In this document: piece by piece, positions 1 through 64,000 of the stretch
Layout: each line of letters starts with the position of its first letter
Position numbering within the stretch: the stretch's first letter is position 1
Assembly (NCBI RefSeq): GCF_019703515.2
Contig: NC_059358.1
Location: forward strand, 46,510,594 to 46,574,593
Direction of reading: 5' to 3'
DNA: 64,000 nucleotides
Source of the DNA: Myxocyprinus asiaticus
Taxonomy: Eukaryota; Chordata; Actinopteri; Cypriniformes; Catostomidae
Program-made: the position numbers and the translations under genes
Notes under the pieces: model-generated
Databases searched by the model: none
Seen by the model: only the letters and a program-made list of their open reading frames with translations
Told to the model about the DNA's origin: nothing

Positions 1-898
1 GGCATCTATGCTAATATTATTCAATTTGTTTCCCTGTCTCAACCTCGGGACTCCTATCCTGAGGTCATCAGAGCCGGCTGGATCCAGCTCCATTCCTGCT
101 TTGTGTTGGACTCAACTGCTATGCATCGCTGAGTGATGATGACTAATAGCAGCCGGTGCCAGCCAAACATCACTTCAGTCTATTACGATGGACTTCAGAG
201 GATGAACTGATGCAACTCCAACCATAAGACATGGGATACTTCATATGCCATTGCCTGAACCTTGGACTTAGGATAGACCTCACCGAAATCACTGGCCAGG
301 TTGAACCTCTATGCACCTAACTGATCTCTGCCTACATCACCTTGGTCTAATAATGGACTACACTCTTGATATGGAATACATAGACTATCAATTAATTGCC
401 AACAAAACCCTTCATCAGCCAACTAACAAGGACAATTGCATCTATGTGAACTTCTGCAGTTAATCCAGGATGGACTTCAAAGATATTAGTCATTAATCTT
501 ACAGTTCATACAAAATCTTTGTTTAAATACTGACCCTTAACAATTAGTTTAATAATTTTAAACCATGACTTGCACTATACATAAGTAATATTGGCATTAT
601 ATTCATGATGTTAGCCAGAAGGGAACTGGCCTGCACAGTGAGCCTGGTTTCTTCTGAGGTTATTTTTCTCCATTAACCAACATCTTATGGAGTTTTGTGT
701 TCCTTGCCACTTGCCTCACTGGGGTTATAAATACAATTATTATTTAATTACTTATTTTAAACACAATTCACAATCATATTTGTGACATTATAGATATTAC
801 AGTTTAATTTTGTGTTAATGCATGATCTTCTGTAAAGCTGCTTTGAAACGATGTGTGTTTTGAAAGGCGCTATACAAATAAAAATGACTTGACTATAG
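1..898 (+). repeat. Dispersed fish repeat, 3' part of a longer unit
   Basis: No long reading frame is present. The right end carries a phrase, 'aggcgctatacaaataaa', followed by a gacttgact tail. I recognise this from memory as the end of a very abundant dispersed repeat in carp-like fish. An upstream stretch near 600-740 (ttagccagaaggg, tccttgccac, cactggggtt) belongs to the same unit. The window starts inside it, so its left end is not seen. I do not know its class; it could be the tail of a retroelement or a non-autonomous element. Confidence 0.45.
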
Positions 899-1587
899 TA
901 AAAGTGTTTTAATGTCATAAGATAGCAATTTGTGAAGAACAGGGCGAAAATTAGCCCTGAACATTACCCCTTCAGACTCCCTATATAGAAATTGCTGGCA
1001 AGAGTAAAAAGAAACAATATAGAGTTAGATTATAAATCTAATAAATTCACTGTGTATTATGCAGATGTATACAATGGGTTTGAAAATGCTTTTATAATAG
1101 AGTGAGCAAGCAGAGTGTCACTTTTGTAGGCCAGTGATTTTAATTCCCAGCAAACACAACACAAGGGATAATTACAGCATAACACATATACAGTATAATA
1201 ACATTTATTTTGAATAAAAGGCAGAAAGTCTTATTTGACTAAAGAGAACATAAACAGTTTGTTGATGAGTTGAGATGCAATGTATTAATATCCATTCCAT
1301 TTATTGCATTGCTTTTTAACTGACAATTTCCCAGTTACCAGTAGGATTAAATATTGCATGGCATATAAATATGTAAGGGTTCAGATATACTGTAGTATTG
1401 TGGGTTTTTTTCCTTACTTCAGTTTGCTTTTTAAATGAATTGCCATGCCTTCAGATATTAACCCACTTTAAGCTGCTGACGTCATATAATTTGCAGATGA
1501 TTGTAAACATTTACAGTTTTACAGTATGTAATTTTTCCAGGGATAGATTTCAACATGTTCACAAGTTCATTTGATTTATGATGATGA
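899..1587. other. AT-rich spacer, nothing recognised
   Basis: AT-rich sequence without a long frame, clear terminal repeats or recognisable protein similarity on either strand. It ends at the TA target dinucleotide of the Tc1 element. Confidence 0.5.
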
Positions 1588-1589
1588 TA

Positions 1590-3226
1590 CAGTGCATCCG
1601 GAAAGTATTCACAGCGCTTCACTTTTTCCACATTGTGTTATGTTACAGCCTTATTCCAAAATGGATTAAATTCAATATTTTCCACAAACATTCTACAAAC
1701 AATACCCCATAATGACAACGTGAAAGAAGTTTGTTTGAAATCTTTGCAAATTTATTAAAAATAAAAAATGAAAAAAAAAATCACATGTACATAAGTATTC
1801 ACAGCCTTTGCCATGACACTCTAAATTGAGCTCAGGTGCATCCTGTTTCCACTGATCATCCTTGAGATGTTTCTACAACTTGATTGGAGTCCACCTGTGA
1901 TAAATTCAGTTGATTGGACATGATTTGGAAAGGCACACACCTGTCTATATAAGGTCCCACAGTTAACAGTGCATGTCAGAGCACAAACTAAGCCATGAAG
2001 TCCAAGGAATTATCTGTAGACCTCCGAGACAGGATTGTATCGAGGCACAGATCTGGGGAAGGGTACAGAAAAATGTCTGCAGCATTGAAGGTCCCAATGA
2101 GCACAGTGGCCTCCATCATCCATAAATGGAAGAAGTTTGGAACCACCAGGTCTCTTCCTAGAGCTGGCCGCCCGGCCAAACTGAGCGATCGGGGGAGAAG
2201 GGCCTTAGTCAGGGAGGTGACCAAGAACCCGATGGTCACTCTGACAGAGCTCCAGCATTTCTCTGTGGAGAGAGGAGAACCTTCCAGAAGAACAACCATC
2301 TCTGCAGCACTCCACCGATCAGGCCTGTATGGTAGAGTGGCCAGACGGAAGCCACTCCTCAGTAAAAGACACATGACAGCCTGCCTGGAGGACTCTCAGA
2401 CCATGAGAAACAAAATTCTCTGGTCTGATGAAACAAAGATTGAACTCTTTGGCCTGAATGGCAAGCGTCATGTCTGGAGGAAACCAGGCACCGCTCATCA
2501 CCTGGCCAATACCATCCCTACAGTGAAGCATGGTGGTGCCAGCATCATGCTGTGGGGATGTTTTTCAGTGGCAGGAACTGGGAGACTAGTCAGGATCAAG
2601 GGAAAGATGAATGCAGCAGTGTACAGAGACATCCTTGATGAAAACCTGCTCCAGGGTGCTCTGGACCTCAGACTGGGGCGAAGGTTCATCTTCCAACAGG
2701 ACAGCGACCCTAAGCACACAGCCAAGATAACAAAGGAGTGGCTCCGGGACAACTCTGTGAATGTCCTTGAGTGGCCCAGCCAGAGCCCAGACTTGAAACC
2801 GATTGAACATCTCTGGAGAGATCTGAAAATGGCTGTGCACTGACGCTCCCCATCCAACCTGATGGAGCTTGAGAGGTCCTGCAAAGATGAATGGGAGAAA
2901 CTGCCCAAAAATAGGTGTGCCAAGCTTGTAGCATTATACTCCAAAAGACTTGAGGCTGTAATTGGTGCCAAAGGTGCTTCAACAAAGTATTGAGCAAAGG
3001 CTGTGAATACTTATGTACATGTGATTTTTTTTTTCTTTTTTTTTTTAGTTTTTTCTTTTTAAAAAATTTGCAAAGATTTCAAACAAACTTCTTTCACGTT
3101 GTCATTATGGGGTATTGTTTGTAGAATTTTGAGGAAAATAATTAATTTAATCCATTTTGGAATAAGGCTATAACATAACAAAATGTGGAAAAAGTGAAGC
3201 GCTGTGAATACTTTCCGGATGCACTG
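1590..3226 (+). mobile_element. Tc1/mariner DNA transposon, 1637 bp
   Basis: The element is bounded by TA dinucleotides at 1588-1589 and 3227-3228, the standard Tc1/mariner target duplication. It starts cagtgcatccggaaagtatt, and the reverse complement of that end closes it. Long inverted terminal repeats of roughly 220 bp (about 1590-1812 and 2994-3226) flank one transposase frame. The right arm has diverged in its A/T tract. Arms this long with internal repetition recall the IR/DR class of fish Tc1 elements (family knowledge). The arms match closely apart from that tract, so the insertion looks young relative to most elements here. Confidence 0.95.
1995..2993 (+). pseudogene. Tc1 transposase, one premature stop
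   Basis: A cut-and-paste transposase that would bind the terminal repeats and excise and insert the element at TA sites. The open part is 282 codons (1995-2843). An N-terminal paired-like helix-turn-helix region occupies residues 1-55, and a GRPAKLS motif typical of the DNA-binding linker lies at 58-64. The DDE catalytic domain shows D145 (WSDETK), D236 (QQDSDPKHT) and E271 (PIEHLW). The D236-E271 spacing is 34 residues, so this is DD34E and the triad is intact. A TGA at 2841-2843 ends the frame early. The same frame continues to a second stop at about 2993, giving the usual C-terminus, so the TGA is probably a decayed arginine codon. A short in-frame deletion before D145, about seven residues against my memory of the family, is likely. 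Probably inactive. Confidence 0.92.
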
Positions 3227-3228
3227 TA

Positions 3229-4365
3229 AAGGTAAAGTGACAGCAATGAAGTAAAATAAAATATGAGATAATCTATAGGATGAGAGCAATAAAAGTATAC
3301 TAGTTTGATTTGCAGTTCAAAGTGTCAGGTCTCAAGCACAAGAACCAACTAAAGTGGTAAGTTTCACCACGCATGCTCTCTGTTGAGCAAACCGTAATTG
3401 GATGATAGGCTTCCCCATAGGGCAGGGAAAAACTTTGCATGAACAGTTTATTCAAGTAGTAAAGAATATCTATAATGTTCATGTAACTTAATCAGGAGCA
3501 TTGTGGGCAAAAGGTGTCCATAGCACCAATATAATTTCCTCTATTTCAAAGGCTGAGGCCAAACTACATGTGAACTGAATAGGAAAGCCTACATTTTTCA
3601 GGCCAAACAAAGGGCTGGACATGCCTACACTAAATTTGAATGGGCTCCAAAAGAGTTTTAAAAGTGAATTTGCACAGTGATGCATTCTGTGGTTGCAGAC
3701 TTATTTATATACCACAAGTGAACTAAATCTGGCAGAGTTACAAATTCCTTCCCAGTGACTCAACTATTTGAAGTGGGCAGCAGAGTGAGACGGAGTGCGC
3801 ATGTGCTTAAAACAGTGCCGCTCTAGGCAAATATAGTGGAACTGGTTCCAACACAACACACACTGGTATTTTTTTTTTCTTTTCTTTTTGGAATCGGGGG
3901 TGCTGGAACACCGTGTGAGGTGCCAGAATGGATACACGCCCTGCTTCTGTCAAAGAAATGCAAATAAATATAGAGAGATACAGAGAGACTGAGTGTGGGT
4001 GGTTGCAAGTATGTGGGAGTCCTTGACTTGTGGCTGGAGATCCATTCAATGAATTGGCCCTGTAGGATCCTTGCATGTTGAGGCATTGACTTGGATGTGT
4101 AATTCATTGTTAGAGGTTCTCAGAAGACTTTAAGCTCTATTATGGTGGGCAGTTTTACAGTGTGGGTGCGACTAATGCCACAAGATTATTTTTTTTTATT
4201 TTAATTATTTAAAGAGTAAGAAAACTTCATTGTGGATTGTTGACATGAAATACTTTTGGGAAGTGACGTCTTCTGGTGACGTTAAACTCCATCTGACACT
4301 ACTTGAAACAACATTTTTCAAATTCTTTTATAACTACATGGAATATTTATAAAAGTTACAAATAA
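3229..4365. other. Intergenic spacer, nothing recognised
   Basis: Several short frames occur on the minus strand, but none has a recognisable domain, and their composition follows the local AT-richness and a poly-T/C tract near 3869-3890. No paired terminal repeats were found. Confidence 0.45.
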
Positions 4366-4367
4366 TA

Positions 4368-4939
4368 GGTGTGTTCGACTTGAACTGCATCTCGATTTGA
4401 CAATTGGTGAGATCTGCCAGTTGCAGCTGGGGTCATCTGTTGAACCTACACCGGTCACGGCAGATCACGTAATGTTTGTTTTCTTTATTACAGACGAAGT
4501 GGAATTCAGGTTTGAATTTTACATAAAATAACCAGAAACATTGCTTTTTTGAAAAGGTCATGTGCTGCTTAATACAGTGCCTGTTGTGTGTACAAGAAGA
4601 AAGTCCAATAAAAGCCTGTATTATTTTAATACCAATAAAGGAGTCAGTATGTGAAGTATGCATTTGCGAATGCAGCCCATGAAACGTGTAACCATTGTCA
4701 CGTTGTGAGTCTGGCCAATCGTGAATAAGCTGTGTCATCATACAGAGCTTGTGCAGCTCCTCTGAAGCAACTGCAGCAGCTGAGCTGCTCTCGAATCACT
4801 CACGAGGTACTTTGATGGCATCCCGTCATGGTGACGTGGCGGTGGCTCCAGTTCAAGTCAGACAATTTCTAACCAACATGCACTGCTTAAAGCCCAGCAC
4901 TAATCGGTCTGTGCAGTGCTGCATGAAATCGAACATACC
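4368..4939. mobile_element. Candidate MITE with short inverted ends and TA duplication
   Basis: The left end reads ggtgtgttcgactt. The right end is the inverted form cgaacatacc, preceded by gaaat. The two termini agree at 12 of the first 14 positions, and the same dinucleotide, TA, flanks both sides (4366-4367 and 4940-4941). Nothing inside resembles a transposase. The short frame at 4749-4973 has no recognised domain. The terminus recalls PIF/Harbinger or ISL2EU-like elements, but the assignment is weak. Confidence 0.5.
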
Positions 4940-5214
4940 TAACGTGTCATGCGGCAGGACCATTTTAAGTTAAGGTTGTTTGTGACCCAAGAAATGTAAC
5001 AGTTTCATAATATATATTCACAATTCCATGAATCATATTTTTAAGAATATTTTGTTTCTATATAATTTTACTATCACATCAATAGAGCTAATAGGACTTG
5101 ATGTTTCAGTCCCTATGGTAATTTGGCACTCTCAATGTTGGCAGTGGGATTGGAAAAGGAAAGGGAGGGTACGTACGTCATTGGGGTCATCAGGTGGTCA
5201 CCCTCCTTCTTTGA

Positions 5215-6415
5215 TGTTTTGTTGATAAGCCCACGACAGCTCCAGAGGGCTCAACGGTGATACCTGGTGTCCCAGGTACACCCCCCTCAGTTCCATACTC
5301 TCCAGTTTTCATCTTGCACCCCAATTGTTGTCTTTCCTTTTAATCCAAATCCAATTGCTGCTTTTTTCTGCTGCATTTAACATGGACTTGATTGCTTGTT
5401 AAATGGAGTGACCCCTCACCCCCATCTTCTTCAATAGACTGATAGTAGATGTAGCAACAAATCCCCTGCATCCCACTTCTACAGGGAAAATCTTGGTCTT
5501 TCAGATGTTCAGTTGCCAGTTCAGAGTATTTAGTCTTTTTCCTCTCATAAGCTTCTTCAACACAGTCTTCCCATGTTACTGTCAATTCCACAATGTATGC
5601 TAGCATGGCTGTTGTGGACCACAGGACCATGTCTGGGGGAAATACAAGCTTTTTTCCAAATCCACATCCATTTTCCAATCCTGAGTAACCTCCAGAATGC
5701 TTGCATCCTTTGATGTTATATGGTGCTCTGGAGGTTGGCCTGCTGGTACAAATGGTGTGATGTGGACATTTCCTGCCGATGTTTGTGGGAAAGCATTTGT
5801 GGTGGCTCTCCTCTGTTCCAAGATTGATGCTAGCTGTCTGAGAACTTGGTTATGCCACCAAGTGTAACAACATTGGGTGAGGCTCGTAGTGCATCCTGTT
5901 AAAATGTGCCTTAGTGATGCATGTGCTTAATAAAGAGAGCAAGCAGTGTCTTCTCCCCACCACTGCTTCAGGTTCTGGAGTGTGGGTAGGAGGTCATAAG
6001 TGGCTCTGATGACAAAGCTTAATCGAGATCCCTCCATCTCCCAGATGTCCCACCAGCTGAGTTTCCTCTTTTCCAGGCTCTCTCAGTTAGTCCACTGGCC
6101 CTGCTTGGTCATTGCGACGGCCTTGGCATGTCGCTCTGCCTCCTCCTGTCTTCTCACCTCCTCTGCTATGAGCCATCTCTTCTGCACTGATGTTGACTTG
6201 TGCCATTGAGGAACTTTTGGGATGATCCCGAGACCGGATCTCCCATGTTGGACTTGGCCAACCACATCCCTGAAGTGAAAAGTAGACTTAGCATTCTGAA
6301 CAGCTTTAGATGGAGTCCACTTCCTACCCGTTGCCACATGGGTGGCCGCTGTTCGAATAACAGTATCTTCAGATTCAGTGAGTGTCATGATCAACCTTGC
6401 TTTAGTGCATTTGAT
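5215..6415 (-). pseudogene. 3' end of a LINE pol with restriction-like endonuclease
   Basis: Read on the minus strand in three frames, this is one decayed protein. It begins near 6410 with a basic segment (TGRKW, then VVGQVQHGRSGLG and VPQWHK). It continues through RATYDLLPTLQNL near 5995 and a cysteine/histidine-rich stretch (about 5880-5940). It ends in an endonuclease-like domain at 5570-5660 (FPPDMVLWS, then VELTVTWED, a PD...E/D-type core) and a GCRGFVATST motif near 5455. Stops occur at about 6083 (TGA), 5927 (TAA) and 5403 (TAA), and there is a frameshift near 5650. The order matches the C-terminus of site-specific-type LINEs (R2/NeSL/HERO-like) as I remember them. The reverse transcriptase itself is missing, so this is a fragment. 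Confidence 0.6.
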
Positions 6416-6548
6416 ATCTATTGCCTTATTTATTACAAGAAGATTGAGTACTATATTTATAAAATTGACTTCTACATTATGTTGATTTTCTGCACACCAA
6501 TAGTGAATTATCAGAATCCCAAATGCATGTACGCATACATATTATATA

Positions 6549-8047
6549 TAGGGATGCCTTGTTGTGAGTTTTTGACGGTGAGATTACTGTCTGAGAAAAA
6601 ATTGCGGTTAACCGGTTTGAAGATTATTTGCAATTTTTCTTATTATACAGCAGCACTGATGCAAAAAAATGCATATCATATCACAATTGAACGTCTTAGT
6701 TGACATATTTCTGGGGGAAATGTGGACGCTAAGGGCAGACTGACAATCAGAAAACTGATAAATAGACAAAAAATAAATAAGAGGTATACAATAACAGATG
6801 CTCCACGACACCGCTTATGCGCATCCCTAGCTTAGTGATGTGCTTCAATGTAACCAGAGTGCTTCAAAAGTGTGTAAATGTAAGATTATTGTGAACATGA
6901 AGCCCAGTTCAAGGCATCCAACAGTTTTTTCTTCTGCAACAGTTTATTAAAGCAATTCGTTGTCTGTCAGACACCCCAACATAAAGAATCGGCAACAGAC
7001 TCTGTAAAAATACTGTCCACAACACCTTACAAATAAACCTGTGGACTGTGCATAATAATGGGAACATTGCTCATAGCAGGCAATTTAAAGTCCGATAATG
7101 ACTATAATAGACATTTATTGTTGAATGTGGTGAATATTTACAAGCAATGCATTCAATAATAAGGACGATTTAAGACTCAACTTTTCAAAGTTTACTCGCG
7201 ATAGTAAATACACCCAATGCACTGCATGCTGTCAGCACGCTTAAACATTACTACAAAAAGTTGCTTCTTTTAATTCATCACTTTAAAATCACCACAGCCA
7301 AAAATATTAAACTTACTAGTGGAGCATCCTGTCCCATTTGTAGGATGTGTATCTTTAGATGACTTCTCTCAGCATGTTTTACACCCGTCGTATTCAGTCA
7401 GTCATTTAATTGCTTTTTTGGTGGATATGAATCTGGTAGATCGAATTCATCTTTTATATTTTGGAGTTAGCCTCAGTTTCACGTGAATTGCAAGTTCACG
7501 TTCAGCCAAGTTCCATGACTCCTAGCCAAGCACCATGCATCCACCGTACGTAACCATAGCAAAAGCTCCAGTACCCACACATGCACAAGAGTTTTTCACA
7601 TTTAGGCTTACAAAATTTTATAACTCGTTTATATTATATATTTATACATTATTGTGGCAGACAAGCCTCTTGTTTATTGGGAAAGGAGAAAGCAGGAACC
7701 GAATTAACACTTGACAAGACTTTAGTAATAACTTAAAACACTGAACTGCAACATGATAACAGTATGACACACACACACACACAGCTCCGTATGTGTCTCT
7801 CTCTCTCCAGCACTCCCGACTATTCCCCTTATCTCTCTCCCGCTGATCAGGCCACTCAGCACCAGGCGCACACACTCACAGCCCGGCCACACCCTCCTCC
7901 TCATCACAATTATATATATTATTTTTCCCATGTCTAAATAAAGAATTTCACGGTTTTTAACCATGGATTCTAAATTATTGTGGTTAAATTAACAGTGACA
8001 TTTTTAATTGCGGTTAATAGTGAAACCGTATAAATGTGGCATCCCTA
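6549..8047. mobile_element. Non-autonomous hAT-type transposon with 8-bp target duplication
   Basis: The element begins TAGGGATGCC at 6549 and ends with the inverse GGCATCCCTA at 8047. The identical octamer ATTATATA precedes it (6541-6548) and follows it (8048-8055), which is the 8-bp duplication expected of hAT transposases. Both subterminal regions carry scattered gcggttaa / ttaaccg-type motifs. There is no transposase frame, so it would need a transposase in trans. It contains a short CA tract (about 7767-7783) and a CT-rich stretch after it. The octamer is AT-only, but its exact position directly at both termini makes chance unlikely. Confidence 0.8.
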
Positions 8048-8055
8048 ATTATATA

Positions 8056-8199
8056 TGTTATTTGTTCCTAAAGGTGGCGCTGATGTTTCAGTGATTTAAT
8101 TGATTTACATTTGACATTGCTATTTGATGAAGAGGCAACGTGGAAGTAAACTATAGCACAAATACAGGAAAACTCTTGCGGAGATAAAATCTTATATAA
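8056..8199. other. Short spacer before the Rex1/L2-like LINE
   Basis: AT-rich flank with no feature recognised. The exact 5' boundary of the LINE that follows is not fixed and may lie inside this stretch. Confidence 0.3.
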
Positions 8200-9915
8200 T
8201 CAGGCCAAAAACACACTAAGGAAATTAAAGTGGCTAAAAGAAGCTACTCTGAGAAGCTGAAAAACAAGTTTTCAGCTAACGACCCTGCATCGATGTGGAG
8301 AGTGCTGAAAGACATTACTAACTTCAAGACAGCATCCCCCAACACTGTAGGGAACCAACAACTGGCTGACGACTTGAATGTGTTTTACTGTTGATTTGAA
8401 AAGCCCAGTCTCACACCCCACACCCGCTCTGACCTTCACTTCACACAAACACCGACACCTCCTGCAACCACCCTCCTCGCCTCCCTCCCTGCTACTCAAT
8501 CTGCACTTAAAACCTGTGAAGAGAAGGTGGGCCGGATCTTCCGGAAACAAAAGACAAGGAAAGCACAGGGCCCAGACTTTGCTTATAGAGCAAACAGGTC
8601 TGTGGATGATGCAGTCAACATGGGATTACATCATATCCTGCAAAATCTAGACAGACCAGGGACATATGCAAGGATCACTTTTTGTGGACTTCAGTTCGGT
8701 TTTCAACATCATCATCCCAGCTCTCATATGGAATAAATTAACCCAGCTCTCTGTTCCCACGTCTATCTGTCAGTGGATCACCAGCTTTCTGACAGACAGG
8801 CAGCAGCTAGTGAGACTGGGGAAATTCACATCCAGCACATGTATGATCATCACTGGTGCCCCCCAGGGATGTGTGCTTTCCCCACTACTCTTCTCCCTGT
8901 ATACCAATGACTATACTGCCAAGGACCCCTCTGTCAAGCTCCTGAAGTTTGCAGATGACACTACTGTCATCGGCCTCATCCAAGATGATGATGAGTCTGC
9001 ATACAGAAGGGAGATTGAATGGCTGGCTCACTGGTGCAGTCATAGCAACCTGGAGCTCAACATGCTGAAAAAAGTGGAGATGATTGTGAACTTTAGGAGG
9101 AACACCCCAACATTGCCCCTGCCCACCATTCTAAACAGCACTGTGGCAGCAGTGGAGTCATTCAGGTTCCTGGGCACTACCATCTCACAGGACCTGAAGT
9201 GGGAGACCCAAATTGACTCCATTGTGAAAAAGGCCCAGCAGAGGTTGTACTTCCTTCACCAGTTGAGGAAGTTTAACATGCCACAGACACTGCTCATCCA
9301 GTTCTACTCAGCAGTCATTGAGTCTGTCCTCTGCACTTCAATAACTGTCTGGTTTGGTTCAGTTATGAAATCAGACATCAGAACACTACAAAGGGCAGTT
9401 CAGACTGCTGAGCGGATTATTGGTTGCCCCTTGCCTTCCCTACAAGAATTGTATGCTTCTAGAGGAAAAGGGCAGATAAAATCACTCTGGACCACACTCA
9501 CCCAGCCCACAACCTTTTTGAACTGTTGCACTGAGCACCAGAACGTCAGTTCCAAGAACAGTTTTTTCCCTCGGGCTATCCATCTCATGAACAGTTAAAA
9601 CTGTTCTATAATTACATGCAATACACATTCTAGTCAATTATATTATTTAACATATCCTACCTCTTCTACCTCTTACATTCCCTTGCACTGTATATAACAG
9701 ATTTGTATTTGTACATACTATATGTATATTTTTTTGTCTTATTGTGTATTTCTGTACATACTTATATTTGTATTTGCTCTTTATTTTTATTCTTTTTTTA
9801 TTATCTCTGTCTTCTTGTTATATTGTTTGTGCACTGGAAGCTTGTGTCACCAAGAAAAATTCCTTGTATGTGGAAGCATACTTGGCAATAAAGCTAATTC
9901 CGATTCTGATATAGT
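8200..9915 (+). mobile_element. Rex1/L2-like LINE, 5'-truncated
   Basis: A Jockey-group LINE insertion. It starts inside the linker between endonuclease and reverse transcriptase and runs to a 3' end typical of these fish LINEs: a T-rich 3' UTR, then tgcactggaagc..., then cttggcaataaagctaattc near 9878-9902. The internal part between the linker and the conserved YRANRSVDDA motif (about 8570-8590) is deleted. I did not find a convincing target duplication. Confidence 0.8.
8285..9598 (+). pseudogene. Rex1/L2-like LINE reverse transcriptase, decayed
   Basis: The polymerase would copy LINE RNA onto nicked target DNA. Three frame segments make it up. 8285-8395 (linker) ends in a TGA. 8527-8670 carries RTRKAQGPD joined directly to FAYRANRSVDDAVNMG, showing an internal deletion of early RT motifs. 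8666-9598 (310 codons) carries VDFSSVFNIIIP (motif A), GAPQGCVLSPLLFSLYT (motif B) and KFADDTTVIG (motif C, FADD). The thumb follows, and the C-terminal tail ends FFPRAIHLMNS. A frameshift lies near 8675. Probably inactive because of the deletion, stop and frameshift. Confidence 0.85.
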
Positions 9916-11020
9916 ACAACACAAGAACAGTATGCTATGGCTATTGCCATGTGGATGTAAAACTGAAATTTAGAAGTTGTACATTTGACAAAATAAATGC
10001 CTGAAAAAATACATATGTGTAACTTAAGTGTAGTATATTTGTAGGTCAATATACTGTATATTTGACAGCAAGTTGCGTCTTATAAACTTTAGCATGGAAG
10101 TAATGATTACCATTCCATAAATTGTTGCGTCATCTTTTAATATATTATCAACATCAAAAACATCAAAACATAACAGAATATATTTTATTCTCTTATGTTT
10201 AGTTTATTTTGACATTATTATTTGTACAATGTTATGCGTCATGTAATGTGTTGAATACCCCTTGTGTATTTTATTGTATATTGTTGGTTTGTGTTAGGTG
10301 GTATTAAATATAGTACTCCCCTCAAACTGTTTTATCAGAACACTATTTCAGTATAATTATAGTGTCCTCATTTTGAATGATCAAATTAGGTTTTACATAT
10401 GTGCTTTGGTTTAGTACATAACAAAAATTGCAATACCTTACACTCATTATGTACCAACAACATGCCTTTGTAATTAATATCTAATCTAAAGATATGTGAA
10501 TTCATGTGAATCAATGTAAGATGTGAAGAACAGGAAAGCTTTATCAAATTATTTTACACTATCATGCAAGGACTTGCTGTCTCAAGATTTCATGCATCAT
10601 GCATATTTGAAGTGTTTAAGTGAATTTAACAAATTTGCTATTTTCAGTCATCAGCTGCCATGTTTAAGTTACACATGGTGACACATGAGATGTAGATCTT
10701 TTTCAGAGACTTCACAGAAATCCTCAACAATGCTAACGTAAAAAGTGCAGAATTTATTTGCAAACCTAGCAGTTGCGTTAGAGCTTTGCATATGCCTTGC
10801 ATGCATCCTTCAGATTTGTTAGCTAATTGTCATTCTGTGAAAACATGGAAGCTCATTATCAAACCCTAAGGCAGTGAACGGAGTTGAGAGAAATGGGCCA
10901 CTTCGTTTGCATAATATTTACCCTAATGTTTTTTTCCATTAGGATAAAACTATCATCTGCATAGTAAAATGGATTTAGGCAAGGAATTCATATCAAGTGA
11001 GAGACACTGTCTCCTCAAGC

Positions 11021-11022
<2 letters not shown>
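9916..11022. other. AT-rich spacer, nothing recognised
   Basis: No long frame, terminal repeat or known repeat tail recognised on either strand. Confidence 0.45.

Positions 11023-11023
<1 letters not shown>

Positions 11024-11079
<56 letters not shown>
11024..11079. repeat. (TA)n microsatellite
   Basis: An uninterrupted run of about 28 TA units, readable directly. Confidence 0.97.
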
Positions 11080-11082
<3 letters not shown>

Positions 11083-11934
11083 CTCATATTTATTTTTATT
11101 CCAAATATATTTGCATATAAATGTTGTTGTCCAAGGGATTAAATACAAATGAGCACATTCTCTCTTTCCAACTGGTTTACTCTTTCACTTTTGCAAATCC
11201 TGCAAAACCTTTGATCTTAACCCATTCTTCAGCATTATTTTGTACATTGTACTTTTCTTAGACAGACTGGCAACAGCGAAAACAGTGATATCTTGGTTAA
11301 ACGGTGATATCTTGAAGAATCTTGAAGCGTCATGAAGTACATGATTAAAACCACTAGAATGTGTTTATCGTAATGGGACTAGCCTAAATTGGAAATGTTA
11401 TTTGTATTTTTTTTTTTATTATTATTATTTCTTTTTGATTGGTTAAAATTAGAAGTCTGGTTGGATGCAGGTATAGAGCATAAAATGAAAGAGGATTTCA
11501 TAGAACATCATTATGCATGACATATAATGACTAGCAACAGCTCATGGGTTGTTTTTCTTGGATTCTTTGCACCTCTGTTTCCTTTCTTTTTCTTTTTTTT
11601 GGTATCTGTGATCGATTTGACTGGGATAAAGGTGTCCTAGTATGCAGGCACTAATTAAAGAATCTGAATGACAGAAAACTAATCTGAAGGAAGATTATTA
11701 CTCTTCATCAGTAAAGAGCTTAGCATGTAAATATGCTGAATTTTCCTGTATTATCTCAGGTGAAGATGAACAAATTTTCTGGATATACCTTTTAACTGGC
11801 ACCCCTTTTTTGAGCACTGGCTTGAAAATGACCTGCACAATCTAAGCCCATTTACCACATAATCTATGTAACAGTCACACACCTGTTTACATGTTTTTGT
11901 TTTTTTTTTCCGTTTTTTTCTCTCTCTATCTTAA
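11080..11934. other. AT-rich spacer, nothing recognised
   Basis: T-rich tracts near 11408-11430 and 11895-11917 but no coding signal. It ends where the I-type LINE frame becomes recognisable. Confidence 0.4.
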
Positions 11935-13560
11935 TTCTACTACTCACCCTGAGAGTGGGCTAGAGAGCAGTACTCTCAGGTATAAGACAGGTGTGGGTAG
12001 TAGAAGAACTCATTCTCAAGCCCTAAGAATTTGTTGCAGAGCATATTTGACTTCTCCAGTTTCAGCTTTTCAAGTAGAGATGGATGAAATGCCTTTGCAG
12101 TTAAGAAGACAACAATTAATGGCATCTTATTTGGTAAATCTAAGAGGTCAGAGTGGGAATCATCCTACAAAAAAGGTATTGGTGCCTAGTTGGGAATATG
12201 AGAAGAAAGAGTGCAATAGTTTTGGATGGAGTGTGGGGAAATTAGTAAAAGGTATGAGACTGGAAGAATTTAGATATGCTCCAATAATTCCTTTATCTCC
12301 AGTGCCATTGTGGGTTATGCCCCAATCAGAAGTTGAACTAAATTGATTAAAAAGAAGGCAAAAGGAAGGTCCATATGAAGCTGAGGTATATGATGTAAGG
12401 GAGTATGTGGGGTCAAGATATGGGGAATATATGCACATTTACACAGATGCTTCGAAAGATCCAAAAGCAGGTCATGTGGGTGCTGCATTTATAATTCCAA
12501 AGTTAAAAGTGTATAAGAATATCAGGATTTCAGATTACCTATCAGTGTATACCGGAGATATGTTTGCAATAATTATGGCAATAAGGTGGATTAGTGAAGT
12601 TAAAATATCTAAGGCAATAAAATGCTCAGATTCTAGTTCAGCTCTAATAAGTCTGAATGAGCAGAAGTTGGAAACAAGACAAGATATGATAATAGAGATT
12701 ATTCAAGAATTATATTCACTTAAGCAAAATAGTATAAAGGTACAGTTTTTGTGGGTTCTGGCTCATATTGGGTTGAGAGGTAATGAAGAGGCAGATGTTT
12801 TAACAAAAAAGGCCATAGATTGAGAGAGAGTTGATATCCAGATTCCTTTTAGTAGGTCATAAATAAAGTCAATAATCAAAAAATATATTCTGAAATTATG
12901 GCAACAGTAATGGGACACTGACACAAAAGGTAGACATTTGTATCTCATACAGTCAGTAGTGGGTAAGGGAAAAGTATCAGGTGGGAGCAGATTTGAGGAG
13001 AACATAATTACAAGATTAAGATTGGGGCATACAAGGTTGAACAGTACAATGCATTTAGTAGGCAAACATCCAACGGGTCTATGTGAGGTATGTGGTGTTA
13101 ATGAAACAGTCGAGCATGTTATAATGCACTGTAGGAAATATACTGTTGAAAGGAATGAATGGAAGGATGAACTAGTAAATAAGGGTGAGCAGTTTACAAT
13201 GAAAAATTACATAAAATAAAAAAATACTAAATCCAGGTAGAAACATAACACCATTATTGTTACAATATTTGGGAAGTACAGGTTTGCACAAATGTATATA
13301 TGTATGTAGGTTAAGAATTATAACTTTTTTCTCATTTATTTTACCCCTCCATGGGGGCTGAGTGTGGGAATGGAGGAGCTGAACACTCAGCGCCAAACAA
13401 AACCTCAGCCTCTATGCGGGTATAAGAATTAAGGGTGATTGTATGTAGGTTGGTGGAGTAAGGTAAATCAGGAGATTGTATGTCGAGTGTCAGTGGTCCA
13501 TTTGGGTGATAGGTGGCGGTAATGCACTTATGTGTTTGTGATCCGCTGTAAAACAAGAAG
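11935..13560 (+). mobile_element. I-type LINE, 3' portion with RNase H
   Basis: A 5'-truncated LINE. The coding part (to 13219) is followed by a 3' UTR ending in ggtggcggtaatgcac (about 13511-13526) and aaaacaagaagaagaa (about 13550-13565). I remember this end as typical of fish I/Nimb-type LINEs. Retention of an RNase H domain sets it apart from the L1-like and Rex1/L2-like LINEs in this window. Confidence 0.75.
11939..13219 (+). pseudogene. I-type LINE pol C-terminus: RT tail, RNase H, CCHC
   Basis: A single frame broken by in-frame stops at 12344 (TGA), 12821 (TGA), about 12859 (TAA) and about 12907 (TAA). The first part (to 12343) is the RT C-terminal connection: QALRICCRAYLTSPVSAFQV, then MPLQLRRQQLMASYLVNL. 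12407-12820 is an RNase H domain with YTDASKD, CSDSSSALISL and WVLAHIGLRGNEEADVL. The catalytic-glutamate motif reads GDMFAI, so that acidic residue may have changed. 12938-13219 ends in a zinc-knuckle-like stretch with cysteines and histidine (CEVCGVNETVEHVIMHC). The frame is conserved apart from point stops, consistent with slow decay without selection. Confidence 0.8.
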
Positions 13561-13569
13561 AAGAACTCA

Positions 13570-14392
13570 GTTTTTGTAATGGAGAAAGTAAGCATGGCTT
13601 ATCGCTCCAAACATTGATCTGCTGTCCTGATTGGGAAACCTTGCGTTTAAAGCTCAATCTGAAGTAAGCATTGTTTCCTTTTCTTGGGTTTATTGTATGT
13701 TTCTGGATTCATTGATGTACATTTTTTCCTAAATGGTATTTATCTGATTTTACTTGTAGGACTTCATGGGCATTCTTTTCAGATTGAGCATGATTTCACA
13801 AGCCTGAGTTTAATGTTTATTCACCATATGTATCATAGTGAGGACTATGAGCAGCATTTGGGTGTGTGATTCATGAACTCTGGAGGCTTTCAAACTTTAT
13901 GTATGCACCTTTTGCGGATTCTTAAGTGGATCAAGCCGCAATAAGGAGTATAAGAACTCTTTGACTGGATTTACCATGGCACTAAGGAATATATTTTGCA
14001 CGGGGGAAAACTATTTGGATTACAACCAACAACGCTTTCATTCACGGACTTGTGTTTTCTTCATGCGTTGTTTGGGAAGGACATTCATCATCGTCATTCA
14101 CATCATACAGATAAGACTATATAATTTCTTTCATACTGCTGATATGCATTGTGTATATGGTGTCTGTTTTTCAATGTAGTGTGGAGATAAAAGGATATAA
14201 TTCACAAATTAACTGTTTTGAGTAAGCAAACTTACATTTGATGCATTGGCTTTATGTCATCCTTTAGAGTATATGGTGTACTTTTGCCTTATTGTTTTTA
14301 AACACAGACAGATAAAATAGTCAGTGGGTCCCTTCCCTAAAAATCTGATTTATAGCCGATGCTTATGCGAGGTCAAGGCAGCGGTTATAGAG
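13570..14392 (+). other. Probable 5' LTR and leader of Gypsy element 1
   Basis: This stretch precedes a tRNA primer site and should hold the 5' LTR. No matching 3' LTR copy exists in the window because the element is cut off downstream, so the LTR limits cannot be set. Short frames at 13684-13869 and 13961-14179 have no recognised domain. Confidence 0.4.
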
Positions 14393-14410
14393 TGGCGCCC
14401 GAACAGGGAC
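14393..14410 (+). promoter_or_regulatory. Retroelement primer-binding site, tRNA-Lys type
   Basis: TGGCGCCCGAACAGGGAC, 18 bases, is the complement of the 3' end of lysine tRNA as used by many retroelements for minus-strand priming. It sits just upstream of the first gag codon, as expected. Confidence 0.9.
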
Positions 14411-14453
14411 CCTAACTATTGGTGTATTTATTTATGAGACCGTCTGTATCAAT

Positions 14454-15460
14454 ATGGCAAGTTACACTGCTCTGGATGAGGATGGGTTTGTGCCTAAGGT
14501 AGATTTCTCATCTGGTCCTTTCACCACCCACAGAGAACCACTCAAAGAATTAATAACTACATTTAGTGATTTATACATAGATTCCGAAGAGGAAAATTAA
14601 GCCAGCATAGATGACAACCCTAGTGAGTTTGTTTTTCCATTACCTCCGCTACCTACAATAGAGAGAGAGACATTTTATGATTCTGTTACAATGCTCATCG
14701 AACAACTCACTGAAAGATTCACGGCACTTGAAGGACGAGTTGATAAATGTGTCAGGACGGTGAGCAACTCTGTTTCTCAATGTGAATAAAAAACAAGTGC
14801 AAGACTGTAGAAGAATGTTTAGTGTATCGCATGGAACGTGAATGTGAGAGAGTCAGAAAAACAGTGGAAATTTCTGTCCAGGAACTTGGACAGTCCGTAA
14901 TAGACTGCTTGAAAAGACGTGATGTGCAACTTGACACCAAGTTCAAATCTCTTGCTCTGCTAATGTTCATGCCAGTACCACCCAAAATTAGTTGTGATGA
15001 CCATACACATGTTCAAAGACTGTTGGACCAAACATATGAGATTCAATGAAGCTATTTAACCAGTCAAGAGAAATCAACCACAATGCCTTACAACCCACCT
15101 TTTAAATTAGACTTTTCCTGTTTCAGTAATAATCAAGATGAGGATCCCATCATTTTCATTGAATGCTGCAAGGAGTACTTTGCAGTATTTTAGCCTCTCT
15201 TAACTCAGTGCTGAAGGGTACCGGCAAAGACTGGTGGCAAGCGGAGAGAAGGAATGTGCATTGTTGGGGTCAATTCAAAGAGATTTTCTTGCGCTCTTTC
15301 TTTAGCGAAGATTATGAAGATGCAGTGTCAAGATGGCTGGTGGAGAGAAAACAAGGGACAAGGGAGAGCATAAGAGACTTTGCCTTTCACTATTGTGCTT
15401 TATGTTTGAGATGGAGAGAGAAAATGTCAGCAGGAAATTGTACTTGCCATATTACGTAAC
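14454..15460 (+). pseudogene. Gypsy element 1 gag, fragmented
   Basis: The structural protein that would form the particle. The start at 14454 (MASYTALDEDGF) runs 48 codons to a TAA at 14598. A coiled-coil-like charged stretch follows in another frame at 14822-15049. The capsid-like core is at 15163-15459, with GTGKDWWQAERR, FFSEDYEDAVSRWL and ESIRDFAFHYCALCLRW, a pattern of fish Gypsy Gag. At least two frame changes and stops separate the pieces. Confidence 0.75.
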
Positions 15461-15694
15461 TGTAACCCCCACCTGGCTAGCTTGTTAAGAGGTGCAGTGA
15501 CAAATGTAGATGAGCTGTAGTTAGAATTGGTACCCAAATTGAACATGATTTTGTTGAAGCTAAAGTATTGGAATCAGGTAAATTCTGACAAGCAAAGAAA
15601 AAACCACCACCGCACTGTCAAGCTAAAGTTACGCCAGCAAACACTAGAGTGGTACAGTCCGTCGAAAGGCAGCATCAAACTGTAATCAAGACAG

Positions 15695-16281
15695 TCAACA
15701 TACCAATAATTCTATGTGATAGATGTTGGACACAGGAAGTTCATTGTCTCTGATACAAGAATCAATCTGGAAACAACTGAACAATGATGAACCAAGTCAG
15801 TCAAGCAAAGGTCAAATATTTATGTTGGCCAACGGATAAAGTCAAACAGCTATTGGGAAAAGTGAGATGGCAATGTTAAGTGCAGGGTCAACAATTCACC
15901 TTGACGCTGTTTATTTTGAGGGACAGGGACTTAACAGTGCCAGTCATTCTGGGAATGGATTTCTTGTTGAACTCTGGAATTATGCTGGACTTCAGCAAAG
16001 CCCATTACAGTTTACCATCTGCAAGTAGCCATGAAGAGAACCAGGTTTTTCCATTCATGACACACGATTCCACTTCCTCAATCTACTTCTACCTTGCCAT
16101 ACCCACACCTACTGTTGATGACTCAGTGCTTGAATCCATTCAAAGGCTAACACAGAAAGCTGAGACCACATCACCATCCAAAGAAAAACTGGAAAATCTA
16201 TTGCTCGACTGGCCTACAGTTTGCTCAAAAGAGATCAGACATTTTAACATAGTCAAACATCATATCATAACCACAGATTAA
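15695..16281 (+). pseudogene. Gypsy element 1 aspartic protease region
   Basis: An aspartic protease for Gag-Pol processing. LDTGSSLSLIQESIW begins at 15726, giving a D-T-G active site at 15729-15737. The frame then breaks. 15880-16281 continues with VPVILGMDFLLNSG, the protease C-terminal flap/hydrophobic motif (ILGMDFL) of Gypsy elements. It ends in a linker stopped by TAA at 16279, just before the RT frame. Confidence 0.75.
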
Positions 16282-16318
16282 TTACCTGTTAGAAAGAGGG
16301 CAAAAAAAACTTTCCATT

Positions 16319-17540
16319 GACGAACAGAAATTTGTTGACAATGAAATTCAAGAACTACTGAACAAAAAGGTCATACAACCATCTGTTTCACCATGGGCAT
16401 CTCCTGTTGTTGTACCCAAGAAAGATGGAAATTCCCGGTTATGCATTGACTTTAGAGGTTTAAATGCCAAAACTCATCTTGACGCTTACCCCATGCCACA
16501 GATCCAGGAAATACTACAGTCTCTTCACAGAGCTGCTGTTTTTAGCACGTTAGATCTCAAAAGTGGCTATTGTCAACTAAGATGGAAGACGATAGCATAC
16601 AAAAAAATGGCATTTGTGACATCATCAGGTTTGTTTGAATTTTTGCGTTTACCTTTTGGCCTGAAAAATACCTCTGCATCATTTCAAAGGCTCATAGAAA
16701 ACGTATTGAGAGACATCAAGGGCAAGTGTTGTCTGGTGTATATTGATGATATAGTCGTGTACTCCAAAAACGAAGGCGAACACATCCATGATCTCATTCA
16801 GGTATTCCGTTGTTTACATGATGCAGGACTCGCACTTAACCTCAAAAAGTGTAACTTTATGCAACGTAGCATCACTTTCCTAGGTCACATAATCTCAGCA
16901 GAAGGAGTCAAAACAGATCCCACCAAAGTGTCAGCCATCAGCGATTTTCCCACTCCACAATCTCTCAAAGTACAACAATGATTTTTGGGATTAGCTGGAT
17001 TGTACCATCACTTCATTCCCCATTTTTCAACAAAAGCAGCACCTTTACACACACTCAAACAGAAAAAAAGCCACCTGGATTTGGAAAGAAGAATGCCAAC
17101 AAGCTTTCAACACCATAAAACAGGACTTGACTCAAGCACCAGTTCTCCTTCCACCTGACTTCAATAAACCGTTTCATGTACAAACGGATGCAAGTGAGAC
17201 GGGACTGGGTGCAGTGCTTAATCGAGAGTTGGAAGATGGAGAAGAGTAATTTCATATGCATCCAGACTACTGCGAGGAGCAGAAAAGTCATATTCAGTAT
17301 CCGAAAAGGAGTGCTTGGCAGTTGTCTGGGCAGTTGAAAAGTGGAGGCCATATCTAGAAGGGAGAGCATTCCAGATAATCTCCGATCACACCGCACTCAC
17401 TTGGGTAGTCCAACATCCAAAGCCTTCATCACGACTCAGCCGCTGGACAATACATCTACAAGGTTACGATTTCACAGTCAAATATCGTAAGGGGCAATGC
17501 AATGTAGTGCCAGATGTATTATCCATGACACCAGAATACC
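16319..17540 (+). pseudogene. Gypsy element 1 reverse transcriptase and RNase H
   Basis: The frame 16319-16981 is open and carries VVVPKKDGNSRLCIDFRGLN, motif A FSTLDLKSGYCQL, motif B LPFGLKNTSASFQRL and motif C VYIDDIVVYS (YIDD, intact). The thumb begins FLGHIISAEGV. A TGA at 16979, a frameshift in the A-run near 17065 and a TAA near 17248 break the frame. RNase H resumes with TDASETGLGAV (about 17186) and 17315 onward (VVWAVEKWRPYL, ISDHTALTWV, KYRKGQCNVVPDVLS). All core motifs are present but distributed over several frames. Confidence 0.88.
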
Positions 17541-18710
17541 TCTCATCAAACATCATTGCAGTAATGAGAGCTTCAAAATCCAGCATTCTACCTACCAACC
17601 TACCTGTTGACATATCCAGCATCTCCTCAGCACAGCAAAAGGACCCAGAAATCCAAGAGCTCATGCTGAAGGTAAAATCACAGATGTGCCAGGACATTTG
17701 CAGTGCTCATTACATTATTGAAAATGGCCTTTTGTTCCGTAGCACTCCAGACAAACAAACAGGTCAACTCATCATTCCCTCAGATCTGTGCAAAGAGTTC
17801 CTGCATTATGCCCATGACAATTCTTTGAGTTGACATTTAGGCAGATCCAAAACATTGCTCAGACTATTAGACATTGTATACTGGCCAAGCATAAGACCAG
17901 ACATATGGAGGCACTGCAAAGAATGTCTCATGTCAACAATACAAACCGTCTCTTGGCAAATTATCCGGTCATCTCCAATCACACCCGTCATTGAACCAGG
18001 TCATATGCTTGGAGTCAACCTCCTGGGAACCTTTCCAAAAAGCATTAGGCAGAACGAACACCTATTAGTCATTGTTGACTATTGCTCTAAATGGGTGGAG
18101 TTATTTCCATTGAGGCAGGCCAAGGCACCACAAATTGCCAAAATTCTAGTAGAGGAGATTTTTACTAGATGGGGTACTCCTGCCTACCTTGTCTCTGACC
18201 GGGGGTCTCAATTTACTTCCAACTTGCTTAGCCAGGTATGCAAGCAATGAGGAGTTGTCCAAAAGCTCACTACAGCCTACCATCCACAAACCAATCTCAC
18301 TGAGCGCATCAACCGTACTTTGAAAACAATGATGGTATCTTATGTGGAGGATCAGCATCACCAGTGGGATCGATGGCTGCCTGAATTCCGTTTTGCAATA
18401 AACACTGCTTGGCAGGAAAGTACCAGTCATACCCCAGCACAGATTGCATTAGGCAGAAACCTAAAAGGACCACTAGAAAGAGCCATACAACTCCACAACA
18501 CACAAGATCCAAATAACCCCATCTATCCAGCCCTTGACAGATATCATAACCTCATCTGTCTTGTGAAGGAGAATGTGGAAAGAGTGCAAAACAAACAGCA
18601 GCAATATTACAACCTATGCCGCAAACAAACACAATATCAGGTTGGAAATGTGGTCTGGGTGCGGGCTCATCCATTGTCCAGAGCAGAGGAGGGTTTCATG
18701 GCTAAATTTT
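17541..18710 (+). pseudogene. Gypsy element 1 integrase, joined to DIRS
   Basis: The integrase would insert the cDNA. The N-terminal zinc domain is degraded: a TGA at 17831 sits in the H-H part, while the C-x2-C (CKEC) is at about 17917. In the catalytic core (17855-18250) the first acidic position reads MLGVNLLG, where Gypsy integrases normally have Asp, so it is Asn here. The second is intact (LVSDRGSQFTS). A TGA at 18248 follows, then the third (TERINRTLK, about 18300). 18320-18710 is the C-terminal part (RFAINTAWQESTSHTPAQIALG). It has no normal end but reads on in frame into a DIRS fragment. The Asp-to-Asn change alone would be expected to abolish activity. Confidence 0.85.
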
Positions 18711-19396
18711 CTGGTAGGTTCACGGCCATCGACCTGAAGGACGTGTACTTCCTTGTGTCGATCCTTCTTCGGTTTGCCTTCGAGGGGCGAGCGTACCAGT
18801 ACAAGGTCCTCCCCCTTGGTCTGTCCCTGTACCCACTAAAGGAGAAGGGTATTCACATCCTCAATTATCTTGGCGACTGGCTGCCCACTCGTGAGATCTA
18901 TTGTGTGCACACAAGGACCCTGTGCTTCAGCACCTTGACCGACTGGGGCTTCCTTCAGGTCAACCTGGAAAAGAGCAAGCTCTCCCCTGTGCAGACCATA
19001 GCTATAAAAACTCTGTCGGCGGTACTTCCCCTCAGGTTGATGCATATGAGACTGCTCCATCACTGGCTACAGACTCGAGTCCCGAGGTGGGCATGATGTC
19101 ACGGCACCCAGCATGTGATAATCACGCCAGGGTGCCGCCACAGCCTTTGGTCAGACCTGTTATTTCTACAGGCAGGGGTTCCCTTAGAGCAGGTCTTGAG
19201 GCGTGTCTTTGACACGACAGATGCCTCAAAATTGGGCTGGGGTGCCATGTGCAATGGGCAGGCAGTGCCGGGGCTCTGGACGGGGCCCTGCCTGCAATGG
19301 TATATCAACTTCCTAGAGTTGCTGGCAGTATCGCTGGCCCTGTGGAGGCTTCGGCTGTTGATTCAGGGCAAGCATGTGTTGGTCCGGATGGACAAC
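18711..19396 (+). mobile_element. DIRS-type RT/RNase H fragment
   Basis: A piece of a DIRS (tyrosine-recombinase) retroelement. RT motif A FTAIDLKDVYFLVSIL starts at about 18719. FAFEGRAYQYKVLPLGLSL follows, then an internal deletion, then LNYLGDWL at about 18861, where the catalytic pair is normally DD, so one Asp is lost. SKLSPVQTIAIKTL comes next, and after a frame change RNase H with TTDASKLGWGAMCNG, ELLAVSLAL and VLVRMDN (19220-19395). The first part shares one 258-codon frame (18320-19096) with the upstream Gypsy integrase. It ends inside the RNase H at the large palindrome. Confidence 0.85.
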
Positions 19397-20583
19397 AAAA
19401 AAACTCTGTCCAAACAGCATCCCACCTGCAACTCATTTGACAGGCTCCACATAGGCTGTCTGTTGACAGACATTTTTATGCAAGTTGTAGGTGTTTTTGA
19501 CATTAAAGTTATTGTAAAATGTCCTTTGGTGTGTCCAGAGTGTTATACAAATAGTTTTATTTATAAATATGCACCTAAATAATAAATATGTGTTGAAAAT
19601 GGGCATCAGAGAGGTGGTCTCTGGACAGTCCATCAAATAAGTTGTACTTGGGAGACCATAGCTAAAAAACTCTGTACTAAAATGCATCCCACCTGCAACT
19701 TATTTGACAGGCCAAACGTAGGCTGTCTGTGGACAGATGTTTTTTAAGCTCCATAATTTAATAAAAAACCTATTTAGGTGGCTCTGCACTCTCTGTCCAT
19801 GAACAGCCTAATTTTTTTGAATGTGATAGGTTGTACATGGGATGTCCAGATCTCAGTTTCTGGATAACATTGGAAGCTGAAACTCACAGTCCTCTGCTTG
19901 TCTTGGTGTCCCCAGTCCATGGTGTGAATTTCAAAAAGATTGGAGAAACTTGAAAATTCAGCTAAAAAAAACTCAAAGGCCCTTTGTTTTGTTTTTTTGG
20001 TCTAAATTTTGACTTTCTCTAATCTTCTGCATATTTGCACCATGAATAGTGGACACTGAGACAAGCATAGAAATACAAGTTTTCCTATTTTATTCAGAAG
20101 CTGAGATATGGACATCCCATGTACAACCTATCCTATTAAAAAAATTAGGCTGTTAATGGACAGAGGAATTTTGAAGTTTTGATGGATGAACATGCAGCAG
20201 GATGAAGTGCAGAGCCACCTAAATAGGTTTTTTATTAGATTAAATGATTATGGAGCTTAAAAAACGTCTATCCACGTACAGCCTATGTGGAGCCTGTCAA
20301 ATAAGTTGCAGGTGGGATGCTGTTTTGGACGGAGTTTTTTAGCTATGGTCTCCCAAGTACAATTTATTTGATGGCCCCAGATAGTTGGTCACTGGACAAC
20401 CCATTTCCAAGACATATTTATTATTTAGGTGCATATTTTTAAATAAAACCATTTGTATAATACCTTGGACACACCATTTAACATATGTATGCAATTTAAA
20501 ACTCATAAAAATGCATATTATTGCATAAAAATGTCTGTCCACTGACAGCCTACGTGGAGACTGTCAAATAAGTTGCAGGTGGG
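19397..20583. repeat. Large foldback palindrome with repeated internal motif
   Basis: Two arms of about 470-490 bp (19421-19886 and 20091-20583) are inverted copies separated by about 205 bp. The outer left end reads cccacctgcaactcatttga and the outer right end is its inverse, aataagttgcaggtggg. The arms also match in their middle and at the inner ends (ggttgtacatgggatgtcc at about 19849; the inverse at about 20113). Inside each arm a motif of the form AATAAGTTGnAnnTGGGA recurs in both orientations (about 19421, 19640, 19688, 19849 and mirror positions). No coding frame. It could be a foldback DNA transposon or an inverted-duplicated satellite unit; I do not recognise the family. Confidence 0.8.
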
Positions 20584-21307
20584 CACTTCCTGTATGAACT
20601 GGTGAAAATAACCTTAAATTTGATGCCAAGACCTAGGGGCTTCGAATACTTCATCTTTGGGCCCTCATAAACAAAGTATAAAATTAATGTCTCTCACCTA
20701 TTGGGAAGTACTTAAAATCAAGAAAAATATTCTGGAAAAATCAATCAAGTCATTTTAGGTGCACAAGTCAGCCAATTAAGCACTTAACGAACTCATCAAG
20801 ACTTAAAACTTTGCACACTGTCTAAGGGCCCCTTGAGAAGCTATAGATTTCAAATTGGAGTGATTTGGAGCTTTCTGAGGGGTGTCCACAAATTACCTAT
20901 AGAAATGAATGGAATAAGTTGCTCGTGGGATGCGCCCTGGCAGAGAGCCCAGAGGTCCCACGGACCACAAATTTCGCATGCTGACACGCTGAGTGTCGCT
21001 TATCGACATACTACGAGGACTAAAGCCTAGGAGGCAAAAAAGTATTTTTCATTATTTTCAATAGATCTCTCTGCCTGTCACAGAAGTATATGAGACAGAC
21101 TGCCTGAGAGGCCTAAATGCACCAGTACATTCATCAGATAATTTATAGTTATTTGGATGAATTTTGGGATTACACCACATGCAAGGCACTCAGGGCTTCC
21201 CATTGAACACGTTTAAATAACCCACAAGTCTTGAAAATGTTGATTTTGCATGAAAAATGACTGTCCATGGACCACCTATTTGGCGGCCTTTAAATAGATT
21301 GCACAAA
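20584..21307. repeat. Continuation of the palindrome-associated repeat
   Basis: Non-coding sequence holding two more diverged copies of the palindrome motif: ggaataagttgctcgtgggatg at about 20909-20930 and a longer diverged one at about 21264-21310 (ctgtccatggaccacctatt). This suggests that it belongs to the same larger repeat. It ends where L1-like sequence starts. Confidence 0.45.
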
Positions 21308-22384
21308 GATAGCTTTTCACTGATGTTCCCGGCCAAACTGAGAATAGAAACAAAGATGGTCGCAAAGTATTTACATGTCCAAAACAGACACTATCCTTCA
21401 TAAATACATTGGAGTAAGCCATTTGATGTTTCATATATTAGTGGACTGCCTCGTGGTTGAGGAACTCTATTATCTGAGAAAGCTGGGTGCCATTTTTGTT
21501 TCTTTTTGCGTTGGCTCCACCTAGCGGCTGGAGTTTGTTTTATGGCATGACTCCAAGAAAATTTTGCATTGACGGAAGATCTTTTTTACACTGAAGTTCC
21601 CGGCCAGATCGAGAATGGACACTATGGATGACCGCAAAATATCTGCATGGTCACATAAAGGATGTCTTTTATAAAGTTGACGGGCTGAGTAATTTATGGT
21701 GTATTTTTTTTTTCCGCGGCCTCCGAGTTAGTTTGGCACTTGATCATCTGAGGAACCGGGATGCCGGTTTTGGTTTTCGTGCTGGCTCCGCCTAGCGGCT
21801 GGAGCTTGTTTTGTGGAATTACACTACTTCGGGACAGTTATGGATAAATCTGTTCGTTCTTTGTGCTTATGCCTCCTGTTGGCTGGAGTTTGTTTTTGTG
21901 GAGTATTTTAAAGGGACAGTAGAATGATTACGTCATCTGCTGCACTCATAACAGCCGGCTCACTGAACAATTGTTTGTCTGTCCGAGGAAACTGAATGGC
22001 TTTATATCAGCTGGAGTTTGTTTTGTGGAGGAACACACCTTCGAGACAGTTCTGTGAATGAATCTACATGTTTTTTCTGTTATTCTGCTTGTTGGCTGGG
22101 GTCTGTTTTACAAAGTATTTTCTGTTATGTAATTTTGTGCAGAAACACCGGACTTGAATAATCCGATGGCAAAGTTGTCACTGGGGTTCTCGTTGGCGTA
22201 CATGGACTCTCTTTGAGTTTTGAGGGATTGACGCCGGTTGGCGCTGTTGTGCGGGGGGTTAATGCGCACGTTTTTATTTTTTCTGTTTTTGTTTGGGGGG
22301 GAAGTTTGGGGTTTGATTGTTGCATTAATGGGGAATGTGGTCTGTGTAATCTTGTTTTTGACACTTTTTTATTATTATATCAGT
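21308..22384 (+). other. L1-A ORF1 tail and inter-ORF spacer with repeated motif
   Basis: The ORF1 C-terminal coding tail occurs twice in diverged form (21319-21420 and about 21595-21690), suggesting a partial duplication. The spacer then carries the motif ggctggagtttgttttgtgg in variant form at about 21528, 21790, 21876, 22009 and 22095. It is usually preceded by gctccgcctagc- or cctcctgttg-like words. The same motif recurs in the spacer of copy B (42830-43190), so it belongs to the family and is not local noise. Its role is unknown; it could contribute to ORF2 translation or an internal promoter. Confidence 0.65.
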
Positions 22385-25300
22385 ATGTCAAATGTTAATA
22401 TGAATAAGTTGTCTCTCTCCACATGGAATGTGAATGGGTTGAGGCACCCTATAAAAAGAAGGAAGTTTATTTTCTTAAACGTAAGAAATATGATATTGTG
22501 TTTCTTCAAGAAACGCATCTTTCCCTGCAGGAAGCTGAAAAATTTGGTAAGATATGGGGTGGACATGTTTTCTTTAGTGCTGGTTCAAGTAAGAGCAGGG
22601 GAGTCATTACAATGATAAATAATAATCTACAATTCAAACGTCTCAAACATATTAAAGATAAATTAGGAAGAGTCATTGTTGTTTTAGGGGAAATTCAGGG
22701 GCAAAGGTTGATTTTGGCTAATATTTACGCACCTAATGCTGATGATCTGGGCTTTTTTATAGATCTTGATGGGATGTTGCAAGCTGCTGGCACCCCTCAT
22801 GACATAATATTGGGAGGAGACTTTAATCTTTTGATGGACTCAGTCCTTGATCATAGTGAAGCAAAAGTGTGCAAGCCCCCTAGAGCAACAATGACAATTC
22901 ACAGGATGTGTAAATATCTTGGTCTTGCAGATATCTGGTGACTTTTAAAACCATCTGGTAGAGATTATACATTTTTTTCATCAGTTCATAAGATTTACTC
23001 TAGATTTTTTTTTTTTTTATATCTAAGTCCCTCATTTCATCTGTTGTGGATTGCTCAGTTGGAAACATTTTAGTCTCAGATCATGCCCTGGTGAACTTAG
23101 AGATGTTGCCACATACAGAGAAAAAGAAATCATATAGTTGGTGCTTTAATGTATCCCTTTTGCAAAATCCTGATTTCCAACAAATGCTAAAGGCTGAAAT
23201 CAGTGTTTATAAGGAGACCAACTGGTCCTCAGTATCCTCTGTGGTCATGGCTTGGGAGGCACTTAAGGCTGTTCTTAGGGGAAGTATCATACAGTTTGCC
23301 TCATTCACCAAAAAATCCAAAGCACGAGAACTCGTGGAGTTGGAAGGAAGTATTAAAAGTGCCGAGGCAGAGCTGAAGCGCCGAATGTCATCTGATGGTC
23401 TCAGAGAATTGACCCGATTGAAATACATATATAATACTATTTTGTCACGGAAAGTGGAGTTTTGGTTGTTCAGGGCAAGACAGTAATACTTGGAGTCAGG
23501 GGACAAAGCAGGGAAGCTTTTGGCTAGATATATAAAGCAGAGAGAGTCTTTCTCTACCATTCCCTCAGTGAAATCTGCTGGTGGTGAAATATTTACCTCT
23601 GCCTTTGATATTAATAATGCCTTTAAAGAATTCTATCTTGATCTCTATAGTTCCACGTCTTCGTCTACTGATGAAGATATTAGAAACTTTGTGGAACCAT
23701 TAGAATGTCCTAAACTGACGAATGAGCAAAAAACCTCTCTTGATTCTGAGATAACCTTGGAGGAACTTGATGAGGTAATTAAGTCCTTACTACAGGCAAG
23801 TCTCCAGGGCCAGATGGTTTTGCCGCTGAATTTTTTAGATCTTATGTTACAGAACTGGCTCCAATTTTGTTAGAAGTTTATTCTGAATCATTAAAGAATG
23901 GGAAGCTTCCGCCAACCATGACACAAGCCCGGATCAGTCTTATTCTTAAAAAAGACAAAGATCCAAACGAGAGTAAAAGTTACCTTCCAATTTCCCTGAT
24001 CCAGCTAGATGTAAAATTTTGGCTAAAATTTTGGCTAATCGATTAAGTAAAGTTATGACATCTCTTATACATATAGATCAGGTGGGGTTTATTCGGGGTC
24101 GTAGCTCTTCTGATAATATTAGGCGTTTCATAAATATCATGTGGTCAGTGGCGAATGATCAGTCTCCGATCGCTGCCATCTCACTTGATGCTGAAAAGGC
24201 GTTTGATATGGTAGAATGGGATTATCTTTTTAAGATTTTGGAAATGTATGGGTTCGGGAGTACGTTTATTGGTTGGATCAAGTTACTATATAGACACCTT
24301 GTAGTAGCAGTACAAACAAATGGATTAATTTCAGATTATTTTACTCTGGATAGGGGCACTCGTCAGGGTTGCCCTCTTTCCCCATTATTGTTCTGTCTTG
24401 CCCTGGAACCATTAGCAGCCGCGATAAGAAAGGAGGATGATTTTCCAGGGGTGATCGCGGGAGGCGTGGCGCATAAGCTTCTGCTTTATGCAGATGATAT
24501 TTTATTATTCGTCTCTGACCCTACTAAATCTATGCCTTGCCTCCACAGAATTATTAATTCCTTTTCCAAATTCTCAGGATACAAAGTCAACTTGTCTAAA
24601 TCCGAAGCTTTGGCTTTGACAGCGTACTGTCCAGTAACGGCCTTCCAGCCAGGCGCCTTCCAATGGCCCAAACAGGGCATTAAGTATTTGGGCATTTTAT
24701 TCCCAACAAATTTGTCTGATTTAGTCAGAGTTAATTTTTACCCTTTAATAAAAAGGTTTTCGAGCGAAGTAGACAGGTGGGCTTCATTACATTTATCGAT
24801 GATTGGGAAGGTTAATGTTATTAAAATGAACTGTATTCCAAAATTTAACTACTTGCTACAGTCTCTCCCGGTAGATGTCCCCCTCTCTTATTTCAAGCAA
24901 TTTGAGAGCATAGCGAAGTCTTTCATTTGGAGTGGTAAGAGCCCCAGATTACATTTCAATAACTTACATAGGCCGATTGACAAAGGTGGGCTAGGCCTAC
25001 CCAAGATTTTGTTTTATTATTATGCATTCGGTCTCAGATATTTGGCTCATTGGTCGCTTCCACCTGAAAGAGCCCCTCCCTGGTTCTGCATTGAACAAGA
25101 ACTTCTTGTCCCTATTTTGCCATTGCAAAGCCTTTCCATCAAACTAAATAGACAAGTTAAATTACACCCTGTTATTTCACATTTGCACTCAGTATGGACA
25201 AAAGTGTCCAGAGTGTTTAATTCAGATATTTATCTAAATGTTGCCTCGAGCCTATGGCTAAACCCCAAACTATGCATTAATAAGTCCCCTTTTTGTTGGT

Positions 25301-26209
25301 CTGAGTGGGTTGCGAGGGGGGTTAATTCACTCAGTGATATTTATGAGAGTGGTGTGATGAGGTCCTTTGAAAATTTGGTTCAATATTTTGGGATCCCCAG
25401 ATCTCAGTTTTTTAGGTATCTTCAGTTACGCCACTTGCTCTGTACTATTTTTGGGAATAGCATACACCCCCCTAAAGCAGCAGATACTCAGCAGATAAAG
25501 CAGCAGATACAGAGGTGATTTCTGCTTTTGGAAAGGGCCATGAGGCAACAGTGTAATACTCCTTATTAATTCAGAGTCTGGGGGACGGAGTCTCAACCAC
25601 TCTCAAGAGATTATGGGAGAAAGATTCAAACATGGAATTGCAGGAGGGAGAATGGGCTAGGATTTAAAAAAAACCATAAAATCTGCATCGAGAGATGCAA
25701 GGGTGCGCCTTATACAATTCAAGATTTTACATCGGTTCTATTGGACCCCCTCTAAATTGTATAGGCTTGGTCTTAAAGGCACACCCACCTGCTAGCAATG
25801 CCAATCAGAGGATGGAGACATGGCCCATGTTTTTTGGTGGTGCGCTGAGATTCAGGAATTTTGGTTGAAGGTGCAGAGTGTTGTGTGTGATTTGTTGGGT
25901 ATTCGGATTTCGTTTTGCCCCAGACTCTGTGTTTTGGGTGATGGGGCGGTCATCAACGTAGGTGACAAATACATAATCAATTGGGTCCTCACCAGTGTGA
26001 TGATAGGCAGGCAGATTGTTTTAAGGGGTTGGAAGTCGGTGGGAGCACCCTCAATTCGGGAGTGGTGCGAGGAGATGGGAAGGGTGGCAGCCTTCGAAGA
26101 GGTAATGTGTAGAAGGCTGGGGATATGGGATTCTTTTATTGGGAAATGGGGTAGATATTTGATGTTTTTGGGGGGCTCTCGGAGTGGGTCTGTGGAGAGA
26201 GAGGTATAG
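22385..26209 (+). pseudogene. L1-A ORF2: endonuclease, reverse transcriptase, CCHC
   Basis: ORF2 nicks target DNA and reverse-transcribes the element's RNA. The start ATG at 22385 (MSNVN) precedes the APE-type endonuclease: LSLSTWNVNGL, then after a 4-bp deletion near 22465 VFLQETHLSLQEA, LANIYAPNADD and DIILGGDFNLLMDS. A TGA (22939), a T-tract insertion (about 22998) and a TAA (23484) follow. The reverse transcriptase sits in an open 499-codon frame (24019-25518): motif A SLDAEKAFD (residue 57), GTRQGCPLSPLLF (113-125), YADD (157-160). The C-terminal part (25520-26209) holds a degraded cysteine/histidine knuckle and a conserved tail (GRQIVLRGWK). The RT core appears intact. Overall inactive. 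Confidence 0.88.
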
Positions 26210-26254
26210 TTTAGAGTTGTATGTTTATTATATGTGTGTATATATGTATGTGTG

Positions 26255-26260
<6 letters not shown>

Positions 26261-26348
<88 letters not shown>
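26261..26348. repeat. Compound (TG)n(TA)n microsatellite
   Basis: A TG run (about 26261-26297) passes directly into a TA run (about 26298-26348), within the 3' UTR of L1 copy A. Frames spanning it on both strands are products of the repeat. Confidence 0.95.
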
Positions 26349-26352
<4 letters not shown>

Positions 26353-26505
26353 TAAATTTTTTATTTTTTATTTTATTCTCTGTATATACAGTATGTGTAC
26401 TTATGTAAGACCACTGGGATGTTTGTTTGGGGTCAGGTGGGGTTCTTGGTTGGGGAGCGGAAGTAGTGGGAGTTAATGTTGATTCATTGTATATATGTTT
26501 TGTTA

Positions 26506-26690
26506 TCCGAGTTCTGCACACTGTGGGCACGTTTGCGCTGTTGGCTGATCTACGTAATTCCTTTAGTGAATGGGTCGCTAAACCAGCACAGAGGGAGCAT
26601 GGGGAGTGGTTGTTGCAGAAGGGCCCACTTTTATTTTTTTGCCTGGGGCCCCCAGAGTCCCTAGAATCGCCTCTGCTGACTGGTTATTAC
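26506..26690. repeat. Possible terminal fragment of a DNA transposon
   Basis: The stretch ggcccccagagtccctagaa, ending cctctgctg near 26684, reads on the minus strand as a CAGAGGCGATTCTAGG-like start followed by CTGGGGGCCCC. I associate this type of terminus with fish hAT-like elements. No partner end was found, so this is tentative. Confidence 0.3.
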
Positions 26691-27842
26691 TGTCATCTTT
26701 CCATTTAAATATGAAGTGCACAATATAAAAATGTATTACATGGCACTCTGGAATTCTCGATTCTGATTGGTCAGTGGTGCAATCTAGCAGTCTGTAACAA
26801 CCGCACATCTGGGGATTACCCCTAAACCTAACCCTAACCGTTCCTTACAAAAATTAACCATGGTTTATTACATTAATCATAGTATTGAAATGGTATTATG
26901 TAAAAGCATAATAACCACAACACCATTACTGTAGTGACATGATGATTAATTGCATTAAAATTATGGCCTTCTGCAAAAAAAACATGGCTACTACAATATT
27001 ACTATAGTAAAAACATGGTTAATTTTACCCAGATCAAACCTTTCTCTCAACTCCCAAACCGTCACCATGAATCAATGTGAGACAAACAATATTTAGATTA
27101 ATATTTATTATTATAAGTAGTATTAACCTCTGATGGGCCTCTACAGGCCCACCTGAACACCATTTAATTTAACTGCATGTTCAAAAGGTGAATTGTTAAT
27201 CTTTAAGTAAAATGTATCATTTGGAAGCTCTAAATCTCATGCTTTGTTGACTGAAAGCAGTTTCATGATCAAATGTTATAGCTATTTCCATAATTTATGT
27301 AAAGAGTGAAAATTAAAATTAAAATGTATCATACATCCCACATTATGAAATAATTCTGCAAACACATCTCCAATCAAGATGCAGTATACTTGTCATTTGA
27401 TGGCTTCACTAAACAACCTCCATTAAATTGTTTAGTCCTAAAGTCAGCATATTTGGAGAAATTATGATGGATTTGTTGTAAGTTTACTTCATATTTCTTT
27501 AACCAGAAACATATGTCAATTTTCTGCCAAATTATGTAAAATGAAGCACTACAGCTCTTGAGGGAGCTGTGGGCAAGATATGATCTTCATATGGAGTGTA
27601 GAAGACAATAATTACATCAGAGATCACTTGACAGGTGTTCCACACCCCTTACCATAGCATGATAAAAAAAACTGTGTAAATAATAATAATGTTAGACTTA
27701 TGAAATATGTTGCGAATACAGTATTTAAATGATTATGAAAATATGTGGTTTTTCTATATTTTCCAAGCGATCGCTGGTATTTTTATAGGTTTGATGTCTG
27801 TATACTTTAAGAATATTGGGTGACACGGTGGCTCAGTGGTTG
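26691..27842. other. Non-coding, dispersed-repeat-like spacer
   Basis: No frame of note. Between 26750 and 27030 there are several ccatggttt / aaccatggt and actatagtaa-type words and an attctgattggtcagtg phrase typical of old teleost repeats, but the ends cannot be defined. At 27822-27842 a scrap tgacacggtggctcagtggtt resembles the first bases of a fish SINE-like repeat. Confidence 0.35.
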
Positions 27843-28712
27843 GTCATTATCATAAAATAAACCCCTTCAGGGTGATACTGTCACGAGCGCACCAGGTTCT
27901 CCTTCACCGTCAGTCACCCGCTCTCACTCGCCCGAGTTTTAATCACCCACACCTGACCTTATCATCACCTCGTTAAGACTTGCACTTAAGTCTCACTCTC
28001 ACACTCAGTCAGTGCCTGGCCTTGTTGTAGGTACCTTGGACTTCCCTTTCACTCTGCAGCAGTGGAATACTGCTTTTCTGTTTATTATTTACCTGATTGT
28101 CAACGATCTGTTCTGGATATACTAGATAATGATTCTGAGAATTCTGAGAATATTGCATACCTACTCACCTGTGTTAACCTCAACTGTTTGTCAACTATCT
28201 GCTCCTGATGTGCAAGATAAGGGACTTTGTGTGAAACCTGAGTTTACTGCATATATACTCATCTGTTTGAAACTTGCCTGTTAGACAACGAACCATTCTG
28301 AATGTACTGGAAACGTGAATTTGAGAACTCTGAAAATACTTTGTCTTGAGATATAAACCTGCTCCTCTGTTTATGAAAGTGATTCACCTGTGACCCTGTC
28401 TGAAGTTTAAGTTACCTGTTTGGGCACGTGTTGATTTGGAATGAACCATTTATGGATCTGTGCCTTCTGCTGTTCAAAGACTGTGTTCAAAGACTTTGTA
28501 CCTTACCAGAATACTTACCTCACTTTGCTTACCTGCTTTTCCTGTGTCCAGTGTAATAAACTGCTGCATCTGGGTTCATCTCAGCTCCCGAGTTGGTGTG
28601 TCATTACAGATACATAACCCTTCCATTTGTGTGTGGGTCCTGATCACCCTGTCTGTGTTTATTTTGCAATAACAACTGGCTGACTGTACATTGTACCTTA
28701 CGAAGTATAACG
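27843..28712. mobile_element. Foldback MITE copy 1, split by a solo LTR
   Basis: The left part (27843-27878, aaataaaccccttcagggtg) and right part (28609-28712, tcctgatcaccctgtctgtg, then ctgactgtacattgtacctt) line up with the uninterrupted copy at 41001-41138. They are separated by a 730-bp solo LTR. No coding capacity. Confidence 0.65.
27879..28608. mobile_element. Solo LTR, 730 bp, with GATAC target duplication
   Basis: Starts TGTCACGAGCG and ends GTGTCATTACA, the TG...CA termini of an LTR. The 5-bp word GATAC sits directly before (27874-27878) and after (28609-28613) it. An aataaa signal is near its end (about 28555). No internal retroelement genes adjoin it, so it is a solo LTR left by recombination. 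The short frame 28460-28672 runs across the LTR border and is not a gene. Confidence 0.85.
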
Positions 28713-29650
28713 TAAACATTTATTGTTCTTAAGCATATTTATTTTCCTTTATATATGAAATACATGTATTTTTATATTTAAAATAACATGCAAACAAAGA
28801 TGTGTGTTTCTGTTACTCAATGAAATAGCAAAAAATGAATGCAAATGAATCATTTTCATTAATACTTTCATCTGTTTTGTATTAGAAAGATAATTACACA
28901 GTTTTGACCTCTTGTTCAGTAAGTTTCATTTTTCCCTGCAGAATCATCAGTATGCATTGTCACATGTGTGATCCACTTTTCAGGCTTGGCAGAGTAAAGA
29001 CCAATTCATCATCTCCCTAACAGATATTACAACCAGCACATTTTTCTTCAGCTGCCACAGATGAATGCTTAAGCGAGAGAGCTGTGTGTGTGTGTGTGTG
29101 TATGTGGGTGTAGCTGTTTAATTAATTTAATTAATTCTTTTTTACCTGATAGTTTCTTACAGTAAGTGTCCTCTGCGTTTCAGCAAATTAAGCTTCCTGA
29201 ATCGCATGACTTTTATCAACTGATTGTTTTTGTAACCCTCTTTTTAGCATTGTGTACAGTACATCAATTATTAGACTCAAAAGCTATAGGTCATGTATAA
29301 AAGCAAACATTCACACACTGGTTCAACTAATGAAAAATTATGTTGGCTGTGTAGGTCAACTTGTAACATTTCATGCTGGCTTTTTCAATAAGAATGTAAG
29401 GCTGGCACCAGGATGTCTACACCCAAAAGGCGCCATTTCCGGTAAAAGTCAAAGAGCTCTGCGAGAATCAAAGTCATAGAACTCTCTCACAAAAGCTGAA
29501 ATCTACACCTGAATATCACCACAGTGTGACAAATCACCTTGCTTCCCCCTCTTCTCTCTCCCCCTTCTCCTCTTCAACAGCTCAGGACCAATACAAAGAC
29601 ACAAGATTTATATGTAAAAATATAACAAATACCATGAAAACAAAGAATGC
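28713..29650. other. AT-rich spacer, nothing recognised
   Basis: A short TG run at about 29080-29100. No credible coding frame. No paired repeats found. Confidence 0.4.
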
Positions 29651-30800
29651 AATTGTATGTGTTTGATATAATTTAAGAGGTCTCTGTGCGACTGGTATAA
29701 TGGTCTCTTTCCATTTGGTTAAAACTAATGGTGACAAAGTTATAAGGTCTTTGCCAAATACTGCTTAATTCTGGAGGTCTATCCCCCTCCTTGACCTACA
29801 ATTTAAACGATCTCCTGTATGGTAACAAGGTTTAAACCCAGGAAGTCAAGAACCCATTCACCCCCAAATTCTCATTGTTCAAAGGATAATACTATTTGGT
29901 ACACAATGTTTATTCTGTCTGGGTATTTAAGGAAAGTTGGCAAGAAGCTTGAGGAATCTGTATTCAGATCTTCCATAATGTCACTGTATGTATCCATTGT
30001 CAGGTATGTTTCTTTGACTTTTTTATTTTTAGGAATGTTTATTTATTCTGATCATATATGAAATTGGTTTTGATTGATTTTGTAACTTACGTTTTAAATA
30101 CTACCTGACAAATAAATTGTTATTATTTGATTTATTCTGAATTTCTCTAGAATCATTGTGAGAAACCATTCAGGACAACCAGGTAGGAGAAACCACCTAG
30201 GACAACCGGGTAGGATTTTCATTAGACCAGGCTAGACCATACTGGAGCTTTAATATAGGAGAAACCACCCAGGACAACCAGGTAGGAGAAAGCCATATAA
30301 AGACTCTGTCACTGCTCACCGCCCATCTTAGCAAGTTGTATGTACGTGACTAAGCGGCATTATCGTCTGGTTACGAGACAAGCCAAACCGGACGATATTA
30401 GTTAACCCTACAACCGCTAACTAAGAACGGAACTGGCTATCTTTTCGAGAAGTTTACGTAATTTAATAACGGCCAGCGTAAGACTACAAAGATCGAAAGG
30501 ACAATGAATAGAAGAGGATTTAAAGTAATCAATAACTTAAGATCAAATTAAAAGAATGATCAGAAGTTAATTAGAGCTGTAATCTAAATTAGAGGTCAAT
30601 TTAAAATTGGAGTCAGATTAATATAAAACTGGAGTCAGATAAAATTAATAACAGAATCAATTTATAAAGTGTAAATTAACAATAATTGCTTTACTTCAGC
30701 ACTCAAAAAAAGAGAACAACGCAGAGACCTTCAAGGGGCCATTCTATTGGAATCCGACATCGGAACAAATAGTTTGGTTTTTACCCATTTTACAAGGAAA
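29651..30800. other. Non-coding stretch with tandem 27-bp repeats, possible LTR context
   Basis: Three copies of a unit aggagaaaccacccaggaca + accaggt lie at about 30158-30184, 30185-30211 and 30257-30283, the first two adjacent and the third after a 45-bp gap. Upstream are a TATA-like tatttaagg (29923) and an aataaattg (30109). Downstream, at about 30363-30399, atcgtctggtt and aaccggacgat form a near-perfect stem. The arrangement could be an LTR plus leader of an unrecognised retroelement, but I see no second LTR or primer site. Confidence 0.35.
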
Positions 30801-32080
30801 TGTGATTAGTACATACATTTATATTTATTAATTTGGCAGATGCTTTTATCCAAAGCGACTTGCAAAAGAGGAACACATAAGCGAATCATTTTAAGGAGAC
30901 AGTGGTATGAAAAAGTGGCATATCACAAAGTTTCACTAGCATCAGAATAGCATTCAAAACATATTAATGTGTTTTTTTTTTTTTTTTTTTTGTGACTGGT
31001 TAAGTGCTCATGGAAAGATGTGATTTAGCTGTTTTTTGAAGACAGAAAGTGATGACATGCAACTGATCCAGAGTCAGCTTCACGGATGGAGTTGGGAAGG
31101 TCATTCCACCAACGTGGTATGATGAAACCAAAAGTCCGGGAAAGTGTTTTGGTGCCTCTTTGTGTTGGTACAACACGGCAACATTCCTTAGCCGACTGCA
31201 GGCTTCTAGTGGACGTGTAGCTCTGCAGAAATGATTTTAGGTATGCTGGAGCAGACCCAGTGACTGTTTTGTATGCCAGCATCAGAGCCTTGAACTTGAT
31301 GCGTGCATCAACCGGTAGCCAGAAGGAGTGGTGTAACATGCGCTCTCTTTGGCTGATTAAAAGTAGACAAGTAGAGTTGCGTGTCATCAGCGTAGCAGTG
31401 GTAAGAGAAACCATGTGCCTGAATGATGGGTCCCAGTGATGTTGTGTATATAGAGAAGAGAAGTGGCCCAAGCACTGAGCCCTGAGGTACCCCAATAAGT
31501 AGCTGATGTGACTTGGACACTTCACCTATCCAGGCTACCTTGAAGGACCTACCTGAGAGATAGGAATTAAACTAGTCAAGCAGTTCCTGTGATGCCCAGC
31601 GAAGAGAGGGATCTGATGGTTGACTGTGTCAAAGGCTGCAGAAAGGTCCAGTAGAATCAGGACGGATGATCTGGATTCAGCTTTCGCCTGTCTCAGCGAC
31701 TCAGTAACAGACAGCAGGGCAGTCTCGGTGGAGTGTCCACTTTTGAAGCCTGACTGATTGTCATCCAGCAGCGTTTTCTGTGAGAGATAGGTGGAGATTT
31801 GATTGAAAACTGCCCTTTCAAGTGTTTTTGCCATGAATGGGATGAGAGAGACTGGTCTGTAGTGTTCTATTTTTGTGGGGTTAAGTGCGGGTTTCTTCAG
31901 CAGTGGTGTTACTCGAGCATGCTTAAATGTAGTGGGAAAAGTGCCTGTAAGAAGAGATGTGTTAATTATGTGAGTGAGTTCAGGTAATACATACACACTG
32001 CAGTGCAATATAAAGTGCATTGCACTAATAAGCCAATGCAGGCATCTGCACCTTGAACTAATGACTTTATCTTCCATCGG
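30800..32080 (-). mobile_element. L2-like LINE, internally deleted
   Basis: The plus-strand words ttggcagatgcttttatcc and aaagcgacttgcaa (about 30834-30868) are the reverse complement of a 3' UTR end that I know as typical of fish L2/CR1-like LINEs. Protein similarity continues on the minus strand to about 32077. The 5' part, including the endonuclease, is absent. Confidence 0.75.
31025..32077 (-). pseudogene. L2-like reverse transcriptase, decayed
   Basis: In transcription order, 32077-31535 holds HARVTPLLKKPAL, HYRPVSLIPFMAKTLERAVF, the FKSGHSTETALL motif and LILLDLSAAFDTVNH (motif A). After a frame change, 31520-31308 has [20 protein letters not shown] (motif B) and [11 protein letters not shown] (motif C, YADD intact). 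The thumb is missing: the sequence jumps to 31335-31025, the C-terminal part with [19 protein letters not shown] and PRWWNDLPNSIREA. At least two frame changes and one deletion. Confidence 0.85.
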
Positions 32081-32172
32081 TCACATCCATTCCCCACAAG
32101 GCCTCTATAGTAGAGACTCATGCAGTACAACAAGATTTATATACACACATCCACACCGGCTGTATTTCAAAT
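32081..32172. other. Short spacer
   Basis: No feature recognised between the L2-like fragment and the next DNA element. Confidence 0.3.
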
Positions 32173-32174
32173 AA

Positions 32175-33386
32175 ATGTACACTGGGGTCCAAATGTCTGG
32201 GAAAATGGTAAAAATGCTTCTATTTTACATTCTTTTCTATTTTAATACAACATTTTACATTACAAATTTTATTATCAGCATAACAATTTGAGTGAAAGGT
32301 TTGATTGAAAAATTTAAATGGATTTCTTACTATAAAATGACAGCATGCATTCAAGCTGTAATAGACAAAACCTGATGATGATGTTATCCAGCATGATTTG
32401 AGAATATCCCTAAGAGCATCTTGTGTGCTTCAATTGAAGCAAGAAAATCTGACCTTTGGTATAAATTAGTTAACATGATCAATGTCACAAATGTGCTTAT
32501 ATTTGATTATTAACATAGAAATAGTGTGGAATCTTAAATATTTCTGTAACATTTTACATTAATGTTTGCTTTGTTAAGGGTATAAAGGTGTTCATTAATG
32601 ATTAATAATTAATTTACAAAGAGTGACTTTCATGCAATACATACTAAATTGTGAGCTATTTTACCACGTTATAAATGCTTAATAACAGCCTTTCAACATT
32701 AGTAACCTATGTAAATGTACCAACATTAGTAACCTTTGAACATAAAGTTGAGTGTGTTTTAGTGGTCATCAGGCTTTATTATATGATATATGCTGTGAAT
32801 GAGCATGAAGAGCTGAAAAGTGTTTCTGCAGAGGACTTTAGGTAACTAGGACTAGGCAAGTTGGGATAGCACTCTGAGTAGCACCATTCTTTTCACATCA
32901 TCGTGACAAGGAAAGTGACAACAATAAGTTAAGACGTTACAGTAATGAATATAAGATAACAAAATGACACAAAATAACTGAATCCTTTCTTTTAATCTCA
33001 CTATAATAATCAATAATTTTCACTGCATTGTCACATAAATCATGAATTTGGGCATTTTTTTATTTATTAATAAATGTATGAATTAGTTTATTGATTAGGC
33101 ATTTGTTGCATGTAAGTTAAAATGAATCACACTTGATAAGTATTGTATGAAAGTCATCATTTTTATTTGTGTTGTTATAACTACTGTATACTGTGTACGA
33201 GTGATTTATAATGTGTTTTTAAATTACTTATTATTCAGTAATGAATACATTTATAAACCATTAACAAAGGTAATAATGTAAAGTGTTACAAATCTTATCT
33301 CTCAAAATCCTAAAATGTTTATTTACAAGTTAAAAAACAAAACAGCTTTTCAATTTGGTCTTAGACTTTAGGACCCCACCGTACAT
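32175..33386. mobile_element. Non-autonomous DNA transposon with TA duplication
   Basis: The left end cactggggtccaaatgtctg and the right end, the inverse of cggtggggtcctaaagtcta, form matching termini with a TA on each side (about 32173-32174 and 33387-33388). This resembles Tc1/mariner-related fish MITEs with a 'tggggtccaaa' end (from memory). No transposase. A second inverted-repeat element lies within it. Confidence 0.6.
32548..33295. mobile_element. Nested MITE with about 70-bp inverted arms
   Basis: The left arm (gtaacattttacattaatgt, then ttgttaagggtataaa and ttcattaatgattaataatt) is mirrored by the right arm (attattcagtaatgaata, taaaccattaacaaagg, then aatgtaaagtgttac). The arms are imperfect, and the target duplication could not be fixed. 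It lies wholly inside the element 32175-33386, so it is probably the later insertion. Confidence 0.55.
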
Positions 33387-33469
33387 CCCATTAAATATGA
33401 ATCTCCAAAAACATTCTTTGCTTTTGCATTTATCATTAATGAGTGTGAAAGACTGAAAAGAAGAGAGAA

Positions 33470-34120
33470 AGACATATTGTTAAGAGAGACATAATATAAT
33501 GACAGTAATATAATTTATGACAGTCCGTTGTGAGATAAAAGGGTAATAAAGTGCAGGGCTGATGTATTTTGATTGTGGGAGATCAAGAGTTCAGAAGTCT
33601 GATTGCTTGGGGGAAGAAGCTATCATGGAGTCGGCTGGTGCGGGTCCTGATGCTGCGATACCGCCTACCTGATGGTAGCAGTGAGAACAGCCCATGGCTC
33701 GGGTGGCTGGAGTCTCTGATGATCCTCCGAGCTTTTTTCACACACCGCCTTGTATATATTTCCTGGAGGGAGGGAAGCTCACCTCCAATGATGTGTTTGG
33801 CAGTTCGCACCACCCTTTGCAGTGCTTTGCGGTTGTGGGCAGTGCTATTGCCGTACCAGGCGGAGATACAGCCAGTCAGGATGCTCTCCACAGTGCAGGT
33901 GTAGAACCGTGTGAGGATGTGGCGGTTCATTCCAAACTTCCTCAGCCGTCTCAGGAAGAAAAGGCGCTGATGAGCCTTCTTCACAACGACTTCAGTGTGG
34001 ACGGACCATGTGAGTTCCTCAGTGATGTGGACACCCAGGAACTTGAAGCTGCTGACTCTCTCCACTGGTGCTCCATTGATGGTGATTGGACTGTGTTCTC
34101 TGTCTTTTCTCCTGAAGTCC
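33470..34120 (-). mobile_element. Rex1-like LINE C-terminal fragment
   Basis: A minus-strand fragment with coding sequence at 34120-33583 and a short stretch of 3' UTR (to about 33470). The same coding end and UTR recur at 37585-38112. Unlike a normal LINE insertion it lacks the 3' tail, so it is truncated on both sides. Confidence 0.75.
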
Positions 34121-34131
34121 AGTTGATGCAC
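33583..34131 (-). pseudogene. Rex1-like LINE C-terminus joined to Gypsy RNase H
   Basis: The 182-codon frame starts with residues MHQLDF, which belong to the Gypsy RNase H upstream (CYPVHQLDF). From residue 7 it is LINE: FRRKDREHSPITINGAPVER, FLGVHITEELTW, LRKFGMNRHILTRFYTCTVE, ALQRVVRTAKHIIGG, LPSLQEIYTRRC, FSLLPSGRRYRSI, FFPQAIRLLNS. This is the thumb/C-terminal domain of Rex1/Babar- or L2-like LINEs and follows the RT catalytic core, which is absent. The chimeric start is a junction artefact, not a functional fusion. Confidence 0.8.
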
Positions 34132-35060
34132 AGGGTAGCATTGTTCAGAGGCACTCAGCTTCCTACTTGCATATACAACAGGCTGGAGTCAATCAGAATG
34201 TTCCTGATTATAGGAGAGCACCTAGGCCACTCAAACTGGCCTCTACATGGAGGGCATAAGGCTTGGCTGGGTCAGCGATGAGTTAGGCAGTAGATTTTTT
34301 TTGAAAGCCTCTGTGCATGCTTTGTCCCATCGATCGCCGAATGGTTCCATCTCTTTGTAGTATTTCTTTCTTGTCAACTTGCTGCTTCTTTTTGCAGGTG
34401 GATAGCCTTTTGTGAGCTCAGTCAGTGGTCTTACAATGGTGGAGTAACCCACAAAACCCAAGGAATGACCGCAAGGATTTCAAGTCTGTAGGCACTTTCT
34501 AGTGAGTTACAGCCGCTACTTTCTCAGGGTCTGGGGCTATACAAGCAGAGGAAACAATTTGACCCACAAATTTGACTTGTGGCTGGCAGAACTGGCATTT
34601 GTCAATGGATACCTTCAGCCCACATTCCTCTAGTCAGTCGAGATCTTTCAGCAGTCGCTCCTTATATTCTTCGAGGGTGCGGCCGAACACAATGAGATCA
34701 TCCAGGTAAACAATTACTTGTAGGAGATGCATATCACAGACTACTCTCTCCATAAGCCTCTGAAACGTTGCAGGAGCCCCAGTGATTCCCTGTGGCATAC
34801 GCTCAAACTGATAGAATCCCAGAGGACAGATAAAGGCAGTTTTCTCTTTGTCCTCCTCCAACATAGCTATCTGATAGTAGCCACTGCTACAAAGATCCAA
34901 GACTGAGAACCACTTGCTTTCAGACAAGCAGTCCATGGCATCATCATTCCGTGGGGTGGTGTACTGATCAGGAATGGTGCGGCTGTTTAAGGTATGATAA
35001 TCAATGCACATCCATACAGCTCCACACTTTTTCCAAGCTATCATGATGGGTGATGTGAAA
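34125..35060 (-). pseudogene. Gypsy element 2 reverse transcriptase and RNase H
   Basis: 35044-34634 encodes the RT palm: KCGAVWMCIDYHTLN, FSVLDLCSSGYYQIAM (motif A), GFYQFERMPQGITGAPATFQ (motif B) and IVYLDDLIVFG (YLDD, motif C intact). A stop near 34634 is followed by 34461-34243 (STIVRPLTELTKG, AFKKNLL), the connection. After another break come RNase H remnants (HVEASLSGLGALLYN, then VVYASRKLSASEQCYPVHQL, about 34220-34115). The expected catalytic Asp of the RNase H reads HVEAS, so it may be changed. The frame is lost at the LINE junction. Confidence 0.83.
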
Positions 35061-35247
35061 AGGCTTCTTTATTCTTTAATGATGCCGGCCACTAGGAGGT
35101 CTTTTAGGTGGCGTCGGACATCATCAATATTGGCAAGTGCAATGCACCGAGAGCGTTCCCTGAAAGGTCGGGAATCACTTAGTCTGATGTGATGTTCAAC
35201 ACCTTTTGCTAGGCCTACATCCCACTCCTCAAGTGAGAATACTTTAC

Positions 35248-35604
35248 TTAATTCAGATAATTGGTATTGGTGAAGTCAAACAACTCGTGATTGATCAGCT
35301 TTTTAGAGGACCGGACTCCTTGTGCCAAAGTAACGGTGTCAGTAGGGAACACATGGGCAATTACCATCCCAGCAGGAATGGAGATGTCTTTGCACATCTC
35401 ATTGTGGATCAAAATTCTGAAATTATTCACTTCCACAGCTGAAGAAGGCAGTACCACCGGGGGAATGAACAGTCCAGCGGGAAGTAAGTCAGCCAACAGG
35501 GTTTCAACTACAAAGATATCATTCCTCAGTGGCTTTTCAGATTCCACTTTGCAGACAGCATTCCACTCCCCCCTTGAAGGGACATTAAAAGTTCCTGGGC
35601 CCAC
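35248..35604 (-). pseudogene. Gypsy element 2 protease-RT linker
   Basis: A 118-codon frame with FVVETLLADLLPAGLFIPPV and FRILIHNEMCKDISIPAGMV, a beta-rich segment found between protease and RT in this type of fish Gypsy Pol. No catalytic residues. It is separated by stops from the protease upstream and the RT downstream. Confidence 0.6.
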
Positions 35605-35810
35605 CCACTTGACTTTTCCCTCAGGTCAGTCAGGGACAGGTTTTCTACAGCTCTGAGGTGGACGGAGTGCTGGATGTGTCTGAAGTCTTAGGGTGTGGGC
35701 AATATTTGTCACACCAGTGTCCCCGCTAAGAGCTGACAGACATTGGAAGAAACTGGCATTTGTTCCGATTATTACTGGAACCTGTTGAGGGCCTTGAGGT
35801 TCAGGACAGA

Positions 35811-36407
35811 CTAAAGTGAGGATTGAGATGGTCTCTTCCACACCAGTGAGGGAAACAGGGAATGTGACATCAACAACAATGTATACTTTGTAGGGATAAC
35901 TGGACGAGCTAAGGCCCCAAATGGATAACCCAGCAAGTGATGGATGGGAACATCTGGAAGGTTTTTGGAATACCAGGTATTGAAAACTGTAGTTACTTGG
36001 GACCCACTGTCCAACAGAGCATGACATGGATTTCCATTAATCTTTACTGCAACAGTTGAGGCGGGCCCCACCATTCCCTTGGGTAGACTGCTTTGCTCAT
36101 AGGTGTGGATATGGCTGTTTTTGGAAAAACAGGCCTGGTCTCCAGAATGGCTGTTGTTGTTAGAATCATTCCTAGGCCCCTTAGTCTTCCTTAAAGAGCA
36201 AACTAGCTTATGGATCACTTGAGTGGGGTTCTCAGGTGCTTGACACTTTGTAGCAATGTGTCTGTCTTCTGTACATCGATAACAGAAGTAATCTTCTTTG
36301 TTTTTGACAGGCTTGTATCTTGGTGGACCTGGAGAAGGCTGTGGTGGTAACTGGGCATGATGTGGTGATTGTGCATGACTCACTGGATTACTGTGACCAA
36401 CAATCAT
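35811..36407 (-). pseudogene. Gypsy element 2 zinc knuckle and aspartic protease
   Basis: Contains a nucleocapsid-type CCHC knuckle CYRCTEDRHIATKC (C-x2-C-x4-H-x4-C, complete) at residues 42-55. An aspartic protease follows, with ALLDSGSQVTTVF (D-S-G active site) near residue 130 and VPIHHLLGYPFGA after it. The knuckle would bind element RNA and the protease would process the polyprotein. The frame runs 198 codons before breaking. Confidence 0.8.
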
Positions 36408-36699
36408 GACAGCTAGCTGTTGTTGTAAATGCTGTACTCATTTCTTCAATGCCTGTACTTCTGAATCATTTTTAGTCTCTTGCTTGTCTGTGATGCTTGT
36501 CTTACTTAGCTTTGTCTTGGGTTCTAGCATCATCGATGAAGCAGACAGAGTGGTTGACATTCCCCTCTTAGTTGGGACCTCAGTTCCTGAATTTCAGCTT
36601 TGAGCTCCCTCATAAAAATTGGACTGATCTTTTCTTCCTCCAGAAGGTGTATGGGCTTTGTGGTGGCATTGATTTTGTACCGGGCTGCTTCGTTCTCTT

Positions 36700-37580
36700 C
36701 AGCTTCACGTATTTAATTTAGAAGGCACTGGAAAGTTGGTGGGTGTTCTTTTCTCTCTCTTAACCTCAGCTGTAGAAGCATCATGTCAGACTCAACGGCC
36801 CCTCTGATCAATAGTTCCACTCTCACCTTGTCAATGCTTAACAGTGACAAACCACCTTTTTGAATGACTCTGGTCAGTGATTTTGCCATCCTTCTCAGGA
36901 AATCAGATAAAGACTCTCCGGGACACTGGTGAAGAAGCCAGAAAGCAAAGTACAAATCTTCCTCAGACTCAGAGGATCCAAAAGTACTTTCTAGAGCTTC
37001 AAGGTATTGCAGGGAGCTATCGTCAGGGCTGGAAAATCAAACAGCTTTAATGATTTCCAGAGCAGGTCCTTTCAAACTTTCCAAAATTCTTCTCCGTTTT
37101 ACTTTCTCAGAGCACTCACATTCAGTTATCATCAGTTTGGCTTGTTCGATCCAATCGGGTTTTACCATCTTCTCTAGGATCTCCCCACAGCATGAATGAT
37201 TGACTCTGGGATTGGGATTGGAACTAAGAGGAGAGAACATAGTTTGTACATCAGTCATGGACTTGCCTTCATTCATAAGAAACTTGGAGAGCTTGTCTGC
37301 AAATTCTTCAGAGGCTGCATGTGTTAAGTCACTTCCAGTGGCAACAATTATATTCCAGGTCTCCTCATCATCAGCGGGCAGCAGTTCATAAGGGCTGCAT
37401 GTGGGGTCAATGACCTCTCGACACTCACACAACTCTAGAAGAGTACTTGGGGCGGGACCATGCCTTGTATCTCAAATACGCACTCTTCCAAAGGTTTTCA
37501 CCATTTGTGTGACTTCTTCAATGCGTGCCATATCTGTATTTGCCAGTACTCCAGTCAGCAACACTGCATGCGTCTCGTCA
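36700..37580 (-). pseudogene. Gypsy element 2 gag, PNMA-like
   Basis: 37575-37037 encodes EAGIDETHAVLLTGV, then, after a TGA near 37470, a 131-codon frame with DPTCSPYELLPADDEETWN, FADKLSKFLMNEG and RRRILESLKGPALEIIKAV. 36955-36713 continues with FAFWLLHQCPGESLSDFLRR, KVRVELLIRGAVESDMMLLQ and LRERKEHPPTFQCLL. This is the capsid fold segment shared with paraneoplastic Ma antigen (PNMA) proteins, which are domesticated Gypsy Gags (family knowledge). Here it lies in an ordinary decayed retroelement, not in a domesticated gene. Confidence 0.75.
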
Positions 37581-37584
37581 ATCC

Positions 37585-38112
37585 CTGCCTCTCAAATCAA
37601 ATCACTTTTATTGTCACACAGCCATATACACAAGTGCAATGGTGTGTGAAATTCTTGGGTGCAGTTCCGAGCAAAATAGCAGTCGTGACAGTGATGAGAC
37701 ATATACCAATTTACAATAAACATCAGATTAACACAACACAATTTAAAGTCTAATATACACATAATTACACACAACACAATATACAATAATAACATACACT
37801 GTACAGTATACAATACACACAATATAGATACACATTATTCAATAAAAAAAAGTATATATAGTATATATAGAATGTACAGTAGGTTGTATTGTACTGTATT
37901 GACATTCAGGCTGTCAGTTGATAGTAAGTTGTTAAGAGAGAATATATTATAATAATAATATAATTTATGACAGTCCGGTGTGAGATATAAGAGTAAGAGT
38001 AATAAAGTGCAGTGCTGATGTATTTTGATCGTGGGAGATCAAGAGTTCAAAAGTCTGATTGCTTGGGGCAAGAAGCTGTCATGAAGTCAGCTGGTGCGGG
38101 TCCTGATACCAG
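37585..38112 (-). mobile_element. Rex1-like LINE 3' end inserted in Gypsy element 2
   Basis: The minus strand has the last coding residues (RTRTSRLHDSFFPQAIRLLN-like, about 38030-38110), the same UTR as the fragment at 33470-33583, and a full 3' end: gtgtgacaataaaagtg near 37605, then a gatttgattt tail. It is extremely 5'-truncated, as is common for LINEs. It interrupts the beginning of the PNMA-like gag. The target duplication is not evident. Confidence 0.78.
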
Positions 38113-38382
38113 CTGGTAAGCTCAGCTTGAAGGAGAGGGTTACTTCTGAAAGACATGCTTCAACAATAGGGAGGTAAGGGTCAGTTTTCTTCTCAAGCAT
38201 TAATTTAGCTGGTATTGATGTGGGTTTTTTTTTTTCTTCTTTTAGGTACCAGAGAGGGGAAGATATCTCGGATGAGCCCTCACTTTGTATAGCGCCCCCT
38301 GCCCTCTTAGGTGTGCCTGACCTGAGCTCTTAAGGGTGGAGCACCGGGTTCAATTACTTGGTGTCTCCCAACTATATTTATT

Positions 38383-38399
38383 GCCCTACTCTGATACCA
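38383..38399 (-). promoter_or_regulatory. Candidate primer-binding site of Gypsy element 2
   Basis: The minus strand reads tggtatcagagtagggc, whose first 11 bases match the initiator-methionine-tRNA primer site used by many Gypsy elements (tggtatcagag). It lies upstream of gag in the correct orientation. Confidence 0.6.
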
Positions 38400-39700
38400 C
38401 TACTATTATATTCCCATAGAAATAAAGAAAATAGCAAAGACTTATTTAGAAAAAAACAATAATCCAAAGGATTTATTTAGAATAAAAGAATAGGGAAGAT
38501 ATAGATAATAAGGCAGTAAATGTATATATAAAATGTATAAACAATTACCCTCAATGGGTTCATATACAAATCACGAGTGTTGTGTCCCCAGTAAAATTAG
38601 AGGTATTTCAAGACTTACACTATCATTGAATACATAGCAGTATCGAATACTTTCACTTCAAAAATGGAAATTTCACAGAAAAACTCTTCAACTGTATAAA
38701 AGTGTTATAAACACTCTGAAAACATGGCTATTCCCTTACAAATAAGAGAATGTTATATAGTGCAACACACTTTACAGTATGAAACAATGTTTAACAGCAA
38801 ACTCACTGTGTTGTTGCTTGGGTGCGTAGGGGCCTCAGAAACTGTAAACTGGCCTCTTCACTCGAATGAGCCAAATAAAACTATGCTAAATGTACCTTGA
38901 TTCTCTTAATCAGCACTTATGATCCATCGGTGCTCTGGAGCGCGGTCCTCCACTAATTACGTCCCTCCCCCGTTGCCGGAGGAACACCCAGCGCTCACAG
39001 TGACTGGGTGTGCTGTCTGGTGGCATCACATCACTCTCCCATGCTGCCAGAGGACCTTTGAGCACTTCAGGTGCCTCAAAAGGGCTATCTGGTGTCGGTG
39101 CTAGTATCTCCCCGTGTCCCACGAAGAGCAATAAGTAGTGCCACACAAGCACTAACAGATTTCAACAGTTATAGGTTTAACAGCTCACAACAGTCCATTA
39201 ATAAGCAGTAAACATGCTTGCTGAATGTTAATACATAACACCGGTTAACTCTAACACAGAAACAAAATATAAACACTTTTGATACAAAATAAATCGATCT
39301 AACTTGCTGTTAGCAGTTAATAACCTGTTTCCATCTCAGACCGAGTGCTTCTGCCTCTCGTTTTTCTCTCTTGCTCGCAATGCTCTCGATTTGACTGACT
39401 CTTCCACTCCCAATAACAATACACATATCTATGTGTGGGCGGGTCTGTGTCATTAGACATCCAATAAAATAAAAGACAACCAAACCTGATAGCAAAACCC
39501 CATTTTTCCTAAGTGCAAATAAACCAAACTTTTGCGTTTGCGAGGGGTTTCTTAAAGGGCACATTTTAATTGCAGACCATTTCAATTATATGGACTTTTA
39601 CGACCCAGAAAACATATTTAAAGAAACGTGTTCCTAAAGCACTCCCCTCACTAAAAAGCCTACTGTGCTATAGACTAAAAAGAGGATAAGGGAACTATTC
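38400..39700 (-). other. Probable 5' LTR region of Gypsy element 2
   Basis: This stretch lies directly upstream of the primer site on the minus strand, where a 5' LTR is expected. The 3' LTR is missing, so limits cannot be defined by comparison. Short frames here have no known domain. Confidence 0.35.
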
Positions 39701-40267
39701 TCAAAATGTAAACTCAACTAACTGTTTTCCTGCTATTCTGAAAATTCCATTTTTTACCATGTGTTGTACACTGGAGCCATTTTTTGTTCTTCAGTTGAAG
39801 CTGCCTCTATAACCTAAACTAAAATGGCAAAATTATTCCACAAATCTAACAAATTAACATAATGGGAATGACGGAGTTGACATGTTGAAGCTGTGACCGC
39901 AGAGACCTAAACAATGTTTGATAAAATATAAAAAGAAAACTTACCAGACCACGTGTCCTACTGTTGCATCCACCATGAGCAGGAAGTGGGAAAGTGGTAC
40001 TCAGAATTTGTATATATAACTTTGTTTGGCAGTTTAAAATTGTGACCTCTTGCCGTGGATAACTTAAATGTGCTTCCAAGTATAGATCATGTATTTAAAT
40101 ATATATGTATAATGAAATTATTTAAAAAAATATCTGTATTCAATGCCCTGAGAATACACATTTCCTTTAGATTTAACCTTTTCGATATTTTCATTATTAT
40201 GAATTTCTTGATTTTTAACATAAAGAGGACATTTGTATGTAGGCCATATTTTGTCCTTTATCTCAAT
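39701..40267. other. Spacer, nothing recognised
   Basis: AT-rich, with no feature that I can support. Confidence 0.4.
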
Positions 40268-41138
40268 AATCAGTGAGCTAATAAAATAAACTCAAATCAG
40301 TGTTTCATGGGCATTTATTTATTTGGCAAGTAGTCTTGTAATAAGCTGTATAATAAGAAGTCAGACATTCATTAAATACAAAATAAACACCAACAGAACT
40401 CCAACGCAAACCAGAGATGGATGTTGTCATGTTTAAATGTGTTTTTGTTCATGTTTTGATTTCATGTCTTTTATATTGAAAGTTTAGTTGCCATGTTTCC
40501 TGTTCCTGTCATGTGATAACTTGTTTTCCTCCATGTTCATGTGTCTTGTTCTCATTGGTTTATTGTCTTGTTAACTCGTTATCAGTCTTGTCGTGTCATT
40601 GGTTCATATTTTAGTATCTTGTTATCATGTTCATTAGTTTAGTCTCATCATTGGTTGTCTGTCATGTGGTTAACCATGTCCATGTATTTAAGCCTTCATG
40701 TTTGCCATTGCCTTTTGCAAAGTATTGTTTTGATGTAACATTGTCAAGTCATGTCATGTTGTTTATGTTTGATTTGTTTTGGATTCACATGTTTGGATAC
40801 CAGCCCTTTGTAAATAAAACTGCACTTGGGTTCTCACATCATCATTGTCTTCGTCTTGTTCTTGTTTGCCTGTCCTGCCTACCTACACATTACAGATGTC
40901 AGCTGTTTAGCAGTTTATTTCTTCACATAATTACACAATTTCAGTGCAAATCAATGTTTCATGTGCATTTATTTATTTGGTTAGTAGCCCTTTAATAAGT
41001 GGGATAATGTACAGTCAGCCAGTTTTAAGCTCAAAATAAACCCCTTCAAGGTAATACTAGAGTCTCCACTTCGTATCGGGATCCTGATCACCCTGTCAGG
41101 GTTTGTGCGATAACAACCAGCTGACTGTACATTATCCC
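40268..41138. mobile_element. Foldback MITE-containing repeat, two partial units
   Basis: A phrase gcatttatttatttgg occurs twice (about 40310 and 40965), each followed by a diverged copy of the same sequence (tagtcttgtaataag / tagccctttaataag). The second runs into a complete palindrome at 41001-41138: gggataatgtacagtcagcc at one end, ctgactgtacattatccc at the other, and aaccccttcaaggt mirrored by ccctgtcagggtt inside. The first unit is interrupted by a solo LTR. Non-coding. Confidence 0.65.
40425..40894. mobile_element. Solo LTR, 470 bp, with GATGT target duplication
   Basis: Starts TGTCATGTTTAAATG and ends ACACATTACA. The identical 5-bp word GATGT flanks both sides (40420-40424 and 40895-40899). 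It contains a TATA-like gtatttaagcc (40684) and aataaaactg (about 40813), the usual promoter and poly(A) signals of an LTR. There are no adjoining retroelement genes. The frame 40627-40995 is an artefact of this LTR. Confidence 0.85.
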
Positions 41139-41666
41139 TCACGTATTTTAGGTTGGGAATTATTTTTAAGGCAGCTGAGTCCTTAAACAGTGCAATATAG
41201 TTTTAACTATGCAACTTTTGCTAATTTCTAAAGTTACTTTTGAAAACAGAATGACAGTGTGTGTTATATAAAACATTGTTTTGATCGGTATGTGAACAGC
41301 TGCATACAAAGAAATCACCATCAGTTCTTGAAAATCAGTCTGCTAGCATATCCCATTCTAAAGGAAGCCAGACATGCCAAGCGTTTCATGGAGAGAAAGT
41401 TCTGGAACATCAACCCACTGATTCTGAAAAAAACAAAACAAACACAAACAGCTGTCAGATAAAATACCCACTGCCTTTGATCTCAAAAGCACATCACTTC
41501 TGGGATACACAAGGTATATTGCAGAAAACACCCTTAGAACAACAAAAGAAGTTGCATGTTGAAAGCGACCAGGCAAATAAGCCCATGCAAAACGTGAAAA
41601 AAAGAGGAATAGGCTGTCAAATCCTCAAAAAGTGCATTTCAATAACTGCGTGATGAGAAATATTGA
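41139..41666. other. Spacer, nothing recognised
   Basis: No coding frame or repeat end recognised. It ends at the GCATG target duplication of the outer LTR element. Confidence 0.4.
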
Positions 41667-41671
41667 GCATG

Positions 41672-41744
41672 TGTAATGATGGCAGAGTGGAGAAAGCAGG
41701 ATCCAATTGCAGTTTTAAATAAAAACTCAGAAAAAACACAAAAC
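41672..41744 (-). repeat. Left LTR of outer element, piece 1
   Basis: Matches 57351-57423 (tgtaatgatggcag, ggatccaattgcag, aaaaactcag). Its last 14-15 bases, gaaaaaacacaaaac, recur at 51695-51709 and form the target duplication of the L1-like insertion. Confidence 0.85.
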
Positions 41745-41879
41745 GAGTTGCGTGGTGCCATGCGAGGGTCAGACGTCTGAATGGTGAGCTCTGCGCACTT
41801 TGCTAGTTGTAATACTTTTTATGTCATAAACCGGTGAGATTCGATACACTCTGATTCTTGACTGTTCTAGGAAGGCAAT

Positions 41880-42720
41880 ATGTCAAAGAATTAAAAATTC
41901 TTGGGCTCTGGAGACATTAAAAGACACTTACGTGCTCAAGCTGATACCCCTGACAGGGCCGCAGACCGGGGACTCAGTTTGGATGGTGCGGTGGAAGAGA
42001 TTCAGCATCAACTGTTAATGCTCTGTTAATACATTTCGTCAATGCTGGCGAAGGTCATTGCTGACTTGGAGGATCTTGCTGTAATACGTCGATCGATCAC
42101 TGCCATGGAGACAAAATTCACTGAGATGGTTACAAGAGTGTCAGATGTTGACACACGGATTGATTATCTGGAGTCATCAGAGAGGGAATTAGCTGCTAAT
42201 TTGCTAGTAACCAAGACTTGGAGCGTTTATGGGAAAAGTTGGAAGACTTAGAGAATCGTAGCCTACAAAACAACGTCTGAATTGTTGGAATTCCTGAAGA
42301 CAAAGAAGGTCAAGATATGGTGAAATTTCTGGATGAGCTCTTCCCGAGTCTGCTCAATATAACAGGCCATAAGCTGGAAATCGAGCGAGCTCACAGAGTT
42401 CCGGCTCGGAGATCCGTGGAAGGAGACAGGCCCCGATCTCTTCTGGCCAAATTTCTGAGATCATCAGATAAAGATCTTGTGTTATGCGAGGCAAAGATTA
42501 AAGGAAGGCTTTCTTGGAAGAACCATAACATTTTCTTGTTCCCAGACTTTGCGAATTTGACGAGAGAAACGTTATCGATTCAAGGAATGCAAGAAACTCT
42601 TACATCAGTGGAAGGTCTCTTTTGCACTGATGTTCTTGGCCAAATTGAGAATAGATACTAAGGATGGCCTCAAAATATTTACATGCCCACAGCAAGTGAT
42701 GTCCTTCATAAAGTCAATGG
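41880..42720 (+). pseudogene. L1-B/C ORF1, RNA-binding chaperone
   Basis: ORF1 proteins trimerise by a coiled coil and bind LINE RNA. The likely start at 41880 is followed by a TAA after four codons, and the same TAA occurs in copy D. Then come 42042-42251 (VIADLEDLAVIRRSITAMET, a heptad-rich coiled coil) and 42317-42661 (VKFLDELFPSLLNITGHKLE, IERAHRVPA, LLAKFLRSSDKDLVLCEAK, NIFLFPDFANLTRETLS), an RNA-recognition-like domain. The C-terminal tail is in another frame (LFPAKLR-like, about 42630-42720). Several frame breaks. Confidence 0.78.
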
Positions 42721-43478
42721 AGTGAGTAGGTCATTGTTTGATACTTTCTATGTAGCCAAGTGGGTCTGAATCACTGAACATTCACAGGAAACTGAGCGCA
42801 GCCTCTATTTATTTTGTGCTGGTTCTGCCTAGTGGCTGGAGTTTGTTTTGTAGGATAGCACTCCTTCAGAACAGTTTGTGGATGAATCTATACATTCTTT
42901 GTGCTTACGCCTCGTGTTGTTTGGAGTTTGTTCTGTCGAATATTTCTTGCAAAACATTGGAGTGATTAGGGCATCTGTTGCACTCATGTAACAGTCAAGT
43001 GGGCCTGACTCAATGAACATTCACTTGACTGTCCGAGGAAACTGGGCACCTTTTTTTTCTTTTTGTGCTAGTTCTGCCTAGTGGCTGGGGTTTGTTTTGT
43101 GGAGGAACACACCTTCGGAGCAGTTATGTGGATGAATCTACACCTTCTTTGTGCTTATGCCTCCTATTGGCTGGAGTTCGTTTTATAGATTATTTTCTGT
43201 TGTGTAATTCTGTCTCACAAAATTTGTATAGAAACACCGGAGTTGACCAATCCGATGGCAAAGTTGTCACGGGAGCTCTCGTAGGCATACATGGACTGTT
43301 TGAGTTTAGAGGGATGGACGCAGCTTGGCACTGTCGTGTACGGGGTTAATGCACACGTTTTTCTTTTTTCTGTTTTTTTCGGGGGGGAGTTTTGGGGTTT
43401 GATTGCTGCACTAATGTTGGAATGTGGTCATTATAATTGTATTTTTGACAGACAATCTATTTTTTCTAATATGTCAAA
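42721..43478 (+). other. L1-B/C inter-ORF spacer with repeated motif
   Basis: The word ggctggagtttgttttgt in variant form occurs at about 42833, 42921, 43083 and 43168. It is preceded by ttctgcctagt or tgcttacgcctc/tgcttatgcctc, as in copy A. No reading frame of note. Confidence 0.65.
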
Positions 43479-43893
43479 ATGTCAAACGTTAATACGAGTG
43501 GATTGTCTCTCTCCACATGGAATGTGAATGGGTTGGGGCACCCAATAAAAAGAAGGAAGGTTATTTATTTTCTTAAACATAAGAAATATGATATTGTGTT
43601 TCTTCAAGAAACACATCTTTCCCCGCAGGAAGCTGAAAAATTTGGGAAGATATGGGGTGGACATGTTTTCTTTAGTGCTGGCTCAAGTAAGAGCAGGGGA
43701 GTCATTACATAGATAAGTAAACATCGACAATTCAAATGTCTCAAATAGATTAAAGATAAATTAGGAAGTGTCATTATTGTTTTAGCAGAAATTCAGGGGC
43801 AAAGGTTGATTTTGGCAAATATTTACGTACCTAACGGTGATGATCAGGGATTTTTTAAAGATCTTGAAGGGATGTTGCAAGCCGCTGGCTACC
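43479..43893 (+). pseudogene. L1-B/C ORF2 endonuclease, first half
   Basis: The ATG at 43479 begins MSNVNTSGLSLSTWNVNGLG and includes YDIVFLQETHLSPQEAEKF and GHVFFSAGSSKSRGVIT before a TAG at 43710. The sequence continues in frame with LANIYVPN-like codons to 43890. The APE motifs (WNVNG, QET) are intact in this part. The Gypsy insertion interrupts it at 43894. Confidence 0.8.
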
Positions 43894-44057
43894 TGTAACA
43901 TCCGAGGTTGTTACCCCTCCTACCAACCACCAGAGGGAGCCCTCTTCTGAATACTAACTCTGTACTGTTTCTTCATTGGTTACTTCCTGTCTGAACTATA
44001 TAAATACCATGCTGTTTCCACTGTCACGTTGCGAAGTATTGCCAGCCGCATTCGCAC
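43894..44057 (+). repeat. Gypsy element 3 5' LTR remnant
   Basis: LTR start TGTAACATCC with a tatataaata TATA-like box (about 44000). The LTR passes directly into gag codons, so the LTR 3' part, primer site and leader are deleted. Confidence 0.65.
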
Positions 44058-44910
44058 ACGAGTGCGCGGTATTAAGGGGTTACCAAGACAAGCTGAACAA
44101 ACTACGAGCTGCCAACGAATGTTTGACACAATACATTCACTCACTGCCAGCTCCCCATGCTAACCCAGTAAGCTTTGCTCTCCCTGATAAGGTTGATGGT
44201 TCTGCTGAAAAATGCTGGGGTTTTTTATGACAGTGTAAGGTATTTTTTCTAAATCAGCCTGAATCATTTGATCAAGATGCCAGGAAATGTTTTTTTTATG
44301 TCACGGCTTACTGGCAAAGCTCTCGATCTGGCCGCCGCTTTTTGGGATAAAGATACTCAAATCCAGGTTTCATTTGATTACTTCGTTCAACAAATCCATG
44401 AAATCTTCGAAAATCCAGTGGGTGGTCAAGATATCTCTGTTCAGCTACTTCATCTACGCCAGGGTCATCGATCAGCAGCAGATTATGCAGTTCTGTTCAG
44501 GACACTAGCGGCTCAGAGTGGGTGGAATGATGTCGCTCTGAAGACTGTTTTCCACGAGGGGCTTAACCTGAAACTCAGGATGGAACTAACCTGCAAGGGT
44601 GAAGGTATGAATCTTTCTGAATATATCACTATGGCCTTCAAGATTGATAACCTGCTTCAGAATGCTTCACGGCCTCAGTTATGTTTCACCCCGGATTCTA
44701 CAGGCTCAGACATCCACTGTATCACCTGAACCCATGCATGTTGCTCACACTCGTGTTTCCATGGAGGAATGCCAACGACGATGCAATGAAAACCTTTGCT
44801 TTTGCTGTGGTTCACCAAGTCATCTCATTGCTGCATGCCCACATAAGAAATCAAGGTTCCCTGAGTCAAGGCAGCACATGAGTACTATGAACATTAAATC
44901 ACCCATCTAA
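44058..44910 (+). pseudogene. Gypsy element 3 gag
   Basis: Gag pieces in transcription order: [20 protein letters not shown] (coiled coil-like), [20 protein letters not shown], a TGA at about 44228, then after a slip in a T-run near 44290 a 153-codon frame (44268-44729). That frame has SRLTGKALDLAAAFWD, FDYFVQQIHEIFENPVGG, LHLRQGHRSAADYAVLFRTL and GLNLKLRMELTCK, the capsid of the Gypsy Retrotrans_gag family. A zinc knuckle CFCCGSPSHLIAAC (C-x2-C-x4-H-x4-C) lies in another frame at about 44800. Confidence 0.82.
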
Positions 44911-46355
44911 CATAATTTTCTCTTGCCTGCAGAGATCTCCATTGGTGATCATGTAAGAGGTGTAACAGCATTAGTGGATTCTGGGGCTGCTGTTAGTCTC
45001 ATTAATCAGGGGATTGTACAAGAACTCAACATACCCACCATTGAATGCTTTCCTAAGCTTAACATCACCACTGTGGATAATGCACCAATTGGTACTGGCA
45101 TAACCCAACAGACTGTTCCTATAACCATCAAGATTGGGCTTTTTCATGTTGAAAATATTTCACTATATGTCATCAACTCACCCAATCACGCTCTTATCCT
45201 GGGTCATCCCTGGCTGGCCATCCATAATCCATCGATATCCTGGAACCAAGGTGAGCTCACACATTGGTCAAGTTTCTGTCATGAACATTGTCTTCATGTT
45301 GCTGTTTCCAGGCCTTGCTTTATCACCAGTGTAGAGAGCCCTAAATCACAGAAGGAGACCATGATTCCCAAGGAGTATGCAGAGTTCAGTGAAGTGTTTA
45401 GCAAGATTAAAGCTACACAACTTCCTCCTCATTGTCCATGGGATTGTGCCATTGAACTTCTGTCTAATACAGCTCCACAGAGAAGCAAGGCCTATGCATT
45501 TTCACGCCCCGAGATCCTCGTCATGGTGAGTTACATTGAGGAAGCCCTTGCCTCCGGTTACAGCAATCCCTCCACCTCCCCAGCTGCTGCAGGATTCTTT
45601 TTGGTGGAGAAGAAGGATGGAGGTCTTCGTCCCTGTATCGACTATCGAGGCCTGAACTCTGTCACCATAAAATATCGTTACCCATTGCCACTTATCCCCT
45701 CCACCCTTGAACAACTCCATGAAGCCAAGATCTAAACCAAACTGGATCTAAGGAGTGCTTATAACCTCATCAGGATCCGAGAAGGGGATGAGTGGAAGAC
45801 TGCATTCATCACCACCAGGGGTACTATGAATACTTGGTCATGCCGTATGGACTTGCCAACATCCCCTCGATTTTTCAGTCTTTCATCAATGAGATTTTCA
45901 GAGACTTACTGAATCATTGTGTGGTGGCTTACATTGACGACATCCTCATTTACTCACAAAACAACATATCCAGCAGGTCAAGACAGTCTTGTCACGTCTC
46001 CAGGAACATCAGCTATTCGTTAAGGCAGAGAAATGTGACTTCCATACCTCTCATACCACCTTCCTGGGTTACAACATCAGCCATCAAGGTGTAGAGATGG
46101 ATGTCTCAAAGGTAACAGCTGTCACCGAATGGCCTCGACCTACTAAACTCAAGGAAATACAGCAGTTCCTGGGCTTTGCCAACTTCTATTGCCGTTTCAT
46201 TAGGAACTACAATACCATTGCAGCACCACTCACGTCATTGCTCAAGGGAAAGCCAAGCAAGTTGCCATGGAACGATGCTGCATACCAAGCCTTCATCTCC
46301 CTCAAGTCAAGCTTCACAACTGCTCCAATACTGTAACATCCTGATCCCAATCTTC
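44911..46355 (+). pseudogene. Gypsy element 3 protease and reverse transcriptase
   Basis: 44923-45735 (270 codons) carries the protease active site [13 protein letters not shown] near residue 20 and ILGHPWL, then the RT start [22 protein letters not shown] at 45733 falls just before motif A ([14 protein letters not shown]). Motif B is in another frame ([20 protein letters not shown]), followed by motif [13 protein letters not shown] (YIDD intact). 45989-46336 has [31 protein letters not shown] and [19 protein letters not shown], the thumb and connection. A solo LTR interrupts it at 46356. Confidence 0.86.
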
Positions 46356-48164
46356 TGTAGGGCTTTACTGGTTGTTTAGATCAGTGTTACTATCAGAAAT
46401 AATAATTATTTCTGTAGTTATTAATCAATATTTAAATTAATTAATTGGATCTAACTCATTAAAACCTCACATGGGACTCCAGTAAATGTAGTGTGCTACG
46501 TTTAGGAGCAAGTTTGGTTATTAGCAATAATTAATAATTATCAAAGATAATTATTAATTATTAAAATCAATAGAACATTGATGAGAATCAATGTTAGCTT
46601 TTTTTTAATCCTTTAAAATTAACACTTATCAATTGTTAACATCGATGAAACATTAAAATTAACACTAGCTTATTGATCATTCTAATTCAATCAAAGATAA
46701 TTATCAATTATCAAAAATCAATAGAATATTAATAAGGATTAACATTGACGGGGCACCACCCTGAAATCAGGGACTAATAACCGAATATTAAAACAGTCTC
46801 AATATTAGATTGTTTTCTTAGGAAAATCGACATCCGAAGAATATCGATTTTCAAATAAAAAAACAATGAATGAAGGTTTGAATCCGAGCACTGACATCCC
46901 GTCAGCACGACACAGGCGTATGCAAAACAAACCAAAACACTTCTCTTTGTAATATAAACAAAGTTTATTTATGCAGTAATATCAATTAATAATTAATACA
47001 ATGCAGTCAATAAACTTCCGACTTACAACTACAAACTAAACAGTGATATGATTAGATATGGAAATAAAAATAATCCTATAACACATAAGGTGTGTGTGTG
47101 ACAGTGTGTGTGTGTGTGTCAGTGTGGTTAGTGAGAGAGAGAGAGATGATTAAGTGACAGCCCGAAAGCTGATTTCGCGATAGCTGGAGATAAAGCAGCC
47201 GTGTTCATCACTCAGAGACGCGGTTTTACGAGCGGGGCTCGTAAAAGTCCCTTGTTATTTGACTCTTTAATGGATGAACTCAGTTGCTGTCTCACCCGCG
47301 ATGGCGAAAATGCACAACAGTCCAATTTGGTTGGACCACAATACAGCAAAACAAATTCATGATAATTAATACCCTGAGTATTAATAATGAGCGGACATGC
47401 GGTCCGTAAACTGTACAAGCAAAAACCTTGAAACACAAGAATAACACACTATAATATTCTATCTCTGCCCAGACGTAACCTCTTACTTGAATCGCATGAG
47501 GACACAGGTAGAATGTGTTTTCCTCCGTCCTTTAACCTTGACCCGGTTCCTTGAGGCTCGTGTGATGATGAGAGCCGTTTCCTCGCGCTGTCGGCGGCCG
47601 GTACGGCTGTTGGTTCTCGGCGGGCTGGCGGAGAACTCAGAAATGTCGACTTGATTGAAGATGGAAGAGAAATCTTTAATCTCTTCACTTCTGTAGGCCA
47701 ACGGATGAAGATGCGAATTGCTCGGCGGTCTCCTTCGGATCCGTTAGAGTGTTCGGTTGAACACAGAGTAATCTCAACTCGTCCAGCGAGATGGAGATTG
47801 TATGGCTACAGTTTCAAGTCGGACATTACTTCCTTAAGCCACGAGGTTGCACCGGAGAGCAGCAAAAAGCTACGTCCGTATTCGGTGAACGAAGTCGCAG
47901 GAAGCAACTTTGGAAGCATTATCAGAATTATTTGAAGTCCTGATGATGTCATGTTTGAGGGACGTTCTGTTGTGTGCCTCATCCAATAGGACTTGAGAGC
48001 TCGATCCTTTAGAGGGCAAGGCTTCATGGATCTGTAGTCTGTTTTGGACTCCCTTTGTTTGATTTTTATCAGTAAGATTTACGACTTAGAAGGAGGGGGC
48101 TTGAGGAATGTTTTTGACTGTTAGGCCTGCCTTTGTCTTCTATCTGAATACATGAGGCCCAACA
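46356..48164. mobile_element. Solo LTR, 1809 bp, with CTTC target duplication
   Basis: Starts TGTAGGGCTTTACTGG and ends GAGGCCCAACA, with CTTC directly before (46352-46355) and after (48165-48168). Removing it joins the Gypsy frame correctly (cctgatcccaatcttc + ccttcgtcg). It contains AATTAATTAT-rich palindromic stretches, TG and GA short repeats (about 47090-47150) and a GC-richer right half (47500-47950). The frame 47651-47935 has no recognised domain. The great length suggests an ERV- or Gypsy-type LTR, but I cannot name the family. Confidence 0.8.
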
Positions 48165-49227
48165 CTTCCCTTCGTCGTCGAGGTAGACGCTTCAGATTGT
48201 GGGATTGGAGCAGTCCTGTCACAACATCACGGAACACCAGGCAAGCATTACACTTGTGTCTTCTTCTCCAGAAAGTTGAACTCAGCTGAACGTAACTATG
48301 ATGTGGGGAATAAGGAGTTACTTGCCATGAAAGTGGCACTTGAGGAATGGCGTCACTGGTTAGAAGGGGCAGTCCACCCATTCCAATTTATCACGACCAC
48401 AAGAATCTTGAATATATCAAGGCAGCCAAGAGATTGAATCCATGCCAAGCCCAATGGTCATTGTTTTTCACCAGGTTCAATTTCATAGTCACTTACCGCC
48501 CTGGCAGCAAGAACATCAAGGCAGATGCTCTTTCACGCAGACACGATCCACCTCACCTCCAACCTCACCCTGGGTCCATCCTGCCACCATCTGTCATCAT
48601 AGCACCGATTAGCTGGGACTTAATGGAAGAAACAACGAGCACAACAGCATGAACCATCACCACCTAACTGCCCCCCAACCAAGCACTACATACAAGCTCT
48701 ACGTCAGAGGATGATCCAATGGGTCCACACTTCCTTGAGCACAGGACACCCTGGCATCCAAAGAACAATCACTCTGGTACGTAATTCCTTCTGGTGGCCA
48801 TCTGTGATTCATGATGTGACTAATTATGTGAAGTCTTGCCAGGTGTGTGCCCAATCCAAGACCCCCAGAGAACTGCCCACGGGGTTGCTTCAGCCACTGC
48901 CCATACCTCAAAGACCATGGTCTCACCTGTCCATCGACTTCGTCACAGACCTGCCAAACTCCCATGGATACACTACCATTCTGGTAATCATTTACCAAAT
49001 CATGTAGACTTGTCCCTCTCAAGGGTTTACCCACTGCCATGGAAACTGCTAATGCTTTATTCCACCAAGTCTTTAGGGTCTATGGATTACCAGAGGACTT
49101 CGTGTCCGATCGAGGTCCACAGTTCACGTCACGAGTTTGGCAGGCATTCTGCAAACAGTTGGACATTAATGTGAGTCTCACCTCTGGTTATCACCCTCAG
49201 GCCAATGGACAGGTAGAACATCTGAAC
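48165..49227 (+). pseudogene. Gypsy element 3 RNase H and integrase
   Basis: RNase H begins in the frame restored after the solo LTR ([13 protein letters not shown], about 48182) and continues at 48347-48652 with [20 protein letters not shown] and [17 protein letters not shown]. Integrase at 48711-49007 includes [20 protein letters not shown] (zinc-domain H-H), [14 protein letters not shown], and the catalytic-core [15 protein letters not shown] with the first Asp. 49039-49227 carries [11 protein letters not shown] (second Asp) and [14 protein letters not shown] (Glu). Several stops and frameshifts are present, but the three catalytic acidic residues are all retained. A DIRS sequence cuts it at 49228. 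Confidence 0.85.
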
Positions 49228-50187
49228 CTCTTTGATAAAAGGCCAATGAAAATTGGCGAGTGGTATTTGCATGCTACTCCCCCAGACATACAGGTATAAA
49301 AGGATCTGGTATGCAACCACTCATTCAGATTTTCTCTTCGGAGCCGAACAGTCATGCTCACTGAGCTGAATTCCCACGACTGTTCATTCACCTCTGCTGG
49401 ATCTGATGGCGCATTTCAGCGGCTTCTCCCTCCTCTGCACTGGTGCACTGCAGAGAACACCCCTGGGTGCTTCGGCAGAAATAAAAGAGTATATTTCTCT
49501 AAAAGAGCAGAACACATGGAACGTCTTTTTAAAGACACGTCTTTTTAAAGATGCCTTTCATTTGTGTGTTATTCCTGGTTGCGCTCATTATCTCTCGCCT
49601 TCGTAAGAAGGCAAGCCATCCCAGAGGCTCCCCGCCTTGGTCCTTCTACCCACAGGTATGAGGCCAGCACGGCTAGCACTGGGGGCAATTTGGGGACCCT
49701 AATGGGACCGCCTCCGCCGGTTATCCCCCCGTGGACCTCCCATTCCCCAGCACGCTCGTCTGCCCTGATCGGGCTTCCAGATGAGTCCGCCGGCTCATCT
49801 CACAGCGAGTTCGACCTCTTATTCGGAGCCCGCGAAAGTGATGAGCTCTTGAGCACAGCATCGGAGAGCAGGCTCGTCCGGTCGGACGCGGAAGCCTCAG
49901 CTGGGCTCCTCCCTTCAGGTGTGGTCGCCCAGTCACAACGCTGAATTACCCGCTGAAATGACCGGACCTTGTCTCGGCTCCTCAGCATAAAACCTGAATG
50001 AGTGGTTGCATACCAGCTCCTTTTATACCCGTATGTCTGGGGGAGTGGCATGCAAATACCACTCGCCAATTTTCATTGGCCTTTTATCAAAGACCAGAGG
50101 TGTCTCTCCCCTAGTGTCAATACATCGACAGAACATCTCGTTCCCTCCATCAGGGAATGGAGGTTATGCAAGTAACCATGACGTTTT
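49228..50187 (+). mobile_element. DIRS deletion derivative with inverted ends
   Basis: The left terminus (tttgataaaaggccaatg, ggcgagtggtatttgcatgc, 49230-49270) is repeated inverted on the right (gcatgcaaataccactcgcc, attggccttttatcaaag, about 50048-50092), the inverted-terminal arrangement of DIRS elements. Between them is the start of DIRS ORF1 (FVRRQAIPEAPRLGPSTHRY, about 49603-49660, then IGLPDESAGSSHSEFDLL), then a deletion removing RT, RNase H and recombinase. The outermost left end is missing, and the Gypsy integrase end plus part of the 3' LTR are lost at the same place. Confidence 0.82.
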
Positions 50188-50332
50188 GTTTGCCTTGTTG
50201 GACTGTCTTTTTGGTTTATTGGATTATACCGCCTGCATAACTGTTTGCCTGCCGATTTGGATTTTTTGCTTGTGTTCAAATAAACTTCCAGCACATGGAT
50301 CCTAACACTGTCTCCATGGCTAGTTCATTACA
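50188..50332 (+). repeat. Gypsy element 3 3' LTR remnant
   Basis: The last 145 bp of the LTR, with caaataaacttccagcac (poly(A) signal, about 50277) and the TTCATTACA terminus. Confidence 0.7.
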
Positions 50333-50880
50333 TTACCCTCATGATATAATATTGGGAGGAGACTTTAATCTTTTGATGGACTCATTCCTTGATCATAGTG
50401 AAGCAAAAGTGTGTAAACCCCCTAGAGCAACAGTGATGCTTCAAAGAATGTGTAAAAAATCTTGGTCTTACAGATATTTGGATACTTTTGAACCCATCTG
50501 GTAGAGACGATACATTTTTTTCATCAGTCCATAAGATTTATTCTAGAATAGATTTTTTTTTATATCTAAGTCCCTCATTTCATCTGTTGTGGATTGTTCA
50601 ATTGGAAACATTTAAGTCTCAGATCACGCCCTGGTGAGTTTAGAGGTTTTGCCACATACAGAGAAAAAAAAATCATATAGTTGGTGCTTTAATGTATCCC
50701 TAATGTATCTATAATGTATTGGGGATAGTCAATTAAAAAGTTGGATCTTAGCCGGAGTTATGGTTGGCAGACAAATTATTCTTAGGGGATGGAAGACGGC
50801 TGGGGCACCCTCGTTTCAGGAGTGGTGTGGGGAGATGGGTGGGGTGGCAGCATTTGAGGAGGTGATTTTTAGAAGAGTGG
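50333..50880 (+). pseudogene. L1-B/C ORF2 second half, RT deleted
   Basis: Resumes the endonuclease (HDIILGGDFNLLMDS-like, about 50340-50385, then EAKVCKPPRAT). It continues to about 50700, where endonuclease-end sequence (ggtgctttaatgtatccc) jumps to the ORF2 C-terminal region (gttggcagacaaattattct, ggatggaag). The whole reverse transcriptase is missing. This copy cannot have moved itself after the deletion. Confidence 0.75.
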
Positions 50881-51302
50881 TGTGGCATGATGAACGAGTC
50901 ACAGACAATTATTCTTAAGTGTACAGTCCCACAAAGGGGGTGTTTTGTTGTGACAATAGATGGAAAAGGAACTTAATGGTGCGTGGTGTCTTCGGTGCAA
51001 GGGTGTGGTGAGCGTGTTGGGGTGTCTGTGATCGTGAGTACTGTGTTTATTGTAGCTTCCGTGGGATGCGTGCGGTGATCGGCGCTCACTCATTGCTGGA
51101 GTCTGGAATTGAGAGAGAGAGAGAAGAGGATTAGTGACATGCCTCGGAGTTAATGTTCACCGTCTTCCTCTTCCTCCAGCATTAAAATCCCCTCCAGCTG
51201 ATTGTTCACAGGTGACGCCGATCAGCATCTGCATTCCACGGTTGATTGGTGAATGAGCTCCAATTCCAGGGTGACGCTGAAACGCATGGGATACTCGCCA
51301 CA
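50881..51302 (-). mobile_element. Solo LTR, 422 bp, nested in L1-B/C
   Basis: Termini TGTGGCATGATG and CTCGCCACA give TG...CA and the short inverted pair TGTGGC/GCCACA. On the minus strand it has an acaataaacacag poly(A)-like signal (about 51045). Flanks AGTGG and GCTGG agree in 3 of 5 bases, a possibly decayed duplication of the L1 word ggctgg. The L1 C-terminal sequence is interrupted exactly here when compared with copies A and D. Confidence 0.65.
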
Positions 51303-51305
51303 GCT

Positions 51306-51468
51306 GGGAAAATGGGATTTGTTTTATAGGAAGTGGGGTGGATATTTGGCTTTTTCGGAGGGTTCTCGGGGAGGCAGAGTGGAAAGGGAAAATGGGATTT
51401 GTTTTATAGGAAGTGGGGTGGATATTTGGCTTTTTCGGAGGGTTCTCGGGGAGGCAGAGTGGAAAGGG
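51306..51468 (+). repeat. Perfect 80-bp tandem duplication in L1-B/C
   Basis: The stretch beginning aatgggatttgttttatagg at 51311 is repeated exactly from 51391, including ggcagagtggaaaggga at each end. It encodes part of the ORF2 C-terminus. Copies A and D have a single unit. Confidence 0.93.
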
Positions 51469-51694
51469 ATTTTTAGTTTGATGTGTATGTGCATTCTTGT
51501 TTTTTGAAAGTATATATTTTATGTTTTTTATTTTTATGTTCTAATTGTAAGCGACCACTGTAGTGCGTGTTTGTGTCGGGTGGGGGGATGTTCGGGGGGA
51601 GGGATGTAATGTATATAATTGATTCTGTATTTTATGTTGTGTTTGTCTGTCTTGTGGATGGAATCAATAAAAACTGTTAATAACAACAAAAAAA

Positions 51695-51731
51695 GAAAAA
51701 ACACAAAACACTAAAGACAATGCAAAACTAG
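51695..51731 (-). repeat. Left LTR of outer element, piece 2
   Basis: Corresponds to the LTR bases between the two L1 insertion sites. Its end, agacaatgcaaaactag (51715-51731), is repeated at 56231-56247 as the target duplication of L1 copy D. Confidence 0.85.
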
Positions 51732-51871
51732 GATGAGTCCACGGACGCCATGTGAGAAGCAGACGTGTGAGACACGAGCTCTGCGAACTTTGCTAGTTTT
51801 TAAATTATTTTCATGTTATAATCCGGTGAGATTTGATACACCCATTTACATACTTGCTCTTTGAGGTAAAC

Positions 51872-52565
51872 ATGGCAAAGAATTAAAAATCCTCAGACTC
51901 TGGAGACATTAAAAGACACTTACGTGTTCAAGCTGAGGCCTCTGATGGGCCTGCGGACCGGGGACTCGATTTGGATGGCACGTCGGTAGATGAAATTCAG
52001 CATCAACTGTCCAACATCTCGGTAATGCTGACAAAGGTTGTTGCTGACTTGGAGGATCTCGCTGTAATACATCGATCGATTACGGCGACAGAAACAAAAT
52101 TTTCAGAGAGTGACAGAAGTTGAAAGACGTATCTATTATCTTGAGTCATCGGAAAGGGAATTATCCGCTAATCCGCCCGTGTCCAAAACCGAAAATATGA
52201 ACCGAAGGAATAACATATGAATTGTTGAAATTCCTGAGCATGAAGAGGGCAGAGATATGGTGAAATTCCTGGACGAGCTCTTCCCGAGTCTGCTCGACAT
52301 AACAGGTCATAAACTGGAAATCGAGCGAGCTCGCAGAGTCGCGGCTTGCAGAACTGCTGAGGGAGACAGGCCCCAATCGATTCTGGCCAAATTTCTGAAA
52401 TCATCCGATAAAGATCTCGTGTTGCGCCAGGCGAGGAGCAAAAGAAAGCTTTCTTGGAGGAATCACAACATTTTCTTGTTCCCGGACTTTGCGAATTCGA
52501 CGAGAGAAATGCGATCGGTTCAAGGAATGTAAGAAACTCTTACACCAACAGAAGATCACTTTTGC
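51872..52565 (+). pseudogene. L1-D ORF1
   Basis: ATG at 51872, followed by the shared TAA after four codons. A coiled-coil stretch follows, and 52257-52532 has VKFLDELFPSLLDITGHKLE, IERARRVAACR, LAKFLKSSDKDLVLRQAR and NHNIFLFPDFANSTREM. It is truncated near 52560 where it joins ORF2. The role would be RNA binding and chaperoning. Confidence 0.75.
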
Positions 52566-55500
52566 ACTAATATTTATGCACCTAACATTGATGATCAGGG
52601 CTTTTTTATAGATCTTGAAGGGATGCGGCAAGCCGCTGGCACCCCTCATGATATAATATTGGGAGGAGACTTTAATCTTTTGATGGACTCAGTTCTTGAT
52701 CATAGTGAAGCAAAAGTGTGTAAGCTCCCTAGAGCAACAGTGACGCTTCACAGGATGTGTAAAAATCTTGGTCTTGCAGATATTTGGAGACTTTTGATCC
52801 CATCTGGTAGAGACTATAATTCTTTTTTCATCAGTCCATAAGATTTATTCTAGAATAGATTTTATTTAATTTTTTTTATATCTAAGTCCCTCATTTCATC
52901 TGTTGTGGATCGTTCAATTGGAAACATTTAAGTCTCAGATCACGTCCTGGTGAGTTTGGAGATGTTGCCACATACGGAGAAAAATAAATCATATAGTTGG
53001 TGCTTTAATGTATCCCTTTTGCAAAATTCTGATTTCCAACAAATGTTAAAGACCAAAATCAATGTTTATATGGAGACCAACTGGTCCTCAGTATCTTCTG
53101 TGGGCGTGGCTTGGGAGGCACTTAAGGCGATTCTTAGGGGTCGGATCATACAGTATGCCTCATTCACCAAAAAATCCAAAGCACGAGAACTTATAGAGTT
53201 GGAAGGGAATATTAAAAGTGCAGAGGCAGAGCTGAAGTGCAGAATGTCATCTGATGGCCTCAGAGAATTGACTTGATTGAAATACAGATATAATGCTATT
53301 TTGTCACGGAAAGTGGAGTTTTGGTTATTCAGGGCAAGACAGTCGGGGGACAAGGCAGGGAAGCTTTTGGCTAGATATATAAAGCAGAGAGAGTCTTTTT
53401 CTACCATTCCCTCAGTGAAATCTGCTGGTGGTGAAATTTTTACCTCGGCCACTGATATTAATAATGCTTTTAAAGAGTTCTATCTTGGTGTTTATAGTTC
53501 TATGTCATCGTCTACTGATGAAGATATTAGAAACTTTGTGGAACCATTAGAACTTCCTAAACTGATGACTGAGTAAAAACATTATCTTGATTCTGAGATA
53601 ACCTTGGAGGAACTTGATGAGGTAATTAAGGCCTTACCTACAGGCAAAGCTCCGGGGCCAGATGGTTTTGCTGCTGAATTTTTTAGACCTTATGCTACAG
53701 AACTGGATCCACATTTGTTAGAAGTTTATATGGAATCATTAAAGAATGGAAAGCTTCCTCCAACTATGACACAAGTCCAGATCAGTCTGATTCTTAAAAA
53801 AGACAAAGATCCAAGTATGTGTAAAAGTTACCGTCCAATTTCCCTGATCCAGCTAGATTTGAGAAAATTTTGGCTAATCATGTAAGTAAGGTTATGACAT
53901 CTCTTATACATATAGATCAGGTGGGGTTTATCCGGAGCCGCAGCTCTTCTGATAACATTAGGCGTTTCATTAATATCATGTGGTCAGTAGCGAATGATCA
54001 GTCTCCGGAACGCTGCCATTTCATTTGACGCTGAAAAGGCATTTGATATGGTAGAATGGGATTATTTTTTTAAGATTTTAGAAATGTATGGGTTCGGGAG
54101 TACATTCATTGGTTGGATTAAGTTACTTTATAGACACCCTGTAGCAGCGGTACAAACAAACTGATCAATTTCAGATTATTTTACTCTGGATAGGGGCACT
54201 CGTCAGGGTTGCCCTCGTTCCCCATTATTGTTCTGTCTTGTCCTGGAACCATTAGCAGCCGCGATAAGAAAGGAGGATGATTTTCCAGGGGTGGTGGCAG
54301 GAGGTGTGGCGCATAAGCTTCTGCTTTACGCAGATGATATTTTATTATTCGTCTACGACCCCACTAGATCTATGCCTTGCCTCCACAGAATTATTAATTC
54401 CTTTTCCAAGTTCTCTGGATACAAAGTTAACTTGTCTAAATCCGAAGCTTTAGCTCTGACTGCGTACTGCCCAGTAACTGCCTTTCAGCCGGGTGCCTTT
54501 CAGTGGCCCAAACAGGGCATTAAGTATTTGGGTATTTTATTCCCAGCAAATTTTTCTGATTTAGTTAGAGTTAATTTTGACCCTTTAATTAAAAAGTTTT
54601 CGAGCGATGTGGACAGATGGGCTTCATTACATTTATCGATGATTGGGAAGATTAATGTTATTAAAAATTAACTGTATTCCAAAATTCAACTACCTGTTAC
54701 AGTCACTCCCTATAGATGTCCCCCTCTCTTATTTTAAGCAATTTGATAGAATTGTGAAGTCCTTCATTTGGAATGGTAAATGTCCCAGTCTACATTCCAA
54801 CAAATTACATAGGCCGATTGACAAAGGTGGGTTAGGCTTGCCTAAGAGTTTGTTTTATTATTATGTGTTCAGTCTCAGGCATTTGGCTCATTGGTCGCTT
54901 CCACCTGAGAGAGCCCCTCCCTGGTTTTCTATTGAACAGGAAGTCCTTGCCCCTATTTCACCATTGCAAAGTCTTTCTATTAAACTAACCGGAGAAGTTA
55001 AGTCACACCCCGTTATTTCACATTTGCACATGATTTGGACAAGAATGGCCAGAGTATTTAATTCGGACATTTGTTTAAATGTTGCCTCAAGCATATGGCT
55101 GAACCCAAAATTATATATCAATAAGTCCCCTTTCTGTTGGTCAGAGTGGATTGTGAGAGGGGTTGTTACACTCGGCGACCTGTATGAGAGTGGAGTGTTG
55201 AGATCTTTTGAGAATTTGGGTCATCATTTTGGGATTCCCAGATCTCAGTTTTATAGGTAATTACAGCTGTGCCACATGCTCTGTACTATTTTTGGGAGTA
55301 GTGCACACACCCCTAAAGCGGCAGATGCTCTGGGAGAGGTGATTGCTGCTTTTGGAAAAGGTCATGAGGCATCAGTGTATTACTCCCTGCTGGTTAGGAA
55401 TCTGGGGGATGGAGCTTTAGCTTCTATCAAGAGATTATGGGAAAAAGATTTGAATTTGGTATTGGAGGAAGAAGTGTGGCTAGGATTCTAAAAAATGTCA

Positions 55501-55990
55501 AGTCTGCATCTAGAGATGCAAGGGTTCGCCTTATGCAATTTAAGATTTTACATAGATTTTACTGGACCCCCTCTAGATTATATAGGCTTGGTCTTAAAGA
55601 CACACCCAACTGCTGGCGTTGTCAGTCAGAAATTGGAGACACAACTCATGCCTTTTGGGGGTGTGTTAAGATTCAAGATTTTTGGATGAAGGTGCAGAGC
55701 TATTTGTTTGACGTTTTGGGCAATCAAGTTTTGCTTTGCCCCAGACTTTGTATTTTGGGTGACAAAGCGGTCATATATTTGGGGGACAAATTTATAAAAA
55801 TTGGGTTTTAACAAGCATTATGATTGGCAGACAAGTAATTTTAAGGGGTTGGAAGTATGACGGAGCGCCATCATTTCCAGAGTGGTGTACAGAGATTGGG
55901 AGGGTGGCAGCGTTTGAAGAAGGGGTATCTAGAGGATTGGGTAATTTGGACTCGTTTATGGGAAAGTGGGGCAAATATTTGACATTTTTG
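52566..55990 (+). pseudogene. L1-D ORF2: partial endonuclease, RT, CCHC
   Basis: Enters within the endonuclease (IYAPNIDDQGFFIDL, then DIILGGDFNLLMDSVLD, 52623-52841). Frameshifts separate 52950-53576 (linker), 53604-53885 (LPTGKAPGPDGFAAEFF and SYRPISLIQL, early RT), motif A (FDAEKAFDMVEW, about 54025), GTRQGCPRSPLLF (about 54195-54230) and 54228-54671 with LLLYADDILLFV (YADD intact). 54643-55260 is the thumb (PIDKGGLGLPKSLFYYY). 55437-55811 holds a knuckle CWRCQSEIGDTTHAFWGC (C-x2-C-x8-H-x4-C, complete). At least six frame breaks. Confidence 0.87.
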
Positions 55991-56230
55991 GAGGGCTCTC
56001 GGGGAGGGACAGTGGAGAGAGATGTAGAGGTTATGTGTGTGATTTATTTTATTTTATTTGTTTTTGTGTGTCTATAATTATGTGGGACCACTGGGATGTT
56101 CTTATGGGTAGGGTTGGGGGTTGGGGATGGGGGGTAGTAATAGAGGGGGTTAAGTATTGATTCTGTTTGTATATGTTCTTGCTTTTATGTGTTAATATAG
56201 GAATCAATAAAAAAATGTTAATGTAAAAAA

Positions 56231-56565
56231 AGACAATGCAAAACTAGAACACAAAGCACAATATAAACTGAATTAACAGAACAAGAACTGACAATGAACA
56301 GAGGAAAGCACAGGCATTAAATACACAGAGAACTAATGATGAAACGAGGGACACCTGACACTAATAAACACAAGGACCAATGAACAAGGAGCAATGAACA
56401 AAGACCATGAAAAAGAACTACAAAACCCATAAACAAATGAAAGAATCAATAAAGTTTTTATGTGTTAAGGAGCTTCTGGAGCTGCTCGTTAGATGGGGGG
56501 GCTCTGTAAGGATTACCTGGGCAACCACCAGGTGTCGCTATGTATGTTTATTGTTCATTTCGTGT
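56231..56565 (-). repeat. Left LTR of outer element, piece 3, with inverted tail
   Basis: 56231-56444 matches the right LTR (aacacaaagcac, gaattaacagaacaag, gagggacacctgacacta, catgaaaaagaactac). The last LTR segment (about 70 bp) is then present in inverted orientation at 56504-56570 (tgtaaggattacctgg, caccaggtgtcgc), preceded by a G-rich agatgggggggctc. Turning 56445-56565 over would restore a complete LTR end followed by the polypurine tract. The inversion edges carry tgaaaga and its inverse tctttcg. Confidence 0.7.
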
Positions 56566-57332
56566 CTTTCGTTGACCTCCATGAGTGCTGGTAGGGGAAC
56601 GACCTCTGTGGCCATGAGCGCTGGCAGCAGCAGGGGAATGACCTCCGTGGCTGTGAGCACTGGCAGTGACTGGGAGCATGAGCACTTCTCCTCCTCCTCT
56701 TCCAGACAGCCGGGAGCACTGCTGTGGGAACTGCTTCCATGGCCTCTGGAACTGGCTCTGGGATGGACGAGGCTTCAGGCTCTGGCTCTGGGACGGACGA
56801 GGCTTCAGGTGCTGGCTCTGGGACGGACAAATTTCAGGCCCTGGCTCTGGGACGGACGAGGCTTCAGGTGCTGGCTCTGGGACGGACAAAGTTTCAGGCC
56901 CTGGCTCTGGGATGGACAAGGCTTCAGGCACTGGTTCTGGGACGGACGAGACCGTGGCAGGCGTGGGCACTGGCTCATTGACCTTGGCAGGCGTGGTTAG
57001 CTGGACCACAGAGTTGGGGACCACTGGGACCTCCGTTATGGGAATCTCTGAGGAGGATGCCCTGAGAGCCACATGGGGACTAGAGCAGTACCCCACTGTG
57101 TAGGGGGAGGAACTTAGCAGTAGGGCATAATCTATGTACTGTTCCAAAGTATAGTTAAAGCTGCCTCCTGGCATCCATGACTTGATGGGCTCATTGAGCC
57201 CAAATCGAAATAGGTTCTTTAACACAAACTCTCCCCAGTTTATACAATCTGCGAGGGCACAAAAAAGCTCAGTGATCTCTTAAATTGTGTCACCCTCCTC
57301 TTCAGAGAAATCAGTTCCACTGTTGGATCCAT
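56548..57332 (-). pseudogene. Gag-like ORF with decapeptide repeats
   Basis: On the minus strand, the ATG at 57332 gives MDPTVELISLKRRVTQFKRS. After a frame slip in a T-run near 57265, the frame from 57225 has FRFGLNEPIKSWMPGGSF and LEQYIDYALLLSSSPYTVG, a compact helical Gag-like segment. A Pro/Glu-rich part encoded by 30-bp repeats (SVPEPAPEAS-type units) follows. One unit has 29 bases and shifts the frame, giving PSQSQ- and LKPR-type residues downstream. It then ends in a Ser/His/Arg-rich tail. No protease, RT or integrase. I recognise it only as a protein of a small LTR element in fish genomes. Confidence 0.6.
56761..56939 (-). repeat. 30-bp coding tandem repeat, six units
   Basis: Units of the form gacggacgaggcttcaggtg + ctggctctgg at 56761, 56791, 56821 (29 bp), 56850, 56880 and 56910. 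On the minus strand they encode PEPxPExxSV-type decapeptides. The 29-bp unit is the frame-breaking one. Confidence 0.9.
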
Positions 57333-57350
57333 TTCTTTGGTCAGTTCTTC

Positions 57351-57685
57351 TGTAATGATGGCAGACTGGAGAAGGAAGGATCCAATTGCAGTTTTAATAA
57401 AAACTCAGAAAACACACAAAACACTGGAGACAATGCAAAACTAGAACACAAAGCACATTACAGACTGAATTAACAGAACACTAACCGACAATGAACAGAG
57501 GGAAAAACAGGGATTAAATACACAAAACTAATGATGAAATGAGGGACACCTGACACTAATGAACACAAGGACCAATGAACAAAGACCATGAAAAAGAACT
57601 ACAAAATCAATAAACAATCGAAAGACGTGAAATAAACAATACGCATACACAGTGAGCCCTGGTGGTCAACCGGGTAATTCTTACA
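57351..57685 (-). repeat. Right LTR of outer element, intact
   Basis: 335 bp with TG...CA termini (TGTAATGATGG / GGTAATTCTTACA on the plus strand), followed by the target duplication GCATG. As the element is read on the minus strand, this is its 5' LTR. No standard tRNA primer site is obvious after its end, which reads gaagaactgacc on the minus strand. Confidence 0.85.
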
Positions 57686-57690
57686 GCATG

Positions 57691-60229
57691 TCTATGTTAA
57701 GCTTTTTTTTTTTTTCCACAGCCAGGATATAATATGTTGCTCTCTTTAAGATGAATAGCTGATCTTAAAGGCCACTTAAGTCTGCAAGTAGCCTGAAGCC
57801 CCTCAATGGCCACATTTACATGCAATCAAATAATCTGTTTAGAATCCAACTGATAGCTCTTACATGACTTACTTGCATTTTTGAAAAGCCTTCATGTAAA
57901 CACAAAAATGATCAGACTGAGCTGGATCCAAATGAAATTTCCATCTCATTGAAGGGGGTGGTGTAGACCTAAAATAAACTGATTAAAATAAAAATATTGG
58001 CCATGTAAACGCTTGAATCCGACTACTTTCTCAATCGTATTCAAAATAACTTGCGCTCATGCGCAGAGATGTGGTGTGTATGTATATACATGATACTCTT
58101 TGTGCGAACCTACAAAGTAATGACAAAAAGCATTATTAAGGGTATGAGGGCTCACACTGAATATTCTGCAGGGCACATATGTTCTTTCATGACATCATAT
58201 AAAGCAAAAATGAACGCTGTGTCATTCTTAATAGGGACTTTAAGCAGCAGGTGCAGTTACGGCGTTCTGTGTTCCATTGCGTGTACGTGACTTCACTTCC
58301 TGTCGTCGAAACTATAATTTCTAAAATATTTCTTCTTTGCCATAGTGACAGTCGATCGTATGTGACAGGTTAGGAGAGTAAATGTTAGAATATGTTTTAC
58401 AAGATATCTGATTTTATAAGAGATCCGTTCCACCGTCATTATTGCTTAGTGATTTTTGCATAGCGTCCCGTCCACAGATGTTGCTTAAATTCCTATTATT
58501 TTGTTTTAATTCCACATCTGTAAACTCCTTTAAGGAAAACTCTCACCCACTGTCTTTACTTCGTACTTGCATACAGAGATGCCTACGGTTAGATTGGAGG
58601 AGGAATGGACATGAGGCATATACATGGTAAAGTCAGACAGGGTATTAGATGCTGCTTCTAATTCTTCATTTGACGAGTTGAGTGAGCAACATAAGAAGAA
58701 AGCTTTTCTGGCATATGTTTTAGATATCTCAACAAAGCAAAAACACCAATTACGGACTTTGGTGCCATTCTCACTTTCTCAGCCTTTCTCCGCTTCTTCA
58801 GAACACAACGACTGATGCTCTTCGCATGTGCAGAAGTTGGATGGAATTTGTGAATAGTTTAAATGGAATTTGGGGGAACATTTTTTTACGGTTAACATGC
58901 AGATGCTTCTATTCTTGAAAAAGAACCTTCCTCTAAAATTTACAAAACAATCCTTATTGAAAGACAGCCTTTACATATTGGTCATTATTATATTATTATT
59001 ATTATCTGTTTTTTTTTTCTTTCTGATTTTTGATTATTTTGTGACAGCTAAAAGTGACTTTTTATTTCATTCCTTTTTGAGGATATCTTTTGAGTAACAG
59101 TTGCTGAAAAAAATAAACACTCCTCTATCTCCTCAAATCATCAGTCTCACAGTATTGTAATTGAAAACTGTAAACATAAAAAATGTTAAAGAAAAAACAA
59201 AGAAAAAAGTAAAACAAAATACAGATATCAGCATCAGTATCGGCAACTATTGAAAAGGAAGTACCTGTACTTTTATTCAGTCTCCAAAAAAATGGTATCG
59301 GAACATTTACATTTAACTTTATTTAACCTGTTTTATATATAAAGGTCAGGACAATGGATTTGATTTTTCATAACCAATCAGAGTGGTAGGACAACGCATG
59401 ACTTTTGAGTGTTATACATTTTGAGGACTGAATTCTTTTGATTCCTTCAAAAAGGAAAACAAAACAAATTCCTAACAAGTACCGATTGTGATATACATGT
59501 CAAATTTTTTAAATAAATGCATTTCAGTAAAGCCGGCAAACATTTGTCTAATTCCTTTGGTCTCCATTTCCTCACACACACATAAATGCCTCTTAAACAA
59601 ACTCAACCTAATTGAACTACTGGTCCAGTGCGGTACAGCACAAGAAATTACTATAATAATCTGGATGCTAACTACAGGTATTTGCTACACTAGGGGTAGG
59701 GTTAGGGTTGCTGTGGGACACAGTTTATGAATATTGCATGTGAATGTCACAACACTTTCCACAGAACAAGGATTGCCATCTAGACACAACTGTCTTGATG
59801 TGCCAAGTTTGAAAATGCACATGCCTTTGGCAAGCTAAAGCTTAGGGCAAGATTATATGGGTTTGGAATTGAAAGGGTGAGTAATGACGTCAGAATTTTT
59901 ATTTTGTGTGATTTATTCCTGTAATGTGTTTCTTGGAAATGTAACTGTGGACTGAAGAAATTACTGCATTAAAAAATTCCCATGAATCAGAAAGTCAATT
60001 GTGCACTTTCAGCCATTGTGGAATAAATACATATGCCAAACCATTTGGTTAATATGCTTCTCATACTTTAATGTGAATGTAGTCAGATTTTATACAGGTA
60101 CATGTGTGCATGTTACAGGTAAAACTATATCTGTCATGGATAAGTTGAATTAATAGAACAATTTCTTTCCTTGACCTTGTACGCTGTAAAATATGAAGAA
60201 AAAAAATTAACGGTAAAAGACTGTAAAAA
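57691..60229. other. Non-coding spacer, one possible old MITE
   Basis: Between about 57806 and 58025 the phrases cacatttacatgcaatcaaa and ggccatgtaaacgcttgaat recall an old foldback MITE, but the arms are too diverged to define. Frames at 58051-59097 and 59488-59730 have no recognised domain and are judged to be chance. At 59240-59290 words such as agtatcggcaac and tggtatcgg resemble the interior of hAT-type elements like the one at 62518. Confidence 0.4.
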
Positions 60230-61398
60230 TGCTACCATCTCAGGGGTGCTTCGAAGCCTTTTGTGGGTTCTTGGCGGCCGCGAGACGGGTGGCATCTGCT
60301 GCCTGTGGTGGGCTCCACGCCGGGCCGCAGGGGCGGGCTGTGGCAGAGCCGGTGCAGTCACCGCAGGGGGACGCCCTTGGCGACGAGCAGACGGGGTGCG
60401 GGATCTTGAGCTGTGCTGGGGCAGGATGTGCCGGATAACCTCCATCTGCTGCTCACCCAGAGAGCGAGGTCGGTCGCTGAGCACAGCTGCTGCATCAATC
60501 CCGGGTCGGAACTACCCTCGTGCAGTACTTTAGCGCCTTGGCAGACTTGCAGGAGAGCCATGGCGTGTAGGGCAGAGGCGGATAAGAGGTCAAACTCGCC
60601 ATGAGACGAGCCAGCGGACTCATCCGGAAGCCCGATCGGGGCAGACGAGTGTGCTGGGGAATGGGAGGTCCGTGGGGAGATACTCGGTGGAGGTGGTCCC
60701 ATTGGGGTCCCCAAATCGGCCCCAGTGCTAGCCACGCTGGCCTCATACCCGTGGGTAGAAGGACCGAGGCGGGGAGCCTCTGGGGTGGCTTGCTTTCTTA
60801 CGAAGGTAAGCCACGACTGCATCGTTGCCATGGACATGTTCTCGCAATGTGTACATGACCCATCCACGAACGCTGTCTCCACGTGAGCAGTGCCCAGACA
60901 TGAAAGACAGTGATCGTGACCGTCAGAAGGCGAGAGATAACGAGCGCAACCAGGAATAACACACAAAAGAAAGGCATCTTTAAAAAGACGCGTCTTTAAA
61001 AAGACGTTCCGTGTGTCCCGCTCTTTTAGAGATATATACTCTTTTAGAGAAATATACTCTTTTATTTCTGCCGAAGCGCCCGGGGGCATTCTCTGCAGTG
61101 CACCAGTGCAGAGGAGGGAGAAGCTGCTGAAATGTGCCGTCAGATCCAGCAGAGGTGAATGAACAGTCGTGGGAATTCAGCTCAGTGAGCATGACCATGC
61201 TGCTCCGAAGAGAAAATCTGAATGAGTGGTTGCATACCAGCTCCTTTTATACCCATATGTTCGGGGTAGTGGCATGCAAATACCACTCGCCAATTTTCAT
61301 TGGCCTTTTATCAAAGACTAGAGGTGTCTCAGGCTCCCAAGAGTGACCCCTGGTGTCACTACATCGACACAACGTCGAGTGAGTGACAGATAGGGAAC
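60230..61398 (-). mobile_element. DIRS element 5' terminal fragment
   Basis: The outer end lies at about 61398 (inverse of gttccctatctgtcactcac). It is followed inward by the terminal region with atttgcatgccactac, tataaaaggagctggtatgc and gaatgagtggttgc inverses, the same terminus as the DIRS derivative at 49228. ORF1 then runs toward lower coordinates and breaks off at about 60230, where unrelated A-rich sequence begins. RT and recombinase are absent. Confidence 0.83.
60245..61089 (-). pseudogene. DIRS ORF1 (Gag-like) N-terminal part
   Basis: A 243-codon frame (61089-60358) begins near MPPGASAEIKEYISLKE, a segment in which EYISLKE is duplicated, then CVIPGCARYLSPSDGHDHCL and CLGTAHVETAFVDGSCTHCE. 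Its cysteine/histidine pattern (CARY, HDHCLSCLG, CTHCE) suggests a zinc-binding domain. A Ser/Pro-rich region (PPPSISPRTSHSPAHSSA, IGLPDESAGSSHGEFDLL) follows. A frameshift near 60420 moves the coding to another frame (QGRPPAVTAPALPQPAPAAR). This is the nucleic-acid-binding first ORF of cyprinid DIRS elements as I remember them; no catalytic domain is included. Confidence 0.75.
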
Positions 61399-62517
61399 GT
61401 ACAGTTTCAACTAAAAAAAACAAATTTAAATAAAATGCGATGAAAAACAATAATTATGTTTGTCCTTAAAATGGTAATGATGTATATAGCAAAATCACAT
61501 GAATGTGTTCTTTTAAAGGAAATAAATAATGTTTAAAAAGGTACTGACTTATTATGAACACTTGTGCTTTTATGGCTCTTCTACCGCATTCAAGCCTGAC
61601 TTTTAATCATGTTTATAATGCTCTGCAAAATTGCTTTGTGCACAAATGAATCTCTTGAATAACTTCTGAATTTTTAGTAAAGCATATATATATATGCACT
61701 AATGGCAGAAGGTCTAAAAGAGAATACGTTCAATTCTAAAGATGTTTTTTCTTTTCTTCTTTTAATCACTATGACAACCGTAGTACTAAGTAGGAAGCAA
61801 GGTCTCGCTATTTGAATATTTCTTTAGTAGAGGTTGTTTATTATTATTCTCCTTTTGTACTGCTGATACAGCCTTGATCAAGCACTTTGTCAGTTACCTT
61901 GGTTACAGTGCTTTCCTTCAGCTGATATCCACATACAATATAATTTGGAGACTGGAGCATCAGAGTAATGCACCCCATGCAAATAACTCTGGAGGAGATG
62001 CTTTGATTTTTGGGTGACAGATTTTAGTACCAGAAGTGCTCTCAAGATGATAAAGCAATTACATTCCCATCGAAAATTAAGCAAATTTTAAAATTATAGT
62101 ACTAGTTGTGAAAAATAAGAGTAAAACTGTAAAATGTCTTGTGTGACTACAAGGCTAAGGGCTCATATAAAATATAGAACATGATAACCCTTTTTTCCCA
62201 TCTTTAAATGTTGAATTAGTTGCAACCTTTTGGTGGGTAAAACCATAGATATATATATGTAGATGCCTCATTAGCAGCTGTTTCTGTGGATACATAGGCA
62301 CATTTGCCATATTAGAAAGTTCAAGGGCCATACATAAACATATAAAAGTGAATTGACAGATGCGGTCTGCAACAGCTTTTTTCCAGACAATTTTCAAAAT
62401 ATTGGATTTACCGCAAACTACGGACAATATTGTAGATATTCAGCCCGTGCATTAATGTGCCCTTGGCCCTGAGGCTTCTCCTCCATTGACTTACATTCAT
62501 ACAGGTGTCCTTGTTAA
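61399..62517. other. Spacer, nothing recognised
   Basis: AT-rich, short tatata words at 61684-61695, no coding frame or paired repeat ends recognised. Confidence 0.4.
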
Positions 62518-63350
62518 TAGGGATGCACCGATCCAATACCTGGATCGGTATCAGCTCCGAAACTGAAGCTTTTAGATGGATCGGGTATTGGTCCGATGAG
62601 CCCGATTCAAATCCGATACTGTTAGTCATGTTCGTTACTGTCAAGCTCCAAAAATGACATAAAAGAACCATTAAAACACCATTAAAGCAGTTCATATGAC
62701 TTGTGAATTTTATTCAAAGCCACTGGAAGACGTGCAGTAGCTCTGTGAATCACAAAAGGCTGTGTTTAATAAGTAAATATATCAAATGCACTCGCAGCGC
62801 CAGTGCGTTAGTGAATGGTGCTGCTCTGTTTACACACACACTCCCGGCTATTTTTAGCCTTCACGCGGTGCGCAGTATTTGAGCGCTACTCACGAACAAC
62901 ATCTCAGATGTAGATGCTCAATAGTTCGGTTCACTTATAATATACATTTAGAACGGCACCGGAGATGCATTTTACCAGAATTTGAATAAAAAGCTAATTA
63001 AACTACTGTGAACTTGCCTACAAACAGACACATACAGGACTTCCTGGAGAGTTTAGAATGTCAAAATAAAAGCATGAGTGTTTAAAAAGTGCACAATTTA
63101 AATATGTTACTCTTGTATTTAAAATTAAAATTAAAAGTCAATAATAATAATATTAATAACAATTATTATTATTTTATTATTATTATTGTCATAATTAGTA
63201 TTTGTTTACAATTTATAACAATATTTAAGTTGAATGGGTTCCAAAAAATAACTGTGTGAATGAAAAGTGGACTGATGTCTTACAACTAAACTGAGATTTC
63301 CTGTATCGGAATCGGAGCGGAAGAGAAAAAGTGGTATCGGTGCATCCCTA
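62518..63350. mobile_element. Non-autonomous hAT-type transposon with 8-bp duplication
   Basis: Starts TAGGGATGCACCGATCC and ends with the inverse GGTATCGGTGCATCCCTA. The octamer CTTGTTAA lies immediately before (62510-62517) and after (63351-63358). The subterminal sequence has repeated ggatcggtat / atcggagcgg words, typical transposase-binding clusters. No transposase frame. It contains an AT-rich ttattattat stretch (about 63140-63190). With an exact non-AT-only 8-bp duplication, this is a confident hAT-type insertion. Confidence 0.9.
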
Positions 63351-63358
63351 CTTGTTAA

Positions 63359-64000
63359 CTGTTCCAAGATGGCAAGGAAGGTTAATGTATCTGAAACAGA
63401 AGAGAAAAACAAACAATTTGCTAGATCACACATGCCCTTATGTTCAGAAATACTTCCCTCTTCAGTCCCTGGGGTCAGTGCTTTGAATCTTGGTATGCAC
63501 AGACCCACTTTAGCTCAAGAAAAGGCAACCTACTGTTTCTCACAGTGAGATCAGGCTGGTACTTCTTAACCAAATTCATCTCAGTGAAGAATGATAGCTA
63601 AACATCTGTAAAGGCCTCAATAAACATGACCTTAGAAAATGCTGGTCATTAACATTAAATATGATTTGGCAATACTAATGATTTGGCAAGTTGTTATTAC
63701 CAGGTCAGGTTTTCATCTTCAAGATGCCTGCTTAGTCAGGACACAATTCTGATGGGTTCACACAAGCACTGGAGAGCAGTTCAGTGTGGATATCATCAGT
63801 GTTCCGATCACATCATTGTGCTCGAACTGCAATATTTCCTTGGTCAATGACAGAGAGAGAAAACTGCGAGAGCGACGGGCAGATACAGAATTACAGTAGT
63901 CACCTCATTGGTGAGGGTACTAATGGAAGTTTCTGGAGCCTTTGGACTGCTCTGAAAATGAGGAATAAAGGAATGCCGTGAAAGTGATAATACAGTAAGG
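63359..64000. other. Spacer to window end, nothing recognised
   Basis: No coding frame, splice-like exon pair or repeat end that I can support. The short frames at 63206-63508 and 63784-63981 have no recognised domain. Confidence 0.4.

What the first reader, a model, noticed from the sequence alone, without database searches (positions are those of the whole stretch)
41672..57685. A multi-level transposon nest resolved entirely by target duplications
Six or seven insertions can be ordered from the sequence alone: outer LTR element (GCATG), L1-B/C (15-bp duplication), L1-D (17-bp), Gypsy 3 in L1-B/C (TACC), a 1.8-kb solo LTR in Gypsy 3 (CTTC), a DIRS derivative in Gypsy 3, and a 422-bp LTR in L1-B/C. 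Removing 41745-51709 (L1-B/C plus one duplication copy) and 51732-56247 (L1-D plus one copy) rejoins the left LTR. Such a clean stratigraphy gives relative dates for several families in one fish lineage.
Basis: partly seen in the sequence, partly recalled or inferred. Interest (0 to 1): 0.8.

Follow-up and report, generated by a model that had tools for sequence, protein, structure and literature searches.

The report
Nested transposons in fish-like DNA
Several jumping genes have landed inside one another at one place, so part of the order in which they arrived can be read from the DNA; it is a tidy but ordinary example of a common pattern, and it orders the events less completely than first claimed.

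Summary
An outer minus-strand LTR element (target copy GCATG) carries two separate L1 insertions in its left LTR. One of them (L1-B/C) holds a Ty3/Gypsy copy and a 422-bp LTR; the Gypsy copy holds a 1.8-kb solo LTR and a DIRS-like piece. The three left-LTR pieces fit end to end on the right LTR.

Corrections. (1) The left LTR is not fully rejoined: its innermost 60 bp is missing in place and lies nearby, inverted, probably a ~120-bp inversion between 6-bp inverted repeats. (2) The DIRS-like step shows no target duplication; its left end is cut, and host Gypsy sequence is missing at its site. (3) Gypsy 3 has no overlapping LTR pair, and both L1s have large internal deletions. (4) Nesting gives only a partial order: 48 linear orders of the seven elements remain possible. 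(5) Only the outer element has an LTR pair for dating (K2P 0.089); L1-L1 divergence largely reflects source lineages and does not date insertions.

Empty sites could not be tested: no fish assembly could be searched. This is a new instance of a well-known kind.

The parts
41667..41671 (.). left target-site copy GCATG of the outer LTR element
41672..41744 (-). outer element, left LTR piece 1 (matches right LTR 57351-57422)
41729..41744 (.). L1-B/C target copy, left, 16 bp
41745..43893 (+). L1-B/C, 5' part (ORF1 and endonuclease fragments); its last 4-5 bp are the Gypsy 3 target copy
43894..50332 (+). Gypsy 3 (Ty3/Gypsy copy; gag, protease, RT, RNase H and integrase fragments; partial LTR at each end, no overlapping LTR pair)
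46352..46355 (.). solo-LTR target copy CTTC, left
46356..48164 (.). 1809-bp solo LTR, TG...CA ends (strand of the element not determined)
48165..48168 (.). solo-LTR target copy CTTC, right
49229..50137 (+). DIRS-like piece as far as homology shows it: inverted terminal arms 49229-49347 / 49974-50093; outer part of the arm present on the right only; right end not fixed; no target copy found
   Evidence: second copy at 60579-61376
50333..50337 (.). Gypsy 3 target copy, right (TTACC; left copy CTACC 43889-43893)
50338..51693 (+). L1-B/C, 3' part; lacks sequence equivalent to D 53018-55795
50881..51302 (.). 422-bp LTR with TGTGGC...GCCACA ends; flanks AGTGG/GCTGG overlap by 5 bp on L1-A
51306..51469 (+). 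perfect 80-bp tandem duplication inside L1-B/C
51694..51709 (.). L1-B/C target copy, right, 16 bp
51710..51731 (-). outer element, left LTR piece 2 (22 bp between the two L1s)
51713..51731 (.). L1-D target copy, left, 19 bp (AAA ambiguous with tail)
51732..56228 (+). L1-D, 5' start similar to that of L1-B/C, internal deletion equivalent to B 42635-43817
56229..56247 (.). L1-D target copy, right
56248..56444 (-). outer element, left LTR piece 3
56445..56564 (+). inverted block: G-rich tract (56491-56504) plus the LTR start from 56505, between inverted 6-bp repeats 56439-56444 and 56565-56570
56571..57350 (-). outer element internal region with ~30-bp tandem repeats (56752-56950); no Pfam match for its longest minus-strand ORF
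57351..57685 (-). outer element, right LTR (335 bp), the comparison for the left LTR
57686..57690 (.). right target-site copy GCATG

Best explanation
This is an ordinary nest of retroelements built by successive insertion and then damaged. An LTR element inserted first. Two L1 copies later landed 22 bp apart in its A-rich left LTR by target-primed reverse transcription. L1-B/C then received a Gypsy copy and a separate LTR element, now a single 422-bp LTR. The Gypsy copy received an element now reduced to a 1.8-kb solo LTR. It also acquired a DIRS-like piece, by an event that left no target copy we can see and is accompanied by missing Gypsy sequence. A ~120-bp inversion in the left LTR, internal deletions in both L1s and a perfect 80-bp tandem duplication were added. 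Shown: boundaries, target copies, collinearity and nesting. Inferred: the mechanisms (target-primed reverse transcription, integrase, LTR-LTR recombination, inversion) from general knowledge of the families, and that each insertion happened at this locus.
For: Left LTR pieces abut on the right LTR. Target copies of 16 and 19 bp for the L1s and of 4-5 bp for the LTR elements. The flanks of Gypsy 3 meet at one place on L1-A and on L1-D; those of the 422-bp LTR overlap by 5 bp on L1-A and 3 bp on L1-D. Pfam finds gag, protease, RT, RNase H and integrase pieces in Gypsy 3 and L1 ORF1, endonuclease and RT pieces in the L1s, two of them (Gypsy RT, L1 ORF1) below the curated cut-off. The LTR has 11 AAAA starts in 335 bp against 3 in the 906-bp stretch 56445-57350, which would account for two L1s landing close together. 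The 6-bp inverted repeat GAAAGA/TCTTTC sits where left-LTR homology stops.
Against: The inverted LTR stretch differs from the right LTR at 14 of 67 sites, against 23 of 274 for the in-place pieces (Fisher p = 0.007), more than a simple inversion of the same LTR predicts. Short target copies are weak singly: 970 and 279 of 200,000 random pairs reach 4 and 5 bp. The Gypsy and 422-bp LTR copies are imperfect in their 5-bp form. The DIRS-like step has no target copy. No empty site or read data were available.
Confidence: 0.92

Rival explanations
1. Some nested parts arrived together: Gypsy 3 already carried the DIRS-like piece (or the solo-LTR element) in its source copy and inserted into L1-B/C as a composite.
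For: Target copies at the ends of Gypsy 3 say only that the whole unit inserted, not when its contents arrived. The DIRS-like piece has no target copy and lies where Gypsy sequence is missing.
Against: Gypsy 3 lacks an overlapping LTR pair, so this form could hardly copy itself without later loss. The self-comparison of the window lists no second copy of a Gypsy 3/DIRS junction (matches of 80 bp or more at E up to 1e-10).
Confidence: 0.12
2. The inverted block 56445-56564 is a fragment of a different, related LTR element rather than a local inversion.
For: Higher divergence from the right LTR: 14 of 67 sites against 23 of 274 (p = 0.007).
Against: The block's LTR homology (to 57619) overlaps the point where the left LTR's homology stops (57625) by 7 bp, with a 6-bp inverted repeat at both edges; an unrelated fragment would not be expected to match the break.
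Confidence: 0.2
3. The nest is an assembly artefact.
For: A perfect 80-bp tandem duplication lies inside (51306-51469); no reads could be examined.
Against: Target copies and collinear flanks at insertion junctions are not expected from a misjoin.
Confidence: 0.03

Closest known systems
Nested transposable-element clusters ('TE clusters'), as in PMC2517846 (passages seen) and PMC2672092 (passages seen)
   Same: Older elements interrupted by younger ones, with relative order read from nesting; LTR pairs dated by divergence.
   Different: Only one of the elements here has a usable LTR pair, and three sister pairs cannot be ordered.
Ty3/Gypsy LTR retrotransposons (Gypsy 3)
   Same: Pfam Retrotrans_gag, aspartyl protease, RVT_1 (below its curated cut-off), RT RNase H and Integrase_H2C2 pieces; TG...CA ends, 4-5 bp target copy.
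   Different: Partial LTRs that do not overlap, interrupted, later part of integrase not found.
L1 non-LTR retrotransposons
   Same: L1 ORF1 domain (just below its curated cut-off), endonuclease and RT; 16-19 bp target copies, A-rich target.
   Different: Both copies start at a similar 5' position but have internal deletions.
DIRS elements
   Same: Inverted terminal arms and no target copy found.

Membership tests
Nested TE cluster | Host element resumes on the far side of the insert | tested here: met
   Outer LTR and L1-B/C. For Gypsy 3 around the solo LTR, both sides match successive parts of another Gypsy copy in the window (16346-17068, then from 17169).
Nested TE cluster | Target copies at every insertion | tested here: not met
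   Found at six of seven steps, two of them imperfect in 5-bp form (Gypsy 3 4 of 5, 422-bp LTR 3 of 5); none found for the DIRS-like piece.
Ty3/Gypsy (Gypsy 3) | gag, protease, RT-RNase H, integrase in that order | tested here: met
   as separate open pieces; RVT_1 (E = 0.00029, 21.1 bits) is below its cut-off of 29.6
Ty3/Gypsy (Gypsy 3) | two matching LTRs | tested here: not met
   the best local match of the end pieces is 16 bases with 3 mismatches
L1 (B/C and D) | ORF1 and endonuclease-RT domains, target copies over ~10 bp | tested here: met
   ORF1 in B (21.0 bits against a cut-off of 22.4) and endonuclease in B, RT in D; B/C lacks the RT region, and other pieces were not scanned
DIRS | tyrosine recombinase and DIRS RT | tested here: inconclusive
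   an ORF of the second copy (60358-61176) had no Pfam match; the nested piece itself was not scanned; identity rests on termini and recall
Solo LTR (46356-48164) | one LTR with TG...CA ends and target copies, no internal region | tested here: met
   for ends and target copies; no full-length relative was available, so absence of an internal region is not shown by comparison
Outer LTR element | two LTRs in the same direction with target copies | tested here: met
   the inner 60 bp of the left LTR is inverted

The most novel reading that the evidence does not exclude
Gypsy 3 with the DIRS-like piece in place of its integrase end and LTR start is a composite, non-autonomous element family that moved as one unit, so the DIRS-like step is older than the Gypsy insertion and the stratigraphy is partly inherited from a source copy.
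Probability: 0.1. Interest if true: 0.4.

Novelty: new member of a known kind. Interest (0 to 1): 0.14.

Why it matters
As a single locus it matters little: it is a worked example of how nesting orders insertions and of where that logic stops. It shows that target copies at the outer ends of an element do not order what lies inside it, that sister insertions stay unordered, and that LINE-to-LINE divergence does not date insertions.

Tried and rejected
L1-B/C as a chimera: rejected. Its endonuclease region is 91-94% and its 3' end 72-75% identical to the other copies, but L1-A and L1-D show the same gradient against each other (91%, then 72-75%).

Dating the L1 insertions by copy-to-copy divergence: rejected. 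A-D differences by codon position are 79/820, 69/817 and 154/818 over six open stretches of L1-D (two of the six overlap by 29 bp in different frames and those bases are counted twice). The third-position excess marks divergence of selected source lineages.

L1-D's internal gap as a spliced intron: rejected by reading the junction by eye (no GT...AG ends); no script tested this.

An autointegration origin for the inverted block: rejected by reading, since the LTR start in the block still sits next to a G-rich tract rather than next to a target copy.

Relatives elsewhere: two DNA patterns in viral contigs and one in genome contigs found nothing. A protein search with the outer element's longest minus-strand ORF gave 861 candidates, none at E up to 0.001. 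Rfam found nothing at gathering score. Genome contigs holds bacteria and archaea and viral contigs viruses, so these failures say little about a fish.

A control mended: some random windows could run into the left LTR (best random score 118 for the third piece); one search repeated it with windows wholly outside 41600-57800 (best 29).
Full report
What was checked. The finding says that six or seven insertions at 41672-57685 can be ordered by target duplications and that removing two L1 inserts rejoins the left LTR of an outer element. I tested the boundaries by aligning pieces separately, without building a joined product.

Outer element. The right LTR is 57351-57685 (335 bp); the left LTR starts at 41672; GCATG lies on both outer sides. 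The left pieces 41672-41744, 51710-51731 and 56248-56444 map to right-LTR positions 57351-57422, 57423-57444 and 57445-57625, so they abut without gap or overlap once one copy of each L1 target duplication is set aside. In one search the local match of the 22-bp piece begins at 57428; its first 5 bases include the two mismatches counted. Each piece outscored 2000 of 2000 shuffles and 2000 of 2000 random windows wholly outside the nest; the 22-bp piece does so narrowly (34 against 32 and 27), and its placement rests mainly on its neighbours. Together the pieces differ at 23 of 274 aligned sites (K2P 0.089).

A correction. The last 60 bp of the right LTR (57626-57685) has no in-place counterpart on the left. 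A copy lies inverted at 56505-56571, directly after a G-rich tract at 56491-56504 that looks like the polypurine tract next to an LTR start (a motif recalled from knowledge of the families). Left-LTR homology stops at 56444 in GAAAGA, and the inverted copy contains TCTTTC at 56565-56570. The simplest reading is a local inversion of ~120 bp between these 6-bp inverted repeats. Against it, the inverted stretch differs at 14 of 67 sites, against 23 of 274 elsewhere (Fisher p = 0.007), so capture from a related element is kept as a rival.

The two L1s. L1-B/C has identical 16-bp target copies and L1-D identical 19-bp copies, of which AAA is ambiguous with the tail. None of 200,000 random pairs shared 12 bp or more. 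Both copies begin at a similar 5' position and both are internally deleted: D lacks the equivalent of B 42635-43817, and B/C lacks the equivalent of D 53018-55795. They lie 22 bp apart in the host LTR; that LTR has 11 AAAA starts in 335 bp against 3 in the 906-bp stretch 56445-57350, so proximity needs no special mechanism. Neither lies inside the other, so their order is unknown.

Inside L1-B/C. Gypsy 3 (43894-50332) carries gag, protease, RT, RNase H and integrase pieces (the RT match, E = 0.00029, is below its curated cut-off). Its L1 flanks meet at the same place on L1-A (22794) and on L1-D (52643). TACC is exact; if the LTR ends in CA the target is 5 bp, CTACC/TTACC. The two end pieces share no LTR match beyond 16 bases with 3 mismatches, so Gypsy 3 cannot be dated by LTRs. 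The 422-bp LTR (50881-51302) has 6-bp inverted ends; its flanks overlap by 5 bp on L1-A at 26116-26120 and by 3 bp in the local alignments to L1-D, although the two copies now match at 3 of 5 bases. A perfect 80-bp tandem duplication follows it (51306-51469).

Inside Gypsy 3. The solo LTR is 46356-48164 (1809 bp) with CTTC on both sides; Gypsy RT lies before it and RNase H after it, and both sides match successive parts of another Gypsy copy in the window (16346-17068, then from 17169). The DIRS-like piece has inverted arms 49229-49347 / 49974-50093 and a second copy at 60579-61376. Its left arm is cut relative to the right. The zones around its ends (49209-49236 and 50138-50200) share no 5-mer, although 347 of up to 500 pairs of zones of that size placed at random do (pairs closer than 200 bp were skipped and count as misses), so there is no sign of a target copy of 5 bp or more; the right end itself is not fixed. 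The match of the Gypsy integrase to the other Gypsy copy stops at 49206, and 49229-50332 gave no match to that copy, whose open frame runs on beyond that point. Whether this happened before or after Gypsy 3 entered L1-B/C is open.

How much order there is. The nest is a tree: outer; then L1-B/C and L1-D; then Gypsy 3 and the 422-bp LTR inside B/C; then the solo LTR and DIRS-like piece inside Gypsy 3. By hand count, 7!/(7x5x3) = 48 linear orders fit it (15 without the DIRS-like piece). It does not give one sequence of events, and one locus does not date families. Differences between L1-A and L1-D are 79/820, 69/817 and 154/818 at codon positions 1, 2 and 3 over six open stretches, so they largely reflect replicating source lineages under selection.

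Context and literature. Of ten long open stretches outside the nest that I scanned (of 30 listed), six carry reverse transcriptase, RNase H or transposase domains, one carries only ALKBH8_N, and three have no match. Nested clusters and their use for relative age are established: passages of PMC2517846 and PMC2672092 say so, the latter describing software that resolves insertion order and dates LTR pairs. A passage of PMC2517846 also says that most interrupted Alus are hit in the A-rich linker because of the TT|AAAAA target, the same logic as the paired L1 sites here. Passages of PMC4746887 report diverse Gypsy, ERV and DIRS groups in teleosts. Other papers were seen only in search listings with the start of their abstracts. 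No search was made for this locus itself in print, so no claim is made about that.

Limits. The own assembly could not be searched, and no fish genome collection was on hand. Empty sites, read support, species and family names remain untested.

Noticed in passing
16271-19093: Another Gypsy copy whose integrase-like reading passes, in one open frame, into sequence that resembles (by recall) a DIRS reverse transcriptase near 18721; perhaps a second Gypsy/DIRS contact in the same window. Pfam found nothing in ORF 18251-19093.
   Followed up: partly
21314-26268: A third L1 copy (L1-A) with a 513-codon open stretch holding RVT_1 and a long TG/TA repeat in its 3' region.
   Followed up: partly
42715-43195: Diverged direct repeats of ~240 bp between ORF1 and the endonuclease region of L1-B, with matches to several places in L1-A.
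   Followed up: no
51306-51469: Perfect 80-bp tandem duplication beside the 422-bp LTR: very recent, or an assembly fault.
   Followed up: no
56752-56950: About 30-bp tandem repeats inside the outer element, read on the minus strand as a Pro-Glu-rich repeat; no relative at E up to 0.001 in the protein search.
   Followed up: partly
1992-2840: 283-codon open stretch with Tc1/Sleeping Beauty-type transposase domains.
   Followed up: no
8651-9595 and 33586-34188: Open stretches with the Pfam domain named ALKBH8_N, in the first case directly after a reverse transcriptase domain.
   Followed up: no
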